This document shows, one piece after another, positions 1-52,887 of a DNA stretch of 52,887 nucleotides (positions are counted from its first letter, which is position 1; every line of letters starts with the position of its first letter). Under the pieces are notes generated by a model. It ran no database searches and was not told the DNA's origin. It saw only the letters and a list, made by a program, of their open reading frames with translations. The DNA comes from a virus. The stretch is taken from positions 1 through 52,887 of the IMG/VR virus record IMGVR_UViG_3300042549_005911; one strand, given 5' to 3'. Made by a program: the position numbers and the translations under genes.

Positions 1-579
1 AACGGCCCTGCGCGTCAACAGTGAACGTCGCGACCCCAGATGCAGTGCCATAAGCCCCCGCCGTAACGGCGGTATCAGCGAGTGCTAGAGTGCGGTCAGC
101 GGAGAGAGCGCCACCACCGCTCAAGCCTGTCCCGGCAGAGACGCTGCGCGTATCAGGCACAGCGCCGATCCCCGCAGGGGTGATGCTCACGGTAGAAGCG
201 TTGGTCAAACGGCCCTGCGCGTCAACAGTGAACGTCGCCACCCCAGACGCGGTGCCATAAGCCCCCGCCGTAACGGCGGTATCAGCGAGTGCTAGAGTGC
301 GGTCAGCGGACAGAGCGCCGCCACCGCTCAAGCCCGTCCCGGTGGAGACGCTGCGCGTATCAGGCACAGCACCGATCCCCGCAGGGGTGATGGCCACAGT
401 AGAAGCGTTGGTCAAGCGGCCCTGCGCGTCAACAGTGAACGTCGCGACCCCAGATGCAGTGCCATAAGCACCCGCCGTAACGGCGGTATTAGCAAGGGCT
501 AGAGTGCGGTCAGCGGAGAGAGCGCCACCACCGCTCAAGCCTGTCCCCGTGGAGACGCTGCGCGTATCAGGCACCGCGC
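1..579 (-). repeat. 207-bp tandem repeat encoding a 69-aa fibre module
   Basis: The sequence starting at 1 recurs at 208 and, for a shorter copy, at 415, with only scattered substitutions. The 207-bp period is exactly 69 codons, so the repeat keeps the fibre frame. About 2.8 copies are visible and the array continues beyond the left edge. Each unit carries PDTRSVS, GLSGGGALSADRTLAL and GVATFTVDAQGR. Confidence 0.9.
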
Positions 580-3373
580 CAGATACATCCGCTACGGCAA
601 GGCTCTTAGGCTCCCATCGCTGATTGGCGTTGCTCCACGCCAACACCTGACCACTCGTGGGGCTCGTTGCCACCACGTCAGCCAGATTATCAAGCGTGCG
701 GCCATCCACATAAGTCTTGACGGCGAACTGCGTCGGCGCCGTATTACCGTCGTTCTGGCCCGTGCTAGCAAGAAGCGTGGCGTTGTTTGACACTTCTTGC
801 AACTGCACGCCAACGGCGACACCATTGCGCTTGAAAGGCCCAATAGCTGAAAGGCCACCCAAATTGAATTGATCGCTATTAATTGTCACCGTGCCCGTAG
901 ACTGCTCCACGGAGAAGAACGGACCAATAGAGAAATTGCCCGTCTCCGTCAGCATCGCATAGTAGATGCGCCCAGGTGCCGTGGTTGAGACAGCATTGGT
1001 TGGGTTTGGGATGCCGCCAAATTTGGGAAGTGCGTTGTAAGTGACACCACTCCCCACATATTCCGTGACAAGGGAGCCAGATGTAATCAATGAAACGTCA
1101 TAAACGTCAACGGCGTTACCCGCGTCAACAGCCGGGATACCTGGGTAGACGGATAGCGTGCTTTTACCGCCAACAAGCGGCGATGCACCTGTAATTGAAT
1201 AGAAATTACCACCGATCTTGGCAACCGTAGTGCCTACATCGGGGCGACGTGAAAGCCCCGCGACCGTAATGCTGCCAGAACTCGCCAACTGTGCCGAAGC
1301 CGCGGCATCTGAACCGTTGCCGCCCGAGAACGAGACGCTAGGCGCACTCGTATAGCCGCTACCAGCGAACGTGACGTTCACAGCGACCACGGCGCCATTT
1401 TCAATAACTGCGACTGCCGTAGCGTTGCCAGAAACTGCAACCGTGGGTGGGCTGGTGTAGTTGCTACCGCCATTCGTAACCGTGAAGCCAGCAACCGTGC
1501 TGCGAAGATTGGCGTCCGCCGTGCCGCTTACCTGTGCCACAGGGTAGTAGCCCCGCGCACGCAAACCGTAAGTGCCAAAGTCAAGCACGCTATTTGAGAC
1601 GTTGGCGAAACCACCTGCGCGTGCTTCGTAACCCGTATGCGAGAATGTGGTGAAGCAAGAAACGAACTGCGCGTAGCCCTTATTTAGAACTAGATGGCCA
1701 GGGCCACCTTGGTTAATCTGAGTAAAGGCATCAGCCACGAAACTGGTTAGCGGACTACCGCTCGCCACCACCTGCCCATCCACACGGATGCCGCCACCGG
1801 CACCCCGAGGATCAACAATACGCCCTGTGCCCGCTACGTTATTTTCATCGTATGGCGGCACGATTAGGTTGGAGGCAAAGGCCACGCCTGTCGTGTCAAA
1901 CGGCCCTGTGATGGACGAGCAGTTCTGTATATAAGGCGAACTTGTGATGGAAGGCGGAGATGGGTCCTTAATCGAGACACAAGGGCGATCAGCCGCATCA
2001 TATCCAGAGCCGCCTTCCACTATCGTGAAACTTGTAATCAGGCCACCCGACATATTTGCTGTCGCGGTCGCCTGCGTGCCCCCGTTGAACGGAGGCTCAA
2101 TCCATACCTCAGGGGCAGACGAGTATCCAGACGGGCTGTAAAGCAGTGTCAGGCCCGTGATGACGCCGCTGCCATTAACCGTTGCGCGTGCCGTGGCGCA
2201 TGGGAAGGCGCAAGCGTATGCGGGCGCGGCATGGTCGCGAAATGTAACGCCGTAGACATAGCAACCCGACCGCAAATGATAAATATCAAGAGTAGGGTTG
2301 GTTGGGCGGACATCCACGCGACGCAGATTATCCCCAACAAGGGAGACACGCGCAGGGAAATTGATTGGGTTCTGTTCTACGTAGTTTCCTGATTCAACAA
2401 AAACCGTTGTGCCCGCAGCAGCGGATTCCACGGCAGCCTTGATAGTGCGCTTGGGCAACGCAGGGGATGTGCCCGCATTGCTGTCGCTACCTGTGGTCGT
2501 CACGTAGAGGCGCAGGGATGAATTGAGCGCAGCAGCAGCAGCCGCAGCGGCCCCTGCCGAATCGACAGGCGTTAGGCCAAGTGCGTTGATGACATTGGTG
2601 CTGCTAAGGCTAAGCGTGCCATTGCCAGCGAGACTTAGGTTTGAACCGCCAATGACTGCCCCCGCCGTGCTACCTGTGGCTAAAGGCAGACGCGCGGCGT
2701 CAAAGGTTCCGGAAATAATATCCCCCGCGCCCAACACCACCGCATCAGTTCGACCAGCCACGGATTGCACCGGAGCCGCAGCAGCGGCCCCTGCCGAATT
2801 AACTGGCGTCAGGCCGAGGGCGGAAATGACGTTGGTGCTGCTAAGGCTAAGAACGCCGTCTTGGCTGAGGGTTAGGTTGGCGCCACCGCGCACGCCACCG
2901 AGGTTATTGGCGGTTGCAGCAGGAAGCGTATAGAGAGGAGTATCATCCGTGACCCAAGTGACGATACCCGAGCCATTCCAGACCACGTTGAAGGGGCTGC
3001 CGTTGGTGGCTACCTGCGATCCACCAAAATCCACAAATGCAACCGGAGGATCGTCTGTATCAGTATCGTTATAGAGGATACCATAACTGGCAGTAATTGA
3101 ACCGCCCGTCGCAGTCAAACCGATATCATCAGCATCAAAGCGAGCCGCATTGAGGGCAACCACCACGATGGAAACACCAGTCAGTGTGACGCCACCAGCA
3201 GGGTATCCAGTCGAAGAACCAGATTGGGTTCCGCCCGTCTGAGCCAGAGTTGTATGAGCCGCGTCAAAAGTCGCGGCAGTCAGCAGCTTAAACTTATATG
3301 TGTCGCTGGCGGCGTTGGCACCCGACGCAAAACGCGCAACGGTATGGTTGTAGAGCGAAAGGGTAATTGGCAT
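1..3373 (-). CDS. Tail fibre/tailspike protein, C-terminus cut by window edge
   Basis: An open frame runs on the minus strand from ATG at 3373 to the left edge without a stop, giving about 1,124 residues of an incomplete protein. The N-terminus (MPITLSLYNHTVARF) resembles the virion-anchoring domain of many phage structural proteins. Two copies of a segment containing LSLSSTNVI and ALGLTPV follow. Next comes a stretch with GSDSNAGTSPALPKRTIKAA, the usual opening of a parallel beta-helix (pectate-lyase-like) tailspike fold. Gly/Ser/Thr-rich beta segments follow, and at the edge near-identical 69-residue repeats with TGLSGGGALSADRTL. The likely role is host surface binding or polysaccharide processing at the tail tip; enzymatic activity cannot be shown. 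The start is supported by AAGGGA about 9 nt upstream. It diverges from nrdB and is far from the other tail genes. Confidence 0.85.
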   Translation of the reverse strand, partial: MPITLSLYNHTVARFASGANAASDTYKFKLLTAATFDAAHTTLAQTGGTQSGSSTGYPAGGVTLTGVSIVVVALNAARFDADDIGLTATGGSITASYGILYNDTDTDDPPVAFVDFGGSQVATNGSPFNVVWNGSGIVTWVTDDTPLYTLPAATANNLGGVRGGANLTLSQDGVLSLSSTNVISALGLTPVNSAGAAAAAPVQSVAGRTDAVVLGAGDIISGTFDAARLPLATGSTAGAVIGGSNLSLAGNGTLSLSSTNVINALGLTPVDSAGAAAAAAAALNSSLRLYVTTTGSDSNAGTSPALPKRTIKAAVESAAAGTTVFVESGNYVEQNPINFPARVSLVGDNLRRVDVRPTNPTLDIYHLRSGCYVYGVTFRDHAAPAYACAFPCATARATVNGSGVITGLTLLYSPSGYSSAPEVWIEPPFNGGTQATATANMSGGLITSFTIVEGGSGYDAADRPCVSIKDPSPPSITSSPYIQNCSSITGPFDTTGVAFASNLIVPPYDENNVAGTGRIVDPRGAGGGIRVDGQVVASGSPLTSFVADAFTQINQGGPGHLVLNKGYAQFVSCFTTFSHTGYEARAGGFANVSNSVLDFGTYGLRARGYYPVAQVSGTADANLRSTVAGFTVTNGGSNYTSPPTVAVSGNATAVAVIENGAVVAVNVTFAGSGYTSAPSVSFSGGNGSDAAASAQLASSGSITVAGLSRRPDVGTTVAKIGGNFYSITGASPLVGGKSTLSVYPGIPAVDAGNAVDVYDVSLITSGSLVTEYVGSGVTYNALPKFGGIPNPTNAVSTTAPGRIYYAMLTETGNFSIGPFFSVEQSTGTVTINSDQFNLGGLSAIGPFKRNGVAVGVQLQEVSNNATLLASTGQNDGNTAPTQFAVKTYVDGRTLDNLADVVATSPTSGQVLAWSNANQRWEPKSLAVADVSGAVPDTRSVSTGTGLSGGGALSADRTLALANTAVTAGAYGTASGVATFTVDAQGRLTNASTVAITPAGIGAVPDTRSVSTGTGLSGGGALSADRTLALADTAVTAGAYGTASGVATFTVDAQGRLTNASTVSITPAGIGAVPDTRSVSAGTGLSGGGALSADRTLALADTAVTAGAYGTASGVATFTVDAQGR

Positions 3374-3440
3374 CAGATGTCCCTTGGAAATCAGCAGCAG
3401 GGCCTATCCTGTTCCCTACCATATGGCATCGCTCAAACAC

Positions 3441-3469
3441 AATAGGAAAGCACTTGCCAGCGCCGTCAA
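3441..3469 (-). promoter_or_regulatory. Predicted promoter for the tail fibre gene
   Basis: On the minus strand TTGACG (3469-3464), a 17-nt spacer and CCTATT (3446-3441) resemble a sigma70 promoter and share the -35 seen at other phage genes here. On the plus strand a weaker TTGCCA-N17-TAAGTT (3454-3482) could serve nrdB. Confidence 0.4.
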
Positions 3470-3522
3470 GGGGTAGTAAGTTGCGCGTCCTGCAAAACCA
3501 CTAAGCCTGGAAAGGGAACGCC

Positions 3523-4479
3523 ATGTCTCTCACCACTGCGTCTATCGGCTACAAGCCTTTCCGCTATCCATGGGCCTATGACGCTTGGCTTCAGCAGCAG
3601 CGTATCCATTGGCTTCCCGAGGAAGTGCCTTTGGCTGACGATGTGCGGGATTGGCAGAAGCGCCTAGAACCTTCTGAAAAGAATCTGCTGACACAGATTT
3701 TCCGCTTCTTCACGCAAGCTGACGCTTCCGTGGCGGAGAACTATGTCCACAACTACCTGCCCATCTTCAAGCCGACTGAAGTGGTTATGATGTTGACGGC
3801 GTTTGCGAATAGCGAAACGACGCACGTAGTTTCTTATTCGCATCTCCTTGACACGGTTGGTATGCCTGAAAGCGAATATACTACTTTCATGCAGATTAAG
3901 GAGATGCGTGACAAGTATGACTACTTTAGCAGCTTCTCAACGGATAATCCGCGAGAGGTAGCTAAAACGCTTGCAGCCTTTGGAGCCTTTACTGAAGGGC
4001 TACAGCTTTTTGCGTCTTTTGCCATGCTCCTCAACTTCCCTCGCTTCGGGAAGATGAAAGGCATGGGGCAGATCATTGCTTGGTCCGTCCGTGACGAGAC
4101 GCTACACTGTGAGAATATCATCCGGCTTTTCCACACCTATTGCGCGGAAAACCCAAGTCTCTTTGACGACTCGCTCAAGGCTGAAATCTACGAAATCTGC
4201 AAGACTATCGTAGAGCATGAAGATGCGTTCATTGACTTGGCGTTTGCTCTAGGCCCCGTGCAGGGCATGACAGCGGATGAAATCAAGCAGTATATCCGCT
4301 TCATCGCAGATAGGCGCCTTCTTCAGTTGCGTATGGTGCCCGTCTACAAGGTCAAGGACAACCCCCTACCTTGGCTTGATGAGTTGCTGAATGCGCCAGA
4401 GCATACCAATTTCTTTGAGAACCGCGCCACCGAGTATAGTAAGGCAGCGACCAAGGGCGAGTGGGGCGACGTATTTTGA
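3523..4479 (+). CDS. nrdB: Ribonucleotide reductase class I small subunit
   Basis: This 318-residue protein is the radical-bearing beta subunit that works with NrdA to reduce ribonucleotides to deoxyribonucleotides. All expected ligands and the tyrosine are visible: D67 in FFTQAD, E98 and H101 followed by Y105 (SETTHVVSY), E158 in FTEGLQLF, and E192/H195 in RDETLHCEN. The C-terminus (ENRATEYSKA, then GEWGDVF) matches the tail that docks on the large subunit. AAAGGGAA precedes the ATG. It opens the plus-strand replication block, and its stop lies inside the next gene. No NrdA is present in the window, so the partner is either outside it or supplied by the host. Confidence 0.95.
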   Translation: MSLTTASIGYKPFRYPWAYDAWLQQQRIHWLPEEVPLADDVRDWQKRLEPSEKNLLTQIFRFFTQADASVAENYVHNYLPIFKPTEVVMMLTAFANSETTHVVSYSHLLDTVGMPESEYTTFMQIKEMRDKYDYFSSFSTDNPREVAKTLAAFGAFTEGLQLFASFAMLLNFPRFGKMKGMGQIIAWSVRDETLHCENIIRLFHTYCAENPSLFDDSLKAEIYEICKTIVEHEDAFIDLAFALGPVQGMTADEIKQYIRFIADRRLLQLRMVPVYKVKDNPLPWLDELLNAPEHTNFFENRATEYSKAATKGEWGDVF

Positions 4480-4943
4480 TCCTTGGTATTGACCCTGGCC
4501 TGAGCGGCGCAATCGCGCTGCTCAGCCAAGAGGGCAACGTCCTCGCTATTGAGGACATGCCGACCGTCGAAATTGTCGTCAACGGTAAGAAGCGCAGGAC
4601 CGTGCCCCCTGCGGCACTCGTGGCCTTGCTAAAAAAGATGGCGCCGCAGAAGGCGTTCCTTGAGAATGTTGGCGTTCGACCGGGGGAAGGCGCTGTCGGG
4701 GCTTTCTCTTTTGGGCGCAATCTCGGACAGATTGAAGGCGTCTTAGCGGCACTTCAAATCCCCACTACGCTTGTCCACCCAGCAACGTGGAAGCGGCGCA
4801 TGGACATCCCTGCTGATAAGGGAGGCGCGCGTCTAAAGGCGATGGCGTTGTTCCCCGACAAGGTAGATTTGTTCAAGCGCGTGAAGGATGACGGCAGGGC
4901 AGAAAGTGCGCTCTTGGCTTACTACGGGCTAAGCAATGCCTGA
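4461..4943 (+). CDS. RuvC-like Holliday junction resolvase
   Basis: A 160-residue RNase H-fold nuclease of the RuvC type, expected to cut branched DNA made during replication and recombination. The first catalytic strand GIDPGLSGAIAL lies at about residues 9-20, a Glu sits in AFLENVG, and the last acidic pair in DDGRAESALLAYYG near the C-terminus. The length is close to bacterial RuvC. The start is uncertain: GTG at 4461 is used here; TTG at 4476, overlapping the nrdB stop, is also possible and would begin two residues before GIDPG. It overlaps both nrdB and the helicase gene, as expected for a translationally coupled operon. Confidence 0.85.
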   Translation: MGRRILILGIDPGLSGAIALLSQEGNVLAIEDMPTVEIVVNGKKRRTVPPAALVALLKKMAPQKAFLENVGVRPGEGAVGAFSFGRNLGQIEGVLAALQIPTTLVHPATWKRRMDIPADKGGARLKAMALFPDKVDLFKRVKDDGRAESALLAYYGLSNA

Positions 4944-6348
4944 TTGGCAAGCGGGCCTTCTCCCTTACCAGATTGAAGGCGTCAATTTCCTCGTCGCCAA
5001 GAAGACCGATCAAGCCAATGCCGGTCTTTTTGACGACATGGGGCTTGGCAAGACGGCGCAAGCCATTCGCGCTGCCGACGCGCTCAATCTAAAGCGCATC
5101 CTTGTTGTCTGCCCTGCTGTGGCGCGGATCAACTGGCAGCGCGAAATGCTAAATTGGCAGATAATTCCACGAACAACTTTCGTGATTAAAAATATCAAGT
5201 CTGAAATTCCACTCGAAGCAGATGTGGTTATCGTCAGCTATGATATGCTCGCCAATCCTGTCCTCCGCGCTAAAATTCTTAATATAGAGGAGTATGACCT
5301 CCTTATCATTGATGAGGCCCATGCGCTCAAGAACAGGACGGCTCTGCGCACAAAGGCGGTCTACGGCGAAAGGCTCAACGGCCAAGGAGGCATCCTAGCC
5401 GCTACCAAACGCACTTGGATTCTGACTGGCACTCCGCTGCCAAATAATGCTTCTGAAATCTACACGCACTTACGCGCACTAGCCTCCGAGCGGCTACAAA
5501 CGCCAGATGGACGTATGACGTATGCCCAATTCGTAAAACACTTTTGCGTTCTGGACATACTGCATTTCGGTATGAGAACAGTCGAACGCATTAAAGGCAA
5601 CAAAAACACAGGCGAGTTGCGCCAACGTATTGATGGTTTCTTCATCAGACGTAAAAAAGAAGAAGTTCTGACGCAGTTGCCTGCCCTACAATGGGGCACA
5701 ATTGTCCTTGAGCCGCCCAAGTCCGCGCTCAAGGAAGTGATGGCGCTTGAGAAGACCCAAGCCATCTCAGAAGTCAAAGCTGTCCTGGCCGCAGCGGCAG
5801 CGAGTTATCATAACAAAGATGGCACATTATCAGACGATATTCTCCGCAATGCGGACAAGCAAGCCCTCGCTTCTTTGCGCCGCGCTGTCGGGATTGCGAA
5901 GGTAGAGCCGACAAGTGATTTCATCAAAGAAGAATTGGAGAATGGCGCGAAGAAGATCATCTTGTTCTGCTATCACCGCGAGGTTATTTCGCAAATAGCA
6001 GAAAAGCTCAAAGCCTTCTCCCCTGTCGTGATTACAGGAGATACCGCACGCAATGCACGGCAGAAGGCGATTGATGACTTCCAAAGCAACGACGAAGTTC
6101 GCCTATTTATTGGGCAGATCACAGCCACCAACTCTGCCATCACTCTGACGGCGAGCGACAATGTTCTGATTATGGAACCTTCATGGACACCAGCCGAGAA
6201 CGTCCAAGCCGCAGCGCGGGCGCATCGCATCGGCCAAAAAAGTTCTAGCGTGCTTGCCAGATACGTGGTATTGGCGGGCTCGATTGATGAAGATTTGACC
6301 CGCGTTATCATACGTAAGTCAAAGCAAATCAGCGAAATCATGCTCTAA
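4936..6348 (+). CDS. SNF2-family DEAH helicase
   Basis: A 470-residue superfamily 2 ATPase of the Swi2/Snf2 type, a DNA translocase. Visible motifs: Walker A DDMGLGKT (33-40), DEAH (126-129), motif III TGTPLPNN (164-171), a C-terminal lobe with ILFCYHREV, and motif VI RAHRIGQ (428-434). Such compact SNF2 proteins are standard in phages that replicate with a PolA-type polymerase and probably act as replicative or recombination helicases. The ATG at 4936 overlaps the end of the resolvase gene by 8 nt. The next gene starts 11 nt downstream after GGGATAGAAG. Confidence 0.92.
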   Translation: MPDWQAGLLPYQIEGVNFLVAKKTDQANAGLFDDMGLGKTAQAIRAADALNLKRILVVCPAVARINWQREMLNWQIIPRTTFVIKNIKSEIPLEADVVIVSYDMLANPVLRAKILNIEEYDLLIIDEAHALKNRTALRTKAVYGERLNGQGGILAATKRTWILTGTPLPNNASEIYTHLRALASERLQTPDGRMTYAQFVKHFCVLDILHFGMRTVERIKGNKNTGELRQRIDGFFIRRKKEEVLTQLPALQWGTIVLEPPKSALKEVMALEKTQAISEVKAVLAAAAASYHNKDGTLSDDILRNADKQALASLRRAVGIAKVEPTSDFIKEELENGAKKIILFCYHREVISQIAEKLKAFSPVVITGDTARNARQKAIDDFQSNDEVRLFIGQITATNSAITLTASDNVLIMEPSWTPAENVQAAARAHRIGQKSSSVLARYVVLAGSIDEDLTRVIIRKSKQISEIML

Positions 6349-6358
6349 GGGATAGAAG

Positions 6359-6901
6359 ATGGACCGCAACGAAGCGATTGCACGGATTGCCGAGACGGCA
6401 ATCGAAGGCATCTACAAAATCTCCAACGACGCTATCCACCTTCTTGGGGGCGTAAGCCTTGGTGAAGCTGTGGTGGGCGTGGCAAGTCAGCCTGAAAGCA
6501 CGCTGACGCTTGCCTCTACTGGCGAAAAGCGACCGCGTGGCAGGCCGCGCAAGACGGACGCTTCTACGGTAGTCTCTGTGGCGGTTGAGGAGCCGCAGCC
6601 GACCGAAGAAGCCACGCTAACTGCCGAAATCACCGACGAAATGGACGCATACCACAGCGACAAGTTTGATGTGGAAGAACGCGCTTTCCCCATGTTTGAG
6701 GACGGTTGGTTCGCCGCCAATCTTGAGGAAGCACGCAAGTATTGCCGCGAGTTGCTTTCCGCGCGTATCTCGGAAATCGGCACGGACGCGACTCGTAAGG
6801 AGATTGTGGATACGACAGGCAGGGTCAAGGTATCCGACTTTGACGGCGAGGCGTGCATGAAGTTCTACCGCGCCGTGACGAGGGCTATCGTCAATGTCTA
6901 A
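6359..6901 (+). CDS. Conserved phage protein with AT-hook-like motif
   Basis: A 180-residue protein that I do not recognise as a named family. It has an N-terminal helical segment, a basic KRPRGRPRKT stretch (about residues 57-66) that fits an AT-hook minor-groove DNA-binding motif, an acidic middle, and a C-terminal region with EEARKYCRELLSARI and a basic-acidic mix. It lies between helicase and DUF2800 nuclease genes and its end overlaps the next start (ATGTCTAA). A DNA-binding accessory role in replication or recombination is an inference from the motif and the neighbours. Confidence 0.7.
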   Translation: MDRNEAIARIAETAIEGIYKISNDAIHLLGGVSLGEAVVGVASQPESTLTLASTGEKRPRGRPRKTDASTVVSVAVEEPQPTEEATLTAEITDEMDAYHSDKFDVEERAFPMFEDGWFAANLEEARKYCRELLSARISEIGTDATRKEIVDTTGRVKVSDFDGEACMKFYRAVTRAIVNV

Positions 6902-8120
6902 CCTGCCTGTCCATGCTGATCGCGCCCATGCTTCCTTGGGCGCGAGTTCAGCTTCCCGGTGGATAGCCTGCCCCGGTTCTGTCAATCTATCTGAGGGGAT
7001 GCCTAACATCTCCTCTGAATATGCACGCGAAGGCACCGCAGCACACGAGTTGGCAGAGATGTGCTTGCGCCAAGGCAAGCCTGCTTCTGACTTTTTAGAG
7101 CAGGAGATCGAGGGCTTCGAAGTCACGGAAGATATGGCTGAGGCGGTGCAGGTCTATGTTGACGCTGTGTTGGCCGAAGCCGAAGGCAACAAACTGTTCA
7201 TTGAACAACGGTTTACGCTAGAGGCTCTTAATCCTCCTGTCCCGATGTTTGGCACAGCGGATGCGGTCATTTGGAATGAACGCGAAAAGCGCCTAACCGT
7301 GATGGACTTGAAGTATGGCGCTGGCGTGCCTGTGAAGGTGCAGAACTCCCCACAGCTTTCCTACTACGCACTAGGCGCCATGTTGGCTTTGGAGGCGCAG
7401 GAAGGCATCTTCCCGCGCCATATCCGCATGGTCATCGTGCAGCCCCGCTACCGCCATGCTGACGGGCATATCAGGTCTTTCGAGACGGACGCCTATTCGC
7501 TCCGCATCGAGTTCGCGGACGACCTTCTTGCCGCAGCACACAAGACGCAGGAAGCTGATGCCGCCCTTAACGCAGGCGACCACTGCCGCTTCTGCTTGGC
7601 CCAACCCAAGTGCCCACGCCTGCACGAACAGGCTGTGGCGCTGGCACAGGCGGAGTTTGACGATGGTTTTTTGCCTCCTGAGCCCGAGGGCCTGAGCGAA
7701 GAACAGATCGGCCAGATTCTTGCCAAGGCTGATGTGTTTAAGGGGTGGATCAACTCTGTCCAGGCTTACGCACAGCGTAAGCTGGAGCAGGGCGGCGCTG
7801 TCCCCGGCTACAAGCTCGTAGCCAAGCGGGCGCAGCGCAAGTGGCAAAGCGAAGACGACGCCATCGACCTCCTGAACAGCATGGGCCTTGAAGATGACGA
7901 CATCTTCACGCGCAAGCTAATCTCGCCCGCTCAAGCCGAAGAAAAACTTGGCAAGAAGAAGGCGATTAAGGATAGACTGGCGGAGGTCATTGTGGCAGTA
8001 TCTTCAGGCAACACCATCGCATCGCTATCCGACAAACGGCCCGCAGTTGTGGTCCAGATTGGCGGAGAGTTTGATGACACGCTGGCGTTGGACCATGACG
8101 GCTTTCGCAACTACGAATAA
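6894..8120 (+). CDS. DUF2800 PD-(D/E)XK nuclease, probable Fe-S exonuclease
   Basis: A 408-residue member of the DUF2800 family of phage nucleases. The N-terminus has SASRWIACPGS (C26), then EGTAAHELAE with H51. The nuclease core is FGTADAV (D123), VMDLKYG (D138, K140) and QLSYY (Q154). Three further cysteines C231, C234 and C240 (DHCRFCLAQPKC) together with C26 reproduce the one-plus-three cysteine arrangement of Cas4/AddB-type 4Fe-4S nucleases. It is expected to resect DNA ends for recombination together with the adjacent DUF2815 protein. The start overlaps the previous gene. Confidence 0.88.
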   Translation: MSNLPVHADRAHASLGASSASRWIACPGSVNLSEGMPNISSEYAREGTAAHELAEMCLRQGKPASDFLEQEIEGFEVTEDMAEAVQVYVDAVLAEAEGNKLFIEQRFTLEALNPPVPMFGTADAVIWNEREKRLTVMDLKYGAGVPVKVQNSPQLSYYALGAMLALEAQEGIFPRHIRMVIVQPRYRHADGHIRSFETDAYSLRIEFADDLLAAAHKTQEADAALNAGDHCRFCLAQPKCPRLHEQAVALAQAEFDDGFLPPEPEGLSEEQIGQILAKADVFKGWINSVQAYAQRKLEQGGAVPGYKLVAKRAQRKWQSEDDAIDLLNSMGLEDDDIFTRKLISPAQAEEKLGKKKAIKDRLAEVIVAVSSGNTIASLSDKRPAVVVQIGGEFDDTLALDHDGFRNYE

Positions 8121-8177
8121 TTTTGCCCCTCTTTAACATCGTGGCTGGGCAATGGTGTGCGCGCACAAGGGGCAAAA
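8121..8177 (+). promoter_or_regulatory. Inverted repeat with nested palindrome in an operon gap
   Basis: Directly after the DUF2800 stop, TTTTGCCCCT (8121-8130) is perfectly complementary to AGGGGCAAAA (8168-8177). The loop contains the 12-bp palindrome TGTGCGCGCACA (8156-8167). There is no T-run after the distal arm, so this is not a standard terminator. It sits upstream of the RBS (AAGGAG) of the DUF2815 gene and could be an RNA attenuator, a processing site or an operator. Confidence 0.5.
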
Positions 8178-8211
8178 TGCACGCTAACCCGGCTCCAAGG
8201 AGAACGCTCAG

Positions 8212-8784
8212 ATGAGCGAGACTAATGTAGTTACCCCCAAGGCTCGACTTGCTTTCCCCGCTCTGTTTGAGCCTCGTGGGTTCAATGGCAATACGCCGAA
8301 GTTTTCCTGCGTTCTTGTGTTCGACAAGGCCGCGCAGGAGACAGCGGAGTTCCAGAACTTGAAGAAGGCGGCTGGCGCTGCTGCTAAGGCCAAGTTTGGT
8401 GACAAGCCGCCGAAGAATGTGCGTTCGCCTTTCCGTCCTGGTTCCGACAAGGAAGGCACCGCTGGCTTTGACGACGATTGCATCTTCATCACCGTGAGCA
8501 GCAAGAAGCAGCCCAAGGTGGTGGACCGCAAGAAGGTCGAAGGCAAGTTCCCTGTCATCACCGACGAAGATCGTCTCTACCCTGGCTGCTTCGTGCGCGC
8601 GAGCATCAACGCTTTCGCTTATGACACCAGCGGCAACAAGGGCGTGTCGTTCGGCCTGAACAACGTGCAGTTCATTGACGATGGCGAGCGCATCGCCACG
8701 GGCGGCGGACGCAGCGCGGACAACGACTTTGATGATGTTGAGGGTAACAATATCAGCGAAGGCGATGCCAAGGACTTGTTCTGA
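8212..8784 (+). CDS. DUF2815 ssDNA-binding protein
   Basis: A 190-residue DUF2815 family protein. This family accompanies DUF2800 nucleases and PolA in phages and is regarded as a single-stranded DNA-binding protein. The body has alternating beta strands (ARLAFPALFEPR, KFSCVLVFDK, CFVRASINAFAY) compatible with an OB fold. The C-terminus is strongly acidic (DNDFDDVEGN) and ends DAKDLF, comparable with the acidic SSB tail that recruits replication partners. AAGGAG precedes the ATG. A strong terminator follows directly. Confidence 0.88.
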   Translation: MSETNVVTPKARLAFPALFEPRGFNGNTPKFSCVLVFDKAAQETAEFQNLKKAAGAAAKAKFGDKPPKNVRSPFRPGSDKEGTAGFDDDCIFITVSSKKQPKVVDRKKVEGKFPVITDEDRLYPGCFVRASINAFAYDTSGNKGVSFGLNNVQFIDDGERIATGGGRSADNDFDDVEGNNISEGDAKDLF

Positions 8785-8793
8785 GGTAGAAGG

Positions 8794-8822
8794 AGAAGGG
8801 GCAGAAATGCCCCTTCTTTTTT
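8794..8822 (+). terminator. Intrinsic terminator after DUF2815
   Basis: AGAAGGGGC (8794-8802) pairs perfectly with GCCCCTTCT (8809-8817) across the loop AGAAAT and is followed by a run of Ts to 8822. The polymerase exonuclease ORF starts only 4 nt later, so this hairpin either terminates or meters transcription into the polymerase. Confidence 0.8.
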
Positions 8823-8825
8823 CCA

Positions 8826-9278
8826 ATGCACGATACACCCACATATCACATCGACTACGAAACCAAATCCACCGCCAACCTTAAACTCGTTGGCGTCTAT
8901 CGCTATGCCGAACACCCCAGCACCGACATTCTGTGCATGGGGTTTGCGCGCAATAACGAGCCTGTCCAGATATGGACGCCAGACTTCCCGTGGCCCGTGG
9001 AACTGAACGAGCATATCAGGCAGGGCTTTCCGATCTTTGCGCACAACGCGCAGTTCGAACGCCTGATTACCAAGAACATCGCCGTAGCGCGCTACGGCTG
9101 CGCCCCTGTGGCGTTGGAGCAATGGTTCTGCACGGCTGCTATGGCCGCAGCCATGGCCCTTCCACGGTCACTAGAAGGGCTTGGTGAGGCACTTAGCCTG
9201 CCGATCCAAAAGGACATGGAAGGTAGCAGGCACATGTTGAAGATGACGAAGCCAAGGAAGGGGCAGAAAGTCGCGTGA
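8826..9278 (+). CDS. DNA polymerase I, N-terminal part of 3'-5' exonuclease domain
   Basis: This 150-residue ORF is the front part of the DnaQ-like proofreading domain that in other phages is fused to PolA. It contains exo motif I (HIDYETKS, D10 and E12), motif II around IFAHNAQFER, and SLEGLGEALSL before the typical KMTKPRKG segment. Exo motif III (YCRTDVEAER) is only found in the next ORF, which lies in the -1 frame and starts with GTG overlapping this stop (GTGA at 9275-9278). Either two subunits are made by coupled translation, or ribosomes shift -1, or there is a single-base error. No classical slippery heptamer is visible. No Shine-Dalgarno lies near the ATG, which follows a terminator hairpin. 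Confidence 0.85.
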   Translation: MHDTPTYHIDYETKSTANLKLVGVYRYAEHPSTDILCMGFARNNEPVQIWTPDFPWPVELNEHIRQGFPIFAHNAQFERLITKNIAVARYGCAPVALEQWFCTAAMAAAMALPRSLEGLGEALSLPIQKDMEGSRHMLKMTKPRKGQKVA

Positions 9279-11731
9279 TAGATGACGATGACGACGATCT
9301 CGCCCACGTCCGTTGGTGGGACGACTTTGAAATCACTGGCAAGACAGAAGCGACACGCGAAAAGCAGCGTGCCGAATATCTCGCGCGCCTTGAAAAACTA
9401 TATCAATATTGCCGCACGGACGTAGAGGCGGAGCGCCTAGCCGAGACAAAACTTTACCCGCTTTCTCCATCGGAGCGGCAAGTCTATCTGCTTGACCAAA
9501 CTATCAACGACAGAGGTATAAGCGTAGACCTTGAAACTACGCGCATGGCCTTGGAGTTGGTGGAGAAGGCGGGTGGGCGGCTTAACGAGCGTATCGCTAA
9601 AATCACTAATGGTCTTGTCACCACGATCAACCAACGTGACAAGATGATCCAGTGGTTCGGTATGCAAGGCTGCCATTTCACGAGCCTCGATAAGCAAGGC
9701 ATCGTGAACGCGCTCAAGGACACGTCGCTACCGCCACAGGTGCGCGAAGCCCTAGAGATACGCCAGATCGGCGCCAAGTCCTCTACCAAGAAGCTGCAAG
9801 CCATCCTCAACATGGCTGACAGCGAAGGCCGCATCCACGGCAACTTGCTCTACCACGGGGCATCGACAGGCCGCTTCTCGGGTAAGGGCGTTCAGTTGCA
9901 AAACCTACCCCGCCCTGAAATCCTCAAACAGCCCGAAGACGCAATCCCTTATATTAAGAAGGGGGATATTGACCTTATTGAGATGTGCTTTGGTCCAGTG
10001 CAGACCGTAGCCGCTGATGTGATCCGCAGCCTTGTTATGGCGGCGGAAGGTAAAGTCCTTTACGCGGCAGACTTTGCGGCCATCGAAGCCCGAGTTCTGG
10101 CGTGGTTGGCGGGGCAGCAAGACCTTGTTGACCAGTTTGCAGACGGCGATGACATTTACTGCAACTTTGCGAGCCTGGTTTATAAAAAACCTCTTAATAA
10201 AAAGGACAATCCTAAAGAGAGGCAACTAGGAAAGGCGTGCATTGCCGAAGGGACTCTGGTATATACGGACCACGGGCTTGTCCCGATAGAACAAATCACT
10301 TTTGATATGAAAGTTTGGGACGGTGAAGAATGGGTAGAGCATCTGGGAGTCTTGTCGAATTGCACGCGAAGCGTGTTGCCTTTGTGCGGGATTTGGTTGA
10401 CTCCGGATCATCGAGTGTTGTGCGGGACGAGTTGGTTGGACGCCGGGTTTCTGGCGCAAGACAGAGATTCCCTACCCCTAGCATTGGCCACCGCAGCGGG
10501 AAACTTACCGTCACCGGATATTTTATTGGAGTCAGGGGAGGGATCGCGGGCCTTATTGTCCAGTGCGATTGCAGCCCCGGAGAATACTCCGTGCCAAATA
10601 ACTCGTATAGAAATTTCACCAGCACGCGATGCGCGCTGTGCGCCAACACTAAAAGCGGAACTACGCGAAAGAATTTTTGGGGTTATGCGGATATTTGCCC
10701 CGAAGATGACCATAGGACGCGGCTCCTTAACCGGATATCTGCGATCATCAACAGGTGCTGCAATCCCAACGATTCAGGATACGCGCATTATGGTGGACGG
10801 GGTTTGCGTGTCTACGAGCCTTGGATCAAAGACCGAAGGGGATTTCTCAAGTATCTGCTCAGTCTTGAAAACTGGGATGTCCCTGAGTTTGAGCTTGATA
10901 GGGCTGACAACAATCTCGGCTATCTCCCCGGAAATTTGCGGTTTGTCTCCCGTAAAGATAACGTCAACAATAGGCGGAGTGTCGGGGAACTGCAACGTAG
11001 AATCCAAGACCTTGAAGCCCGTCTACGATCTTGTAAATGCGGGGCCGCGCAACAGGTTCATGATACACACGGATCGCGGACCCTTAATTGTTCATAATTG
11101 TATATTGGGTCTGGGCTACGCCATGGGCGCCTCTAAGTTCGCTTTGACTTGCGCCAAGGACCAGATTTTCTTGGAAGAAGAAGAATACAAGCGCGTCGTT
11201 ACTTTGTATCGTGAAACCTACAGCCAAATCCCCAAATTTTGGTATGCCTTGGAGCGCGCCGCGATGCGGGCGATCAGCAACCCCAACAGCGTGGTCACGC
11301 TGCGGAACATGAAGTTTAGGATGCGCGATGGCAACTTGCGCTTGCTTCTACCGTCAGGCCGTGCGCTCAACTACCCAGAAGCCCGCGTCTGCAAGGTCAA
11401 GACGCCTTGGGGCGAGATGAAGAACGGCGTCGAGATCAGCGCTGTTAACGCTCTTACCCGCAAGTGGGAACGCGCCACCATAAGCCCTGGCACCTTTACC
11501 GAGAATGTCGTGCAAGCCGTTTCGCGCGACCTCATGATATCGTCAATGTTCCGACTTGAGGAACACAACTATCCCGTGTTGTTGACAGTTCATGACGAAG
11601 TGGTTTCCGAGGTTGACGAGGGCTACGGAAGCGTGGCAGAGTATGAAGCGTTGGTAGCCGCCACGCCCGATTGGGCGGCAGGGCTGCCCGTCAAGGCTGA
11701 AGGCTGGTCTGGTAAAAGGTATAGAAAATGA
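9275..11731 (+). CDS. DNA polymerase I family polymerase, intein-containing
   Basis: An 818-residue precursor. The N-terminus completes the exonuclease domain (YCRTDVEAER) and then gives a family A polymerase: QNLPRP, motif A ADFAAIEARVLAW (Asp266), motif B RQLGKA...CILGLGYAMG, and motif C TVHDEVV (HDE 773-775). A 287-residue intein (residues 322-608) interrupts motif B between Ala and Cys; its removal would give a polymerase of about 531 residues. This is the phage replicative polymerase. The GTG start overlaps the stop of the exonuclease ORF. The frame ends in ATGA overlapping the next gene. It cannot work unspliced, because motif B forms the nucleotide-binding O helix. Confidence 0.93.
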   Translation: MIDDDDDDLAHVRWWDDFEITGKTEATREKQRAEYLARLEKLYQYCRTDVEAERLAETKLYPLSPSERQVYLLDQTINDRGISVDLETTRMALELVEKAGGRLNERIAKITNGLVTTINQRDKMIQWFGMQGCHFTSLDKQGIVNALKDTSLPPQVREALEIRQIGAKSSTKKLQAILNMADSEGRIHGNLLYHGASTGRFSGKGVQLQNLPRPEILKQPEDAIPYIKKGDIDLIEMCFGPVQTVAADVIRSLVMAAEGKVLYAADFAAIEARVLAWLAGQQDLVDQFADGDDIYCNFASLVYKKPLNKKDNPKERQLGKACIAEGTLVYTDHGLVPIEQITFDMKVWDGEEWVEHLGVLSNCTRSVLPLCGIWLTPDHRVLCGTSWLDAGFLAQDRDSLPLALATAAGNLPSPDILLESGEGSRALLSSAIAAPENTPCQITRIEISPARDARCAPTLKAELRERIFGVMRIFAPKMTIGRGSLTGYLRSSTGAAIPTIQDTRIMVDGVCVSTSLGSKTEGDFSSICSVLKTGMSLSLSLIGLTTISAISPEICGLSPVKITSTIGGVSGNCNVESKTLKPVYDLVNAGPRNRFMIHTDRGPLIVHNCILGLGYAMGASKFALTCAKDQIFLEEEEYKRVVTLYRETYSQIPKFWYALERAAMRAISNPNSVVTLRNMKFRMRDGNLRLLLPSGRALNYPEARVCKVKTPWGEMKNGVEISAVNALTRKWERATISPGTFTENVVQAVSRDLMISSMFRLEEHNYPVLLTVHDEVVSEVDEGYGSVAEYEALVAATPDWAAGLPVKAEGWSGKRYRK
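10238..11098 (+). mobile_element. Intein in polymerase motif B with out-of-frame HNH gene
   Basis: The intein begins at Cys (TGC 10238-10240) with CIAEGTLVYTDHGLVPIEQI, a classic block A. Block B is WLTPDHRVLCG, with its His at intein residue 58. The C-terminal half has block F KPVYDLVNAGPRNRF and block G GPLIVHN, followed by Cys+1 (TGT 11099). All splicing residues are present: Cys1, the TxxH-like TPDH, the penultimate His, terminal Asn and +1 Cys. The central 140 or so residues in the polymerase frame are Ser/Thr/Ile-rich and show no LAGLIDADG or HNH motif. In the -1 frame of the same DNA there is a full HNH protein. The insertion point, inside the most conserved polymerase motif, is typical of inteins. 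Confidence 0.93.
10330..11097 (+). CDS. HNH homing endonuclease-like protein nested in intein, -1 frame
   Basis: A 255-residue ORF in the -1 frame relative to the polymerase-intein. Residues 57-62 (GKLTVT) and cysteines C79, C81, C101 and C104 form the zinc-binding module common in phage HNH endonucleases. Residues 130-216 match the HNH core of that family: RLLNRISAIINRCCNP, YAHYGGRGLRVYEPW, LDRADNNLGYLPGNLRF and RKDNVNNRR. A coiled-coil-like LQRRIQDLEARL follows. The ATG comes one codon after an in-frame TGA (10324-10326), with GGGA 9 nt upstream. The stop TAA (11095-11097) is built from the codons of the intein's terminal His-Asn. It would cut intein-less polymerase genes to drive homing. 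Two compensating sequencing errors are the alternative. Confidence 0.85.
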   Translation: MGRASGSLVELHAKRVAFVRDLVDSGSSSVVRDELVGRRVSGARQRFPTPSIGHRSGKLTVTGYFIGVRGGIAGLIVQCDCSPGEYSVPNNSYRNFTSTRCALCANTKSGTTRKNFWGYADICPEDDHRTRLLNRISAIINRCCNPNDSGYAHYGGRGLRVYEPWIKDRRGFLKYLLSLENWDVPEFELDRADNNLGYLPGNLRFVSRKDNVNNRRSVGELQRRIQDLEARLRSCKCGAAQQVHDTHGSRTLNCS

Positions 11732-12144
11732 CAGGAACGCTTATCTTCAAGAAGCACATCTCTAAGCGAGATGTGCTTGAAAGGTTCCCGAATACGCTTT
11801 TTCTTTTTGGTGACAATATGCGGCGCCAAGGCTACGGTGGACAGGCAAGAGTTATGCGGGATCACCCGAATTGCTTTGGGGTGCCTACAAAGTGGGCACC
11901 AGATACGCAAAAAGCGTCTTATTTTAAGGATGAAGACTTTGAGTTTGTCGAGGATGCCATCCGGTTTCCGCTTACTATCGCATACTCATTCATGATGATA
12001 GGAAAGACGGTAGTGGTGCCCACGGACGGTCTTGGCACAGGACTAGCTGAGTTGCCGACACGAGCGCCAAAGATTTTTGCGTTTATTGAGAATCGTATCG
12101 CCATGTTGGCGAACAACGCAACAACCATCAACCACGAGGACTAA
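11728..12144 (+). CDS. Conserved phage protein, GDNxxRxGxGGQA type
   Basis: A 138-residue protein starting in an ATGA overlap with the polymerase. It contains TLFLFGDNMRRQGYGGQA (about residues 23-40), NCFGVPTK and VVVPTDGLGTGLAELP. This pattern recurs in phage proteins of unknown function and, to my eye, suggests a nucleotide or ADP-ribose-binding fold of macro-domain type; that is inference. Position directly behind the polymerase suggests co-expression with replication genes. Confidence 0.7.
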   Translation: MTGTLIFKKHISKRDVLERFPNTLFLFGDNMRRQGYGGQARVMRDHPNCFGVPTKWAPDTQKASYFKDEDFEFVEDAIRFPLTIAYSFMMIGKTVVVPTDGLGTGLAELPTRAPKIFAFIENRIAMLANNATTINHED

Positions 12145-12149
12145 GCCCC

Positions 12150-12401
12150 ATGTCTGAAGTAGGCCACAACTCCGTCTCCTCTGACCGACTTCTTTCTATC
12201 ATTGAGCGTATCGAACGCCTCAATGGAGAAAAGAAGGATATCCAAGATGCTATCAAGGATATCATGGCAGAGGCTAAGGGAGCAGGTTTTAACCCCAAGG
12301 TCATCCGCGAAGTTATCAAGATGCGCGCGGAAGACAGGGACGACCGAGAGGAGCGCGAGGCAATTCGAGACGCCTACCTAAAGGCGCTCGGTATGTATTG
12401 A
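12150..12401 (+). CDS. GapR-like nucleoid-associated protein (DUF2312)
   Basis: An 83-residue DUF2312 protein. GapR is an alphaproteobacterial protein that clamps overtwisted DNA ahead of replication forks and stimulates topoisomerases. Family features are seen here: a long N-terminal helix (LLSIIERIERLNGEKKDIQDAI), GFNPKVIREVIKMR in the middle, and a short C-terminal helix (AIRDAYLKALG). The phage copy probably helps relieve supercoiling at its own replication forks or replaces host GapR; that is inference. It is the last gene before a strong terminator and sits 6 nt behind the preceding stop. It is the main evidence for an alphaproteobacterial host. Confidence 0.9.
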   Translation: MSEVGHNSVSSDRLLSIIERIERLNGEKKDIQDAIKDIMAEAKGAGFNPKVIREVIKMRAEDRDDREEREAIRDAYLKALGMY

Positions 12402-12407
12402 AAAATG

Positions 12408-12439
12408 TGCCGCCACAAAAAAGTGGCGGCATTTTTTTT
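12408..12439 (+). terminator. Intrinsic terminator ending the replication operon
   Basis: TGCCGCCAC (12408-12416) pairs perfectly with GTGGCGGCA (12423-12431) over an A6 loop and is followed by eight Ts. It separates the replication block from phoH. Confidence 0.93.
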
Positions 12440-12542
12440 AAGGCCGAGGATATTCGTTTAAGCGAGAAAGGTAAGTCAAGGCATTGCTTAGTGCTATCAA
12501 CCTTTCTACTTTTTAGTGGCTAAACCTGCATAGGAGACTTCA

Positions 12543-13364
12543 GTGGCCGCAATCCGTCTGACCAAATCTCAGAAGCGCCAGACCCGCAAAGCCACAAAGA
12601 CCCCCAAAACCCAAGCGCCTGAGTTTAGTCTTGCTCCTCTTTCTCCAAAAAACCCTGCCCAATCCAAGTATCTCTCAGCAATTCAGAAATACCAGCAAGT
12701 ATTTGCGTTAGGCCCCGCAGGCGCAGGCAAGACCTACCTCGCTACACATTACGCCGTGCAAGAGATACTGGCAGAACGATGCAGGAAGTTCATCGTCGCT
12801 CGACCCATGATTTCTTCTGACCGCAGCGAGAATATTGGTTTCCTTCCTGGCGACCTCAATATGAAGTTCACGCCATGGGCGATCCCTATTATAGACGTGA
12901 TTGAAAAGCTCGTTGGCAAAGTGCGCGCACAAGAATGGCTTCGTAAGGGGACCATTGAGTTCGCGCCTTTCCAATTCATGCGAGGCCGCACTTTCGACGG
13001 CGGCGCTATCGTCCTGCTTGACGAAGCGCAGAACTGCACCAAGGAGCAGTTGCGCCTTTTTGTCACCCGCCTTGGCGATTGCAAGGTTATCATCTCGGGC
13101 GATCCCCAGCAGAGCGATATCCGCGACTCTGGCCTAACCTACGTAGTTGCTTTGGCGAAGCGATACCAGATTGGCGCTGAGGTCTGCCGCTTCAACAGTA
13201 AGGATATTGTTCGCAGCCGACTTTGCCAAGCATGGGTTGAGGCTTTTGACAGCGAGAGTGATTTTGATATTGACATGAAAAAGCAAAGCGAGCATAGAAG
13301 CGACGCTATCCTCTATGTGCGTCCTCCTCTGGACTTTTCCTCTGAACGGTTTGATGCAGATTAA
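12543..13364 (+). CDS. phoH: PhoH-like ATPase
   Basis: A 273-residue PhoH family P-loop ATPase. Walker A is GPAGAGKTYLA (57-67), followed by VARPMISS; Walker B is IVLLDEAQN, and a sensor motif is IISGDPQQ. The N-terminal 30 residues are basic and likely disordered. PhoH proteins are frequent in phages; their exact substrate is unresolved and RNA or nucleotide metabolism is the usual suggestion. The start is GTG with AGGAGA 5 nt upstream. A terminator precedes it, so it needs its own promoter in 12440-12542, which I could not locate with confidence. Confidence 0.92.
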   Translation: MAAIRLTKSQKRQTRKATKTPKTQAPEFSLAPLSPKNPAQSKYLSAIQKYQQVFALGPAGAGKTYLATHYAVQEILAERCRKFIVARPMISSDRSENIGFLPGDLNMKFTPWAIPIIDVIEKLVGKVRAQEWLRKGTIEFAPFQFMRGRTFDGGAIVLLDEAQNCTKEQLRLFVTRLGDCKVIISGDPQQSDIRDSGLTYVVALAKRYQIGAEVCRFNSKDIVRSRLCQAWVEAFDSESDFDIDMKKQSEHRSDAILYVRPPLDFSSERFDAD

Positions 13365-13390
13365 GTTTTTTTATTGGCGCTGCGGAGATC

Positions 13391-13702
13391 ATGGCGCGGC
13401 ATAATAAGCCACCCCCCGACATAGGCTATTGGACGGAGTGGGATTTACGCCAAGCGCGTGATTGGAAACGTGCGGGATTCACGATCCCTGAAATCGCTCA
13501 GGCGCTTGGCAGGGACGTGACGCATGTCCAAATAAAATGGGAAATGGACGCTTTTTCTTTAGAAATTAAACCAAAAATCCCAAAAAAATGCTTGTCGTGT
13601 TCGCAAGTCTTTGATAGTGATGGCGCGCATAATCGCATCTGCGATAAATGCAGACTCAAGCAGTCTACAAGCGCATCTGTTATCGGAGAGTATGGCACAT
13701 GA
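13391..13702 (+). CDS. Small zinc-ribbon/helix-turn-helix protein
   Basis: A 103-residue protein. The N-terminal half (DLRQARDWKRAGFTIPEIAQALGRDVTHVQIKW) reads as a helix-turn-helix, and the C-terminal half has paired cysteines KKCLSCSQVF and RICDKCRLK, consistent with a zinc ribbon. This suggests a DNA-binding regulator, but the family is not one I can name. GGAG lies just before the ATG, and the stop overlaps the next start (ATGA). Confidence 0.75.
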   Translation: MARHNKPPPDIGYWTEWDLRQARDWKRAGFTIPEIAQALGRDVTHVQIKWEMDAFSLEIKPKIPKKCLSCSQVFDSDGAHNRICDKCRLKQSTSASVIGEYGT

Positions 13703-13917
13703 CCTTGGCTTTCAACACTTGGATCGACATTGGTGAGCGTAACCGTGAAGTGCGCCCGCTCCTATGGAAAACATATCCGATGGCCCCTATGACGGTCGGA
13801 CAGGCATACGACATGGCTGTGGCCAATCGCATCTACATGATGCACCGTCATGAACCGAAGCGGGTTGTGATGCAGGTTTGGATTCCCAAGCCTATCGACA
13901 AGAAGATTTATGGATAG
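13699..13917 (+). CDS. Hypothetical protein
   Basis: A 72-residue protein starting at ATG 13699 in an ATGA overlap, with GGAGAG upstream. Longer upstream extensions in the same frame overlap the zinc-ribbon gene and lack an RBS. The sequence (PMAPMTVGQAYDMAVANRIYMMHRHEPKRVVMQVW) has alternating helix and strand character. No family recognised. Confidence 0.65.
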   Translation: MTLAFNTWIDIGERNREVRPLLWKTYPMAPMTVGQAYDMAVANRIYMMHRHEPKRVVMQVWIPKPIDKKIYG

Positions 13918-13925
13918 AGGGTGAC

Positions 13926-14360
13926 ATGCAACTGCCGACAGTGAAGTTACGCCATAAGGCGACAGGTCGAACAAAGATTGTCAATCAGACCAAGTATGCT
14001 GATAACCTCAGTGCTTGGTCAGGATGGCAACTTGTCTCCATGCGCGGAGGTTCAGCCCCGGATGCTATGGTGGCGCTGGAACGGCAGCAAGAGCGTATCG
14101 AAGAAGATCGCAAGCACAACCCCAACTCGCCCGCATACGCCGACCCGCAACGTGCCTTCGAAGCACGTTCGGGCCTTACGATCACAACCTACGACCCCAA
14201 AGAGAGCGAGTTCACAACCGCTATCTCTGACCCCGTAGAGGCACCGGAGGAAGCCGAAATTGAAACGCGCGAAGTGCCCGTCATTGGCGGCAGCCAAGTG
14301 GTGAAGGTCAAGGGCAAACCCGGTCGAAAGCCGAAGTCAATCAGTGATGAGGTTCTATGA
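13926..14360 (+). CDS. Hypothetical protein with GRKPK tail
   Basis: A 144-residue protein taken from ATG 13926, which follows GAGGGTG; an upstream in-frame start at 13878 would overlap the preceding gene. The N-terminus is basic (VKLRHKATGRTKIVNQTKYADNL), the middle is charged and likely disordered, and the C-terminus carries GKPGRKPKS, resembling half of an AT-hook. Possibly DNA-associated; no family recognised. It overlaps the next gene in ATGA. Confidence 0.65.
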   Translation: MQLPTVKLRHKATGRTKIVNQTKYADNLSAWSGWQLVSMRGGSAPDAMVALERQQERIEEDRKHNPNSPAYADPQRAFEARSGLTITTYDPKESEFTTAISDPVEAPEEAEIETREVPVIGGSQVVKVKGKPGRKPKSISDEVL

Positions 14361-14569
14361 GCAATCGAGTAATTGTTGACGCTACGGCGTTGAATACGCT
14401 GTGCGAGGAAGCCGCCCGGCACATGGCTTTGCGCGACCTTGTGGGGCAAGTGCGGTCCAGCGTCAAGGCAATGCCAAAGTCGAAGGCGAAGCCCAAGCCC
14501 GAGCCAGAGCCTGAGCCAGAGCCTGAAGTCTATCCTGTCCCCGCACCGCAGTCCGACGAACCGATCTAA
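14357..14569 (+). CDS. Small protein with Lys-Pro/Glu-Pro repeat
   Basis: A 70-residue protein beginning in an ATGA overlap. After a short helical head (NTLCEEAARHMALRDLVGQV) it carries a low-complexity proline stretch, KPKPEPEPEPEPEPE, like periplasm-spanning or linker segments in other proteins. There is no signal peptide. Function unknown. Confidence 0.6.
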   Translation: MSNRVIVDATALNTLCEEAARHMALRDLVGQVRSSVKAMPKSKAKPKPEPEPEPEPEVYPVPAPQSDEPI

Positions 14570-14584
14570 AATCAGAGGCGCACT

Positions 14585-15370
14585 ATGAAGTATCTAGCGA
14601 TTACGTCCTTTAGCCAAGAGGGCTACGAGGCGTATGGCAGGAATATGATTGAATCATACCTCGCCAATCCACTAGCCGATTCTCAACTTTGGGTTTTCAG
14701 TGATACGGCCCTTCTTCACGATACCGAAGACACTCCGCTTGTGAAGTTCTTCGCTCTGGACGAGGAAGCAACAAGCCTTACGGAGTTCAAGGCGCGGCAC
14801 AATTCCCCCGTAGTCCATGGTCGCTTTGGGCGCACCTACGACTATCGTTTTGACGCGGTGAAGTTTTCCCATAAGCCCGCTGCGATTGCTGCGGCCCTCC
14901 GCATCTTTAGCGCACTGGATTTGAAGGATCAGCCTGAAGTCTTGGTCTGGTTTGACGGGGACACGGTATTCAAGACGCCCCTTACGGATGCGTTCTTGGT
15001 TGATAAGTTCCCGACCTGGGCACACATCGGGCATTTTCCTCGCAACAATAACCATACAGAAGCGGGCATCCTTATGTTCCGCGTCAACAACGCCAATGTC
15101 GTGGCGATGCTCCGCATCTTCTGGCAGGTCTATGTTGAGGACCAAGTTTTCCGTTTGCCCGCTTGGACGGATTGCCATGTGTTCGATACACTTGTGGCAG
15201 GTGGGGTGAAGGATGGCATGGTGCGCGCCGTCAATCTCGGAGACGATCTCTCGTTCAATACAAGCCACCCCATCGTCAATTCTGATTGGCGTGGGTATGT
15301 GGATCATTTGAAGGGTGCACGCAAGCAGGCGGGCGCTTCATACAGTTCTGATGTGGTGGTGCAAGCCTGA
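14585..15370 (+). CDS. Glycosyltransferase-like protein (GT-A, DxD)
   Basis: A 261-residue protein with GT-A features: an N-terminal strand-turn (KYLAITSFSQEGYEAYGRNM) and a DxD-type metal/sugar-nucleotide motif WFDGDTVF at about residues 121-128. Conserved TEAGILMF and TDCHVFDTL stretches follow. It would transfer a sugar from a nucleotide sugar to an unknown acceptor. It is the first of three consecutive carbohydrate-type genes; the stop overlaps the methyltransferase start (TGATG). Confidence 0.75.
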   Translation: MKYLAITSFSQEGYEAYGRNMIESYLANPLADSQLWVFSDTALLHDTEDTPLVKFFALDEEATSLTEFKARHNSPVVHGRFGRTYDYRFDAVKFSHKPAAIAAALRIFSALDLKDQPEVLVWFDGDTVFKTPLTDAFLVDKFPTWAHIGHFPRNNNHTEAGILMFRVNNANVVAMLRIFWQVYVEDQVFRLPAWTDCHVFDTLVAGGVKDGMVRAVNLGDDLSFNTSHPIVNSDWRGYVDHLKGARKQAGASYSSDVVVQA

Positions 15371-16074
15371 TGACAGATATCAAGAAGGTGGCGGGGATTT
15401 GGCTCCCCGCCACAGAGGAACACCTTCTGCCTTTCCTTGAAGGCGCTGCTAAGCAGAACAGCAAGGGCGAGGGGAGTTACCAGCTTCACACCCTCGTAGC
15501 TATGCTCAACCACACGCCTTCAAACCGACGCAGCCTAGTGCTGGACGTAGGTGGGAATGTTGGCATGTGGTCTATGCACTTCGCCCGTGCTTTTGACCGT
15601 GTTGTGGCCTACGAGCCTATCGAGATCAACCAACGGTGCTTCATGCTCAATACCATCGAGCATCCAGAGAAGCCCACGTCGAACGTCGAACTGCGGCGGG
15701 TTGCTCTAGGTAATACGATTGGCGAGGTAGTCATGGAGTATCGCCCCGACGTTACGGCGGGCACCCATGTCGCTTCGCAAGATGCCGCAAAGCGAGAGGC
15801 ATCTTCGATCAACTACACGGTGCCCTTAACTACGCTCGATGCGGAGAACCACCCTTTTGTAAGTGCGATCAAGATGGACGTTGAGGGGTATGAATATCCC
15901 ATCGTTCTTGGCGCTGAGGGCACAATCCGGCGATGCAAGCCTATTATTTGTATCGAGCAAAAGCCGTGGGATATCTTCGAGTGGAAGCAGTACGCGGCAC
16001 TCGATCTGCTTTTGTCTTGGGGCGCCACAGTTAAGCAGCGCGTCGTTGACGATTTTATTCTTGGGTGGGACTAA
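15370..16074 (+). CDS. FkbM-family SAM-dependent methyltransferase
   Basis: A 234-residue Rossmann methyltransferase. SAM motif I is LVLDVGGNVGMWSMHFA, then VVAYEPIE (acidic ribose-binding loop), VELRRVALG, and the FkbM-type AIKMDVEGYEYPIVLGAEG. FkbM enzymes O-methylate sugars and other small molecules. Flanked on both sides by glycosyltransferase-like genes with overlapping stops and starts, it probably methylates the sugar placed by its neighbours. Confidence 0.88.
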   Translation: MTDIKKVAGIWLPATEEHLLPFLEGAAKQNSKGEGSYQLHTLVAMLNHTPSNRRSLVLDVGGNVGMWSMHFARAFDRVVAYEPIEINQRCFMLNTIEHPEKPTSNVELRRVALGNTIGEVVMEYRPDVTAGTHVASQDAAKREASSINYTVPLTTLDAENHPFVSAIKMDVEGYEYPIVLGAEGTIRRCKPIICIEQKPWDIFEWKQYAALDLLLSWGATVKQRVVDDFILGWD

Positions 16075-16817
16075 TGGTGCCGACCGTTTATATGGGCTAC
16101 GACAGCCGAGAAGTCGAAGCGTATAAGGTCGCAGAGTTCAGTTTGAAGCGGCGGGCCTCTGTGCCCGTTAGCGTTGTCCCTCTCAAAATTGATGACTTGC
16201 GCGATCAAGGGATGATCTGGCGACAGACTGAAACGCGAGAGGGCAAACTGTGGGACGTGATCTCAGAAGCCCCGCAGTCTACAGAGTTCGCGATCAGCCG
16301 GTTTTTGACTCCCATCCTGCACAGGGCAAAATATGGCTATGCCGGATGGGCCATCTTTGTCGATTGCGATGTTCTGTTCTTGGAGGACATTGCGAAATTG
16401 TTTGACTTGCTAGAAAGCAAGTATGCAGTGATGTGCGTCAAGCACGAGTATAACCCATCCACTATGCTAAAGATGGACGGACAGATTCAGACGCACTATA
16501 GTTTCAAAAATTGGTCCTCAGTCATGGCCTTCAACTGCAATCATTTTGCGAATGATTGCTTGAACCTTGCCCATATCAATTCTGTGCCTGGGCGAGATTT
16601 ACATAGGTTTGACTGGATCAAAAACCCTGACAAGCATATTGGCGCGCTACCACGAGAGTGGAATGCCCTTATTGGTGAGCCTGGGTATGATATCCAAACT
16701 GCGAAGATTGCGCACTATACGCTAGGCGGCCCTTGGATGGGCAACACCATTTCACCTGAAGCAGATGCTATCTGGCTTGCCGAACGAGATGCCTTTGTAA
16801 AGTCTGGTGGAAATTGA
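16074..16817 (+). CDS. Glycosyltransferase-like protein, GT8-like
   Basis: A 247-residue protein from ATG 16074 (TAATG overlap with the methyltransferase). It begins TVYMGYDSREVEAYKVAEFS, typical of GT8-like phage and bacterial proteins, and contains the DxD motif FVDCDVLFLEDI. Conserved KNWSSVMAFNC, LPREWN and IAHYTLGGPW stretches match the C-terminal acceptor region of this group. Substrate unknown. It is the last of the sugar genes before head-tail connection genes. Confidence 0.8.
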   Translation: MVPTVYMGYDSREVEAYKVAEFSLKRRASVPVSVVPLKIDDLRDQGMIWRQTETREGKLWDVISEAPQSTEFAISRFLTPILHRAKYGYAGWAIFVDCDVLFLEDIAKLFDLLESKYAVMCVKHEYNPSTMLKMDGQIQTHYSFKNWSSVMAFNCNHFANDCLNLAHINSVPGRDLHRFDWIKNPDKHIGALPREWNALIGEPGYDIQTAKIAHYTLGGPWMGNTISPEADAIWLAERDAFVKSGGN

Positions 16818-16849
16818 TATAACCCGAACCTTCGGATGGGGTGGAAGTC

Positions 16850-17341
16850 ATGGCTCTTATTCTTGAAGATGGTTCGGGTAAAACCAATTCACAGACCTAC
16901 GTTCTTGGCGCGGACGTTGCAGCGTACGCACGTCTCTATGGCCTCGCTCCCCCGGTATCGGCGGACGCTGATATCATGAAGGCTATGCGGTATATCGAAG
17001 GCGCGTATTATGAGCGCTGGATCGGGCTCAAGAAAACGGAAAATCAGGCCCTTTCTTGGCCCCGCGCTTATGCTGTTCGCCGGGACGGATGGACAGTTGA
17101 TGAAAGTGAACTTCCAAAAGAATTAAAAGATGCAGTATGCGCTTTAGCACTACGGTCCCGTGATGGAGAAAATCTCATTCCTGACCTGACGCGAAATGAT
17201 TCCGTTCTTGAAGAACAGATCGGGCCTATCCGTGTGAAGTATGATTCTAGGGCAAGGTCTGTGACTCTGTTTCGGGATATCGAGTTCATCCTAAAGCCTA
17301 TTTGCCAACCCCTCGGTTTCCCACAGATCGTCAGGACATGA
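16850..17341 (+). CDS. Head-tail connector / DnaT-like protein
   Basis: A 163-residue protein starting at ATG 16850 after GGGG. MALILEDGSG, NSQTYV and the following YARLYG...MKAMRYIEGAYYERW match the DnaT-like or gp6-type adaptor proteins that open head-tail gene blocks. The mostly helical core and a C-terminal RVKYDSRARSVTLFRDIEFIL are consistent with a connector ring. The position, immediately before head-closure and tail completion genes, supports this over a DNA replication role. Confidence 0.7.
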   Translation: MALILEDGSGKTNSQTYVLGADVAAYARLYGLAPPVSADADIMKAMRYIEGAYYERWIGLKKTENQALSWPRAYAVRRDGWTVDESELPKELKDAVCALALRSRDGENLIPDLTRNDSVLEEQIGPIRVKYDSRARSVTLFRDIEFILKPICQPLGFPQIVRT

Positions 17342-17715
17342 GCGCTAGTATCTTCGAACGGCTTCGCGACGGAACTGGTCTTCGCCTACTTCAGAAATAT
17401 GGCGACGTTTTCCGAGTCACGAAACGGAGCGATCAGGTTTTCACCCCGTCAACAGGGTCAGTCACGGCAAGCACGGCCACACAAGATTTACGCGGAAAAT
17501 CTTTTTCGCGTGATAGTCGTTTTGATGACCCCGAGTTTGCTGAAACCTCAGAGGTTGAAATCTATTTGACTGCAAGCGGGGCGGCGTTTGCACCAAAGCC
17601 AGGAATGACAATCGGCTCCCCGGTATCAACTACCGAGCCTTATAAAATCACAAGGGTGCAGGCCATACCTGAGAGTGGCACGGTTGTGATGTATCGGCTT
17701 TTGGCTCAAAAATAA
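17338..17715 (+). CDS. Probable head-closure protein
   Basis: A 125-residue protein starting in an ATGA overlap. The beta-rich sequence (DVFRVTKRSDQVF, SEVEIYLTASG, YKITRVQAIPESG) and its position between the connector and tail completion genes suggest a head-closure or stopper protein. Similarity to a defined family is not obvious to me. Confidence 0.6.
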   Translation: MSASIFERLRDGTGLRLLQKYGDVFRVTKRSDQVFTPSTGSVTASTATQDLRGKSFSRDSRFDDPEFAETSEVEIYLTASGAAFAPKPGMTIGSPVSTTEPYKITRVQAIPESGTVVMYRLLAQK

Positions 17716-18218
17716 TGTTCGCAGAGCAAGTCGCTAAGTTCGCCCAAAGGACGGAACGCCGACTTGCTCGAACGGTTTCCGGCGCCGCGACTAAACTTGC
17801 GACAAATATCATCAAAGCCACGCCGATTGACCTAGAGTATGGCCCTAAGGGTAAGTCTTGGCTGCACGACCCCAGCAGCGTAGGCCGGGCACGCGGCGGT
17901 TGGATTGCAGGGTTTGACACTAATCTTAGTTCAAATAATACGCCGCTAGACCCCACGGGAGATGCGACTTCTCGTAACGCTGCGGGCACATATGCCTTAT
18001 ATTCTCCGCGTGTCCACACGACGCTCTACCTCGTCAACACGGTGGGTTATATCGGCACATTGGAATTTGGTAGGTATGAAATACCAGATGATTTCCGAAA
18101 CAAGACGCTCCCCTCCGGATTTTCTTTCCAAGCGCCTTATGGCATGATGCGCGTCAATGCCAAGGCGTGGCCCTCTCTCGTCTCCAATGCGGCCCGCGCG
18201 GCTAGGACAGTTCGATGA
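17715..18218 (+). CDS. HK97 gp10-like tail completion protein
   Basis: A 167-residue protein that starts in a TAATG overlap. The helix QVAKFAQRTERRLARTVSGAATKLATNIIKATPID, followed by GWIAGFDT and a late YIGTLEFGRYE, is the usual pattern of gp10-like tail completion/joining proteins. It sits directly before the tail terminator gene, which fits. Confidence 0.7.
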   Translation: MFAEQVAKFAQRTERRLARTVSGAATKLATNIIKATPIDLEYGPKGKSWLHDPSSVGRARGGWIAGFDTNLSSNNTPLDPTGDATSRNAAGTYALYSPRVHTTLYLVNTVGYIGTLEFGRYEIPDDFRNKTLPSGFSFQAPYGMMRVNAKAWPSLVSNAARAARTVR

Positions 18219-18625
18219 GTTTGAAGTCAATCCGCAATGCCCTAAACGCGCGTCTCAACAGCCTTTCTTCGCTTCCTAGTGTGGCGTGGGAGAATGTGTC
18301 TTTTACGCCCAAGACCACGGAAATCCATTTGCGGGTGAACTTCTTACCTGCGCCAACGCGCCCCGCCGCCAACCATAAGAGCGCTATGGATTTCGAGAGT
18401 GGCGTCTATCAGGTTGACGTTTACGCGCCGCAAGATCAAGGCCCCAACCCCGCTTCTGACTTGGCGGAGAGGATTAGGCAGCACTTCTATCGGGGTCTAG
18501 CTGTGACAAGCGACTCTATTTCAGTCAACATTGAAGCCACGCCGAGTATGGCCTCAAATGACCGAGAAGGCCCGTTCTGGCGTATCCGACTGACTGTTCC
18601 TTGGTTTGCTTACGTCCCGACTTAA
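18215..18625 (+). CDS. DUF4128-like tail terminator protein
   Basis: A 136-residue protein in an ATGA overlap. LKSIRNALNARLNSL, WENVSFTP, LRVNFLPA, SGVYQVDVYAP and the terminal PFWRIRLTVPWFAY match the DUF4128/tail terminator pattern. Such proteins form the hexameric ring that stops tail tube growth and binds the head. It is the last gene of the overlapping head-tail run; a promoter follows before the tube gene. Confidence 0.72.
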   Translation: MSLKSIRNALNARLNSLSSLPSVAWENVSFTPKTTEIHLRVNFLPAPTRPAANHKSAMDFESGVYQVDVYAPQDQGPNPASDLAERIRQHFYRGLAVTSDSISVNIEATPSMASNDREGPFWRIRLTVPWFAYVPT

Positions 18626-18632
18626 CAACGCA

Positions 18633-18661
18633 TTGACTTGCTAGGAGCCATTCAATTATAC
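18633..18661 (+). promoter_or_regulatory. Predicted promoter of the major tail tube gene
   Basis: TTGACT (18633-18638), a 17-nt spacer and TTATAC (18656-18661) form a good sigma70-type promoter. Downstream, AGCGGCAA and TTGCCGCC form a small hairpin in the leader ahead of the RBS AGGAGAA. Confidence 0.6.
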
Positions 18662-18726
18662 GTGGAAAGGTATATATTTTTTAGCGGCAACGCATTTTTG
18701 CCGCCCTAAGTTCTCAGGAGAACAAC

Positions 18727-19926
18727 ATGAGCGGTTCAATTGCAGCGGGCTCACTTACCGAAATTGGCTATGTTGCTGAAGTCACTTTCGGCACAACCCC
18801 GGTCAGTTCGGCTTTTCAGCGCGTTCGCGACGTAAGTTTCTCGGTCAATCTTCAGAAGGAAGCCTATCAGTCGGAGGAGCGTCGCTCTGACCGTATGCGC
18901 CAAGATGTGCGCCACGGCTATCGCTCTGTCACTGGTGACATTGTTGGTGAGCTTTCTCAGCAGTCTTGGGATGACTTTATTGAAGCCATCATGGGCGGCA
19001 CTTGGGCAACCGGCGCTTCGGCTCCTTTCACCAGCGTTGCTTCCAACTCGGCCACCAATCGCATTACGGTAGGCTCAGCCAACTTCCCGACGCTTGGGGT
19101 TCGCGTTGGCGACGTTTTCGCAATCACCGCAACCCCCGCAGTGGCGGGTTTGACTGATCGCTTCTTCACCGCACTGAGCGTCGGCGTGTCCACCATTGAG
19201 GTTGAGCCCGGCACTATCGGGACCACGGCTACCGCTTCCGCTGTTATTGCAGTTGCAGGCCGCAAGGTTGCCATCGGCACTACCTATCGCTCTTTCACCA
19301 TCGAGCGTTGGTTGACAGACCGCAGCCTATACCAGCAGTTCCGTGGCGTCCGTTTGAACCAGATGACCATTTCCATCCCGGCTTCTGGCCTAGTAAGCGT
19401 GACGTTCGGTGTTATCGGACAGAACGGCACAGGGTTCTCTGCATCTTCTGTGGCTTCTACCTACACCGCTGCACCGCAGACCACCCCCTTTGCTGCTGTC
19501 AACGGCGAGTTGTATGAAGGCGGCGCTGTTCTTGGCCTTGTCACCGCTGCCGAGTTGACTGTCAACAACAACATGGCAGGGCCTCAGGTAGTTGGCGCCA
19601 ACGTGACGCCTGACCTTCTTTTTGGTCGATTTGCCGATGTGAGCGGCACGATTACCATTTTGTTCACCAATGCTGACATGCACAACAAGTTCGTGAACGA
19701 GACGGAATCGACACTTATTCTGCGGCTTCAGAATAAGGATTCGCTCGACAGCACGACTGAGTTTGTAACCCTCGTTCTACCCCGTATCAAGTACAGCGGC
19801 GGTGACGTGGACGATAGCCCCGACACGGGCATCACCGTGACCATGCCTTTCGTGGCGCTGAAGCCCCTTGCAGCCAACGTCACGCAAGGCACGTCTTCGC
19901 TCTCGATCCAGCGCGGTAACGCGTAA
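18727..19926 (+). CDS. Major tail tube protein
   Basis: A 399-residue tail tube protein. The N-terminus MSGSIAAGSL, then AEVTFGTTP, FQRVRDVSFSVNLQKE and HGYRSVTGDIVGELS, is the signature of a widespread siphovirus tube family. The middle is Ala/Thr/Ser-rich beta structure and the C-terminus has the conserved LPRIKYSGGDV. It should polymerise into hexameric rings around the tape measure. It has its own promoter, a strong AGGAGAA RBS and a stable hairpin after its stop, consistent with high expression. A paralogue follows at 20312. Confidence 0.85.
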   Translation: MSGSIAAGSLTEIGYVAEVTFGTTPVSSAFQRVRDVSFSVNLQKEAYQSEERRSDRMRQDVRHGYRSVTGDIVGELSQQSWDDFIEAIMGGTWATGASAPFTSVASNSATNRITVGSANFPTLGVRVGDVFAITATPAVAGLTDRFFTALSVGVSTIEVEPGTIGTTATASAVIAVAGRKVAIGTTYRSFTIERWLTDRSLYQQFRGVRLNQMTISIPASGLVSVTFGVIGQNGTGFSASSVASTYTAAPQTTPFAAVNGELYEGGAVLGLVTAAELTVNNNMAGPQVVGANVTPDLLFGRFADVSGTITILFTNADMHNKFVNETESTLILRLQNKDSLDSTTEFVTLVLPRIKYSGGDVDDSPDTGITVTMPFVALKPLAANVTQGTSSLSIQRGNA

Positions 19927-19936
19927 TAAGGCCCTC

Positions 19937-19970
19937 GTCAACGGCAAAAGAGCAATCTTTTGCCGTTGAC
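19937..19970 (+). other. Perfect 15-bp hairpin with GCAA tetraloop
   Basis: GTCAACGGCAAAAGA (19937-19951) is exactly complementary to TCTTTTGCCGTTGAC (19956-19970) around GCAA, a GNRA tetraloop. No T-run follows, so it probably protects the 3' end of the tube mRNA or is a partial terminator. TTGACA at its end could also serve as a -35 box for the next gene. Confidence 0.75.
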
Positions 19971-20000
19971 AAGGCCTCTCTTTGATTTGAAAAATAAAAT

Positions 20001-20279
20001 ATGAGCGGGTATTCATACTCCTTCCATCGCTTTGACGATAGAGACGGTTTTCTACAGGCCTGCCTTGACGCAGGTTTTCAATTCCATGAAGGCGTCCCGT
20101 GCCCGAGTGAAGGCGACGCTATTGACGACATCGGCACTCTGGTTGACCAAGAGAGTGAGGATGACCTTCCTGTTGTTCTGCCAGGATACCATGTTAACAT
20201 GGCTTGGAAGAACGATATGAACTCTGCGTTTGCGGCTTCGGAAGTCTTCCCGCAAAATCCACGCAGGCTTTGGTTTTAA
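20001..20279 (+). CDS. Small hypothetical protein between tail tube genes
   Basis: A 92-residue acidic protein (YSYSFHRFDDRDGFLQACLDAGF near the start; ends PQNPRRLWF). Short proteins with this kind of FxDRxxFLxAC opening are common near phage tail genes, but their function is unknown to me. There is no Shine-Dalgarno before the ATG; the upstream 20 nt are AT-rich. Confidence 0.65.
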   Translation: MSGYSYSFHRFDDRDGFLQACLDAGFQFHEGVPCPSEGDAIDDIGTLVDQESEDDLPVVLPGYHVNMAWKNDMNSAFAASEVFPQNPRRLWF

Positions 20280-20311
20280 CATATTTAGTGATGGGGTGAA
20301 AAAGCGAGGCG

Positions 20312-22744
20312 ATGAGCGGTAGTATCGCAGCAGGCTCGCTTGCCGAATATACTTATGTCGCGGAAAGCGTCTTTGGCTCTACGCCTGTAGGCCAACCGTT
20401 TAAGCGTATCCGTGACGTAAATCTCAACGTCAACCTACAAAAAGAAACTAGGCAACCTGACGCTAGGCTCTCGTCCCGAGTGCGACAAAATCTATTCCAC
20501 GGATATAGGAGTGTAGCGGGGGACATTGTAGGCGAGGTTTCAGAACAGTCTTGGGATGATCTGCTTGAAGCAGCCATAGGCGGAACGTGGGCGACGGCGG
20601 CACCTATCGCGAGTGCGTTTACGGCGAGTGTTGATGCAGCGAACAGCCGCATCACCTGCCTAACCGCAGGCTATGACCTGATTTCAAACGGCTTCAGGGA
20701 TGGCGAAGTTTTCTACCTTACTTCTCCAAATGGGCCTGTGGCTGGTATAACGGGTGTATATCTTACCGCAGTTAGCGTTTCCGCATCGACAATCCAAGTA
20801 GAGCCGGGGACTCTTACCTCTACTTCTTCAAGTGTCGCCGTCAATCGTGTGTATGAGGTAGGGCGCAAAGCATCGCTTGAGGGCACGTATCGTTCTTTTA
20901 CTGTTGAACGTTGGCTCTCAGACCTCAATCTCTACCAGCAGTTCAAGGGTATCCGAGTTAATCAGGTCACGTTCTCTGTGCCTGCTTCCGGCCTCGCTAC
21001 TCTTTCCTTCAATCTTATAGGCCGGGATGCTTCTTCTTTCTCCTCTACAAGCACTGCCTCTACATATGCGGACGCCGCACAAACAACGCCATACACAGCT
21101 ATAAATGGCACGCTCTTTGAAGGCAGCAATGTCCTTGGCGTGGTTACTGCGGCTGAAATTTCGATCAACAACAGCATGTTGGCGCCGCAGACGGTGGGCT
21201 CCGAAACTGTATCTAATATCTTCTTCGGACGTTTTGTAGAAGTAACGGGGCAGATTAGCGTTCTTTTTTCAAGTTCATCCGCTTTCGATAAGTTTATCCA
21301 AGAGACAGAATCCAAACTTATACTGCAATTGCAGAATACACAGGCCCTAGACGCGGATACAAAATTCATAAGCATCGTCATCCCACGCCTAAAATACTCT
21401 GGCGGCAGCATAGATACTACTTCGGATAGCGGGGTTACTGTCTCACTCCCCTTTGTGGCGTTGACACCACTTGCGGCAAATCCGCAACAGGGCACAGCGC
21501 CTATTTATATCCAAGCAAGCAACTTAGTCCCTAGGACGCAGACTTTTAGTTTTCTAACTGGCGTGCCTTCAGGATGGACCTACAGCCGCGCCAGCAACGC
21601 TACGTATTTCAATAGTTCAGGTGTTTTGACTGTTGCGAGTGCGGATGTTGCGCGGGTTGACTACAACCCGAATGGTTTGGCGTTGCGAGGCTTGGCGTTA
21701 GAACCCTCTCGCACAAATTGGGTTCGCAACAGCATCGCTAGTGCTACGGTAGCAGGAACGCCGGGAACGCTACCTACGACTTGGAGCGGGGGCACTCAAA
21801 CAAGCGTAACACGGCAGATCGTCGGGGCAGGCACCGAGGATGGTATCGAATATATTGATATAAGATGGGCAGGAAATGGCGGGGAGGCTGCGTTTGAATT
21901 GGTTCTCGATGGAGGAACGCACGCTTCTGCGGCAAACGGGCAAGTCTGGGTAGGCACCGTTTTTCTAAAATTGGTCGCTGGTTCTTTTACAGGATTAGGC
22001 GGGACAGGCCCAAGAATTTATGAATTTCCCGGCGTGTCACAAACCACAACGGACATAAGAAGCACTGTGACCGGCGCTACTCTTAGAACTCAGCGAATCC
22101 AGGTAACAAGAACAAATGTAAACGCGGGCACTACCTACGAGCAAATGCGTTTTCTCATAACACCATCGGCAACAGCATGGGACTTTACGTTGCGTTTTGG
22201 CCTACCACAACTAGAACTAGGCAATACGATTACCAGCCCGATCAAGACTTCAGGAGCAACAGTCACTCGCGCTGCTGACCGCTTAACTTATAGTCTAAGT
22301 GCAAATGCACCTTGGTTCCAATCTCCTAACGGGTATGCGTATTCAGTTGAATTTTTGTCCGCAAGCAACTCGCAAGGTAGTGGCATAGTGTATGCTGGGA
22401 CATCAGGTGGCTCTTTTAGCAATACCTCATACTTTACTGAAAATTTCACATATCTCATAAACGGGGTAGGAGATAACGGCGTTAGTCTGACCGCTCAATT
22501 CCGCGCCGCCTTCACCGCCAATAAAGTAGGCGCTTCAATCAATTATGCTGGCGCTCGATATTCAATAAACGGAGCAGCCCTTACCGCATCTACGTTTGCA
22601 CGCGCAGGCTATGCGGCTATGACAAACGTATCTGTTTTAAGCTCACCTTGGGGAGGAGGTAACTACGTTATCGGCTGGGCGCGCTCAGCTACGCTCTCAA
22701 ATTACTTTTACTCTGACAGTGAATTGCGAGCCCTTACAACTTAA
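20312..22744 (+). CDS. Tail tube paralogue fused to spike/lectin-like domain
   Basis: An 810-residue protein. Residues 1 to about 400 are a clear paralogue of the preceding tube protein: the same MSGSIAAGSL start, HGYRSV.GDIVGE.S.QSWDD, and LPRLKYSGG-like end. A second half of about 400 residues is added. It begins GWTYSRASNATYF, LRGLALEPSRTN and continues as beta-rich sequence with FGLPQLELGNT and a final IGWARSATLSNYFYSDSELRALT. This matches the phage head-spike/concanavalin-like module used as a surface decoration. The likely role is a minor tube subunit carrying carbohydrate-binding domains outward. Stop at 22742-22744. Confidence 0.85.
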   Translation: MSGSIAAGSLAEYTYVAESVFGSTPVGQPFKRIRDVNLNVNLQKETRQPDARLSSRVRQNLFHGYRSVAGDIVGEVSEQSWDDLLEAAIGGTWATAAPIASAFTASVDAANSRITCLTAGYDLISNGFRDGEVFYLTSPNGPVAGITGVYLTAVSVSASTIQVEPGTLTSTSSSVAVNRVYEVGRKASLEGTYRSFTVERWLSDLNLYQQFKGIRVNQVTFSVPASGLATLSFNLIGRDASSFSSTSTASTYADAAQTTPYTAINGTLFEGSNVLGVVTAAEISINNSMLAPQTVGSETVSNIFFGRFVEVTGQISVLFSSSSAFDKFIQETESKLILQLQNTQALDADTKFISIVIPRLKYSGGSIDTTSDSGVTVSLPFVALTPLAANPQQGTAPIYIQASNLVPRTQTFSFLTGVPSGWTYSRASNATYFNSSGVLTVASADVARVDYNPNGLALRGLALEPSRTNWVRNSIASATVAGTPGTLPTTWSGGTQTSVTRQIVGAGTEDGIEYIDIRWAGNGGEAAFELVLDGGTHASAANGQVWVGTVFLKLVAGSFTGLGGTGPRIYEFPGVSQTTTDIRSTVTGATLRTQRIQVTRTNVNAGTTYEQMRFLITPSATAWDFTLRFGLPQLELGNTITSPIKTSGATVTRAADRLTYSLSANAPWFQSPNGYAYSVEFLSASNSQGSGIVYAGTSGGSFSNTSYFTENFTYLINGVGDNGVSLTAQFRAAFTANKVGASINYAGARYSINGAALTASTFARAGYAAMTNVSVLSSPWGGGNYVIGWARSATLSNYFYSDSELRALTT

Positions 22745-22830
22745 AATACGTTTACGCTTGACTTGGCGATGTTCCTTTGCCAAAACACTTTCGGTCCCAC
22801 TTTGAAAAGACCCAGGAGGTCTCGCTTCTC

Positions 22831-23232
22831 ATGTCACTAGACGCCCTCGCCGTCGATGTTTCCAACGCCGTCCCTATCACCATCCTACACCCAAAGACGC
22901 GCCAACCGCTGCGCGATGCGGCAGGTAAGGAAGCCTTCATTTCCGTGGTCAGCCTTGACAGCCCCGAAGTGCAGAAGGTGCAGAAGGCCGCGCTCAACAA
23001 GCGCCTGAAGATGCGTGGGCGCGTCACCATGACCGCTGATGAGCTTGAGGCGGAGCGTGCTGAGGCGCTGGTTGCTGCCACCAAGGACTGGTATCTGGTA
23101 GGCCTTGACGGCTCTCCGCTGAACGCGCCGCTGAACGATACGACTGCGCGCACGATCTACACAGACCTTCGCTTCTCGTGGATCAAGGAGCAGGTTAGCG
23201 AGGCGCTTGACGACCGCGCCACGTTTCTTTGA
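22831..23232 (+). CDS. Tail assembly chaperone, short form (gpG-like)
   Basis: A 133-residue protein from ATG 22831 after AGGAGG (11 nt upstream). Upstream TTG at 22777 has no RBS. VPITILHPKTRQPLRDAAGKEAF begins the protein; LYPGDV-like features are absent. Position before the tape measure and overlap with the next ORF in another frame identify it as the first half of the tail assembly chaperone pair, which binds the tape measure during tail assembly. It ends ...ACG TTT CTT TGA, a likely +1 frameshift site into the downstream frame. Confidence 0.82.
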   Translation: MSLDALAVDVSNAVPITILHPKTRQPLRDAAGKEAFISVVSLDSPEVQKVQKAALNKRLKMRGRVTMTADELEAERAEALVAATKDWYLVGLDGSPLNAPLNDTTARTIYTDLRFSWIKEQVSEALDDRATFL

Positions 23233-23698
23233 GGATAGCTTATCCTTTCTCAAGGAACACGCGGAACGCTACTTCGCGCTTAACCTGAAGAAAGAAGACG
23301 GGTCGAGTGAGGCGGATAGCCTCACTCGCGCCCTATCTGCGGTTAGCCGCAGAACAGACAGCGCCTCAAAGCAGCAGAAACTTGAGATTGAGGCGCGGCT
23401 AGACCTACCCCCCATGCCAGAAGAATTTACTTTTGCGTGGGGGAGTTTTGTTGACCTGCAATCAACCCGTGGGTCAAATGGGTTCTCGTCAAACCCGATC
23501 ACTTATTTAGAAATAGAAGCCTATATCCGCCTATCCGGCCGCGTATTGCTTCCGCATGAGATACGCGCTATAAAAGTAATTGACACCGCATTTCTCGAAG
23601 CCCAAGCCGACCTCGCCAAAGCAGCAAGGGCCGCTAAAGATGCGTCAAAGAAATCTGAACAAATGCCTGCGCCAAAGAGATCGACTAGACGGGGGTAG
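23207..23698 (+). CDS. Tail assembly chaperone extension (gpGT-like, +1 frame)
   Basis: The frame open from 23207 to 23698 has no convincing independent start (TTG only). It is best read as the C-terminal extension reached by a +1 shift at 23227-23230, joining ATFL to EDSLSFLKEHAERYFALNL. It contains LPPMPEEFTFAWGSFVDLQSTRG and YLEIEAYIRLSGRVLLPHEI, typical of phage T-type chaperone domains, and a basic C-terminus. The fused GT form would be about 289 residues. The tape measure gene starts 3 nt after its stop. Confidence 0.8.
   Translation: MTTAPRFFEDSLSFLKEHAERYFALNLKKEDGSSEADSLTRALSAVSRRTDSASKQQKLEIEARLDLPPMPEEFTFAWGSFVDLQSTRGSNGFSSNPITYLEIEAYIRLSGRVLLPHEIRAIKVIDTAFLEAQADLAKAARAAKDASKKSEQMPAPKRSTRRG
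23224..23232 (+). other. Candidate +1 programmed frameshift site CTT TGA
   Basis: The last codons of the short chaperone are TTT CTT TGA. CTT TGA is the core of the bacterial prfB +1 frameshift site, where peptidyl-tRNA slips from CUU to UUU before a slow UGA stop. Slippage here enters exactly the downstream chaperone frame (next codon GAG). No upstream Shine-Dalgarno stimulator like that of prfB is visible. Confidence 0.65.
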
Positions 23699-23700
23699 GG

Positions 23701-26700
23701 TTGTCGGATTCAGTTGCTAATCTTACAGTCAAAGTTGATACCAAGTCGGTCAGCGCCGCAGTTCAGGCGTTGGATAAACTTGCGGCGGTTGCGGCTAAGG
23801 TAGAAGAGTCTCTAAAAGGTATTGGTGGTAAGGCTCCAGGACTAGGTAGGGGAGCGGGAGGGGCTGAGGAAGGGGCTAAGAAGTCTGAGCGCGCATTGGC
23901 GAAAATGGAGAAGCGCCTAGAAGACGGCGCCAAGAAGTATGAGCAGATTACCCGGCTAGTCAACAAATATGCTTTGTCAGAAGGTATGCGCGCGGACACT
24001 ATGAACCGCGTTAATCGTGCTTTTGAGCAGTATAACCGCGTGGCGGGCAACGTCAATGCAACCACAATTCAGATGGACCGTGCGACCCGCCGCTACAATC
24101 AAGCGATTGAGCAGACTAAGACGGGTATTGACTCTGTTATTAAACTTGAGAATCAGCGCAATGCAGAAAGACGGAAAAGCGAAAGAGAGCAAGACGCCGC
24201 AACTAAAGCCGCTGAAAAGGCGCGGCAACAAGAAATCAAAGATACGCGTGCTCTTGAACGGGTCTTACAACAGGCACAAACCCGTGTGTCTGGTATATCT
24301 CTGCGCGCTAGCAGGCAGACTCCGTTAGAACAAGCGTTCCGCATTGACGATAGTGCGCAACGGGCGCTGAACCAATACGCTTCAACCCTAAAACAATACG
24401 GGACGGGCAGCCTCCAAGCTGAGACAGCTTCGGGTAAATTCAACCGTTCAATGCAGGCTTTGAGCAACGAAATTGCTAAAACTGGCGGCCTTCTCACGCG
24501 TGTGAGCGACAACGCCCGCGTCTTCTCGGCAGCTTTTGGCGCGGCTAACGCCTCGTTGGGCGGCTTTAGTCGCGTAGCGTTCAATACCTCGGCGGCACTG
24601 AGCGCGCTTTCAGGCACTCTTGCATTGCGTGAGATCATTCAAGCGGGCCTAGAAATTGATAAGTTTGTTAACACGTTAAAAACCGTTTCAGAAGGCTCTC
24701 TGGGTTTTCAACGTAATCTTAATTTCCTTTTTGAAGAAGCAAACCGAGTTGGCTTTGCTGTTGGCGATGTAGGCAACTCTTTTGCGCGCCTATCTCTGGC
24801 TATGAAAGGTGCTGGCTTCCAAGGCGCAGAGACACGAGAAGTCTTCTCTGAGTTGGTAGCTGCCTCTCGTAACTTCGGACTTTCTTCTGCTGAGACAATG
24901 GGCGTCATTCGGGCCTTGGAACAATCCATGTCCAAGGGCAAGTTCATGGCTGAAGAAGTGCGAAATCAGATGGGCGACCGCCTGCCTGTTGCGATGGCAG
25001 CACTTGAGCGCGCGGTTACAAAGGTTGACGGCAAGCAATCGGATTTGAATAAGCGGTTTGAAGAAGGCACGATTGATACAAAGCGCTACGCAGTAGAATT
25101 TGTTCGGCAAATCTACGCCATGTCTGGTGGCGCGGAAACCCTCAACCGCACGTCACAGTCTGTTGGTTCTGCGTTCGGCAGGCTCACGACCGAATTGACC
25201 AAAACCAATATGCTTTTCAAGGAAGCGGGTTTTGATGAAGCATTGATTTCTACTACTGACCAAATCCGCAAGTTGATTGAAACCGCCCGTGAATCTGGCG
25301 CGGTTGAAGTCCTTGCTAAGTCGCTTGTAACTCTAGCCAATAACCTCGATTTGGTGGCGGGGGCTCTTACCGCGTTTGCTGCTGTTGGTTTCGTTCGTAT
25401 TCTAACGGCGCTAGCGTCTAAGTGGGTGGCCATCGGCCTCGCCGTTGCAGCGGTTGGTGCGGGTATCGCGGGTTTGATGCGCGGCCCTGCGAGAGACTTG
25501 GATCAATTTGATAAGACAGTAAAGCAATTTGATAAAACATACGCGAATTTGTCCGAACGCATCAACGCGGTGAACGCCTCTTTGATATCCGGCACTTCGC
25601 GAGCAGCTTCAAGTGCAGAAAGTGATTTTGAAAAGCTGATTACTTCTTACAGGAAACTTGGATACGAGGCTTCCAAGGCGCTGGTTATGGCGCTCAAAGT
25701 GCAGGAAGAAGAGGCCAAGAGGAGCGTAAAAGAACTTGAAACTCGGATAGAAGAGGCTCAGAACCGCCTTTCTTCTATCATGCCCAAAGCGGAGTTTTTT
25801 CAAGTTGTCAGTTTCTTGCAAACAGCAGCGGGAGCGCTCCCTGCGTATAACACGCAGATTCTTAAGGCTGTAGAAAACCTAAACACTTGGTATGAAAGTG
25901 TTAAAAAAGGGGAAATGCCTCTAGCGGATTTTGTAGAAAAACTTTCTAAAATTCAATCAGAAATGCAAGTTATTATCGAAAAAACGCCAGACGGTTCAGG
26001 AGCACTATCCGCGTTCTCTAACGCAGCAGCAAATTTTATAAAGATTATCCAAAGCCCCGTCAATTTGCAGAATATCGGTAACGCTATTTCTGAAGTTCTC
26101 CGGTTAACTGGATTGCTTGGCACAGCCCAACAAGGCTTACAATCTCTTACTTCGCTCCGCCAAAATATTGAAGGCGGTCGTCCCTTAGAAGCAATTCCCC
26201 CGGTAGAAAACCTACCTATGGCCCCGGGGTCACGAACGCGACTGAATTTTAGCGGATATGTTTCAGTTAAAGAGGCCCAAGACTTAAAGGCTGGCGAACA
26301 AGTTCTCCAAGACGCATACCGGCGAACAAACAAAGACGCTAAGGCTGTTGTCAATACGACTTTGTATTTGGAGCAAGTCAGAGAGGCAGCGAGGCTCGGG
26401 GACGTAAATGCAATAAAAATTTATGCCGACTATAACGCCGCACTCGCCAAAAACGATACAAAGATAACAGGCACAGAAAAAAGCCTCCGTAAATACACGG
26501 AAACGCTTCAAATTGAGCTTGACACACACCAAGGGCTCCTGGAAGCCTACAAGCAAAGCACGCTTGCTGGCGACGATATGGAAGTGCAGATCAAGGCGCA
26601 GACCAAGGCGCTTGATTACGGCACCAAGGGTTCTATTGAGTATAAGAACGCGCTTGCGGCCATCTTGCCTTTGATGCGCCAAAGGTCAGACCAAGAAAAA

Positions 26701-29298
26701 GACACAGAGGCGGTAAAGGCCAACACCAAGCAGCGCGAGCAAGAGATTTCGCTACTTGAAAAAGAGCGAAGCCTTATCGGAATGAACATAAATCTGCGAG
26801 AGCAGGAGCTTGCCGCTTTCCGCGCTCGCCAGCAAAACGAAGGCCGCGCTCCTGACGTTATATTGGCGGCAGAAGACCAAGCTCGCAAAATTGTCCGCAT
26901 TCGTCAAGAAACTGACCAGCTTGATAACTCTTATAAAGAGATGGCCAACATCGGCGTTCGCGCCTTTGAGCAAGTTGGCGACGCCATTACAGAAGCCTTT
27001 GCTAAGGGCGAAATCCGCGCTCTTAACTTCGGCAACGTCATCCGTGGCGTCATGTCGTCCATCGTCCAATCTATCCTGCGCCTTGGTGTTATCAACCCAA
27101 TTATTAATTCGATCTTCTCTGGCACCATGCTCCCGACGCTAGGCGCGGGCCTTTCTATTCTAGGTGGCGGTGGCGCTGCGGCAGCGGGGGCTGCGGGCGC
27201 TGCGGCGGGTGGCGGCGGTATCCTTTCTAGCCTTGGCCAGTTGACAGGCCTTTCGAACCTACTGCCGAGCGGTGGACTCAGTGGCATGATGGCGAGCGCC
27301 AACAGCTATCTGTTTGGCACGCCGGCATCCATGGCTATCGTGGACCCCACAGGCATCCCATCGGCGGTGGCCGGCACTTCGGGCCTTCTCGGCTCTGGCG
27401 GCTCCATGTCGCTGGGGGCTCTCGGCGCCGGGTTTGGCGTTGGCATGTTCACCAACAGCTTGTTGGGTGGAAATCAACTCGGCGGCGGGATCGGGTCGGG
27501 CGTCGGCTCTCTGGCAGGCATGGCGCTTGGCAGTATGATTGGGATGCCATTTCTAGGCGCTATTCTAGGCGGCGCCGCTGGCGGCGGTCTAGGCGGCCTC
27601 ATTGGCCCCAAGCCTTCCAGCAAAGGCTTTAGTTACGCCCTGCGGTCGCAGGACGGACAACTTGCTATGACTGATACGTATTACAACGAACAAGGCCGCG
27701 CTCAGTTCGAGGAAGCAAACACTAAGATACCTGCTATTAACGCATATCTTAGGCAACGCGGCCTCACAGTATCTGGCGTCCGCGCTGTGGGCGGTAATAA
27801 ATATGGCATGGGCAACCTTGGCTACGGCGAAGCGGCAAGTTTCAATGAAGCCCTCGGTTCTCTAAAGTTTGCAGCTACGGCCAACGAAGAATTGAATAAG
27901 GCGCTTTCAACTCGTTCCTTTGCTGGCCCTGAAAAGCTGCAAGAGTTTGTGGACGGCTTTATCGCCCTACAAGACACGATTAAGGGCCTGACTGCGGACC
28001 CCGTGCCTGAGTTCAAGAAGCAGATGGACGCGCTGATTGACTCCTTCGCCCAAGCCACAGCCAAAGCCCGTGAATATGGTATTGGCGAAGAAGAACTGTT
28101 GGCTGCGCGAGATAAGCAAATCGCCAAGCTGGAAGAACAACGTAGTCTGACTATCCGTGATACGGCCCTTGAGATGCATGTGCGTCGCCTCATGGCGGAA
28201 GGCATGGACCAAGAGGCGCAGCGTATCGAGCTTGCTTATAAGACTCAGAAGGAAATCGAATCCTTCACCGCATCGCTTGACGCGCTAGGTATTTCTGCCG
28301 AAGAAAAGTCTCGTCTGCTTGTTGAACTTGAAAGGACACAGGCCGCAGAACGAGTTAAGATTCTGAAGGATGCTAATAAGAACATCCGTGATTATCTTGA
28401 CTCGCTTCGCACCAGCAGCCCGCTGTCGGGCACAACGACCATGGGGCGCCTCGGCGCCGCGCAAGAACTATTTAACCGCGACTTGGCGGCGGCCCAAACA
28501 GGCAACGTGGATGCGCTTAATCGCATCACGCAATCGGCAGACACGCTCCTCAATCTAGCTCGCGAAGTGTATGCCTCTACAGGCGGCTTCCACGATATCC
28601 GTGGCCGCGTTGTCTCGGGTCTAGAATCGCTCGCTACCACGCCTATGTCCCAGCAGAGCCTTCCTGATTTGGCGAGTGTGCCCTTGGTCGCAGAAATGAC
28701 CAACCTACGCACCAACGCCGCGATTGCCGAGACGGCAGAATACACGAAGCGGTTTGATAGCAAGTTGGCTGAGTTGCTGCCAATCGCACAGGCGATCCAG
28801 GCTGCGGTGGAGCAGGCAAACCAAAACACGTCAACTTCTTCAGGAAGCGTAGGTTTTGGGGATTATGCGGGGCCAGATTCCAATTCAAGTGGGAGTTTCG
28901 GTGGAAGCATAGAATCACAAGGGGCGATGCCTGCCGCACTAGGCGCTGTCATGAAATATGGCCGCGTCATGGCCTACGCCAACGGCGGCATCCCCGACTA
29001 CGTAAATAGCCCCACGCTTGCACCTATGGCCCTCTTTGGCGAAGCAGGCCCCGAAGCTATTATGCCGCTTCGCCGTGGCCCTGACGGACGCCTTGGCGTT
29101 GAGGTCAACGGTTCTGATAATCAAGCCGTTGTCTCTGAATTGCGCGCAGTCCGCGATGAGATTGTCTCGCTCCGTGAGGCTACAGTGGATTCGGATGGCA
29201 ACGAAAGCACAGGGCTAGTTGAAGCCATTGCTGAACTTCGAGTACAGGTAGGAGGGCTTCGTGAAGAACTCCGCACGGCTCGTCTGAGGGCGCAATGA
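23701..29298 (+). CDS. Tail tape measure protein
   Basis: At 1,865 residues this is the longest gene; tape measure length sets tail length, and at the usual 0.15 nm per residue it suggests a tail near 280 nm. The N-terminus has coiled coil (KRLEDGAKKYEQITRL). The conserved tape-measure domain follows (NLNFLFEEANRVGFAVGDVG, MSKGKFMAEEVRNQMGDRLP). A hydrophobic segment lies around LVAGALTAFAAVGF and VAIGLAVAAVGAGIAGLM, then long helices, a Gly/Ala-rich region near residues 1,150-1,300, and the lambda-like C-terminal motif LFGEAGPEAIMPLRRGPDG. The start is TTG after GGGGGTAGGG. The end overlaps the next gene. Confidence 0.93.
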   Translation: MSDSVANLTVKVDTKSVSAAVQALDKLAAVAAKVEESLKGIGGKAPGLGRGAGGAEEGAKKSERALAKMEKRLEDGAKKYEQITRLVNKYALSEGMRADTMNRVNRAFEQYNRVAGNVNATTIQMDRATRRYNQAIEQTKTGIDSVIKLENQRNAERRKSEREQDAATKAAEKARQQEIKDTRALERVLQQAQTRVSGISLRASRQTPLEQAFRIDDSAQRALNQYASTLKQYGTGSLQAETASGKFNRSMQALSNEIAKTGGLLTRVSDNARVFSAAFGAANASLGGFSRVAFNTSAALSALSGTLALREIIQAGLEIDKFVNTLKTVSEGSLGFQRNLNFLFEEANRVGFAVGDVGNSFARLSLAMKGAGFQGAETREVFSELVAASRNFGLSSAETMGVIRALEQSMSKGKFMAEEVRNQMGDRLPVAMAALERAVTKVDGKQSDLNKRFEEGTIDTKRYAVEFVRQIYAMSGGAETLNRTSQSVGSAFGRLTTELTKTNMLFKEAGFDEALISTTDQIRKLIETARESGAVEVLAKSLVTLANNLDLVAGALTAFAAVGFVRILTALASKWVAIGLAVAAVGAGIAGLMRGPARDLDQFDKTVKQFDKTYANLSERINAVNASLISGTSRAASSAESDFEKLITSYRKLGYEASKALVMALKVQEEEAKRSVKELETRIEEAQNRLSSIMPKAEFFQVVSFLQTAAGALPAYNTQILKAVENLNTWYESVKKGEMPLADFVEKLSKIQSEMQVIIEKTPDGSGALSAFSNAAANFIKIIQSPVNLQNIGNAISEVLRLTGLLGTAQQGLQSLTSLRQNIEGGRPLEAIPPVENLPMAPGSRTRLNFSGYVSVKEAQDLKAGEQVLQDAYRRTNKDAKAVVNTTLYLEQVREAARLGDVNAIKIYADYNAALAKNDTKITGTEKSLRKYTETLQIELDTHQGLLEAYKQSTLAGDDMEVQIKAQTKALDYGTKGSIEYKNALAAILPLMRQRSDQEKDTEAVKANTKQREQEISLLEKERSLIGMNINLREQELAAFRARQQNEGRAPDVILAAEDQARKIVRIRQETDQLDNSYKEMANIGVRAFEQVGDAITEAFAKGEIRALNFGNVIRGVMSSIVQSILRLGVINPIINSIFSGTMLPTLGAGLSILGGGGAAAAGAAGAAAGGGGILSSLGQLTGLSNLLPSGGLSGMMASANSYLFGTPASMAIVDPTGIPSAVAGTSGLLGSGGSMSLGALGAGFGVGMFTNSLLGGNQLGGGIGSGVGSLAGMALGSMIGMPFLGAILGGAAGGGLGGLIGPKPSSKGFSYALRSQDGQLAMTDTYYNEQGRAQFEEANTKIPAINAYLRQRGLTVSGVRAVGGNKYGMGNLGYGEAASFNEALGSLKFAATANEELNKALSTRSFAGPEKLQEFVDGFIALQDTIKGLTADPVPEFKKQMDALIDSFAQATAKAREYGIGEEELLAARDKQIAKLEEQRSLTIRDTALEMHVRRLMAEGMDQEAQRIELAYKTQKEIESFTASLDALGISAEEKSRLLVELERTQAAERVKILKDANKNIRDYLDSLRTSSPLSGTTTMGRLGAAQELFNRDLAAAQTGNVDALNRITQSADTLLNLAREVYASTGGFHDIRGRVVSGLESLATTPMSQQSLPDLASVPLVAEMTNLRTNAAIAETAEYTKRFDSKLAELLPIAQAIQAAVEQANQNTSTSSGSVGFGDYAGPDSNSSGSFGGSIESQGAMPAALGAVMKYGRVMAYANGGIPDYVNSPTLAPMALFGEAGPEAIMPLRRGPDGRLGVEVNGSDNQAVVSELRAVRDEIVSLREATVDSDGNESTGLVEAIAELRVQVGGLREELRTARLRAQ

Positions 29299-30932
29299 GC
29301 GTAACTATTACGGCGGCTAGCGCCGCGATTGAAGAATCTGTTTGGCTTATCGAGATCAACCCTGACCCGCAAGGTGTCGGTGATCCTCGTCCACCCCCGT
29401 TATTTATGCCCTCCGGTGCCCCTATGGCAGCGATAGATACGCGAGGCTCCTCGGTTGCAACAGCGCCAACCATCGTGGCCTCTGACCGTGGCTGGGTGCA
29501 GGAGCCCGGTGACACTGGCACCATCGCCGTCTACCCCCCTCGTATGCTCGAACCCCCTGCGGTCGAACGGTTTATCCCTGTCTATCCCGGCGAGGGCAGG
29601 CGCGCTCAAATAGAATCGGGCGAATTGCGTTTCTCCAATACGGACGGCGCGCTAGATACCATTGCGGGTGAATGGGCGGTGGCAGGGCGCCGGGTTAAAC
29701 TGACCAGGGCACCCCACAGGCGCCCCACACACGCCCCACGATCCACTTGGGTAGAAGTCGCATCCCTTCGCGCCTCAGAAGCCTTCGAGGGCACTGACAC
29801 CCTGCGTATGCCTCTGCGTTCGGCTGCTGCTGACTTACAGACCACCGCCAATTCCCTTTACACAGGCACGGGCGGGACGGAAGGCAGCGTCGGCCTTGAA
29901 GGCGTATCTAAGCCTCGGATTTTTGGCTTTGTGCGGAACATGCAGCCTGTTCTCATAGATGATGTGAACAGAATATACCAATTACATGACGGGGCGGTTC
30001 AACAAATTGTAGCGGTAAGGGATAGTGGCTTAGACCTCGTATTCCATGCGGACGTAAGTTCATACGCGTCCTTGGTTGTGGAAAGCCCTGGCGCGGGCAA
30101 ATACGCTTCATATAAAGGCGGCGGATTTATTAAACTTCACGACGATCCTATCTTTTTAACTTCGGACGTGCGTGGAGAGACGGACGGGGGCTACGTCTCT
30201 ACGGCGAGCCACGTCGCCGCGCAAATCTTGCGTGTGGTCGGAGGGGTAGCGAGCGCCACTGCTTCTTCGTTTACGGCATGGCCTCAAGAAGAGGTAGGCA
30301 TCATCGTTCGGGAAGGCACAGTCGAAGACGCCATGAACCAACTGGCCGCAGGTCTTGGTTCCGCATGGTGGGGCGCTAATACACTCGGCCAGTTTGAAGG
30401 CAGCATAATCTACGCCCCCGTCGCCACCGCATCTACTATCGCTATTGAACCATATATGCAGTTGAGCGCACCTGAAGAAACGTCAGGTTCCACGCCCCCT
30501 TGGTGGCGGATAAAGGTGTCATATCAAGAAATCGAGACGACGCAAGAAGGCGGGGATATAGCCACAGCGGCTTCCACTCATATACAAGAATATTACGGAA
30601 AGAAACGCCGCTTCGCTGTTGCTTCTGATATTACGGTTAGAACCCGATATCCCTTGGCAGTAGACGGGCCTGAATTGCCCGGAGTTTTAGATTCCAAAGC
30701 TGCCGCGTCTACATTGGCTCAGTCTTTGCTAGAAATTTATAAAGTGCCACGGCGCACATGGTCCGCGCGTGTCGGTCCTAGAGCGGGTGGTCTTAATTGG
30801 TGGACTATTCCAATAGGCACAACAGTTACGCTAAGGTGGCCCGGCATCCCTACGTTGGCAAACGGAAAGGCTTTTATTGTGCGCGGTATCTCTGCTAGAG
30901 GCGACTACGCCGAGTTGGAGTTGTGGGGTTAA
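29295..30932 (+). CDS. Tail tip / baseplate hub-like structural protein
   Basis: A 545-residue protein directly after the tape measure (ATGA overlap), where siphophages encode the distal tail or hub protein. It is beta-rich with few recognisable motifs (FVRNMQPVLIDDVNRIYQLHDGA; RTWSARVGPRAGGLNWWTIPIGTTV; ending FIVRGISARGDYAELELWG). The C-terminal beta strands resemble the hub-domain end of tip proteins. No enzymatic motif is visible. The assignment rests on position. Confidence 0.65.
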   Translation: MSVTITAASAAIEESVWLIEINPDPQGVGDPRPPPLFMPSGAPMAAIDTRGSSVATAPTIVASDRGWVQEPGDTGTIAVYPPRMLEPPAVERFIPVYPGEGRRAQIESGELRFSNTDGALDTIAGEWAVAGRRVKLTRAPHRRPTHAPRSTWVEVASLRASEAFEGTDTLRMPLRSAAADLQTTANSLYTGTGGTEGSVGLEGVSKPRIFGFVRNMQPVLIDDVNRIYQLHDGAVQQIVAVRDSGLDLVFHADVSSYASLVVESPGAGKYASYKGGGFIKLHDDPIFLTSDVRGETDGGYVSTASHVAAQILRVVGGVASATASSFTAWPQEEVGIIVREGTVEDAMNQLAAGLGSAWWGANTLGQFEGSIIYAPVATASTIAIEPYMQLSAPEETSGSTPPWWRIKVSYQEIETTQEGGDIATAASTHIQEYYGKKRRFAVASDITVRTRYPLAVDGPELPGVLDSKAAASTLAQSLLEIYKVPRRTWSARVGPRAGGLNWWTIPIGTTVTLRWPGIPTLANGKAFIVRGISARGDYAELELWG

Positions 30933-31729
30933 TGGGCGCTGTTCTCTCATGGAAAAATTGGGCGGAGCAAAGTGGTTCTTCGCTGACTGTTTCCAGCGAA
31001 GCCACAGGGCTTGGGCCGCGTGGTATGCTTACGTCACAGGTGCAGAATTATTGGCGTAGTGGCGATTGGAAACAATTTGCAGATGTTGTCATAGACCTTG
31101 ATTTTGGCGTCAGTAGGGCGGTCAAAGTCATTGCATTTGCAGCGCCCCGCGACGGTGCTTTACCCCCGTCTGGTGCCACCGTTGCTATTAGAGCAAGCGT
31201 TTCAAGCCAAAGCGGCACAGATGCCCTTAACCTTACTGCAACTAGTTTTACGCTTAATCCTTGGGGTGTGTGGGGTTGGCGGTCTGCAACAGGCATCACA
31301 GCGCGCTATGTGCGTTTGACTTTTGAAAGCCCCGTGCCCCCGCTGTCCTCAGAAAATAGTTATTTGCAGCTTGGCAGACTGTGGGTTGGCGACGGCCTAG
31401 TAACTACTGACTCTTACGCTTATGGCCATGCTCGCTCTTTCCGTGATCCTGGCCTTTCAAGCAGGGCAGGGCTGACCGGCGTCCGTTATGCCACGCGAGG
31501 TTTGCCTTACCGCGTAGAGCGGATTGCTTTCCCTATTTTGACTGAAAGCGAAGCCTCAAGTATCATTACAGCTTCAAGCGAAGTAGGGACAACCGGGCAA
31601 GTATTTTTTGCTCGTGAAGAAGACTATCTTGGCGAAGGGTTATTTGGTCAATTTTCGGACGTGCCTGTGGTAAATCGAGAATTGGAAGATTTGTGGACAA
31701 CCGATTTTCAGATCGAGGAAGATAACTAA
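30932..31729 (+). CDS. Tail tip structural protein
   Basis: A 265-residue protein starting at ATG 30932 in a TAATG overlap. The first part (LSWKNWAEQSGSSLTVSSEATG, then NPWGVWGWRSATGITARYVRLTFESP) resembles a jelly-roll/discoidin-like beta sandwich, as in sugar- or receptor-binding tail proteins. It lies in tandem between the hub-like gene and a fibre gene, so a tail tip role is likely. Confidence 0.6.
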   Translation: MGAVLSWKNWAEQSGSSLTVSSEATGLGPRGMLTSQVQNYWRSGDWKQFADVVIDLDFGVSRAVKVIAFAAPRDGALPPSGATVAIRASVSSQSGTDALNLTATSFTLNPWGVWGWRSATGITARYVRLTFESPVPPLSSENSYLQLGRLWVGDGLVTTDSYAYGHARSFRDPGLSSRAGLTGVRYATRGLPYRVERIAFPILTESEASSIITASSEVGTTGQVFFAREEDYLGEGLFGQFSDVPVVNRELEDLWTTDFQIEEDN

Positions 31730-32925
31730 TGGGCGTCCCTGTTAATGTTGGTGATCGAGTTCTCGTCGCAACAGGCACTGCGGGCACAGGGGCTTACGAT
31801 CTAGGCGCTGCTGTGGGTGGATACCTGACACCTGCTTTAGCCGGTGTGGTTTCTGGCTCTCGCGTTTCTTACGTAGTCGTGGACAGCCTTTTGAGCCCTT
31901 CGCTTTTTGAAATTGGCGAAGGCACTTATACCTCTGCGGCCATACCAACCGTAAGCCGAACACTTATTGTCCGCAACAACACAGGGGGCACTTCGGCTGT
32001 CAGTTGGTCCTCTGGCACAAAGTATCTGTTCTTTGCCCCGTCAGCTTCTCGCTTTGTCATGTATGACAGCGATGGCGGCATGACTCTCAATACACATCTT
32101 ACCCTTGTAAGTGGCGCAGCAGCTTCGGTTGCGGTCTCGACACCGGGGGACCGCAACACGGGGCTGTTTTTCCCCGGTCCTGACCGTGTGGCGCTTGCCA
32201 CAAACGGCTCTAGCCGACTTGAATTTAACGAAACGGGTGCTGCCTTATTTAACAGTAGCCACGGCACGAGCGGGCAAATCCTCCGCACGAACGGGTCTAC
32301 TTCTGCGCCTACTTGGGCCTCGCTTACAGCCGCAAACGTGGGTGCGGTTGATAAAACGGGCGACACTATGACAGGCCCCCTATACGTCTCTGGCACCGCT
32401 GGCGTCTTTGGTGGTGCGGCCACAGAACGGATTTTCTCTTGGGCGACTGGCGCTACCACGCGGTTCCAAGCTGTAGTTACCAATGCAGCGGAGTCGGGAT
32501 CAAACGCGGGTAGTAACTTTGCCTTGCGAGCATTCAGTGACGCGGGTGCATCACTAGGCGATGTGTTTGAAGTCACGCGTTCTAACCGCAAGGTAGATTT
32601 CAAACAAAACCCGTCTATCAACGGTAGTGAGGTCATAAAGGCCTCTGACTTTGTGACCAACGCAAGCACTACGGGGAGCATGACCTTCCCGAATGGTATC
32701 ATCCTGAAATGGGGAGGAGGGTCTACATCAGGCGGCACGGCGACCATCACATACGCGACTGCTTTTCCTACTGCTACCTTACGTGTCCATCTTACACTTT
32801 CAGGGACCGGGCCAGCAACTGCCAACTCAATAATAGTGGATACTAACCCTTCTAGGACAGCGTTTAACGCTTATAGCCCTGCCGGAGTTGCTTACGGTTT
32901 TAACTGGTTGGCTATAGGCATCTGA
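31729..32925 (+). CDS. Tail fibre protein with gp53-like C-terminal domain
   Basis: A 398-residue fibre. The N-terminus (VNVGDRVLVATGTAGTGAYDLGAAVGGY) is a short virion-binding domain seen at the start of many tail fibres. The middle has LFFPGPDRVALATNGSSRLEF and VGAVDKTGDTMTGPLYV, typical fibre repeats. The C-terminus GSMTFPNGIILKWGG, then a beta-sandwich ending in FNWLAIGI, matches the receptor-binding gp53-like domain. It ends the tail block and overlaps the spanin gene. It is distinct from the large fibre at the left edge, so the phage has at least two receptor-binding proteins. Confidence 0.82.
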   Translation: MGVPVNVGDRVLVATGTAGTGAYDLGAAVGGYLTPALAGVVSGSRVSYVVVDSLLSPSLFEIGEGTYTSAAIPTVSRTLIVRNNTGGTSAVSWSSGTKYLFFAPSASRFVMYDSDGGMTLNTHLTLVSGAAASVAVSTPGDRNTGLFFPGPDRVALATNGSSRLEFNETGAALFNSSHGTSGQILRTNGSTSAPTWASLTAANVGAVDKTGDTMTGPLYVSGTAGVFGGAATERIFSWATGATTRFQAVVTNAAESGSNAGSNFALRAFSDAGASLGDVFEVTRSNRKVDFKQNPSINGSEVIKASDFVTNASTTGSMTFPNGIILKWGGGSTSGGTATITYATAFPTATLRVHLTLSGTGPATANSIIVDTNPSRTAFNAYSPAGVAYGFNWLAIGI

Positions 32926-33299
32926 TGCTCAGTCTCGTACCCTCTTTTTTAACCCTACCAGTATTGCTAGTCAGTCTTGTATCCGGCGGATATATCTGGC
33001 TCAAGTTTCTCCACGAACCGGCTATCCGGCGTGAGTATGCCACAGAACTTTCTATCCTAGTTGCTCAAGAGCGGGCACGCTTGCAGGAAGAATCTCAGGT
33101 CACTTTGGAAGCATACCATAAGACTCAGCAAGAGCGTCAACAGGCTGTGACCGTTATTCGAGAAGGGGTTGCCCGTGCGCCACAATCCATCTCCTGCGTT
33201 TCTTCTCCTGCTATGCGGGCTGCTCTTGACGGCCTGCGCGGGGCCTCCGCAAGCCCTCCTACGCCAGCCAATCCCGCAAAGCCTCCTCACGTGCCCTGA
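32925..33299 (+). CDS. Inner-membrane spanin (Rz-like)
   Basis: A 124-residue protein with one N-terminal membrane segment (FLTLPVLLVSLVSGGYIWLKF, residues 8-28) followed by a charged helical region suited to a coiled coil (LVAQERARLQEESQVTLEAYHKTQ). This is the layout of an i-spanin, which with the nested lipoprotein at 33175 fuses the inner and outer membranes at lysis. The proline-rich end is in frame only here. Confidence 0.85.
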   Translation: MLSLVPSFLTLPVLLVSLVSGGYIWLKFLHEPAIRREYATELSILVAQERARLQEESQVTLEAYHKTQQERQQAVTVIREGVARAPQSISCVSSPAMRAALDGLRGASASPPTPANPAKPPHVP

Positions 33300-33426
33300 C
33301 GTGCCTAAACCCGCTGAGCGCATGTCTGACACCGAACTCGCATACTGGATTTTAGAACTAAACTCTGTTGCTGCCGAATGTCGTGATAAACTCACCCGTG
33401 TGAAGGAGCTTCTTGCTCATGAGTAA
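33175..33426 (+). CDS. Outer-membrane spanin lipoprotein (Rz1-like), overlapping Rz
   Basis: A nested frame overlapping the i-spanin gene. From GTG 33175 (AAGGGG 6-7 nt upstream) it encodes about 83 residues with a lipoprotein signal: AFLLLLCGLLLTACAGPP, lipobox LTAC with the lipidated Cys at about residue 21. The mature part is proline-rich at first, then PDVPKPAERM and a C-terminal helix. It starts in the i-spanin gene and extends beyond it, the embedded-overlapping arrangement of lambda-like spanin pairs. TTG at 33169 is an alternative start. Confidence 0.85.
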   Translation: MRHNPSPAFLLLLCGLLLTACAGPPQALLRQPIPQSLLTCPDVPKPAERMSDTELAYWILELNSVAAECRDKLTRVKELLAHE

Positions 33427-33646
33427 CGAGATCGCCAAGCCTGGGGAATGGAAACGCAGGCGCCGGATTATCCACGCCACTCTTTCGTATTGCGCTCTTG
33501 CCGTTCCGGCGTTGACCGTTTGGAGCCCTGATAGTAATTTGACGCACCAGACGGTCCTTGCCTTGATTGGTTTGTCAGGTGCAGTCATCGGTAGTTATGT
33601 GTTCGGCGCCGTGTTCGATGACGCCAACGCCCGTAAAAACCAATAA
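33419..33646 (+). CDS. Two-helix membrane protein of the lysis cassette
   Basis: A 75-residue protein from ATG 33419 (AAGGAG upstream), overlapping the o-spanin stop. A basic N-terminus (EWKRRRRIIH) is followed by two hydrophobic segments, ATLSYCALAVPALTVW and TVLALIGLSGAVIGSYVFGAVF, and a short polar tail. It resembles small class II holins or antiholins. Since a LydA-type holin gene follows, a second holin or antiholin is the best guess. Confidence 0.65.
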   Translation: MSNEIAKPGEWKRRRRIIHATLSYCALAVPALTVWSPDSNLTHQTVLALIGLSGAVIGSYVFGAVFDDANARKNQ

Positions 33647-33727
33647 ATCCCCGTTGTATTGATCGGCCTTGCGCTTTTAGGTTATACCTGTTCCCCTTGC
33701 TTGTCGCCAAACGAGGAGCGCAGCGCC

Positions 33728-34033
33728 ATGCCTATTGATGATCTAGGAGTAAGGGATTTGGCGACGCATGGCGCAGTTGCAGGGGCCATGGGTATCCTAG
33801 GTCGCCTTTTAGCTCTTGCTACCTCAGCCCGCAGACCGAGTGGTTGGAACCTACTTTGGGAAATCCCTCTCGCCATTGCCATGGGTGTTATCGGTAAAGG
33901 CATCGCTGACTATTTTGTTTTAACCGGATTTCCAAATTTCGCAGTCATCATCGCCGTGTCATACTCCGGTCCTCGGATTATTGATATCATGCTGTCGCGC
34001 TACAACGAGGGTAAGTCTCTTAAAATCACATGA
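33728..34033 (+). CDS. LydA-like holin
   Basis: A 101-residue protein from ATG 33728 with GAGGAG upstream. It has hydrophobic segments around HGAVAGAMGILGRLLALA, WEIPLAIAMGVIGKGIADYF and FAVIIAVSYSGPRIIDIML, the pattern of the LydA holin family with its conserved GxxGKGxADYFxLTGFP. Holins permeabilise the inner membrane to release the endolysin. Its stop overlaps the endolysin start (ATGA). Confidence 0.78.
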   Translation: MPIDDLGVRDLATHGAVAGAMGILGRLLALATSARRPSGWNLLWEIPLAIAMGVIGKGIADYFVLTGFPNFAVIIAVSYSGPRIIDIMLSRYNEGKSLKIT

Positions 34034-34506
34034 CATCTTTTGACAAGGCTTTTGAGATTCTGATTGGCCATGAAGGCGGCTATGTAAATGATTCGGCCGA
34101 CCGAGGCGGTGAAACGAAATACGGCATCAGCAAACGGGCATACCCGCATATCGACATTGCTAATCTGACGCTTGCTCAGGCCAAGGAAATCTACCGGACT
34201 GATTATTGGGACAAGGTAAAATGTTCTTCACTGCCGCCAGACTTGGCCCTTCTTGTCTTTGACGCAGCGGTGAATAACGGGGTGGGTGCCGCTTCTCGGT
34301 GGCTTCAAGGGGCCGCAAATGTAGCAGTTGACGGGGCTATCGGGCCTAAAACTATCGCCGCGTCGTTTTCTAGTGGCGTGGCAGAACGCTTCCATGCTGT
34401 GCGCGTTGACGCAATGACCAAAATGCCTACGTGGCCCAATCACGGTCGCGGATGGGCGAAGCGATTAGCGTCGTTGCCTTTTAATGCGGCAGAGATGTTG
34501 AAGTAA
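34030..34506 (+). CDS. Endolysin, glycoside hydrolase family 108
   Basis: A 158-residue muramidase-type endolysin. GHEGGYVND (E15 likely catalytic) and RGGETKYGIS are the family 108 hallmark. FDAAVNNGVGAASRWLQ and VDGAIGPKTIAA mark the C-terminal peptidoglycan-binding half. There is no signal peptide, so it depends on the holin encoded directly upstream. It closes the lysis cassette. Confidence 0.93.
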   Translation: MTSFDKAFEILIGHEGGYVNDSADRGGETKYGISKRAYPHIDIANLTLAQAKEIYRTDYWDKVKCSSLPPDLALLVFDAAVNNGVGAASRWLQGAANVAVDGAIGPKTIAASFSSGVAERFHAVRVDAMTKMPTWPNHGRGWAKRLASLPFNAAEMLK

Positions 34507-34520
34507 AACAGGGGTTTTGA

Positions 34521-35522
34521 GTGCAAGTCACGTCAGCCGAAGACTTCGCCCGCATTTGGGTTGAAAATGGTTTTTCCCCTACCCAAACGGCTAAAGCTCT
34601 TGGCATTCATATCCGCAACGTCCATGCAAGGCGCAGCAAGCTGGAAGCTCTTGGATACGTGCTTCCCACTATTACCGACGATCTGACTGAACGAGACACC
34701 GCATACCCTTTGCGGGAAAACCACTTTATTGAAGACGGCACCGCAGTCATTGTGAGCGACCGCCACAAGTGGCCCGGAGATGGCGTAACCGCCGCAGAAG
34801 CAGCCCTCTATACCCTTCTGCCCACCTTACGGCCTGACTTCTTTGTGATGAATGGCGACCTCTTTGACGGCGCCGGTCTTTCTCGTCATCCGCCTTTGGG
34901 TTGGGAGCGCAAGCCCGATGTGAAGTCAGAACTTGAGGCTTGCCAAGAAGTTCTTGCCAATATTGAAGGGCTTTTGCTGCCGGGGACGCCAAAGTTCTAT
35001 ACGGTCGGCAACCACTGCCGACGATTTGATTATAAGTTGGCGCTGACGGCTTCAGACTATAAGGGTATCAGCGGCTTTCGCCTCCACGATCATTTCGCAA
35101 ATTGGAAAATGTCGTGGTCCTTGCACGTCAATGCAAACATTCTTGGTGGGCACACAGTTATCAAGCATAAGCATCGCCAAGGGGTCGGTGCTGCCCGCAA
35201 TAACGCCGCAGTGGCGGGCGTGACTATGGTGACAGGGCATACCCATGCCCTGACGGTGACGCCTATTGAGGACTATAGGGGACGGCGGTGGGGTGTGGAG
35301 TGCGGCTTCCTAAGCCACAAACGCCACGCCGCTTTTGAGTATGCCGAAGACGGGCCTTCCTACTCGCGGCCCGGGTTTGCCGTATTGACATGGCGCGGTG
35401 GTGTGCTATTACCCCCTGAGTTGGTTGAGGTAGATGACGCTGGCGTTGCTTGGTTCAGAGGCGATGCAGTGGCCGTAAATAAACCACGAGTGAGGGTGAG
35501 AGCAAACTATGGAAAAGTTTAA
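34521..35522 (+). CDS. Calcineurin-like metallophosphoesterase
   Basis: A 333-residue protein with GTG start. The first 50 residues look like a helix-turn-helix (FSPTQTAKALGIHIRNVHARRSKLEALGY). The phosphoesterase core follows: VSDRHKW in place of the usual GDxH, NGDLFDGAG (GDxxDx), VGNHCRRFD (GNH), and a C-terminal GHTHAL. Some classic ligands are shifted (SDRH instead of GDIH), so catalytic activity is likely but not certain. Such HTH-plus-phosphoesterase proteins are common in phages near terminase or lysis genes and may act on nucleic acids. Its end overlaps the kinase gene. Confidence 0.82.
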   Translation: MQVTSAEDFARIWVENGFSPTQTAKALGIHIRNVHARRSKLEALGYVLPTITDDLTERDTAYPLRENHFIEDGTAVIVSDRHKWPGDGVTAAEAALYTLLPTLRPDFFVMNGDLFDGAGLSRHPPLGWERKPDVKSELEACQEVLANIEGLLLPGTPKFYTVGNHCRRFDYKLALTASDYKGISGFRLHDHFANWKMSWSLHVNANILGGHTVIKHKHRQGVGAARNNAAVAGVTMVTGHTHALTVTPIEDYRGRRWGVECGFLSHKRHAAFEYAEDGPSYSRPGFAVLTWRGGVLLPPELVEVDDAGVAWFRGDAVAVNKPRVRVRANYGKV

Positions 35523-36150
35523 GCCGGTTCCGGTTATTGGCCTTTATAGCCCCTACATGCAAGCAGGCAAAAGCACGCTTGCAGAAGCGCTGATCTATGA
35601 ACGCGGCTTCACACGGATCAAGATGGCTGATGGCCTAAAGGCTATGTTGAGGGGTCTTTTGGCTTATCAGGGCCTTAATGACGAAGGGATCACTCGGCGC
35701 ATTGAGGGTTCTGCCAAGGGAGAAGCCTCGCCTTGGCTCTCTGGCCATACGCCGCGTTATGCTATGCAGACGCTAGGGACGCAGTGGGCGCGTGATTGCA
35801 TGGGTGAAGATTTTTGGGTTGAAGTGGCTTATTCAAAAATCCATACGTCTATTGCCTCGGGCATTCCGGTCGTCATTGACGATATCCGATTTGAGAACGA
35901 ATACGACATGGTGCAAGGGTTCTCGATGGGTCTTATGGTTAAGATCACTCGGCCAGACGCAGACCCTCAGGCCAACATGCCTTGGTGGAGGAAGGCCATT
36001 ACTAAAAAGCCGCGAAGCGAAGGCAACTTGAATAAAATGCAATTTGACCTGTCATTCGTGAATGATTTTTCTGACGCCAAAGCGTTCACCAAGAACGCGA
36101 TGGATAAGATTGACCAATATCTTTGGGACTGCGGCTACAAGCCGCGCTGA
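35509..36150 (+). CDS. Deoxynucleoside monophosphate kinase
   Basis: A 213-residue P-loop kinase like T4 gene 1. The P-loop is GLYSPYMQAGKST (residues 11-23); LGTQWARDCMGEDFWVE and VVIDDIRFENEYD are typical of the phage dNMP kinase family. It would phosphorylate dNMPs recovered from host DNA or made by ThyX/deaminase. GAGGGTGAGAG precedes the ATG; it overlaps the phosphoesterase gene by 14 nt. Confidence 0.88.
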   Translation: MEKFKPVPVIGLYSPYMQAGKSTLAEALIYERGFTRIKMADGLKAMLRGLLAYQGLNDEGITRRIEGSAKGEASPWLSGHTPRYAMQTLGTQWARDCMGEDFWVEVAYSKIHTSIASGIPVVIDDIRFENEYDMVQGFSMGLMVKITRPDADPQANMPWWRKAITKKPRSEGNLNKMQFDLSFVNDFSDAKAFTKNAMDKIDQYLWDCGYKPR

Positions 36151-36161
36151 GAGGATAGTAT

Positions 36162-36398
36162 ATGCCCCGCAAGAAGCAGGAAGTCGCTAGGTCGCAGTTG
36201 ATGGCGCAGGCAGAGCGCCTTGCTGAAATTGGCGTTGCCAAGGCTGCCATTGTCTTTTTTGACAATGATGGCGACATGGGAATGTGCTTTGCGGGTGGCA
36301 TCAGCAATATGGAGCTTGTGTTCGCTTTTGAACAGGCCAAGATGGCAGTGTTAAATGGCGAGCATGAAGACGACGAGGACGATGACGAAGAAGGGTAA
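36162..36398 (+). CDS. Small acidic-tailed hypothetical protein
   Basis: A 78-residue protein with a basic start (MPRKKQEVARSQL), a central FFDNDGDMGMCFAGGISNMELVFAFEQAK and an acidic tail (DDEDDDEEG). Similar small proteins occur in phage nucleotide operons; function unknown. AGAGGA precedes the ATG. Its stop codon TAA (36396-36398) lies inside the first stem of the following tRNA. Confidence 0.65.
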   Translation: MPRKKQEVARSQLMAQAERLAEIGVAKAAIVFFDNDGDMGMCFAGGISNMELVFAFEQAKMAVLNGEHEDDEDDDEEG

Positions 36399-36471
36399 GC
36401 GTAGCTTAATCAGGTAGAGCGGCCTGCTCATAACAGGCTGGGTGCGGGTTCGAGTCCTGCCGCTTACACCA
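36395..36471 (+). tRNA. tRNA with CAU anticodon (Met elongator or Ile2)
   Basis: A complete cloverleaf: acceptor GTAAGCG/CGCTTAC, D-arm GCTT/GAGC, anticodon stem GCCTG/CAGGC with loop CTCATAA (anticodon CAT), T-stem GCGGG/CCTGC with TTCGAGT loop, discriminator A and encoded CCA. G1-C72 excludes an initiator. Elongator Met and lysidine-modified Ile(AUA) cannot be separated from sequence alone. Its 5' end overlaps the stop codon of the preceding gene. Confidence 0.93.
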
Positions 36472-36488
36472 AAACTAAAGGCACAAGA

Positions 36489-36890
36489 ATGCACGAGGGT
36501 ATTTTCAATACGCTGCGCGTGCTGGCGGAGGACGTGGCCCCGATTAAAAGCTCACGTATGACCGCAGCCATCGTGCGTGGCAAAGACATCATATCGCTCG
36601 GCGCCAACCAAATGCGGACGCATCCGTTCCAAGCCAAATTTGGCAAAAACCCTGAATCTCTTTTTTGGCACGCAGAGACAAACGCCATCTACAATGCCTT
36701 GCGCGTAATGGACGTAGAAGGTTTGAAGAAGGCAGACCTCTACGTTTGTAGGGTCAAATATTTCAGCACCAAACGAGAGCAATTTATTTTTGGCAGCGCC
36801 AAGCCTTGCGCGGGTTGCGCTAAGTGCATTGCTGACTTCGGGATAAAGCGGGTGTTCTATACCACCGAAACGGGATACGAGTGCCTTTAA
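36489..36890 (+). CDS. dCMP/cytidine deaminase-like protein
   Basis: A 133-residue zinc deaminase. The catalytic HAE motif is WHAETNAIYNAL (H61, E63) and the zinc cysteines are KPCAGCAKC (C107, C110), followed by FGIKRVFYTTETG. This fits dCMP deaminase-type enzymes, which feed dUMP to thymidylate synthase; ThyX is encoded elsewhere in the window. It sits between two tRNA genes and its stop is directly adjacent to the tRNA-Leu. An editing-type deaminase cannot be excluded. Confidence 0.85.
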   Translation: MHEGIFNTLRVLAEDVAPIKSSRMTAAIVRGKDIISLGANQMRTHPFQAKFGKNPESLFWHAETNAIYNALRVMDVEGLKKADLYVCRVKYFSTKREQFIFGSAKPCAGCAKCIADFGIKRVFYTTETGYECL

Positions 36891-36978
36891 GGAGGCGTGG
36901 CGGAACTGGCATACGCGGCAGACTCAAAATCTGCTGACCTTAACGGTATTGTGGGTTCGAGTCCCACCGCCTCTACCA
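36891..36978 (+). tRNA. tRNA-Leu (CAA)
   Basis: An 88-nt class II tRNA with acceptor GGAGGCG/CGCCTCT (G1-U72 wobble), anticodon stem GCAGA/TCTGC with loop CTCAAAA (anticodon CAA), a long variable arm, T-arm GTGGG/CCCAC with TTCGAGT, discriminator A and encoded CCA. It reads UUG codons. Confidence 0.94.
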
Positions 36979-36986
36979 ACAAAAAA

Positions 36987-37010
36987 AAGCCGGGCATTTC
37001 TGCCCGGCTT
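36987..37010. terminator. Bidirectional terminator between convergent blocks
   Basis: AAGCCGGGCA (36987-36996) pairs perfectly with TGCCCGGCTT (37001-37010) around TTTC. An A-run on the left and TTTCTTGTTTT on the right let it end both the plus-strand tRNA operon and the minus-strand coat transcript. Confidence 0.92.
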
Positions 37011-37032
37011 TCTTGTTTTAGGCCGCTTGGCT

Positions 37033-38169
37033 TTAGCCAGCGACGCGGACGGCGAGGGCAGGGCGAACTGCCTTGGCGCCGTATAGCACGTCCACAGCGA
37101 AGCGCTCTTGCTTGTTGTGGCGGGTCACTTCCATACGCATGGTCAGGCCAGACACCGGATCGGTCATCTGCGAGATGATCGAGCCAAGCTCGGGGCCACC
37201 ACCCACGCCAGCCAGCGGACGGTTCACGAAGGCGAAGGCTTCGCGCTGGAAGGCAAGGTTGACCACATGCGAAGCGCGCTTGGACACGTCAGAGCCGCTA
37301 GACGCAATCGCCACCAGCGGAGGGCTGATAGTAATAGCGGCCTTGGTGCTGGTGTAGGTCGCGTTGGCCGAAGTCACCACGTAGGTCTGGGTGTTGCCTG
37401 CAATGCTGAACACGTCGCCACGGCGCAGGGTGCCTGCCACGGAGGCGAGGATATCCAGCGAGGTAGCACCAATAGCCGTGGTGGAAGCCACGGTGATGCT
37501 TGCGGCGGTGCCAGCAACGTGGGTCACAACGTTGGTGGACTGGAAGAAGTCGAAGCCGAACTTACGGCCAAGCATACCCTCGATCTTCACTTCCTGGTCG
37601 CCGGTTTTTTCCAGATCGGACATAGCAGGAATCTGAAGAAGCTGAGCCTCGGCATCCGGGTTCAGGACCATGCGGCGGTTGCCCATGGGGGAAAGCTGAC
37701 GGTTTAGGGCCGCACGAGCGTTCACCACGTCAGCAATGGTGCTGAACGGGGTCTGACCGGCAACGCCCACGTATCCATACACGTCCACATACTGGCTGTG
37801 GATGTAGCCGTCCATGGAGTTGGCAAGAGCGCGAACAGTCTCGGAGACGTTCATCGGGAGGAAGGATTCGCTCTCCATGATCTCCATGCGCTGCTTGTCA
37901 GTGATGAAGAAGGGAACTTCCTTCCACTGGTCAAGAGCGATCTGCACGAGGCCGGGGGTGCTGTCCTGAGCCGAAGCGGGGGTCATGGACGGAGCAACGT
38001 CGGTGGCGGTAAAGGTGTTGCTGATCGGAATGTCGATGGTGGAACCACGCATCGCACCTTCAGACGAGTAATCAAGGTTGACTAGGCGCGGCATGATCGC
38101 CTGCTCACGTAGAGCAAGAAGACCACGAGCGAGAAGCCGGGGAATGAGGTTTGACAAACTATTGGGCAT
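37033..38169 (-). CDS. Major capsid protein, P22 coat-like
   Basis: A 378-residue coat protein. The sequence matches the P22 gp5-like branch of the HK97 fold: the N-terminal region has DYSSEGAMRGSTIDIPI, then VPFFITDKQRMEIM, GNRRMVLNPDAEAQLL and KIEGMLGRKFGFDFFQSTNV; an insertion-domain-like beta segment (about residues 215-290, GTLRRGDVFSIAGNTQTYVV) and LAFQREAFAFVNRPL follow. It forms the icosahedral shell. It is on the minus strand with scaffold and portal upstream, and it has its own TTGACT promoter, consistent with the high output needed. Confidence 0.88.
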   Translation of the reverse strand: MPNSLSNLIPRLLARGLLALREQAIMPRLVNLDYSSEGAMRGSTIDIPISNTFTATDVAPSMTPASAQDSTPGLVQIALDQWKEVPFFITDKQRMEIMESESFLPMNVSETVRALANSMDGYIHSQYVDVYGYVGVAGQTPFSTIADVVNARAALNRQLSPMGNRRMVLNPDAEAQLLQIPAMSDLEKTGDQEVKIEGMLGRKFGFDFFQSTNVVTHVAGTAASITVASTTAIGATSLDILASVAGTLRRGDVFSIAGNTQTYVVTSANATYTSTKAAITISPPLVAIASSGSDVSKRASHVVNLAFQREAFAFVNRPLAGVGGGPELGSIISQMTDPVSGLTMRMEVTRHNKQERFAVDVLYGAKAVRPALAVRVAG

Positions 38170-38306
38170 AGTAATCTCCTGTGCTTATAGGGTTTACCGG
38201 CACTCCCGCCGTTGAAACCCGAAGGATTCCGCGAACCGCGCACAACCCACAAGGGAGGCGGGAATTAATTTCGACCCCACAAGGGCAAGAAATGTAAACG
38301 CTCTTT

Positions 38307-38335
38307 TCTTATGGTAAAGTAAACCACAAAGTCAA
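38307..38335 (-). promoter_or_regulatory. Predicted promoter of the coat gene
   Basis: On the minus strand TTGACT (38335-38330), a 17-nt spacer and ATAAGA (38312-38307) lie upstream of the coat start. The -35 box touches the hairpin at 38335-38365. Confidence 0.55.
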
Positions 38336-38365
38336 TACCTACGGGGTTTTAGGCCCCGTAGGTAT
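38335..38365. terminator. 12-bp hairpin between scaffold and coat genes
   Basis: ATACCTACGGGG (38335-38346) and CCCCGTAGGTAT (38354-38365) are perfect complements. A T5 run follows after three bases on the plus strand; on the minus strand no T-run follows. It could end antisense transcripts or protect the coat mRNA. Confidence 0.5.
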
Positions 38366-38375
38366 CTGTTTTTGC

Positions 38376-39161
38376 TTACGCGACCACTGCCTTGCCAGAC
38401 GCAATCGCTTCAAGATTGCCGCTGATTGCCTTGGCGTCAGTGGCGTTGATCCTAACCGGAGCGCGGTCGCCGCCTCGGCCATTGCCGCCGCCTGCGCCAC
38501 CACCAGAAGGGATGCCAAAGAAGAACGGGTTGGTATCGCGAAGTGACTCCACCCACGTATCGAGCGTATGGGGGTTGCCGCTGCGATCAATCACATCAAC
38601 GCCTTCACGCAAAGCAGGCTTGCCGCTTTCGTCGTCAAGCACGAACATCTGCTCGGCCTTGATACGAATATACTCGGCAGCCTCAGGCAACGCCTTAGCC
38701 TTACTGACGGCGGAGGTTACTTCATAGTTCAGCCGCTCAGACCGCCAACGGTTCTGCGCTGCTTCTGCGCGTGCGGCGGCATCCTGCGCTGCCCGCTCTG
38801 CGGCTTCCTTGGCGGCGCGTTCAGCCCCAACCACAGACTTAGTGCGGCGGGTAAGCACGTCCTCAAACGCCGCCTTGCCGCCCTCCACAATCATGCGAAG
38901 GTCCGCATCGGCCTGCATACGCTCCATGAGGTCACGGGCCTTATTGATATCGTCTTGGCTGCCCATACTCTGAATCTGAACTTCATAGGTCTTGCGCTTT
39001 TCGCGCTCTGCCTTGACCTCGTTTAGAAGTTCATCATTCTTTGACTTGAGGCCTTGGGTGGCCTTTGCCACTTCAGCGGCAACTAGGGCCGCAATGTCGG
39101 GCGCACCGCCTCCGCCCTCTGCATTGTAATTCATTTGGTTCTGAAGGGACCGGATAAACAT
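38376..39161 (-). CDS. Probable scaffolding protein
   Basis: A 261-residue, mostly helical, charged protein with a coiled-coil centre (AKEAAERAAQDAAARAEAAQ; LKSKNDELLNEVKAEREKRK) and a C-terminal Gly-rich stretch (GGGAGGGNGRGGD), then NLEAIASGKAVV. The composition and its place immediately upstream of the coat gene are typical of phage scaffold proteins that guide procapsid assembly and leave or are degraded afterwards. Start at ATG 39161; a GGAG upstream on the minus strand supports it. Confidence 0.75.
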   Translation of the reverse strand: MFIRSLQNQMNYNAEGGGGAPDIAALVAAEVAKATQGLKSKNDELLNEVKAEREKRKTYEVQIQSMGSQDDINKARDLMERMQADADLRMIVEGGKAAFEDVLTRRTKSVVGAERAAKEAAERAAQDAAARAEAAQNRWRSERLNYEVTSAVSKAKALPEAAEYIRIKAEQMFVLDDESGKPALREGVDVIDRSGNPHTLDTWVESLRDTNPFFFGIPSGGGAGGGNGRGGDRAPVRINATDAKAISGNLEAIASGKAVVA

Positions 39162-39228
39162 TTTACAAACTCTCCACAGGAGATCGCAATTAACCGATGC
39201 GATATACGGGCACGGCTCAGCCGCACGG

Positions 39229-39257
39229 TTGACTATTAGTGCCTAGATCATTGTATA
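39229..39257 (+). promoter_or_regulatory. Predicted promoter of the small plus-strand pair
   Basis: TTGACT (39229-39234), 17 nt, TGTATA (39252-39257), 33 nt before the ATG at 39291. It faces away from the scaffold gene. Confidence 0.6.
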
Positions 39258-39290
39258 CGGTAAATGCAACACCCTTATGAGGGAAAAGCC

Positions 39291-39671
39291 ATGGCTCCGC
39301 CGAAGAAGTATGAGAAAATTGATTTTACTCCGCCGCAAGGCGTGCAGAGCGCCGCCGAACGCGGGCTCGAACAGCGCCGTAAGTATGGGCGTGGCGGCCT
39401 TACTACCGCAGAAGCGGGCAAGCAAGGCATTGGCTCTGGCGTTGCCCGTGCTGCTACTTTGGCCGCAGGTAAGGACATCTCTCCTGAAACGGCCAAGCGC
39501 ATGAAAGCATTTTTCGACCGGCATGGCGACGCGCCGCAGGCTAAGCCTTCCGATGGTGGGCCGAGTGCGCGTGCAATCGCTATCAATCTTTGGGGCGGAC
39601 GTGCTGGTGAAGCATGGTCTGGTAAGTTGGTGCGGCAAATGAAAGCCGCTGATGAGAAGGCGAAGAAGTGA
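39291..39671 (+). CDS. Small basic phage protein
   Basis: A 126-residue protein from ATG 39291 (GAGGGAAAAG upstream; an earlier in-frame start at 39264 lacks an RBS). Features: PPKKYEKIDFTPPQGVQSAAERGLEQRRKYGRGG, then a repeat-like SGVARAATLAAGKDISPETAKRMKAFFDRH and a conserved INLWGGRAGEAWSGKLV end. This type is common in phage genomes near virion genes and looks nucleic-acid-binding, but function is unknown. It is on the opposite strand from the surrounding capsid genes and has its own promoter. Confidence 0.75.
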   Translation: MAPPKKYEKIDFTPPQGVQSAAERGLEQRRKYGRGGLTTAEAGKQGIGSGVARAATLAAGKDISPETAKRMKAFFDRHGDAPQAKPSDGGPSARAIAINLWGGRAGEAWSGKLVRQMKAADEKAKK

Positions 39672-39835
39672 TGGACAAGCCGCTTTGGGAAAAGAAGAAT
39701 CCCCGTAAACGCTCAACGGCGCTTAGCCCGCAAGATAAAGTTGCTGCCAAGCGCCGTGCTGAAAAGGCGGGCCGCCCCTACCCGAATGCGGTTGATAACA
39801 TCGCTCAAGCCCAAAAGGCTAAAAAGCGCGGTTAA
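39671..39835 (+). CDS. Very small basic protein
   Basis: A 54-residue Lys/Arg-rich protein in a TGATG overlap with the previous gene: MDKPLWEKKNPRKRS, then TALSPQDKVAAKRRAEKAGR and ending QAQKAKKRG. Its stop TAA (39833-39835) overlaps the stop of the opposite-strand gene, so TTAA at 39832-39835 ends both. Probably a companion of the upstream small protein; possibly nucleic-acid-binding. Confidence 0.7.
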   Translation: MDKPLWEKKNPRKRSTALSPQDKVAAKRRAEKAGRPYPNAVDNIAQAQKAKKRG

Positions 39836-40683
39836 CTGCCGCTTGGAATAACACGTTCCAAGAAAGCATCTGACTTTGCGGCCAAGGAGGCAGCGAGGCT
39901 GTCACCGATAAAATCAAACTTGCCTGGACTGGCCTTGGCCTTACGAGCAAGGGACATGGCGCTGGGCAGCAAGTCCGCCTTGGAGAACCACCGCTTGCCG
40001 TCTACGCGGCCTTGGTCATCGAGCGTAGGCCCTGAGGCGTTGCCCGCAGGCTCAGTCACCGTAGGCGCGTAGTAGTCTTCATCGTCGCGCCAGCCAAAAG
40101 GCGCTCCTGCAATGCAAATGCGCTTAGCGCCCATCCAACTAGCAACAGCAACAGCACGGTTTACAACGGTAAAACCGCCACTAGCCACACTTTCGTAGCT
40201 ACAATTTTCTGGAAAGTATTTTTCATAGATTTCCATTTCGCATAGATTTTCAAATGCAGCACCGCAAGCAGAATGGAAAAGCACCACATTTGCGCCGCCC
40301 TTTAAGAGATAATCAAACATTCTTGGATGACAAGAGGTAGCCACAAGGTATGTGACGCGCGAATCAAGAGGCGTCTTCTTAATCTGCTTCTCTCCGGGGT
40401 CCATCGCCACAGAGAAATCGGGGATGATGCCGTACTCCGGTAGAATACGAATCGCCTGCTTTACTGCAAAAACCTTATAGCCAAGGCTTTGCAGCCGCTT
40501 GATTTCTCGCAGAGAGGACGCCTTGACCAAAGATGGCGCTGTGCCACAGACAACAACGCCTTTCAGATCGGCCAGCGCGTCCTTTTGCACGAAAGGCAAA
40601 TTGAGGCTTGCTGCGTATTCGATATTCATAGGAAGAAAGCCAACTTCAGGGTTGACCAGTTTCATGAAGTTGGGCGGTGCCAT
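39832..40683 (-). CDS. DUF115 / MptE-like protein, possible sugar transferase
   Basis: A 283-residue protein with the DUF115 signature: VVVCGTAPSL, then GYKVFAVKQAI, YGIIPDFSVAMDP, a later SGGFTVVNRAVAVASWMGAKRICIAGAPFGW. DUF115 members include pterin pyrophosphokinase-like and flagellin-glycosylation (Maf-like) proteins. It lies among the capsid genes, between portal and scaffold, so it might act on the virion surface or on host glycans; the function is inference. Together with the sugar genes at 14585-16817 it indicates a carbohydrate theme. Confidence 0.78.
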   Translation of the reverse strand: MAPPNFMKLVNPEVGFLPMNIEYAASLNLPFVQKDALADLKGVVVCGTAPSLVKASSLREIKRLQSLGYKVFAVKQAIRILPEYGIIPDFSVAMDPGEKQIKKTPLDSRVTYLVATSCHPRMFDYLLKGGANVVLFHSACGAAFENLCEMEIYEKYFPENCSYESVASGGFTVVNRAVAVASWMGAKRICIAGAPFGWRDDEDYYAPTVTEPAGNASGPTLDDQGRVDGKRWFSKADLLPSAMSLARKAKASPGKFDFIGDSLAASLAAKSDAFLERVIPSGS

Positions 40684-40716
40684 GTCTACCTAAAATTAAA
40701 ATCGAGTTGCACCGCC

Positions 40717-42123
40717 CTATGCGGATGCTTCTTGCGCCATATCTGCCCGCATCTGTGGCGCCATGTCAATCATCTTCTTGACTTGGGCCGGGCCATAAGT
40801 GGACGGAAGCATCTCGCCTTCAAATAGGACGCGGTAATAGGTTTCGTCATCAATATTACCGGCTGCATGAGCCCTGTCCAACTGCAACCAAGTGCGGTAT
40901 TCGAGTGCTGCATCAACGAAATCACGGTTCAACTTGACTTCTACGCCCTGCGGATTGCGGCCGTTCCACCGGACCCAGATTTTCAAAAGTTCTGTCAGGC
41001 CCTTCTCCGCACTGTCTACAATCTCGTAAAGCAAGGAAGTCTCTCCCTTGCCGCGCATCTCTGCAACCTGATTGGATTCGCCCGCCGTGTTCTTGCGGTC
41101 GGCCACGAGGCGCGCGCCAAGGCTTGCCATCTGCGCCTCAAGTTGTGAGCAAGCAGATTCAAGATACTTAAGCCCTTCACCACGATATTCCAAAATACCG
41201 CACGAGTTGGGTTGATCCACAAGCCAAACAGTGTTGGGACCAACACGGTATTCAGGCAATTCATCGCCAAGGTTAGGTGCAATCGCCCAATAGGTCGGTG
41301 TAGCCGTATAGAACTGGCCGTGAGCCAATTGCGCGCTGCGTTGGAAGTGCAGGACGTTCAACTCAGCAATATCCAGAATAGGTGGGCGCTGCACCTTCAT
41401 GCCTGTCTTCATAGGCCCAAAGCAAATGAAGGGCATCTCGCCTCGGAAGAAGCCGCTGTCCGCCAACATAGGGGACACTACGCTTCCAGGCTGGTAGGAA
41501 GTGCTGTTGTCCTTGCTCTTGACCGGAAGCCAAAGGCGCTGGCGATAGATACCCGTCTCGTCAAGATAGAGTTCGCGGTAGACGGTCACTTCCTCAGAAC
41601 CAAAACCTGTTTGGCTATCTACAAGGAAATCTTCTTTCAGCACAATTTGGTTGGCAACGAGGCGCCCGTTGTCGTCGCGCATGTTGCGCCAGTTGGTGAT
41701 GTTCTCTGCCATATAGGTTGTGAAGTAGGGTGCGCCGCCATTAGTTGGCGCATCTACCAACGCACCTACGCGCCCCATGCTTAGAATTTCACGGACAATA
41801 GCACGGGCAAAAACAGTAAACGGTTGATTATCAACGGTGCAGGTTTCAAGCTGAGGCCGCAGCATTTCAGCGCCGTTCAGGATAATCTCTGGCTCCTTGC
41901 GGAAGATCATGCCGACAAGCCCATTGAGCGTGCGGGCAGAAGCGTTGAAGAACTGAGCGCGCTTCTTATACGCTTCATACTCCCCGTAACTCATACCAGA
42001 TAGCTGAGGCAGATACTTCTGGCCGCCTTCTCGGATGGCCTTGGCGCCCTTCAGCACATCCCGGATCATTTGCCAGTCATCTTGGTTGGCGCTGTATTCC
42101 GGTGCAAGGTCGGTGACGGCCAT
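40717..42123 (-). CDS. Portal protein, DUF4055-like
   Basis: A 468-residue portal taken from ATG 42123 (MAVTDLAPEYSANQ) with AGGA upstream; a longer in-frame start at 42186 would include the promoter. Features: YLPQLSGMSYGEYEAYKKRAQFFNASARTL, GRVGALVDAP, MPFICFGPM, LNVLHFQRSAQLAHGQFYTA and VRWNGRNPQGVEVKLN, matching DUF4055 portals. It forms the dodecameric DNA entry ring. It diverges from the terminase genes. Confidence 0.85.
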   Translation of the reverse strand: MAVTDLAPEYSANQDDWQMIRDVLKGAKAIREGGQKYLPQLSGMSYGEYEAYKKRAQFFNASARTLNGLVGMIFRKEPEIILNGAEMLRPQLETCTVDNQPFTVFARAIVREILSMGRVGALVDAPTNGGAPYFTTYMAENITNWRNMRDDNGRLVANQIVLKEDFLVDSQTGFGSEEVTVYRELYLDETGIYRQRLWLPVKSKDNSTSYQPGSVVSPMLADSGFFRGEMPFICFGPMKTGMKVQRPPILDIAELNVLHFQRSAQLAHGQFYTATPTYWAIAPNLGDELPEYRVGPNTVWLVDQPNSCGILEYRGEGLKYLESACSQLEAQMASLGARLVADRKNTAGESNQVAEMRGKGETSLLYEIVDSAEKGLTELLKIWVRWNGRNPQGVEVKLNRDFVDAALEYRTWLQLDRAHAAGNIDDETYYRVLFEGEMLPSTYGPAQVKKMIDMAPQMRADMAQEASA

Positions 42124-42157
42124 GGTGCAAATCCTGAAAAGCAATATAAGGTTGCAG

Positions 42158-42186
42158 GGGTAACGCTTTGGCAGGCAAGAAGTCAA
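42158..42186 (-). promoter_or_regulatory. Predicted promoter of the portal gene
   Basis: Minus strand TTGACT (42186-42181), a 17-nt spacer and TTACCC (42163-42158). The -10 box is poor, but the -35 and position match the other predicted promoters. Confidence 0.4.
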
Positions 42187-42193
42187 TGCAGCC

Positions 42194-42222
42194 TTGACTT
42201 TAACATGCGAGCGAGTGGATAA
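42194..42222 (+). promoter_or_regulatory. Predicted promoter of the terminase operon
   Basis: TTGACT (42194-42199), 17 nt, GGATAA (42217-42222); with an 18-nt spacer the -10 would be GATAAA. It is back to back with the portal promoter, making a divergent regulatory region. Confidence 0.6.
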
Positions 42223-42258
42223 ACAACGTTAGTAACGTTTTTTAGGAAGAATCTAATC

Positions 42259-42954
42259 ATGTCAAGCGACAAGGCCGAGAAAGTGACGCCTATTCGCCCC
42301 GATATGAAGGTGCAGCGCAAGCAAAAAGCGCGCAAGTGGAAGTCTGGCGCGAATTGGGACGTTATTGAGCATTACTATAGGATTGGCTGGGCTTTAAGCG
42401 ATTTGGCCCGGCTGCCTGAAGCCAAAGGCGTCACGTCACAAGCCATCTCTAATCGTATTCGGCGTTACAATTGGACGCGAAATTTAGAGCCTCGCGTAGC
42501 TGACGCTGCTCGTGCCATGATGGTCATGGGGATGGACGAAACCGGCAGACCGTCGCCAGAGGCGCTATCCCTTCTGCGGGGCAACAAAGCCCGCGAAGAC
42601 GAAGTAATCCTGTCCTCAGCCGCACAGATCGCAGAGCGCTTGACCACGACGCGCAAACGGTCAAAGCGCCTTGATAGTATTATCGACCGCATTTCCAATC
42701 TGCTTGAGACTGAAATTGAGCATTTGGAGAGTGAAGCACAAACCCGCGAAAATCCCGCCAGTGTGCGTGTGGAACTCAACCGCCTCACCAAGTCAATTGG
42801 CCAGCTTGTCACCGCTGTCTCCAAGGCCAACGAGGAAGAACGCAACGTCCATGACTTGCGCCGTCTCATGAAGCCGAAGGAAGAAATCATGCCGATGATT
42901 GTGAAGAAGCGTGCCGTGCTTGATTCTGAGGATGTATCTGAAGGCGACGAATGA
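42259..42954 (+). CDS. Terminase small subunit
   Basis: A 231-residue DNA-recognition subunit. The N-terminus is basic (KVQRKQKARKWKSG), followed by a helix-turn-helix (YYRIGWALSDLARLPEAKGVTSQAISNRIRRYNW), and then long charged helices suited to ring oligomerisation (SKRLDSIIDRISNLLETEIEHL). The C-terminus is acidic. It precedes and overlaps the large subunit, confirming identity. It would bind the packaging site. Confidence 0.82.
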   Translation: MSSDKAEKVTPIRPDMKVQRKQKARKWKSGANWDVIEHYYRIGWALSDLARLPEAKGVTSQAISNRIRRYNWTRNLEPRVADAARAMMVMGMDETGRPSPEALSLLRGNKAREDEVILSSAAQIAERLTTTRKRSKRLDSIIDRISNLLETEIEHLESEAQTRENPASVRVELNRLTKSIGQLVTAVSKANEEERNVHDLRRLMKPKEEIMPMIVKKRAVLDSEDVSEGDE

Positions 42955-44279
42955 ACGCGATTAACAAACTGACGTGGGAGCCCAATCCCGTTTTAGCGGA
43001 TCGGGCGACAAGCAACCTTGGCCTCATGCCCTGGCAGGCGCATGTTTACCTCCATCCATGCCGTTATCGCGTAGTGGTGGCAGGACGGCGAAGTGGCAAG
43101 TCGTTCCTTAGCAAGCACGAACTATATCGTGCCGCCAATGCTGTCACCAAAGGCCTCGTGGTCTATATTGCGCCGACTTTGAAGATGGCCAAGCAGATCA
43201 TGTGGCGCGAGTTGATGGACAGCATCCCGCCTGAGATGATCTCCGAAATCAATCGTAGCGATATGTCGATTGTATTGAAGAATACAGGCACCATGATCCG
43301 TCTCTTTGGTGCTGAAGTGCCAGACCGCCTGCGAGGTCTGTCTATTTCTTTCGCTATTTTTGATGAAGCTGCCGACATTACTGAAGTGATGTGGACTAAG
43401 ATCGTCCGCCCTGCTTTGGCTGACCAACAGGGCGACGCTTTGTTCCTTGGCACCCCTAAAGTCAGCGCCGGTAGCAAGTGGTTCTATGAAGCCTACTGCG
43501 ACGGCTTAGACCCCGGCAAGAAAAATTGGTTTAGTTATACCATTAAGACCGTGGATGCCGGGATTGTGCCTGCTTCGGAAATCGAAGAAGCACGGCAAAG
43601 CATGAATCCCTACGAGTTCAGGACAGAGTTTGAGGCGTCGTTCGAGTCGCCTACCGGCAAGGTCTATCAGCCTTTCCAACGCAGCACGCATGTCATTTCT
43701 CATATTGATGATGACAAACGGTGCAACCTTCATCTTGGTTTGGACTTTAACCGCTTCCCGATGTCGGGCATCGTTATGGTTAAGTTCCTGAATGCAGAAG
43801 GCGAGGAGTGCTTTTGCGCTATTGACGAAATATTATTGCCGAACGCTACCATCCAACGCTATGCGGACTTACTCTCGGAGCGGTTCAAAGGCAGGAATAT
43901 TACAATCTATCCTGACGCCTCGGGTAATCAGCAGCATACCTCTGCGGGCGGTAATACAAACCATAGCGTGCTGCGGGGCTTGGGCTTCAAACTTGTTATG
44001 CCGCGCAAAAACCCACTCGTCAGTGATCGTATCAATATCGTGAACGGCGCCTTTCTATCAGCCGCCGGTAAGCCACGGTTGTTTGTGCATCCGCGCTGCA
44101 AGGAACTAATTACGTCTTTGGAGAGCCTTGGCTTTGATGATAACGGCAACGTCGCCAAGGTCGCACAAGGCAAATACACTCACTTGCCTGACGCCCTTGG
44201 CTACGCGGTTATGAACTTGTTGCCAATCGTTCGGCGCCGGGTGGGTTCTGGCGTGGTCAAGATGGCGGGGGGTTATTAA
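42951..44279 (+). CDS. terL: Terminase large subunit
   Basis: A 442-residue packaging motor. The ATPase has a Walker A VVAGRRSGKS (42-51), Walker B FAIFDEAAD, and LFLGTPKV as the coupling motif. The RNase H-like nuclease follows with LGLDFNRFPMSG (first Asp), IYPDASGN and the C-terminal THLPDALGYAV. It cuts concatemers and pumps DNA through the portal. The start overlaps the small subunit. Its stop TAA shares TTAA with the convergent gene at 44276. Confidence 0.94.
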   Translation: MNAINKLTWEPNPVLADRATSNLGLMPWQAHVYLHPCRYRVVVAGRRSGKSFLSKHELYRAANAVTKGLVVYIAPTLKMAKQIMWRELMDSIPPEMISEINRSDMSIVLKNTGTMIRLFGAEVPDRLRGLSISFAIFDEAADITEVMWTKIVRPALADQQGDALFLGTPKVSAGSKWFYEAYCDGLDPGKKNWFSYTIKTVDAGIVPASEIEEARQSMNPYEFRTEFEASFESPTGKVYQPFQRSTHVISHIDDDKRCNLHLGLDFNRFPMSGIVMVKFLNAEGEECFCAIDEILLPNATIQRYADLLSERFKGRNITIYPDASGNQQHTSAGGNTNHSVLRGLGFKLVMPRKNPLVSDRINIVNGAFLSAAGKPRLFVHPRCKELITSLESLGFDDNGNVAKVAQGKYTHLPDALGYAVMNLLPIVRRRVGSGVVKMAGGY

Positions 44280-44467
44280 TTGATTTCGTAGGTAGAAAAC
44301 TCGTCCACCCAAACTTGCTTTAGTGATACGCCTTGCAACTCCTTAGGGCATTCAATTCTAACTTCATACCCCGCTTTTGCGGCCCATTCAGCAATAAATT
44401 GACTTCGCCCACTGAGCCGCAGGTCTGCATGGGGTGTGACGATCAAAAATACTTTTGTGCTTTTCAT
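44276..44467 (-). CDS. Small hypothetical protein
   Basis: A 63-residue protein (KVFLIVTPHADLRLSGRSQFIAEWAAKAGYEV, ending EFSTYEIN). No family recognised. It is the most downstream gene of the minus-strand early block and converges on terL with a shared TTAA stop at 44276-44279. Confidence 0.6.
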   Translation of the reverse strand: MKSTKVFLIVTPHADLRLSGRSQFIAEWAAKAGYEVRIECPKELQGVSLKQVWVDEFSTYEIN

Positions 44468-44477
44468 GGATTGTCAT

Positions 44478-44801
44478 TTAGTCGAGCGCGCGGATCGCGG
44501 CGGCAATGCGCGCTGCGGCATGTGCGGCGCCCTCCGATTGGAGGCGCCCCATTTCATCGCCTCCTTGCGTAGCCATGTCGATATCCAGCGCCGCATCGCT
44601 ATGTTCTGATTGTGCGATGGCGAGGGCGCGCTCCCGCTCCTGTGCCGCGATGAGGGGCGCGACGGCGGCGAGGATGAATTCGACCTCATCGCGGCTGGGG
44701 ATATCCAACTCCCCATCGCTGTCAGCCCGCATTTCGGTCATCAGCCGGTTCATGTAGGCGCCAAGAACGGCGCTGTGCATCTCCCCCGTCACCACGCTCA
44801 T
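44478..44801 (-). CDS. Hypothetical protein, Ala-rich helical
   Basis: A 107-residue protein from ATG 44801, in an ATGA overlap with the upstream gene. VLGAYMNRLMTEMRADSDGELDIP is followed by DEVEFILAAVAPLIAAQERERALAIA and a helical C-terminus. No family recognised; likely early. Confidence 0.6.
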   Translation of the reverse strand: MSVVTGEMHSAVLGAYMNRLMTEMRADSDGELDIPSRDEVEFILAAVAPLIAAQERERALAIAQSEHSDAALDIDMATQGGDEMGRLQSEGAAHAAARIAAAIRALD

Positions 44802-45166
44802 CGCCCTGCCTCCCCATTGATGCGGGCGAGGATGGCGCGGGCTTCGTCGTGCATGGCTATTGCGTCGGCATTCCCACTTGTCGCCAACAGCCAAAGCGCA
44901 GGAATAAACCGCTCGATTGCCTCCGCCATCGCCGGGGCTTCTGCAATCAAGCGGGCATCTGCCTCAGAAACGTCGAGGTGGTTGCCAGCCCAATGATTTC
45001 TGTCGATGCTGATAGGTCCGATACTGCGCGGCACACGCCAGATTACGTCGCCAACTTTTAGTTTAGTTCTACCTTTACTGCGTTCATAAGCCACATCATA
45101 AGCGTCAGCTCTGCAACTAAACCAGTCAGTTTTCCAAGGCCCCGGCGTCCAAGCGGTTTTGCTCAT
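44798..45166 (-). CDS. TPGPW-type phage protein
   Basis: A 122-residue protein whose start, SKTAWTPGPWKTDWF, and middle, ARLIAEAPAMAEAIERF, are the signature of a very common small phage/prophage family of unknown function. It overlaps both neighbours by a few bases, in a run of coupled early genes. Confidence 0.75.
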   Translation of the reverse strand: MSKTAWTPGPWKTDWFSCRADAYDVAYERSKGRTKLKVGDVIWRVPRSIGPISIDRNHWAGNHLDVSEADARLIAEAPAMAEAIERFIPALWLLATSGNADAIAMHDEARAILARINGEAGR

Positions 45167-45516
45167 CGCCCTGCCTCCCGGTAGAGGGCCAACGCGGCGC
45201 CAATCTGAGCGCGAACGGCTGGCGTAGTGCCTGACGGGCTGCGTTGGTCGATGTATTCCAATTGCAGATCGGCGTGCTTCAACGCCTCCACCAGTGCGGC
45301 GACGGTGGCGGGCGGTGTGACGGGGGCGAGATAGACTAAGCCCATATGATGAGCTCGTTCTGGGCTCAACTGATCAAGTCCACCATCAGTTTGCCAAAAA
45401 CCGCCACTAAAATTAATCCACAGCATAGGGCCAACGCTGTATGCCCCCTGCACCCAATGCCACCCATCCTTCCCGCGCCATTCCGGCGGTGGCTCGCAGC
45501 GGTTTTCGTCGGCCAT
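45163..45516 (-). CDS. Early protein with C-terminal TPPATVAALVEAL module
   Basis: A 117-residue protein from ATG 45516 (TGATG overlap; the longer frame has no RBS). It opens MADENRCEPPPEW, has Trp-rich WRGKDGWHWVQG and GPMLWINFSGGFWQTDGG, and ends with VTPPATVAALVEALKHADL. The opening and the TPPATVAALV segment recur in the next upstream protein, so these are related modules. Function unknown. Confidence 0.65.
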   Translation of the reverse strand: MADENRCEPPPEWRGKDGWHWVQGAYSVGPMLWINFSGGFWQTDGGLDQLSPERAHHMGLVYLAPVTPPATVAALVEALKHADLQLEYIDQRSPSGTTPAVRAQIGAALALYREAGR

Positions 45517-46103
45517 CACTCCTCCTCCTCCCCGCGATACAGGGCGAGGGCAATGCGGGCGAGGCGGACAGGGCAATCATCGTCGCCGCAGTCGTGCGTG
45601 GCGTGCTGCGTGTCCGCCAGTAAGTCATCCAACGCCACTACCAACGCGGCGACGGTAGCGGGGGGAGTGATGTGGGCGTTTGCTTTCCCCCACATTTCGC
45701 GGATGGCGCGCACGGCATCGCCTGCGCGCACATTACCAAGCACCCGCGCGTCAGGTCGCCAACTCAGAAAGCAGCGGGTCAAAGCTGCCAGCACGGTTTC
45801 GGCGGGGGCGCCGTCTGTGTCGTCTTCCAGCCATGGCTCACTTCGTTTTTCGTCAGTCATGTCTATTCCTGTTTCTTTTGCGCGGGCGAGAGCGTTCCAA
45901 GCCAATTCAAGCACCGCCGATTGATCCGACATTACACTTATATCCTCCAACGCCGCCACCAGCAGGGCCACGGTTCTAGGGGGTGTGATCGCAGATAGGC
46001 GATAACGTATGCCGCGCCATTGGATGCCCGCCGCATCATCAGGGATATGCACTACGTAGTTTAGTTTTCCCTGCGGGGGCTCGCATTTCTTTTCGTCTGT
46101 CAT
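45516..46103 (-). CDS. Early protein formed by internal duplication
   Basis: A 195-residue protein from ATG 46103 (RBS AGGGA; an upstream in-frame ATG is at 46121). It contains two similar halves, each opening MTDEK.(C/S)EP and each carrying a TPP.TV..LV.AL module (ITPPRTVALLVAALED and ITPPATVAALVVALDD). The second half begins at an internal ATG (45860), preceded by the same GGAATAGAC sequence that precedes the first start, so two tandem genes seem to have fused in frame. An internal translation start is possible. Confidence 0.65.
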   Translation of the reverse strand: MTDEKKCEPPQGKLNYVVHIPDDAAGIQWRGIRYRLSAITPPRTVALLVAALEDISVMSDQSAVLELAWNALARAKETGIDMTDEKRSEPWLEDDTDGAPAETVLAALTRCFLSWRPDARVLGNVRAGDAVRAIREMWGKANAHITPPATVAALVVALDDLLADTQHATHDCGDDDCPVRLARIALALYRGEEEE

Positions 46104-46144
46104 GTCTATTCCCTTTTCCATCTACGTTGGCCCTTACGCTACCC

Positions 46145-47008
46145 TCAGAAATCCGGCAGATCAAGCAAAAGAACAAAGTCCCGCAACTCCCGCCCGCTCA
46201 TGCCGAACTTCTCCGCCAAGACCTTTTCGCCTCTCGCTTCTTCAACCATATCAATCCACTGAGTCTTGATATTTGACCGCCGGATAAGGGCCGCAAGCAA
46301 GTCTAGGTCCATGCGTGAAAGCATCTTAGCTTGTTGCTGGTAGTCCTCCCATGCCTCTACGGCGTAGGGGAACAAGGGCCGGATGATATCGAGAATGGCG
46401 TCCGCGTAGTCCCTGATCTCCTTTTGCGCGTGGCTATCCGTCCTGAGCGTCAGGAAGTGCAAAAGGTTATGAAGGTCGATCTTCCAGTAAAGCGAGGAAT
46501 AGGCAGTCAAAGGCAAGGTGATGCGGGCAAGCTCCCGCGCCAAGTCTTCGCCAAGCAGGGCCTTGTAGGATGCGAAGGAATATTCGTTATTAGCCTCAAT
46601 GACGTTGCGAATAGCCTTTTGCTTGTGCAACGGAAATTCGCCTTCCCGCCCTTGCTTGTTGTCTAGCGACTGCGGTGCTAGGTCGCCCAAAGCAGGGGAG
46701 AAAAACATTTCGCGGATTTCGCTGTAGCGGCCCGATTCTTCATTAATCGAAGCCGTACGATGTCGCAGCAACTGGCGCAACACGAAGATCGGAGCGCGGA
46801 TGTGCAACTTGACTTCACACATTTCTAGGGGGCTGGTATGCTTATGGCGCATAAGGTAGCGGATAAGCGCCCGGTCAGTCCTCGTCGCCTTGGTGCCAGT
46901 CTGATAGGATACTCTCGCCGCCTCCACAATGGCAGCATCACTACCCATGTGGTCCACGAGGCCAACGAAACCGTGGTCGTGTATTTTGATATAGTGGTCA
47001 GGTAGCAT
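46145..47008 (-). CDS. thyX: Flavin-dependent thymidylate synthase
   Basis: A 287-residue ThyX, which makes dTMP from dUMP with FAD and methylene-tetrahydrofolate. The diagnostic motif RHRTASINEESGRY (82-95) is intact. The rest is of typical length for ThyX. It complements the dCMP deaminase and dNMP kinase encoded at 35509-36890, giving the phage a dTMP supply. It overlaps the SLOG-type gene upstream on the minus strand. Confidence 0.95.
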   Translation of the reverse strand: MLPDHYIKIHDHGFVGLVDHMGSDAAIVEAARVSYQTGTKATRTDRALIRYLMRHKHTSPLEMCEVKLHIRAPIFVLRQLLRHRTASINEESGRYSEIREMFFSPALGDLAPQSLDNKQGREGEFPLHKQKAIRNVIEANNEYSFASYKALLGEDLARELARITLPLTAYSSLYWKIDLHNLLHFLTLRTDSHAQKEIRDYADAILDIIRPLFPYAVEAWEDYQQQAKMLSRMDLDLLAALIRRSNIKTQWIDMVEEARGEKVLAEKFGMSGRELRDFVLLLDLPDF

Positions 47009-47411
47009 ATCGGATCACATGCCTCGTGCAGAGAGTGAAGCCCTCAAAGGGCGGCTTGTTTTTAGGCGAAAAAGGCTTCCAGACGGGAAGCCCGTAAGTC
47101 TTGGCCTTCTTCGCCATATCATTCGTGCCTCTGGCGCCTGGAAAAACGACGCAGGCATCCGGGCTGCCCTCCGTCAGCATCCTCGTGTTTCGGTCATGCC
47201 CCGCCATAAGTCCGTGGCGTTTCCAGTCAGGCAAGAAGATGACTTGGTGGACGCTATGAAGGCAAGCCCATTGGCCTGCGTGGCTATCCGCGCCTCTGGC
47301 GCCCCCATGAATGAGGACGCCAATGGCGCAGTGCCGGTGCAACTGGCTTAGCACGTCATAGACTAGGGCCGCTTCATCGAAATTTCGCCCGCCGGTTACG
47401 AGTAGGCGCAT
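46998..47411 (-). CDS. DUF2493 / SLOG-family protein
   Basis: A 137-residue Rossmann-like protein from ATG 47411 (a TTG at 47432 overlapping the previous stop is the alternative). It begins MRLLVTGGRNFDEAALVYDVL, continues VLIHGGARGADSHAGQWA and has ACVVFPGARGTNDMAKKAKTYGLPVW. These are the nucleotide-binding loops of the YspA/DUF2493 branch of SLOG proteins, relatives of DprA. Possible roles are nucleotide-derived ligand binding or DNA processing; unproven. It overlaps thyX. Confidence 0.8.
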   Translation of the reverse strand: MRLLVTGGRNFDEAALVYDVLSQLHRHCAIGVLIHGGARGADSHAGQWACLHSVHQVIFLPDWKRHGLMAGHDRNTRMLTEGSPDACVVFPGARGTNDMAKKAKTYGLPVWKPFSPKNKPPFEGFTLCTRHVIRYAT

Positions 47412-47428
47412 TTGGTTGGTGAAGCCGT

Positions 47429-47587
47429 TCAAGTGATCTGCTCCACCCGCCAGCCATCACGCTCAGCGTGTGGCCAACGGTAGTTTTGGTTGGTGCTAGC
47501 TTTGGCGAGTGCGGCGATGATAGCCAAGGGTCGGCTGGGGGCTATAACTTTTTGCACCCCATTGGTTGCGACCCATTGGCTAGCCAT
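47429..47587 (-). CDS. Small hypothetical protein
   Basis: A 52-residue protein from ATG 47587 with AGGA upstream (ASQWVATNGVQKVIAPSRPL, ending ERDGWRVEQIT). Too short for a family call. It overlaps the end of the preceding gene by 8 nt. Confidence 0.5.
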   Translation of the reverse strand: MASQWVATNGVQKVIAPSRPLAIIAALAKASTNQNYRWPHAERDGWRVEQIT

Positions 47588-47783
47588 GCGTTCCGTCCTG
47601 CTTTTGAGTTGAAGCAGGGATGATCTTACGCAGATTGGCAATTGAAGCAAGCGCTACTTTGTCCTGGCTGTGCTTCCGGCTATGCTTCAAGAGCTTGCGG
47701 AGCTTGTTGCGCTCACGCCTGCCTTCTGTCTTGTAAGCCTTGCACTTGGCAGCATTCTTGCCTTTGCTGGAACCTTTGGCCAT
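47580..47783 (-). CDS. Small lysine-rich protein
   Basis: A 67-residue protein, strongly basic (AKGSSKGKNAAKCKAYKTEGRRERNKLRKLLKHSRK). Composition suggests nucleic acid or polyanion binding, but no family is recognised. It follows the integrase gene with an 18-nt gap. Confidence 0.6.
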   Translation of the reverse strand: MAKGSSKGKNAAKCKAYKTEGRRERNKLRKLLKHSRKHSQDKVALASIANLRKIIPASTQKQDGTHG

Positions 47784-47801
47784 CGGTATGAACTCCTTTC
47801 T

Positions 47802-48674
47802 CTAAGCGGCCTTCTCAGCCGCAACTTTCCCATATCGCTCAGGCGCGCATCGCTGCACCACGGCAAGCAAGGTCGCCTCGTCGGTTGCCATGTAGATTGC
47901 CGTTGTGCTGACACTAGCATGGCCTAGCAGGTCCGCCAAGGTCCGAATATCCCCGCCATTTTGGTAGATATGCGTGGCGAAGCTGTGGCGAAGGCTATGG
48001 GGCGAAGCAGTAGAAGGAAGGCCTAGAGCCTCGCGAAGCCGCTGCATGAGGCGGCGCAAGTCGCGGTCAGAGAAGCCTTCAAATAGTAACCCTTCGGGCG
48101 AGCGTAGCCGCCGGTAGGTGTTCACAGCCTGCGCCACAACAGGCAGCAAAGGGACTAGGCGCTCACGTCTGCCTTTGCCTAAGACTCGTATCGCATCGGC
48201 GTCTACGTCTACTGCCGCCGGTAGGCTCAAAGCCTCGGCAGAACGTAGGCCTGCGCCATACAAAAGCAATATAATCGCGCGGTCGCGTGCTACCTTCCAG
48301 GCGTCGCGCTCAGGGGCAGGGCGGGAGGCGAGGCTGATAAGGGCCTCAGTCTGATTGGTGCTGAGGGCCTTGGGCAAGTGCCGTGGCCTGCGAGGGCCTT
48401 GTAGCGTTGCCGCCGTTTTGATGAGGGGCGCCGCCGGTTGGTCGCGCCTTACAAACTTGGCGAAGGTCTTGATAGCCGCAATGTGGCGCAGCTTAGTCGT
48501 GGCCATGCTCTGCGCTTGAGTGGCGAAGAAGCGCCGCAGATCGGCGGGCCTAGCGTCAATCAAAGGCATGGGGTCAAGTGCCGCCTGCGCCGCCTGTAGG
48601 GTCTTGCTGTAGGCCAGCAAGGTCTGCGGGCTATAGTTGCGCGCCCGCAGGTCCGTCAGGAACTCCGAGATCAC
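47802..48674 (-). CDS. Tyrosine recombinase (Xer/phage integrase type)
   Basis: A 290-residue recombinase with an N-terminal SAM-like core-binding domain (EFLTDLRARNYSPQTLLAYSKTL) and a full catalytic set: R144 (GAGLRSAEALSL), K167 (GKGRRERLVPL), H226/R229 (HSLRHSFATH), H252 (LLGHAS) and Y261 (TTAIYMA). The size and the HLPKALS linker are XerC/D-like. It could integrate the phage at an attachment site or at a dif-like site, or resolve multimers of a plasmid-like prophage. No attP was recognised next to it. Confidence 0.93.
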   Translation of the reverse strand: MISEFLTDLRARNYSPQTLLAYSKTLQAAQAALDPMPLIDARPADLRRFFATQAQSMATTKLRHIAAIKTFAKFVRRDQPAAPLIKTAATLQGPRRPRHLPKALSTNQTEALISLASRPAPERDAWKVARDRAIILLLYGAGLRSAEALSLPAAVDVDADAIRVLGKGRRERLVPLLPVVAQAVNTYRRLRSPEGLLFEGFSDRDLRRLMQRLREALGLPSTASPHSLRHSFATHIYQNGGDIRTLADLLGHASVSTTAIYMATDEATLLAVVQRCAPERYGKVAAEKAA

Positions 48675-48676
48675 GG

Positions 48677-48889
48677 CTAGGCCCTGTAGCTATCGTGGCC
48701 GTTTGCCTGCCACGTTGCCCAAAACTGCGCGGGAGTAGTCAGGCGCATGATGTCGCCCATGTGACCAGCGGCGGTATGGAAGCCCCGTGTCACAAGGAAG
48801 TCATGGACCGCCTGCCAAGCAGGCGCCATCTTATGCCGCGACACGCGCAAGTGCTGCGTGGCGCTGATCTGCTTGGCGAGGTCAATCAC
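48677..48889 (-). CDS. Small hypothetical protein upstream of integrase
   Basis: A 70-residue protein (IDLAKQISATQHLRVSRHKM, PAWQAVHDFLVTRGFHTAAG, ending TWQANGHDSYRA). No family recognised. It ends 2 nt before the integrase start and overlaps the next upstream gene by an ATGA. Confidence 0.55.
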   Translation of the reverse strand: MIDLAKQISATQHLRVSRHKMAPAWQAVHDFLVTRGFHTAAGHMGDIMRLTTPAQFWATWQANGHDSYRA

Positions 48890-49098
48890 TGCTTCGGCTC
48901 CTGCAAAAATGTCCGCCGGATGCGTCGAATACCCTTTGTAGCGTGCAACTGGTATTCGACGCCATCGCGCTCGAACGTTGAGATGATCCGCCGGTTACGA
49001 CTTCCACGCAACTGCGCGGAAGCGGGGCCGTGGGTGTGCTTGGTGCGCTTCTCCCATGCGGGGAAGTCGGCTAGGGTAACTGCGGGCTTGGCGGTCAA
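48886..49098 (-). CDS. Small basic hypothetical protein
   Basis: A 70-residue protein (PAVTLADFPAWEKRTKHTHG, RGSRNRRIISTFERDGVEYQLHATKG). The basic middle could bind nucleic acid. It lies 1 nt after the ParB-like gene. Confidence 0.55.
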   Translation of the reverse strand: MTAKPAVTLADFPAWEKRTKHTHGPASAQLRGSRNRRIISTFERDGVEYQLHATKGIRRIRRTFLQEPKQ

Positions 49099-49099
49099 G

Positions 49100-50032
49100 T
49101 TAATCTCCTTCTACGAGAGCCACAGCATGAATGGCGCGGCGGTGAGCGCGTCCAAAGGCTGGATTAGCGTCTTCGTCGTATTCCGGCAAGTGCAAAAGCA
49201 GTTCAGCCAGAACAGACTTCATTTCTTCGTAGAGGGGAAGGGAGGGGGGAGGCGTGCCCTTATCCCGCTTCTTACGCTCGGGCTTGGTGCCGGTTACGAC
49301 TTCAGCCACGGTGCTGGCCGTCGCCTTCTTCTTGCCGCGCGCCTTGGCCGTCTCGGCTGCTACCGTCAGGACTTCCGCCGCCTGTTCATCGCCGCGCTCT
49401 TGAATAGTTTCGAGTGCGAGCGTAGCGGAGACTTGCCCCGTCGCCACAAGTTCAAGGACCGGCTCGGGTGCGGCTTGGAGGTCAATATAGCGGCTGACCT
49501 GTATTGACTGAGCGCCAGTCCGCCGGGCGATCTCCGCTTCTGTCCAGCCTAGGTTCAGGAGGCGCTTGTAGACGGCGCCTTGCTCCAAGGGCGAGAGGCG
49601 CTTGCCGCCGTTTCTGATAATCTGCGAAAGCAGGCGGTCCTTTTCGTCGCTGCCCTTCGGCTCAGTCTTGACGGGGATGGAACGGATTTCCGCCCCGTAA
49701 GTCTCGATTGCTCGAAGCGTAGCAAGCAGCCTGCAATGCCCGTCAGTCAGGACGGGCTTGCCGCCGTCCATGTAAACGGTAAGCGGCTCCTGCACGCCGA
49801 TGGCCGTAATAGACCGGGCCAGTTCATCAACATGCGCCTGATTGTCAGGGTCGCGCATGTCGCGGCTGTTCCAGCCGTCCTTGACCGTGATGTTGTAGGG
49901 ATTGAGCCGAAAGAGGTCGCTGCGGTCAGTGGACAGCGCCTTAAGGCCGCCGGTTCGGCTTTCCGCTTCGGCTTTTAGGGCCTGCGCTGCGGTGCTGGAA
50001 GGGGTGGCGTAGGTGGCAAAATCGAAAGACAT
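49100..50032 (-). CDS. ParB-like nuclease-domain/partition protein
   Basis: A 310-residue protein from ATG 50032; the longer frame to 50098 would run through the promoter. The ParB N-terminal domain is visible: LNPYNITVKDGWNSRDM, HVDELARSITAIGVQEPLTVY, then PVLTDGHCRLLAT (in place of GERR-type motif). A helix-turn-helix follows: LSPLEQGAVYKRLLNLGWTEAEIARRTGAQSIQVSRY. The C-terminus is basic and then helical. In phages such proteins act in partition of plasmid prophages, in regulation, or as CTPase-type DNA clamps. No ParA is present in the window. Confidence 0.85.
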   Translation of the reverse strand: MSFDFATYATPSSTAAQALKAEAESRTGGLKALSTDRSDLFRLNPYNITVKDGWNSRDMRDPDNQAHVDELARSITAIGVQEPLTVYMDGGKPVLTDGHCRLLATLRAIETYGAEIRSIPVKTEPKGSDEKDRLLSQIIRNGGKRLSPLEQGAVYKRLLNLGWTEAEIARRTGAQSIQVSRYIDLQAAPEPVLELVATGQVSATLALETIQERGDEQAAEVLTVAAETAKARGKKKATASTVAEVVTGTKPERKKRDKGTPPPSLPLYEEMKSVLAELLLHLPEYDEDANPAFGRAHRRAIHAVALVEGD

Positions 50033-50069
50033 GGTTTTGGGTTCCTTGCGGGTGTTTGTAGTCGGATCG

Positions 50070-50098
50070 TTTATGCCCGTTTCGGGCGCCTCAGTCAA
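50070..50098 (-). promoter_or_regulatory. Predicted promoter of the ParB-like gene
   Basis: Minus strand TTGACT (50098-50093), a 17-nt spacer and CATAAA (50075-50070), then the recurring leader box TTTGTAGTCGG (plus 50055-50065) before the ATG at 50032. Confidence 0.6.
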
Positions 50099-50100
50099 TA

Positions 50101-50289
50101 CTAATTTTCGCCGCCAATGAGTGCCGCCCGTGCGAGTCCGACAGCCTGCCGGGCGCGCTGGATATGCTCGGCAGCTTCCTGCCGCCGGTTGCCTCCCAAA
50201 GTCATGCGGTCGATGTCGCGAAGCATCTCGGTCAGTTCGTGCCGGTAGACTTCTAAGGTCCGGGCGATTGCGGCAGAGGTTCGTGGCAT
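50101..50289 (-). CDS. Small helical hypothetical protein
   Basis: A 62-residue protein from ATG 50289, preceded by an excellent RBS (GGAGG, 8 nt). The longer frame to 50634 overlaps the hydrolase gene and is rejected. Sequence: PRTSAAIARTLEVYRHELTEMLRDIDRM, then AAEHIQRARQAVGLARAA; all helical. Function unknown. Confidence 0.65.
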   Translation of the reverse strand: MPRTSAAIARTLEVYRHELTEMLRDIDRMTLGGNRRQEAAEHIQRARQAVGLARAALIGGEN

Positions 50290-50366
50290 ATCTTTAGCCT
50301 CCATGGGGTATGAAGGCTGATAAGCCACAAGCCCAGGCGCAGCGTCAAGCAATTTCGCCTTGGCGC

Positions 50367-50822
50367 CTAGCCCGTTTCCTTGCGGGATTTGTAGAATATG
50401 TGGCTCCCGATTTTGATTGTTTTCTGCAAGTGGGGCCAATGGGGGTGGACGTAGGAGGCATGGAAGTAGGTTGCCCCCCTTGTGGGGTCCGGCAGCTTGC
50501 CCATGATGGCAAAGCGCGCAATCTCTTGCGCCACTCCCCACTGCAAGGGGTCTTTGACTTGGCGCAGGGTTCTTGCGTTGCAAACCCATGAAAATTGGCA
50601 GCGGTTGCCAGTTTTTTGGTAGACGACAGCGCAAATGGACTGCGGGAAGGCCGGGGATTTCCGCCGGTTAAGGACAACTTGCGCCACGGCAAGCTGCCCT
50701 TTCACGGTCTGGGTCTTGGCTTCGTAATAGACGGCCTCCGCCAAGCAAACGAGGTCTGCCGGTGGGGGTCCGTGGGATATGTGCAGGGCGTAGGCTAAGG
50801 CGATGGCCGGGGCATCCATCAT
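50367..50822 (-). CDS. SleB-type cell wall hydrolase
   Basis: A 151-residue protein from ATG 50822 in an ATGA overlap with the upstream gene. The hydrolase 2 (SleB) core is intact: LAEAVYYEAKTQTVKGQLAV (catalytic Glu in YYEA), VAQVVLNRRKSPAFP, CQFSWVC and ATYFHASYVHP. SleB-type enzymes are lytic transglycosylases. There is no signal peptide, although the family is usually exported. It lies in the early block, 16 kb from the lysis cassette, which already has a GH108 endolysin. A role other than lysis, such as DNA entry or superinfection exclusion, is possible but unproven. Confidence 0.85.
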   Translation of the reverse strand: MMDAPAIALAYALHISHGPPPADLVCLAEAVYYEAKTQTVKGQLAVAQVVLNRRKSPAFPQSICAVVYQKTGNRCQFSWVCNARTLRQVKDPLQWGVAQEIARFAIMGKLPDPTRGATYFHASYVHPHWPHLQKTIKIGSHIFYKSRKETG

Positions 50823-51043
50823 CTGGGGCTGTTCTCCTTCCACCATTGGCGCAGTTTGCGGAGAAAGTCGGCTTCGGTTTGCGGTATTTTGGTGGCGCCG
50901 GTTAGCCACTGGTGAACAGTGGCTTTAGACTTATAGCCGAACCAGCCCGCAATGTTGCCGTGGGAAACGCCAAGGCTCTTGAGGTCGGCCAGGGCGGCGC
51001 GAAGCTCGCCCTGTTCCATGTTGGAAGGGGTGGCGTGCCTCAT
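50819..51043 (-). CDS. Small helix-turn-helix protein
   Basis: A 74-residue protein from ATG 51043 in an ATGA overlap with the upstream gene. LRAALADLKSLGVSHGNIAGWFGYKSKATVHQWLTG is a helix-turn-helix of Cro/repressor type, with a C-terminal helix LRKLRQWWKEN. It may be a phage regulator. It is coupled to the downstream hydrolase. Confidence 0.72.
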   Translation of the reverse strand: MRHATPSNMEQGELRAALADLKSLGVSHGNIAGWFGYKSKATVHQWLTGATKIPQTEADFLRKLRQWWKENSPR

Positions 51044-51287
51044 GCCACGCGCCACACTCGAAGGCCTTCGGGGAGGCGGCGGCTGGCATACTTAGCGCCG
51101 CGCTTTCGGGCATGGTAGATCATGAGGCACGAGATGACGCCCCGCTTTGCCTTTGCCTTCTTGGGGTCGGCTGACAGCTTAAGAATAAAGCTGTCACCGA
51201 TTTCCATATCGGGGAAGGGGTAGCGCGCGTTGCGCCCCGCCTTGTCGTATGCGCGAGGGGGATATTCTTCTCAATCTGCATTGTCAT
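51040..51287 (-). pseudogene. Small phage protein split by a frameshift in a C5 tract
   Basis: ATG 51287 after AAGGA starts MTMQIEKNIPL. The continuation that matches a common small phage family (YPFPDMEIGDSF, KLSADPKKAKAKRG, KYASRRLPEGLRVWRV) is in the -1 frame and ends with TGA at 51040-51042. One additional C in the CCCCC run (plus-strand G 51257-51261) would restore one protein of about 82 residues. Either a homopolymer error, a true mutation or ribosomal slippage. The stop couples to the HTH gene, so the second frame is functional-looking. Confidence 0.72.
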
Positions 51288-51358
51288 GTTGTCCTTGAGT
51301 TAGGCCAGTTCTTCCGGCTGGCCGTTGGTGTTTTGGAGAGAAAGGGATAGGTTAGGGG

Positions 51359-51922
51359 CTACTCGCCCCCTTCCTCCTCCGCCTCCTCAGGGGTCCAAGT
51401 GTACGAAAGCCAGATGCCTGCCACCTTACGGGCCACGGCGCGGCAGCCTTCAAGCTCGCCCTCAGTCCAGAAGCATGTGCCTTCGGCATCTTCGCGGTCA
51501 TGGGCAGCCCAGCCGTGCGGGCAGTCGCTGGAAATGCGGGGGTCGGCGGGGTCTTCAAGGCCATGCGCCTCCGCCGCGTCGCGGAGGTCGTCAGCAGCCT
51601 GCTCAATATCGTCGATCAGGCTGTGGACGTTCTGGCTGATGACGGTATAGGCGACGGCGTACGCATACGCGCACATCGCTTGCTGCCAGTCGGCGGCCTT
51701 GTAGGTGGCGCCGCCGGTCATGTCCTCAGCGTTGGGCGCGTCCCGTTCATACCTGTTAATGATTTCCAGGCAGTCGCTATTGTAGGTGCAGGCGCTATCG
51801 GCGGCGCTGCTAATCAAGTCTTCAACGCCGTCGCGGAGCGCGTCAAGGTCAAGCGTGCCCGTGCCGTAAATGGCGTCGTTGATGCAATCGGCGGCGGCGG
51901 CTTCAAGGTTGGGTCGGGGCAT
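51359..51922 (-). CDS. Hypothetical early protein
   Basis: A 187-residue acidic protein. LEAAAADCINDAIYGTGTLDLDALRDGVEDL, QQAMCAYAYAVAYTVISQNVHSL and WLSYTWTPEEAEEEGGE are visible; several cysteines and histidines (DCPHGWAAHD) do not make a clear metal motif. No family recognised. It is preceded by the recurring leader box at 51941-51961 and AAGGAAC. No gene is assigned in the 71 bases between it and the next downstream start. Confidence 0.68.
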   Translation of the reverse strand: MPRPNLEAAAADCINDAIYGTGTLDLDALRDGVEDLISSAADSACTYNSDCLEIINRYERDAPNAEDMTGGATYKAADWQQAMCAYAYAVAYTVISQNVHSLIDDIEQAADDLRDAAEAHGLEDPADPRISSDCPHGWAAHDREDAEGTCFWTEGELEGCRAVARKVAGIWLSYTWTPEEAEEEGGE

Positions 51923-51940
51923 TGGTTTGGTGTTCCTTGC

Positions 51941-51961
51941 TGGTAGGGAGTTTGTAGCCGG
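51941..51961 (-). promoter_or_regulatory. Recurring leader box upstream of an early gene
   Basis: On the plus strand TGGTAGGGAGTTTGTAGCCGG. The same 21-mer with one mismatch occurs at 52581-52601 before another early gene, and the core TTTGTAGTCGG at 50055-50065 before the ParB-like gene. On the coding strand it reads CCGGCTACAAA, and CTACAAA could be a -10 element (TTGCGC lies 16 nt upstream here). Confidence 0.5.
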
Positions 51962-52189
51962 TTAGGCGCTAAAGCGCAAGAGAAGAAAGGTATCAACCGC
52001 GCGCTTTTTTGCAGTGGCAGCCCGCCGGTCAGCCACTAGGGCGGCGGCTTCGGCGGCACGGATCGCGGCGGCGGTGGCGCGGGCGGCTTCCTTGCGGGCA
52101 CGGTCAACCTTGCGTTCGGCGGCTGCTACGGCTGCAAGGGCGGCGGTGGCGCGGGCGGCGGTCAGGCGGGCGAGGGTGTCGGAGGTCAT
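51962..52189 (-). CDS. Alanine-rich coiled-coil protein
   Basis: A 75-residue protein, mostly Ala with regularly spaced Arg, Lys and Glu (LARLTAARATAALAAVAAAERKVDRARKEAARA), likely one long amphipathic helix. It has CAAAGGAACC upstream. The C-terminus ends FLLLRFSA. Function unknown; composition makes homology hard to judge. Confidence 0.55.
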   Translation of the reverse strand: MTSDTLARLTAARATAALAAVAAAERKVDRARKEAARATAAAIRAAEAAALVADRRAATAKKRAVDTFLLLRFSA

Positions 52190-52261
52190 TTGTTGGGGTT
52201 CCTTTGTGGGGTTTTTATAGGCTGGCCAATCGCCAAGGGCGGCGCCGTGGCGATAGGGCAG

Positions 52262-52287
52262 CCTGCCCCCTAGGTTAAGGGGGCAGG
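52262..52287. other. GC-rich hairpin between early genes
   Basis: CCTGCCCCC (52262-52270) pairs with GGGGGCAGG (52279-52287) over an 8-nt loop. No T-run follows on either strand. It lies in the 173-base gap between the genes ending at 52189 and starting at 52363. Confidence 0.5.
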
Positions 52288-52362
52288 GTTGGCGGGAGGG
52301 GACTAGGCGGCGGTGGGGAGGGTTGGCCTGGGAGGGGGTCGCCTTTTCTTGGGTTGCCGTTT

Positions 52363-52545
52363 TTATACGCCGTAAATGCGCTCTTGCTCAGCATGCCAGT
52401 TGTGCATCGCCTCGTGTTCCTCAGCCGTGTTGAATCCGTTGTGCTTCGCAGTAGCGAGGCGCTGCGCCGCCTCGTCTCGCAAATACGCCCTGTGATCGGC
52501 GGGAGTCCATTGCGACCAGTGCTTGTCGTGATAAGATGCGCTCAT
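52363..52545 (-). CDS. Small hypothetical protein, His-rich
   Basis: A 60-residue protein from ATG 52545 (AAGG upstream). SASYHDKHWSQWTPADHRAYLRDEAAQRL and GFNTAEEHEAMHNWHAEQ are helical and rich in His and Trp. No family recognised. It has the leader box at 52581-52601. The earlier frame to 52632 would read through that box. Confidence 0.6.
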   Translation of the reverse strand: MSASYHDKHWSQWTPADHRAYLRDEAAQRLATAKHNGFNTAEEHEAMHNWHAEQERIYGV

Positions 52546-52580
52546 GGTGGGGTTGCCTTTGCTTAGGTGGTTGCCGTCGT

Positions 52581-52601
52581 TGGTAGGGACTTTGTAGCCG
52601 G
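52581..52601 (-). promoter_or_regulatory. Second copy of the recurring leader box
   Basis: TGGTAGGGACTTTGTAGCCGG on the plus strand, differing by one base from the box at 51941-51961, 36 nt upstream of the ATG at 52545. Confidence 0.5.
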
Positions 52602-52649
52602 ATCGGCGGTGGGGGTCGACGGGGTTTTTCAATTATTTTGATTTTTTTG

Positions 52650-52735
52650 GTGCCGCCGGTTAGGTCTATCGTGTTCCGCCGGTTAGGTGCCGCCGGCTAG
52701 AGGTCGGCTGGGTGTTCCGCCGGTTGGGTGCCTAG
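52650..52735 (+). repeat. Clustered CCGCCGGTTAGGT direct repeats
   Basis: Four copies of CCGCCGG(T/C)T(A/G)G at 52653, 52676, 52690 and 52715, spaced 14-25 nt, often followed by GGTGCC. The cluster lies in gene-free DNA next to the terminal 8-bp repeat. The same motif occurs singly in several genes of the last 6 kb. Confidence 0.7.
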
Positions 52736-52752
52736 GTTTTTGCGTGTTTGGT

Positions 52753-52887
52753 TATATTCGTATATTCGTATATTCGTATATTCGTATATTCGTATATTCG
52801 TATATTCGTATATTCGTATATTCGTATATTCGTATATTCGTATATTCGTATATTCGTATATTCGTATATTCGTATATTCGTATATTC
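52753..52887. repeat. TATATTCG octamer tandem array to the window end
   Basis: Sixteen perfect TATATTCG units plus seven more bases run without a single mismatch from 52753 to the last base. The array is strongly AT-rich compared with its surroundings. It may be a genuine iteron, partition or terminal repeat, or an artefact of a contig ending in a repeat. Confidence 0.9.

Follow-up and report, generated by a model that had tools for sequence, protein, structure and literature searches.

The locus considered here raises the question of how two overlapping tail genes, the second of them in the +1 frame of the first, could be read as one protein, and at which codon the ribosome would change frame. 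The G/GT-type frameshift of tail chaperone genes is conserved in most long-tailed dsDNA phages and is usually −1. In the window (the whole stretch of 52,887 bases that was analysed, from an IMG/VR virus record), ORF1 ends in GCC ACG TTT (23224–23226) CTT (23227–23229) TGA (23230–23232), ORF2 lies in the +1 (equally −2) frame relative to it, and the first ORF2-frame codon past the junction is GAG at 23231. The first-pass annotation had described this CTT TGA end and the +1 relation of the downstream frame, both of which the sequence confirms, and had taken CTT TGA for a slippery core of the release factor 2 (prfB) type. The features that bear on the question are these:

22831–23232, plus strand: ORF1, the tail assembly chaperone short form (gpG-like), 133 amino acids, ATG start; assigned from PHROG_313 and AlphaFold/BFVD matches
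23231–23698, plus strand: ORF2, the C-terminal (T-like) domain, predicted to be read after a +1 shift; assigned from PF23812 Phage_TAC_18 and frame-specific synonymous bias
23224–23227, plus strand: predicted +1 slippery tetranucleotide TTT_C, at which the P-site Phe codon UUU would re-pair to UUC; assigned from conservation
23227–23232, plus strand: CTT TGA, the A-site codon and ORF1 stop; a possible secondary, prfB-like slip site, in the window's subgroup only
23207–23209, plus strand: TTG, the window's sole ATG/GTG/TTG near the junction able to start ORF2; not conserved
23701–29298, plus strand: tape measure protein gene, 1865 amino acids, TTG start after GGGGGTAGGG; assigned from position, length and gene order
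18727–19926 and 20312–22744: Phage_tube_2 proteins upstream of ORF1/ORF2

Gene layout and protein families

The two overlapping ORFs lie between the major tail protein and tape measure genes, which is the G/GT-type layout; the open reading frame list gives ORF2 as running from the TTG at 23207 to 23698. ORF1 matched the profile of the PHROG_313 tail assembly chaperone family (3.3e-9) and ORF2 matched Pfam PF23812 Phage_TAC_18 (2.4e-13), and the tail chaperone families in which we found ORF1 and ORF2 to belong are PHROG_313, PHROG_3817, PHROG_8233 and PF23812. The two halves were modelled separately with AlphaFold. The ORF1 model (pLDDT 83) resembled predicted phage tape-measure/tail chaperones in BFVD, with E values of about 1e-4 to 1e-3 for the named ones, and its matches include two Caulobacter phage Sansa proteins of 161 and 310 amino acids. 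A Foldseek search of the PDB matched neither half to a solved structure.

Three further observations concern the surrounding genes. The adjacent genes at 18727–19926 (399 amino acids) and 20312–22744 (810 amino acids) each match Phage_tube_2/PHROG_290, so that this phage may have two tail tube proteins; the product of the second has an additional C-terminal portion of about 400 amino acids that matches another tail protein family, PHROG_5939. Genes for a P22-type coat protein and a DUF4055 protein (both minus strand) and a terminase (plus strand) lie apart from the tail genes, at 37033–44279. The phage tRNA genes are tRNA-Met(CAT) and tRNA-Leu(CAA), at 36395–36471 and 36891–36978, and tRNA-Leu(CAA) reads TTG.

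The ORF1/ORF2 junction in relatives

Together with the window, 21 viral-contig relatives of 70–100% identity in which the junction is covered make up a group of 22 loci, hereafter the window group (two, L011 and L017, are cut within ORF2). The +1 layout of ORF1 and ORF2 is present in all 21 relatives. ORF1 ends in TTT CTT TGA at 12 loci, in TTT CTA TGA at six, in TTT TCT TGA at three and in TTT CTC TGA at one, the CTT TGA core being kept only in the window's immediate subgroup. The base after TGA in this group is G or A.

A second lineage came from a tblastn search with ORF2, which led to Limnohabitans phage DC31 and Curvibacter phage P26059A. ORF1 closes with CTG AAC TTT CGA TCC GAG TGA in the first and with ACT AAC TTT CGA CCC AAA TGA in the second, ORF2 is in +1 in each, and neither annotation includes the fusion. 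With a +1 step taken at TTTC, the DC31 fusion matched PHROG_313 over positions 18–251 of 258 in one stretch spanning the junction (5.9e-19), as expected for a real fusion. Sixty-three viral-contig relatives of these two phages keep AAY TTT, followed by CGA, CGC, CGT, one CAA, or TGC. The +1 frame in this DC31 group opens 6–30 nt before the end of TTTC, usually 6–9 nt, and the stop comes directly after the A-site codon in nine loci (TAA in five, TGA in four) and otherwise one or two codons later; the TAA stops are those of L096, L109, L111, L113 and L122. Where the stop adjoins CGA, the only codons at which a shift could occur are AAY, TTT and CGA, and of these only UUU re-pairs (to UUC).

Six further +1 loci (L182, L186, L187, L204, L209 and L213) add AAC TTT CAA, AAT TTT CGT, TCC TTT CTC and TCC TTT TGT to the range of sites. 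The total is thus 93 +1 loci, made up of 87 tabulated loci (70 distinct) and these six. Three loci that the script had called +1 are not counted: L172 is placed with the −1 relatives, L184 may carry an indel, and L199 had the wrong upstream ORF. At about position 1993 L184 has the G_GGA_AAC typical of −1 relatives, yet its ORF2 lies in the other frame; past the stop its length differs slightly, which may reflect sequencing error or a genuine change. Scans of genomes for relatives in prophages found none.

At all 93 loci the ORF1/ORF2 overlap contains, in frame 0, a TTT and then a pyrimidine (of the 87 tabulated loci, 82 have C and 5 have T), and TTC is absent from the shift site of every one. 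The codons that end ORF1 vary among CTT-TGA, CTC-TGA, CTA-TGA, TCT-TGA, CGN..., CAA... and TGC-TGA, with CGN the commonest A-site codon (62 of the 87), and the stop is TGA or TAA at a variable distance from TTT. Conservation in relatives, which the first-pass annotation had put forward as a check on its claim, was therefore found for the +1 frame of ORF2, which recurs in both lineages, but for CTT TGA at only 12 of the 22 window-group loci.

These codons weigh heavily against the prfB-like reading, in which tRNA-Leu would slip from CUU to UUU while UGA awaits release factor 2, giving the join ATFL-EDSLSF. The window and 11 other window-group loci have the exact hexamer, and CUU_U is the most efficient +1 site tested in the prfB context (PMC5009743). 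However, close relatives with the same layout have CTC-TGA, CTA-TGA or TCT-TGA, with poor +1 re-pairing, and the second lineage has CGN, CAA or TGC at the site in place of CTT, with TGA or TAA stops at variable distances. Nor is there a Shine-Dalgarno (SD) sequence at the prfB spacing, and the base following UGA is G or A, not the C conserved in prfB. This phage encodes Leu most often by CTT, so that finding CTT here is unremarkable. The invariant element, TTT and then C or T, stands one codon upstream of CTT. The relatives' codons rule out a prfB-like CTT TGA as the conserved mechanism, and we consider CUU_UGA acting alone highly improbable even in the window, where it could nevertheless add a second slip.

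The Phe codon itself is constrained well beyond comparable codons. Elsewhere in these genes, Phe is encoded by TTT and TTC in a ratio of 80:81 among window-group loci and of 405:178 in the DC31 group. No synonymous change at the shift-site Phe codon was found on a tree (length 8.47) of 64 distinct sequences; 11 conserved two-fold codons, among them the shift codon, averaged 6.9 such changes, and the other two Phe codons that both groups conserve had 8 and 10. The DC31/P26059A group alone gave 0 versus 5.1; in the window group alone the test is low in power, because 18 of 55 such codons are unchanged there. As a control, the matching Phe codon in −1 relatives with G_GGA_AAN just upstream is free (TTC in 10, TTT in 5).

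The coding signature changes frame at the shift site, and selection is purifying before and after it. In the 20 codons that precede the site, the synonymous fraction in frame 0 was 0.94 for window-group loci and 0.73 for the DC31 group; after the site, the fraction in the +1 frame was 0.79 and then 0.94 in the former and 0.52 and then 0.81 in the latter, while the other frames gave 0.06–0.18. In the window group CTN keeps a frame-0 Leu and the +1 residue varies between F, S and Y, so the exact junction residue is unconstrained there. A second slippery-looking sequence, TCC TTT CTC at 23243–23251, occurs in the shifted frame a few codons past the junction and is not conserved in relatives.

This signature also bears on whether a fusion is made at all. 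Annotations in the broader family give the two as separate CDSs, and the arrangement might represent a pair of independent genes, a pseudogene or an error of sequencing. Against this, a single frame relation holds in 93 loci on many contigs, and purifying selection on both sides accompanies an invariant slip codon; we give the absence of a fusion very little credence.

ORF2 might instead be translated independently from its own start, whether the TTG at 23207 or an internal codon, coupled to termination of ORF1; the first-pass annotation had named efficient independent initiation, together with absence of the fusion peptide, as what would count against its claim. The TTG is present in the window, where the SD-like sequence upstream is only weak. 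In eight relatives (L009, L010 and L012–L017) the same position is an ORF2-frame TAG stop, 21 nt upstream of the junction, and no ATG, GTG or TTG follows that TAG for at least 57 nt in the seven that extend far enough, which excludes independent initiation at such a codon near the junction in those relatives. The TAG in these eight speaks strongly against the TTG as the start of ORF2. In the DC31 lineage the ORF2 frame has no ATG, GTG or TTG near the junction until well inside the conserved domain, and an independent start would leave the invariant UUU_Y unexplained. No credible start was thus found, and we regard such initiation as highly improbable.

Comparative sequence analysis shows the frame relation, the invariance of UUU_Y, the lack of alternative starts and the coding of both parts within tail chaperone families. 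The proposal of the first-pass annotation that ORF1 and ORF2 are a tail assembly chaperone pair joined by +1 and not −1 frameshifting is strongly supported by the family matches, the relatives and the frame switch, and the recurrence of the arrangement in two lineages goes beyond coincidence.

Proposed slippage at UUU_C

We propose that a programmed +1 frameshift at UUU_C near the end of ORF1 very probably produces a minority gpGT-like fusion alongside the ORF1-only chaperone. With tRNA-Phe on UUU in the P site and the A-site codon (CGN, CUN, CAA, UCU or UGC in relatives) waiting, the tRNA would slip one base forward onto the overlapping UUC (or UUU), which the same tRNA can read, and translation would then proceed in the ORF2 frame. 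By analogy with phage lambda, the short product would coat the tape measure protein, and recruitment of the tail tube protein would fall to the fusion. We infer the slippage itself, its site within the ribosome, its efficiency and the role in assembly.

The junction is then likely to read ATFF-EDSLSF. The ATFL-EDSLSF of the first-pass annotation is arithmetically correct for a slip at CTT, and is a possible second product in the window's subgroup, but is not the likelier join. Computed tryptic junction peptides are ATFFEDSLSFLK (M 1403.697) for a slip at UUU_C, ATFLEDSLSFLK (M 1369.713) for a slip at CUU_U and ATFLFEDSLSFLK (M 1516.781) for a −2 slip.

Two slippery tetranucleotides overlap in TTTCTTTGA, and both could be active in the window's subgroup, with UUU_C as the primary site and CUU_UGA catching ribosomes that had not slipped, to give a mixture of ATFF-EDSL and ATFL-EDSL. 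Relatives manage without CTT, and nothing argues directly against the added slip; we hold it to be a possible but doubtful elaboration, counted inside the probability of the main model, to which it adds and which it does not replace.

By sequence alone, slippage in the window group might also take place at CUU_U or by −2. In the latter case, tRNA-Leu on CUN, for example, would move back onto UUC; the ORF2 frame is equally −2, and a CUU-reading tRNA on UUC is a tolerable pairing in the window. The same shift in the DC31 lineage, however, would place tRNA-Phe on ACU or tRNA-Arg on UUC, both poor pairings, and peptide data for the same motif in PA-X gave +1 and not −2 (PMC3498833). A −2 shift accordingly seems to us quite improbable.

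Around the preferred UUU_C site, we found no SD-like element placed as in prfB, some 3 nt before the slip codon; the nearest SD-like words end 12–20 nt upstream of TTT. No 3' structure common to both +1 lineages was found; individual sequences downstream fold better than shuffles in places. A ten-base-pair hairpin, CGAGTGAGGC-GGATA-GCCTCACTCG, lies inside ORF2 at 23304–23328. Window-group loci retain it, with one or two compensatory changes, and it was not seen as such in the other lineage; because it lies about 75 nt past the shift site, shows so few compensatory changes and is not shared with the other lineage, we assign it no role.

UUU-pyrimidine sites in E. coli were reportedly described by Schwartz and Curran in 1997. 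UUU_Ynn is +1-prone in bacteria (review by Atkins et al., PMC5009743), UUU_C with CGU in the A site is the demonstrated site of influenza PA-X (PMC3498833), and amalgaviruses have UUU_CGN as their motif (PMC5052127). In Yersinia yopN, the hybrid was not lost after a silent UUU-to-UUC change at the proposed UUU_U site (PMC3789692), a result that calls for caution in inferring such slip sites.

Frameshift direction in the family and in known systems

The two +1 lineages sit among −1 relatives, a distribution which indicates that some members of the family have changed their direction of frameshifting. Of the 42 distinct −1 relatives, 35 have a canonical heptamer (G_GGA_AAC, A_AAT_TTT, T_TTT_TTC or others) in the final 20 codons of ORF1; none of the 87 tabulated +1 loci has an X_XXY_YYZ heptamer at the site. 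A quickly built tree of 51 representatives, which has long branches and leaves out the residues adjoining the junction, requires three changes of frameshift direction, and holding all +1 members together as one group was rejected (AU p 8e-5). L185, a single contig, is −1 with A_AAT_TTT and is sister to P26059A (+1, AAC_TTT_CGA) with 98% SH-aLRT. At about position 1990–2020 it reads ACA AAT TTT CAG CCG AAG AAT TAG, a −1 member nested in a +1 clade, and it is possibly a recent switch of frameshift direction.

We think it reasonably likely that UUU_Y is a second recurrent solution for tail chaperones, and that one and the same Phe codon can serve in either a −1 heptamer or a +1 UUU_Y, with phages able to go from one to the other, as L185 and P26059A suggest; selection would hold the ratio of short to long product, with the direction interchangeable. 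Matched −1 and +1 relatives of one gene make the cost and evolutionary route of direction switching directly testable. Annotation that relies on heptamers only will miss such fusions, for example in Limnohabitans phage DC31 and Curvibacter phage P26059A.

Compared with lambda G/GT, the locus has the same place between tail tube and tape measure genes, a short chaperone with a predicted minority C-terminally extended fusion, and the family profiles PHROG_313 and Phage_TAC_18. It differs in its predicted +1 shift on UUU_Y without a heptamer, where lambda shifts −1 on X_XXY_YYZ, although −1 heptamer slippage is common in the G/GT class and not required of every member. Release factor 2 prfB resembles the locus in that CUU UGA happens to close the short form within the window's subgroup; here there is no SD at the prfB spacing, CUU and the adjacent stop are unconserved, no C follows UGA, and the gene and its purpose are different. 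Listeria phages PSA, A118 and A500 also have +1 frameshifts in structural genes (CCC_UGA in tsh, CCC_UCC in PSA cps), but these use tRNA-Pro on CCC, in tail shaft and capsid genes and not in chaperones. Haloarchaeal HSTV-2 is another related +1 case.

In Proteobacteria, FseA (msi172-msi171) of ICEMlSym and the proposed YopN-TyeA site likewise shift +1 at UUU (site assignment PMC5009743), in genes unrelated to these; tail chaperones are not among the cases in that review. We found no report of UUU_Y in phage tail chaperones in the open-licence papers covered, which is no proof of absence. What would be new here is UUU_Y in phage tail chaperones, its tendency to +1 shifts in bacteria being already known.

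A further parallel is with the UUU_C and UUU_CGN sites of influenza A PA-X and plant amalgaviruses, which share the P-site slip proposed here, the preference for CGN in the A site and apparently the lack of a strong stimulator. Here, in contrast, the ribosomes are bacterial, the gene serves structural assembly in DNA phages, the A-site codon may also be CUN, CAA, UCU or UGC, and the E-site codon is AAY, ACG or UCC. Firth et al. (2012) predicted a wider +1 class of UUU_C with restricted neighbouring codons, with examples from eukaryotic viruses (PMC3498833). The tail chaperone family looks like a large natural instance of UUU_C on bacterial ribosomes, with dozens of A- and E-site variants.
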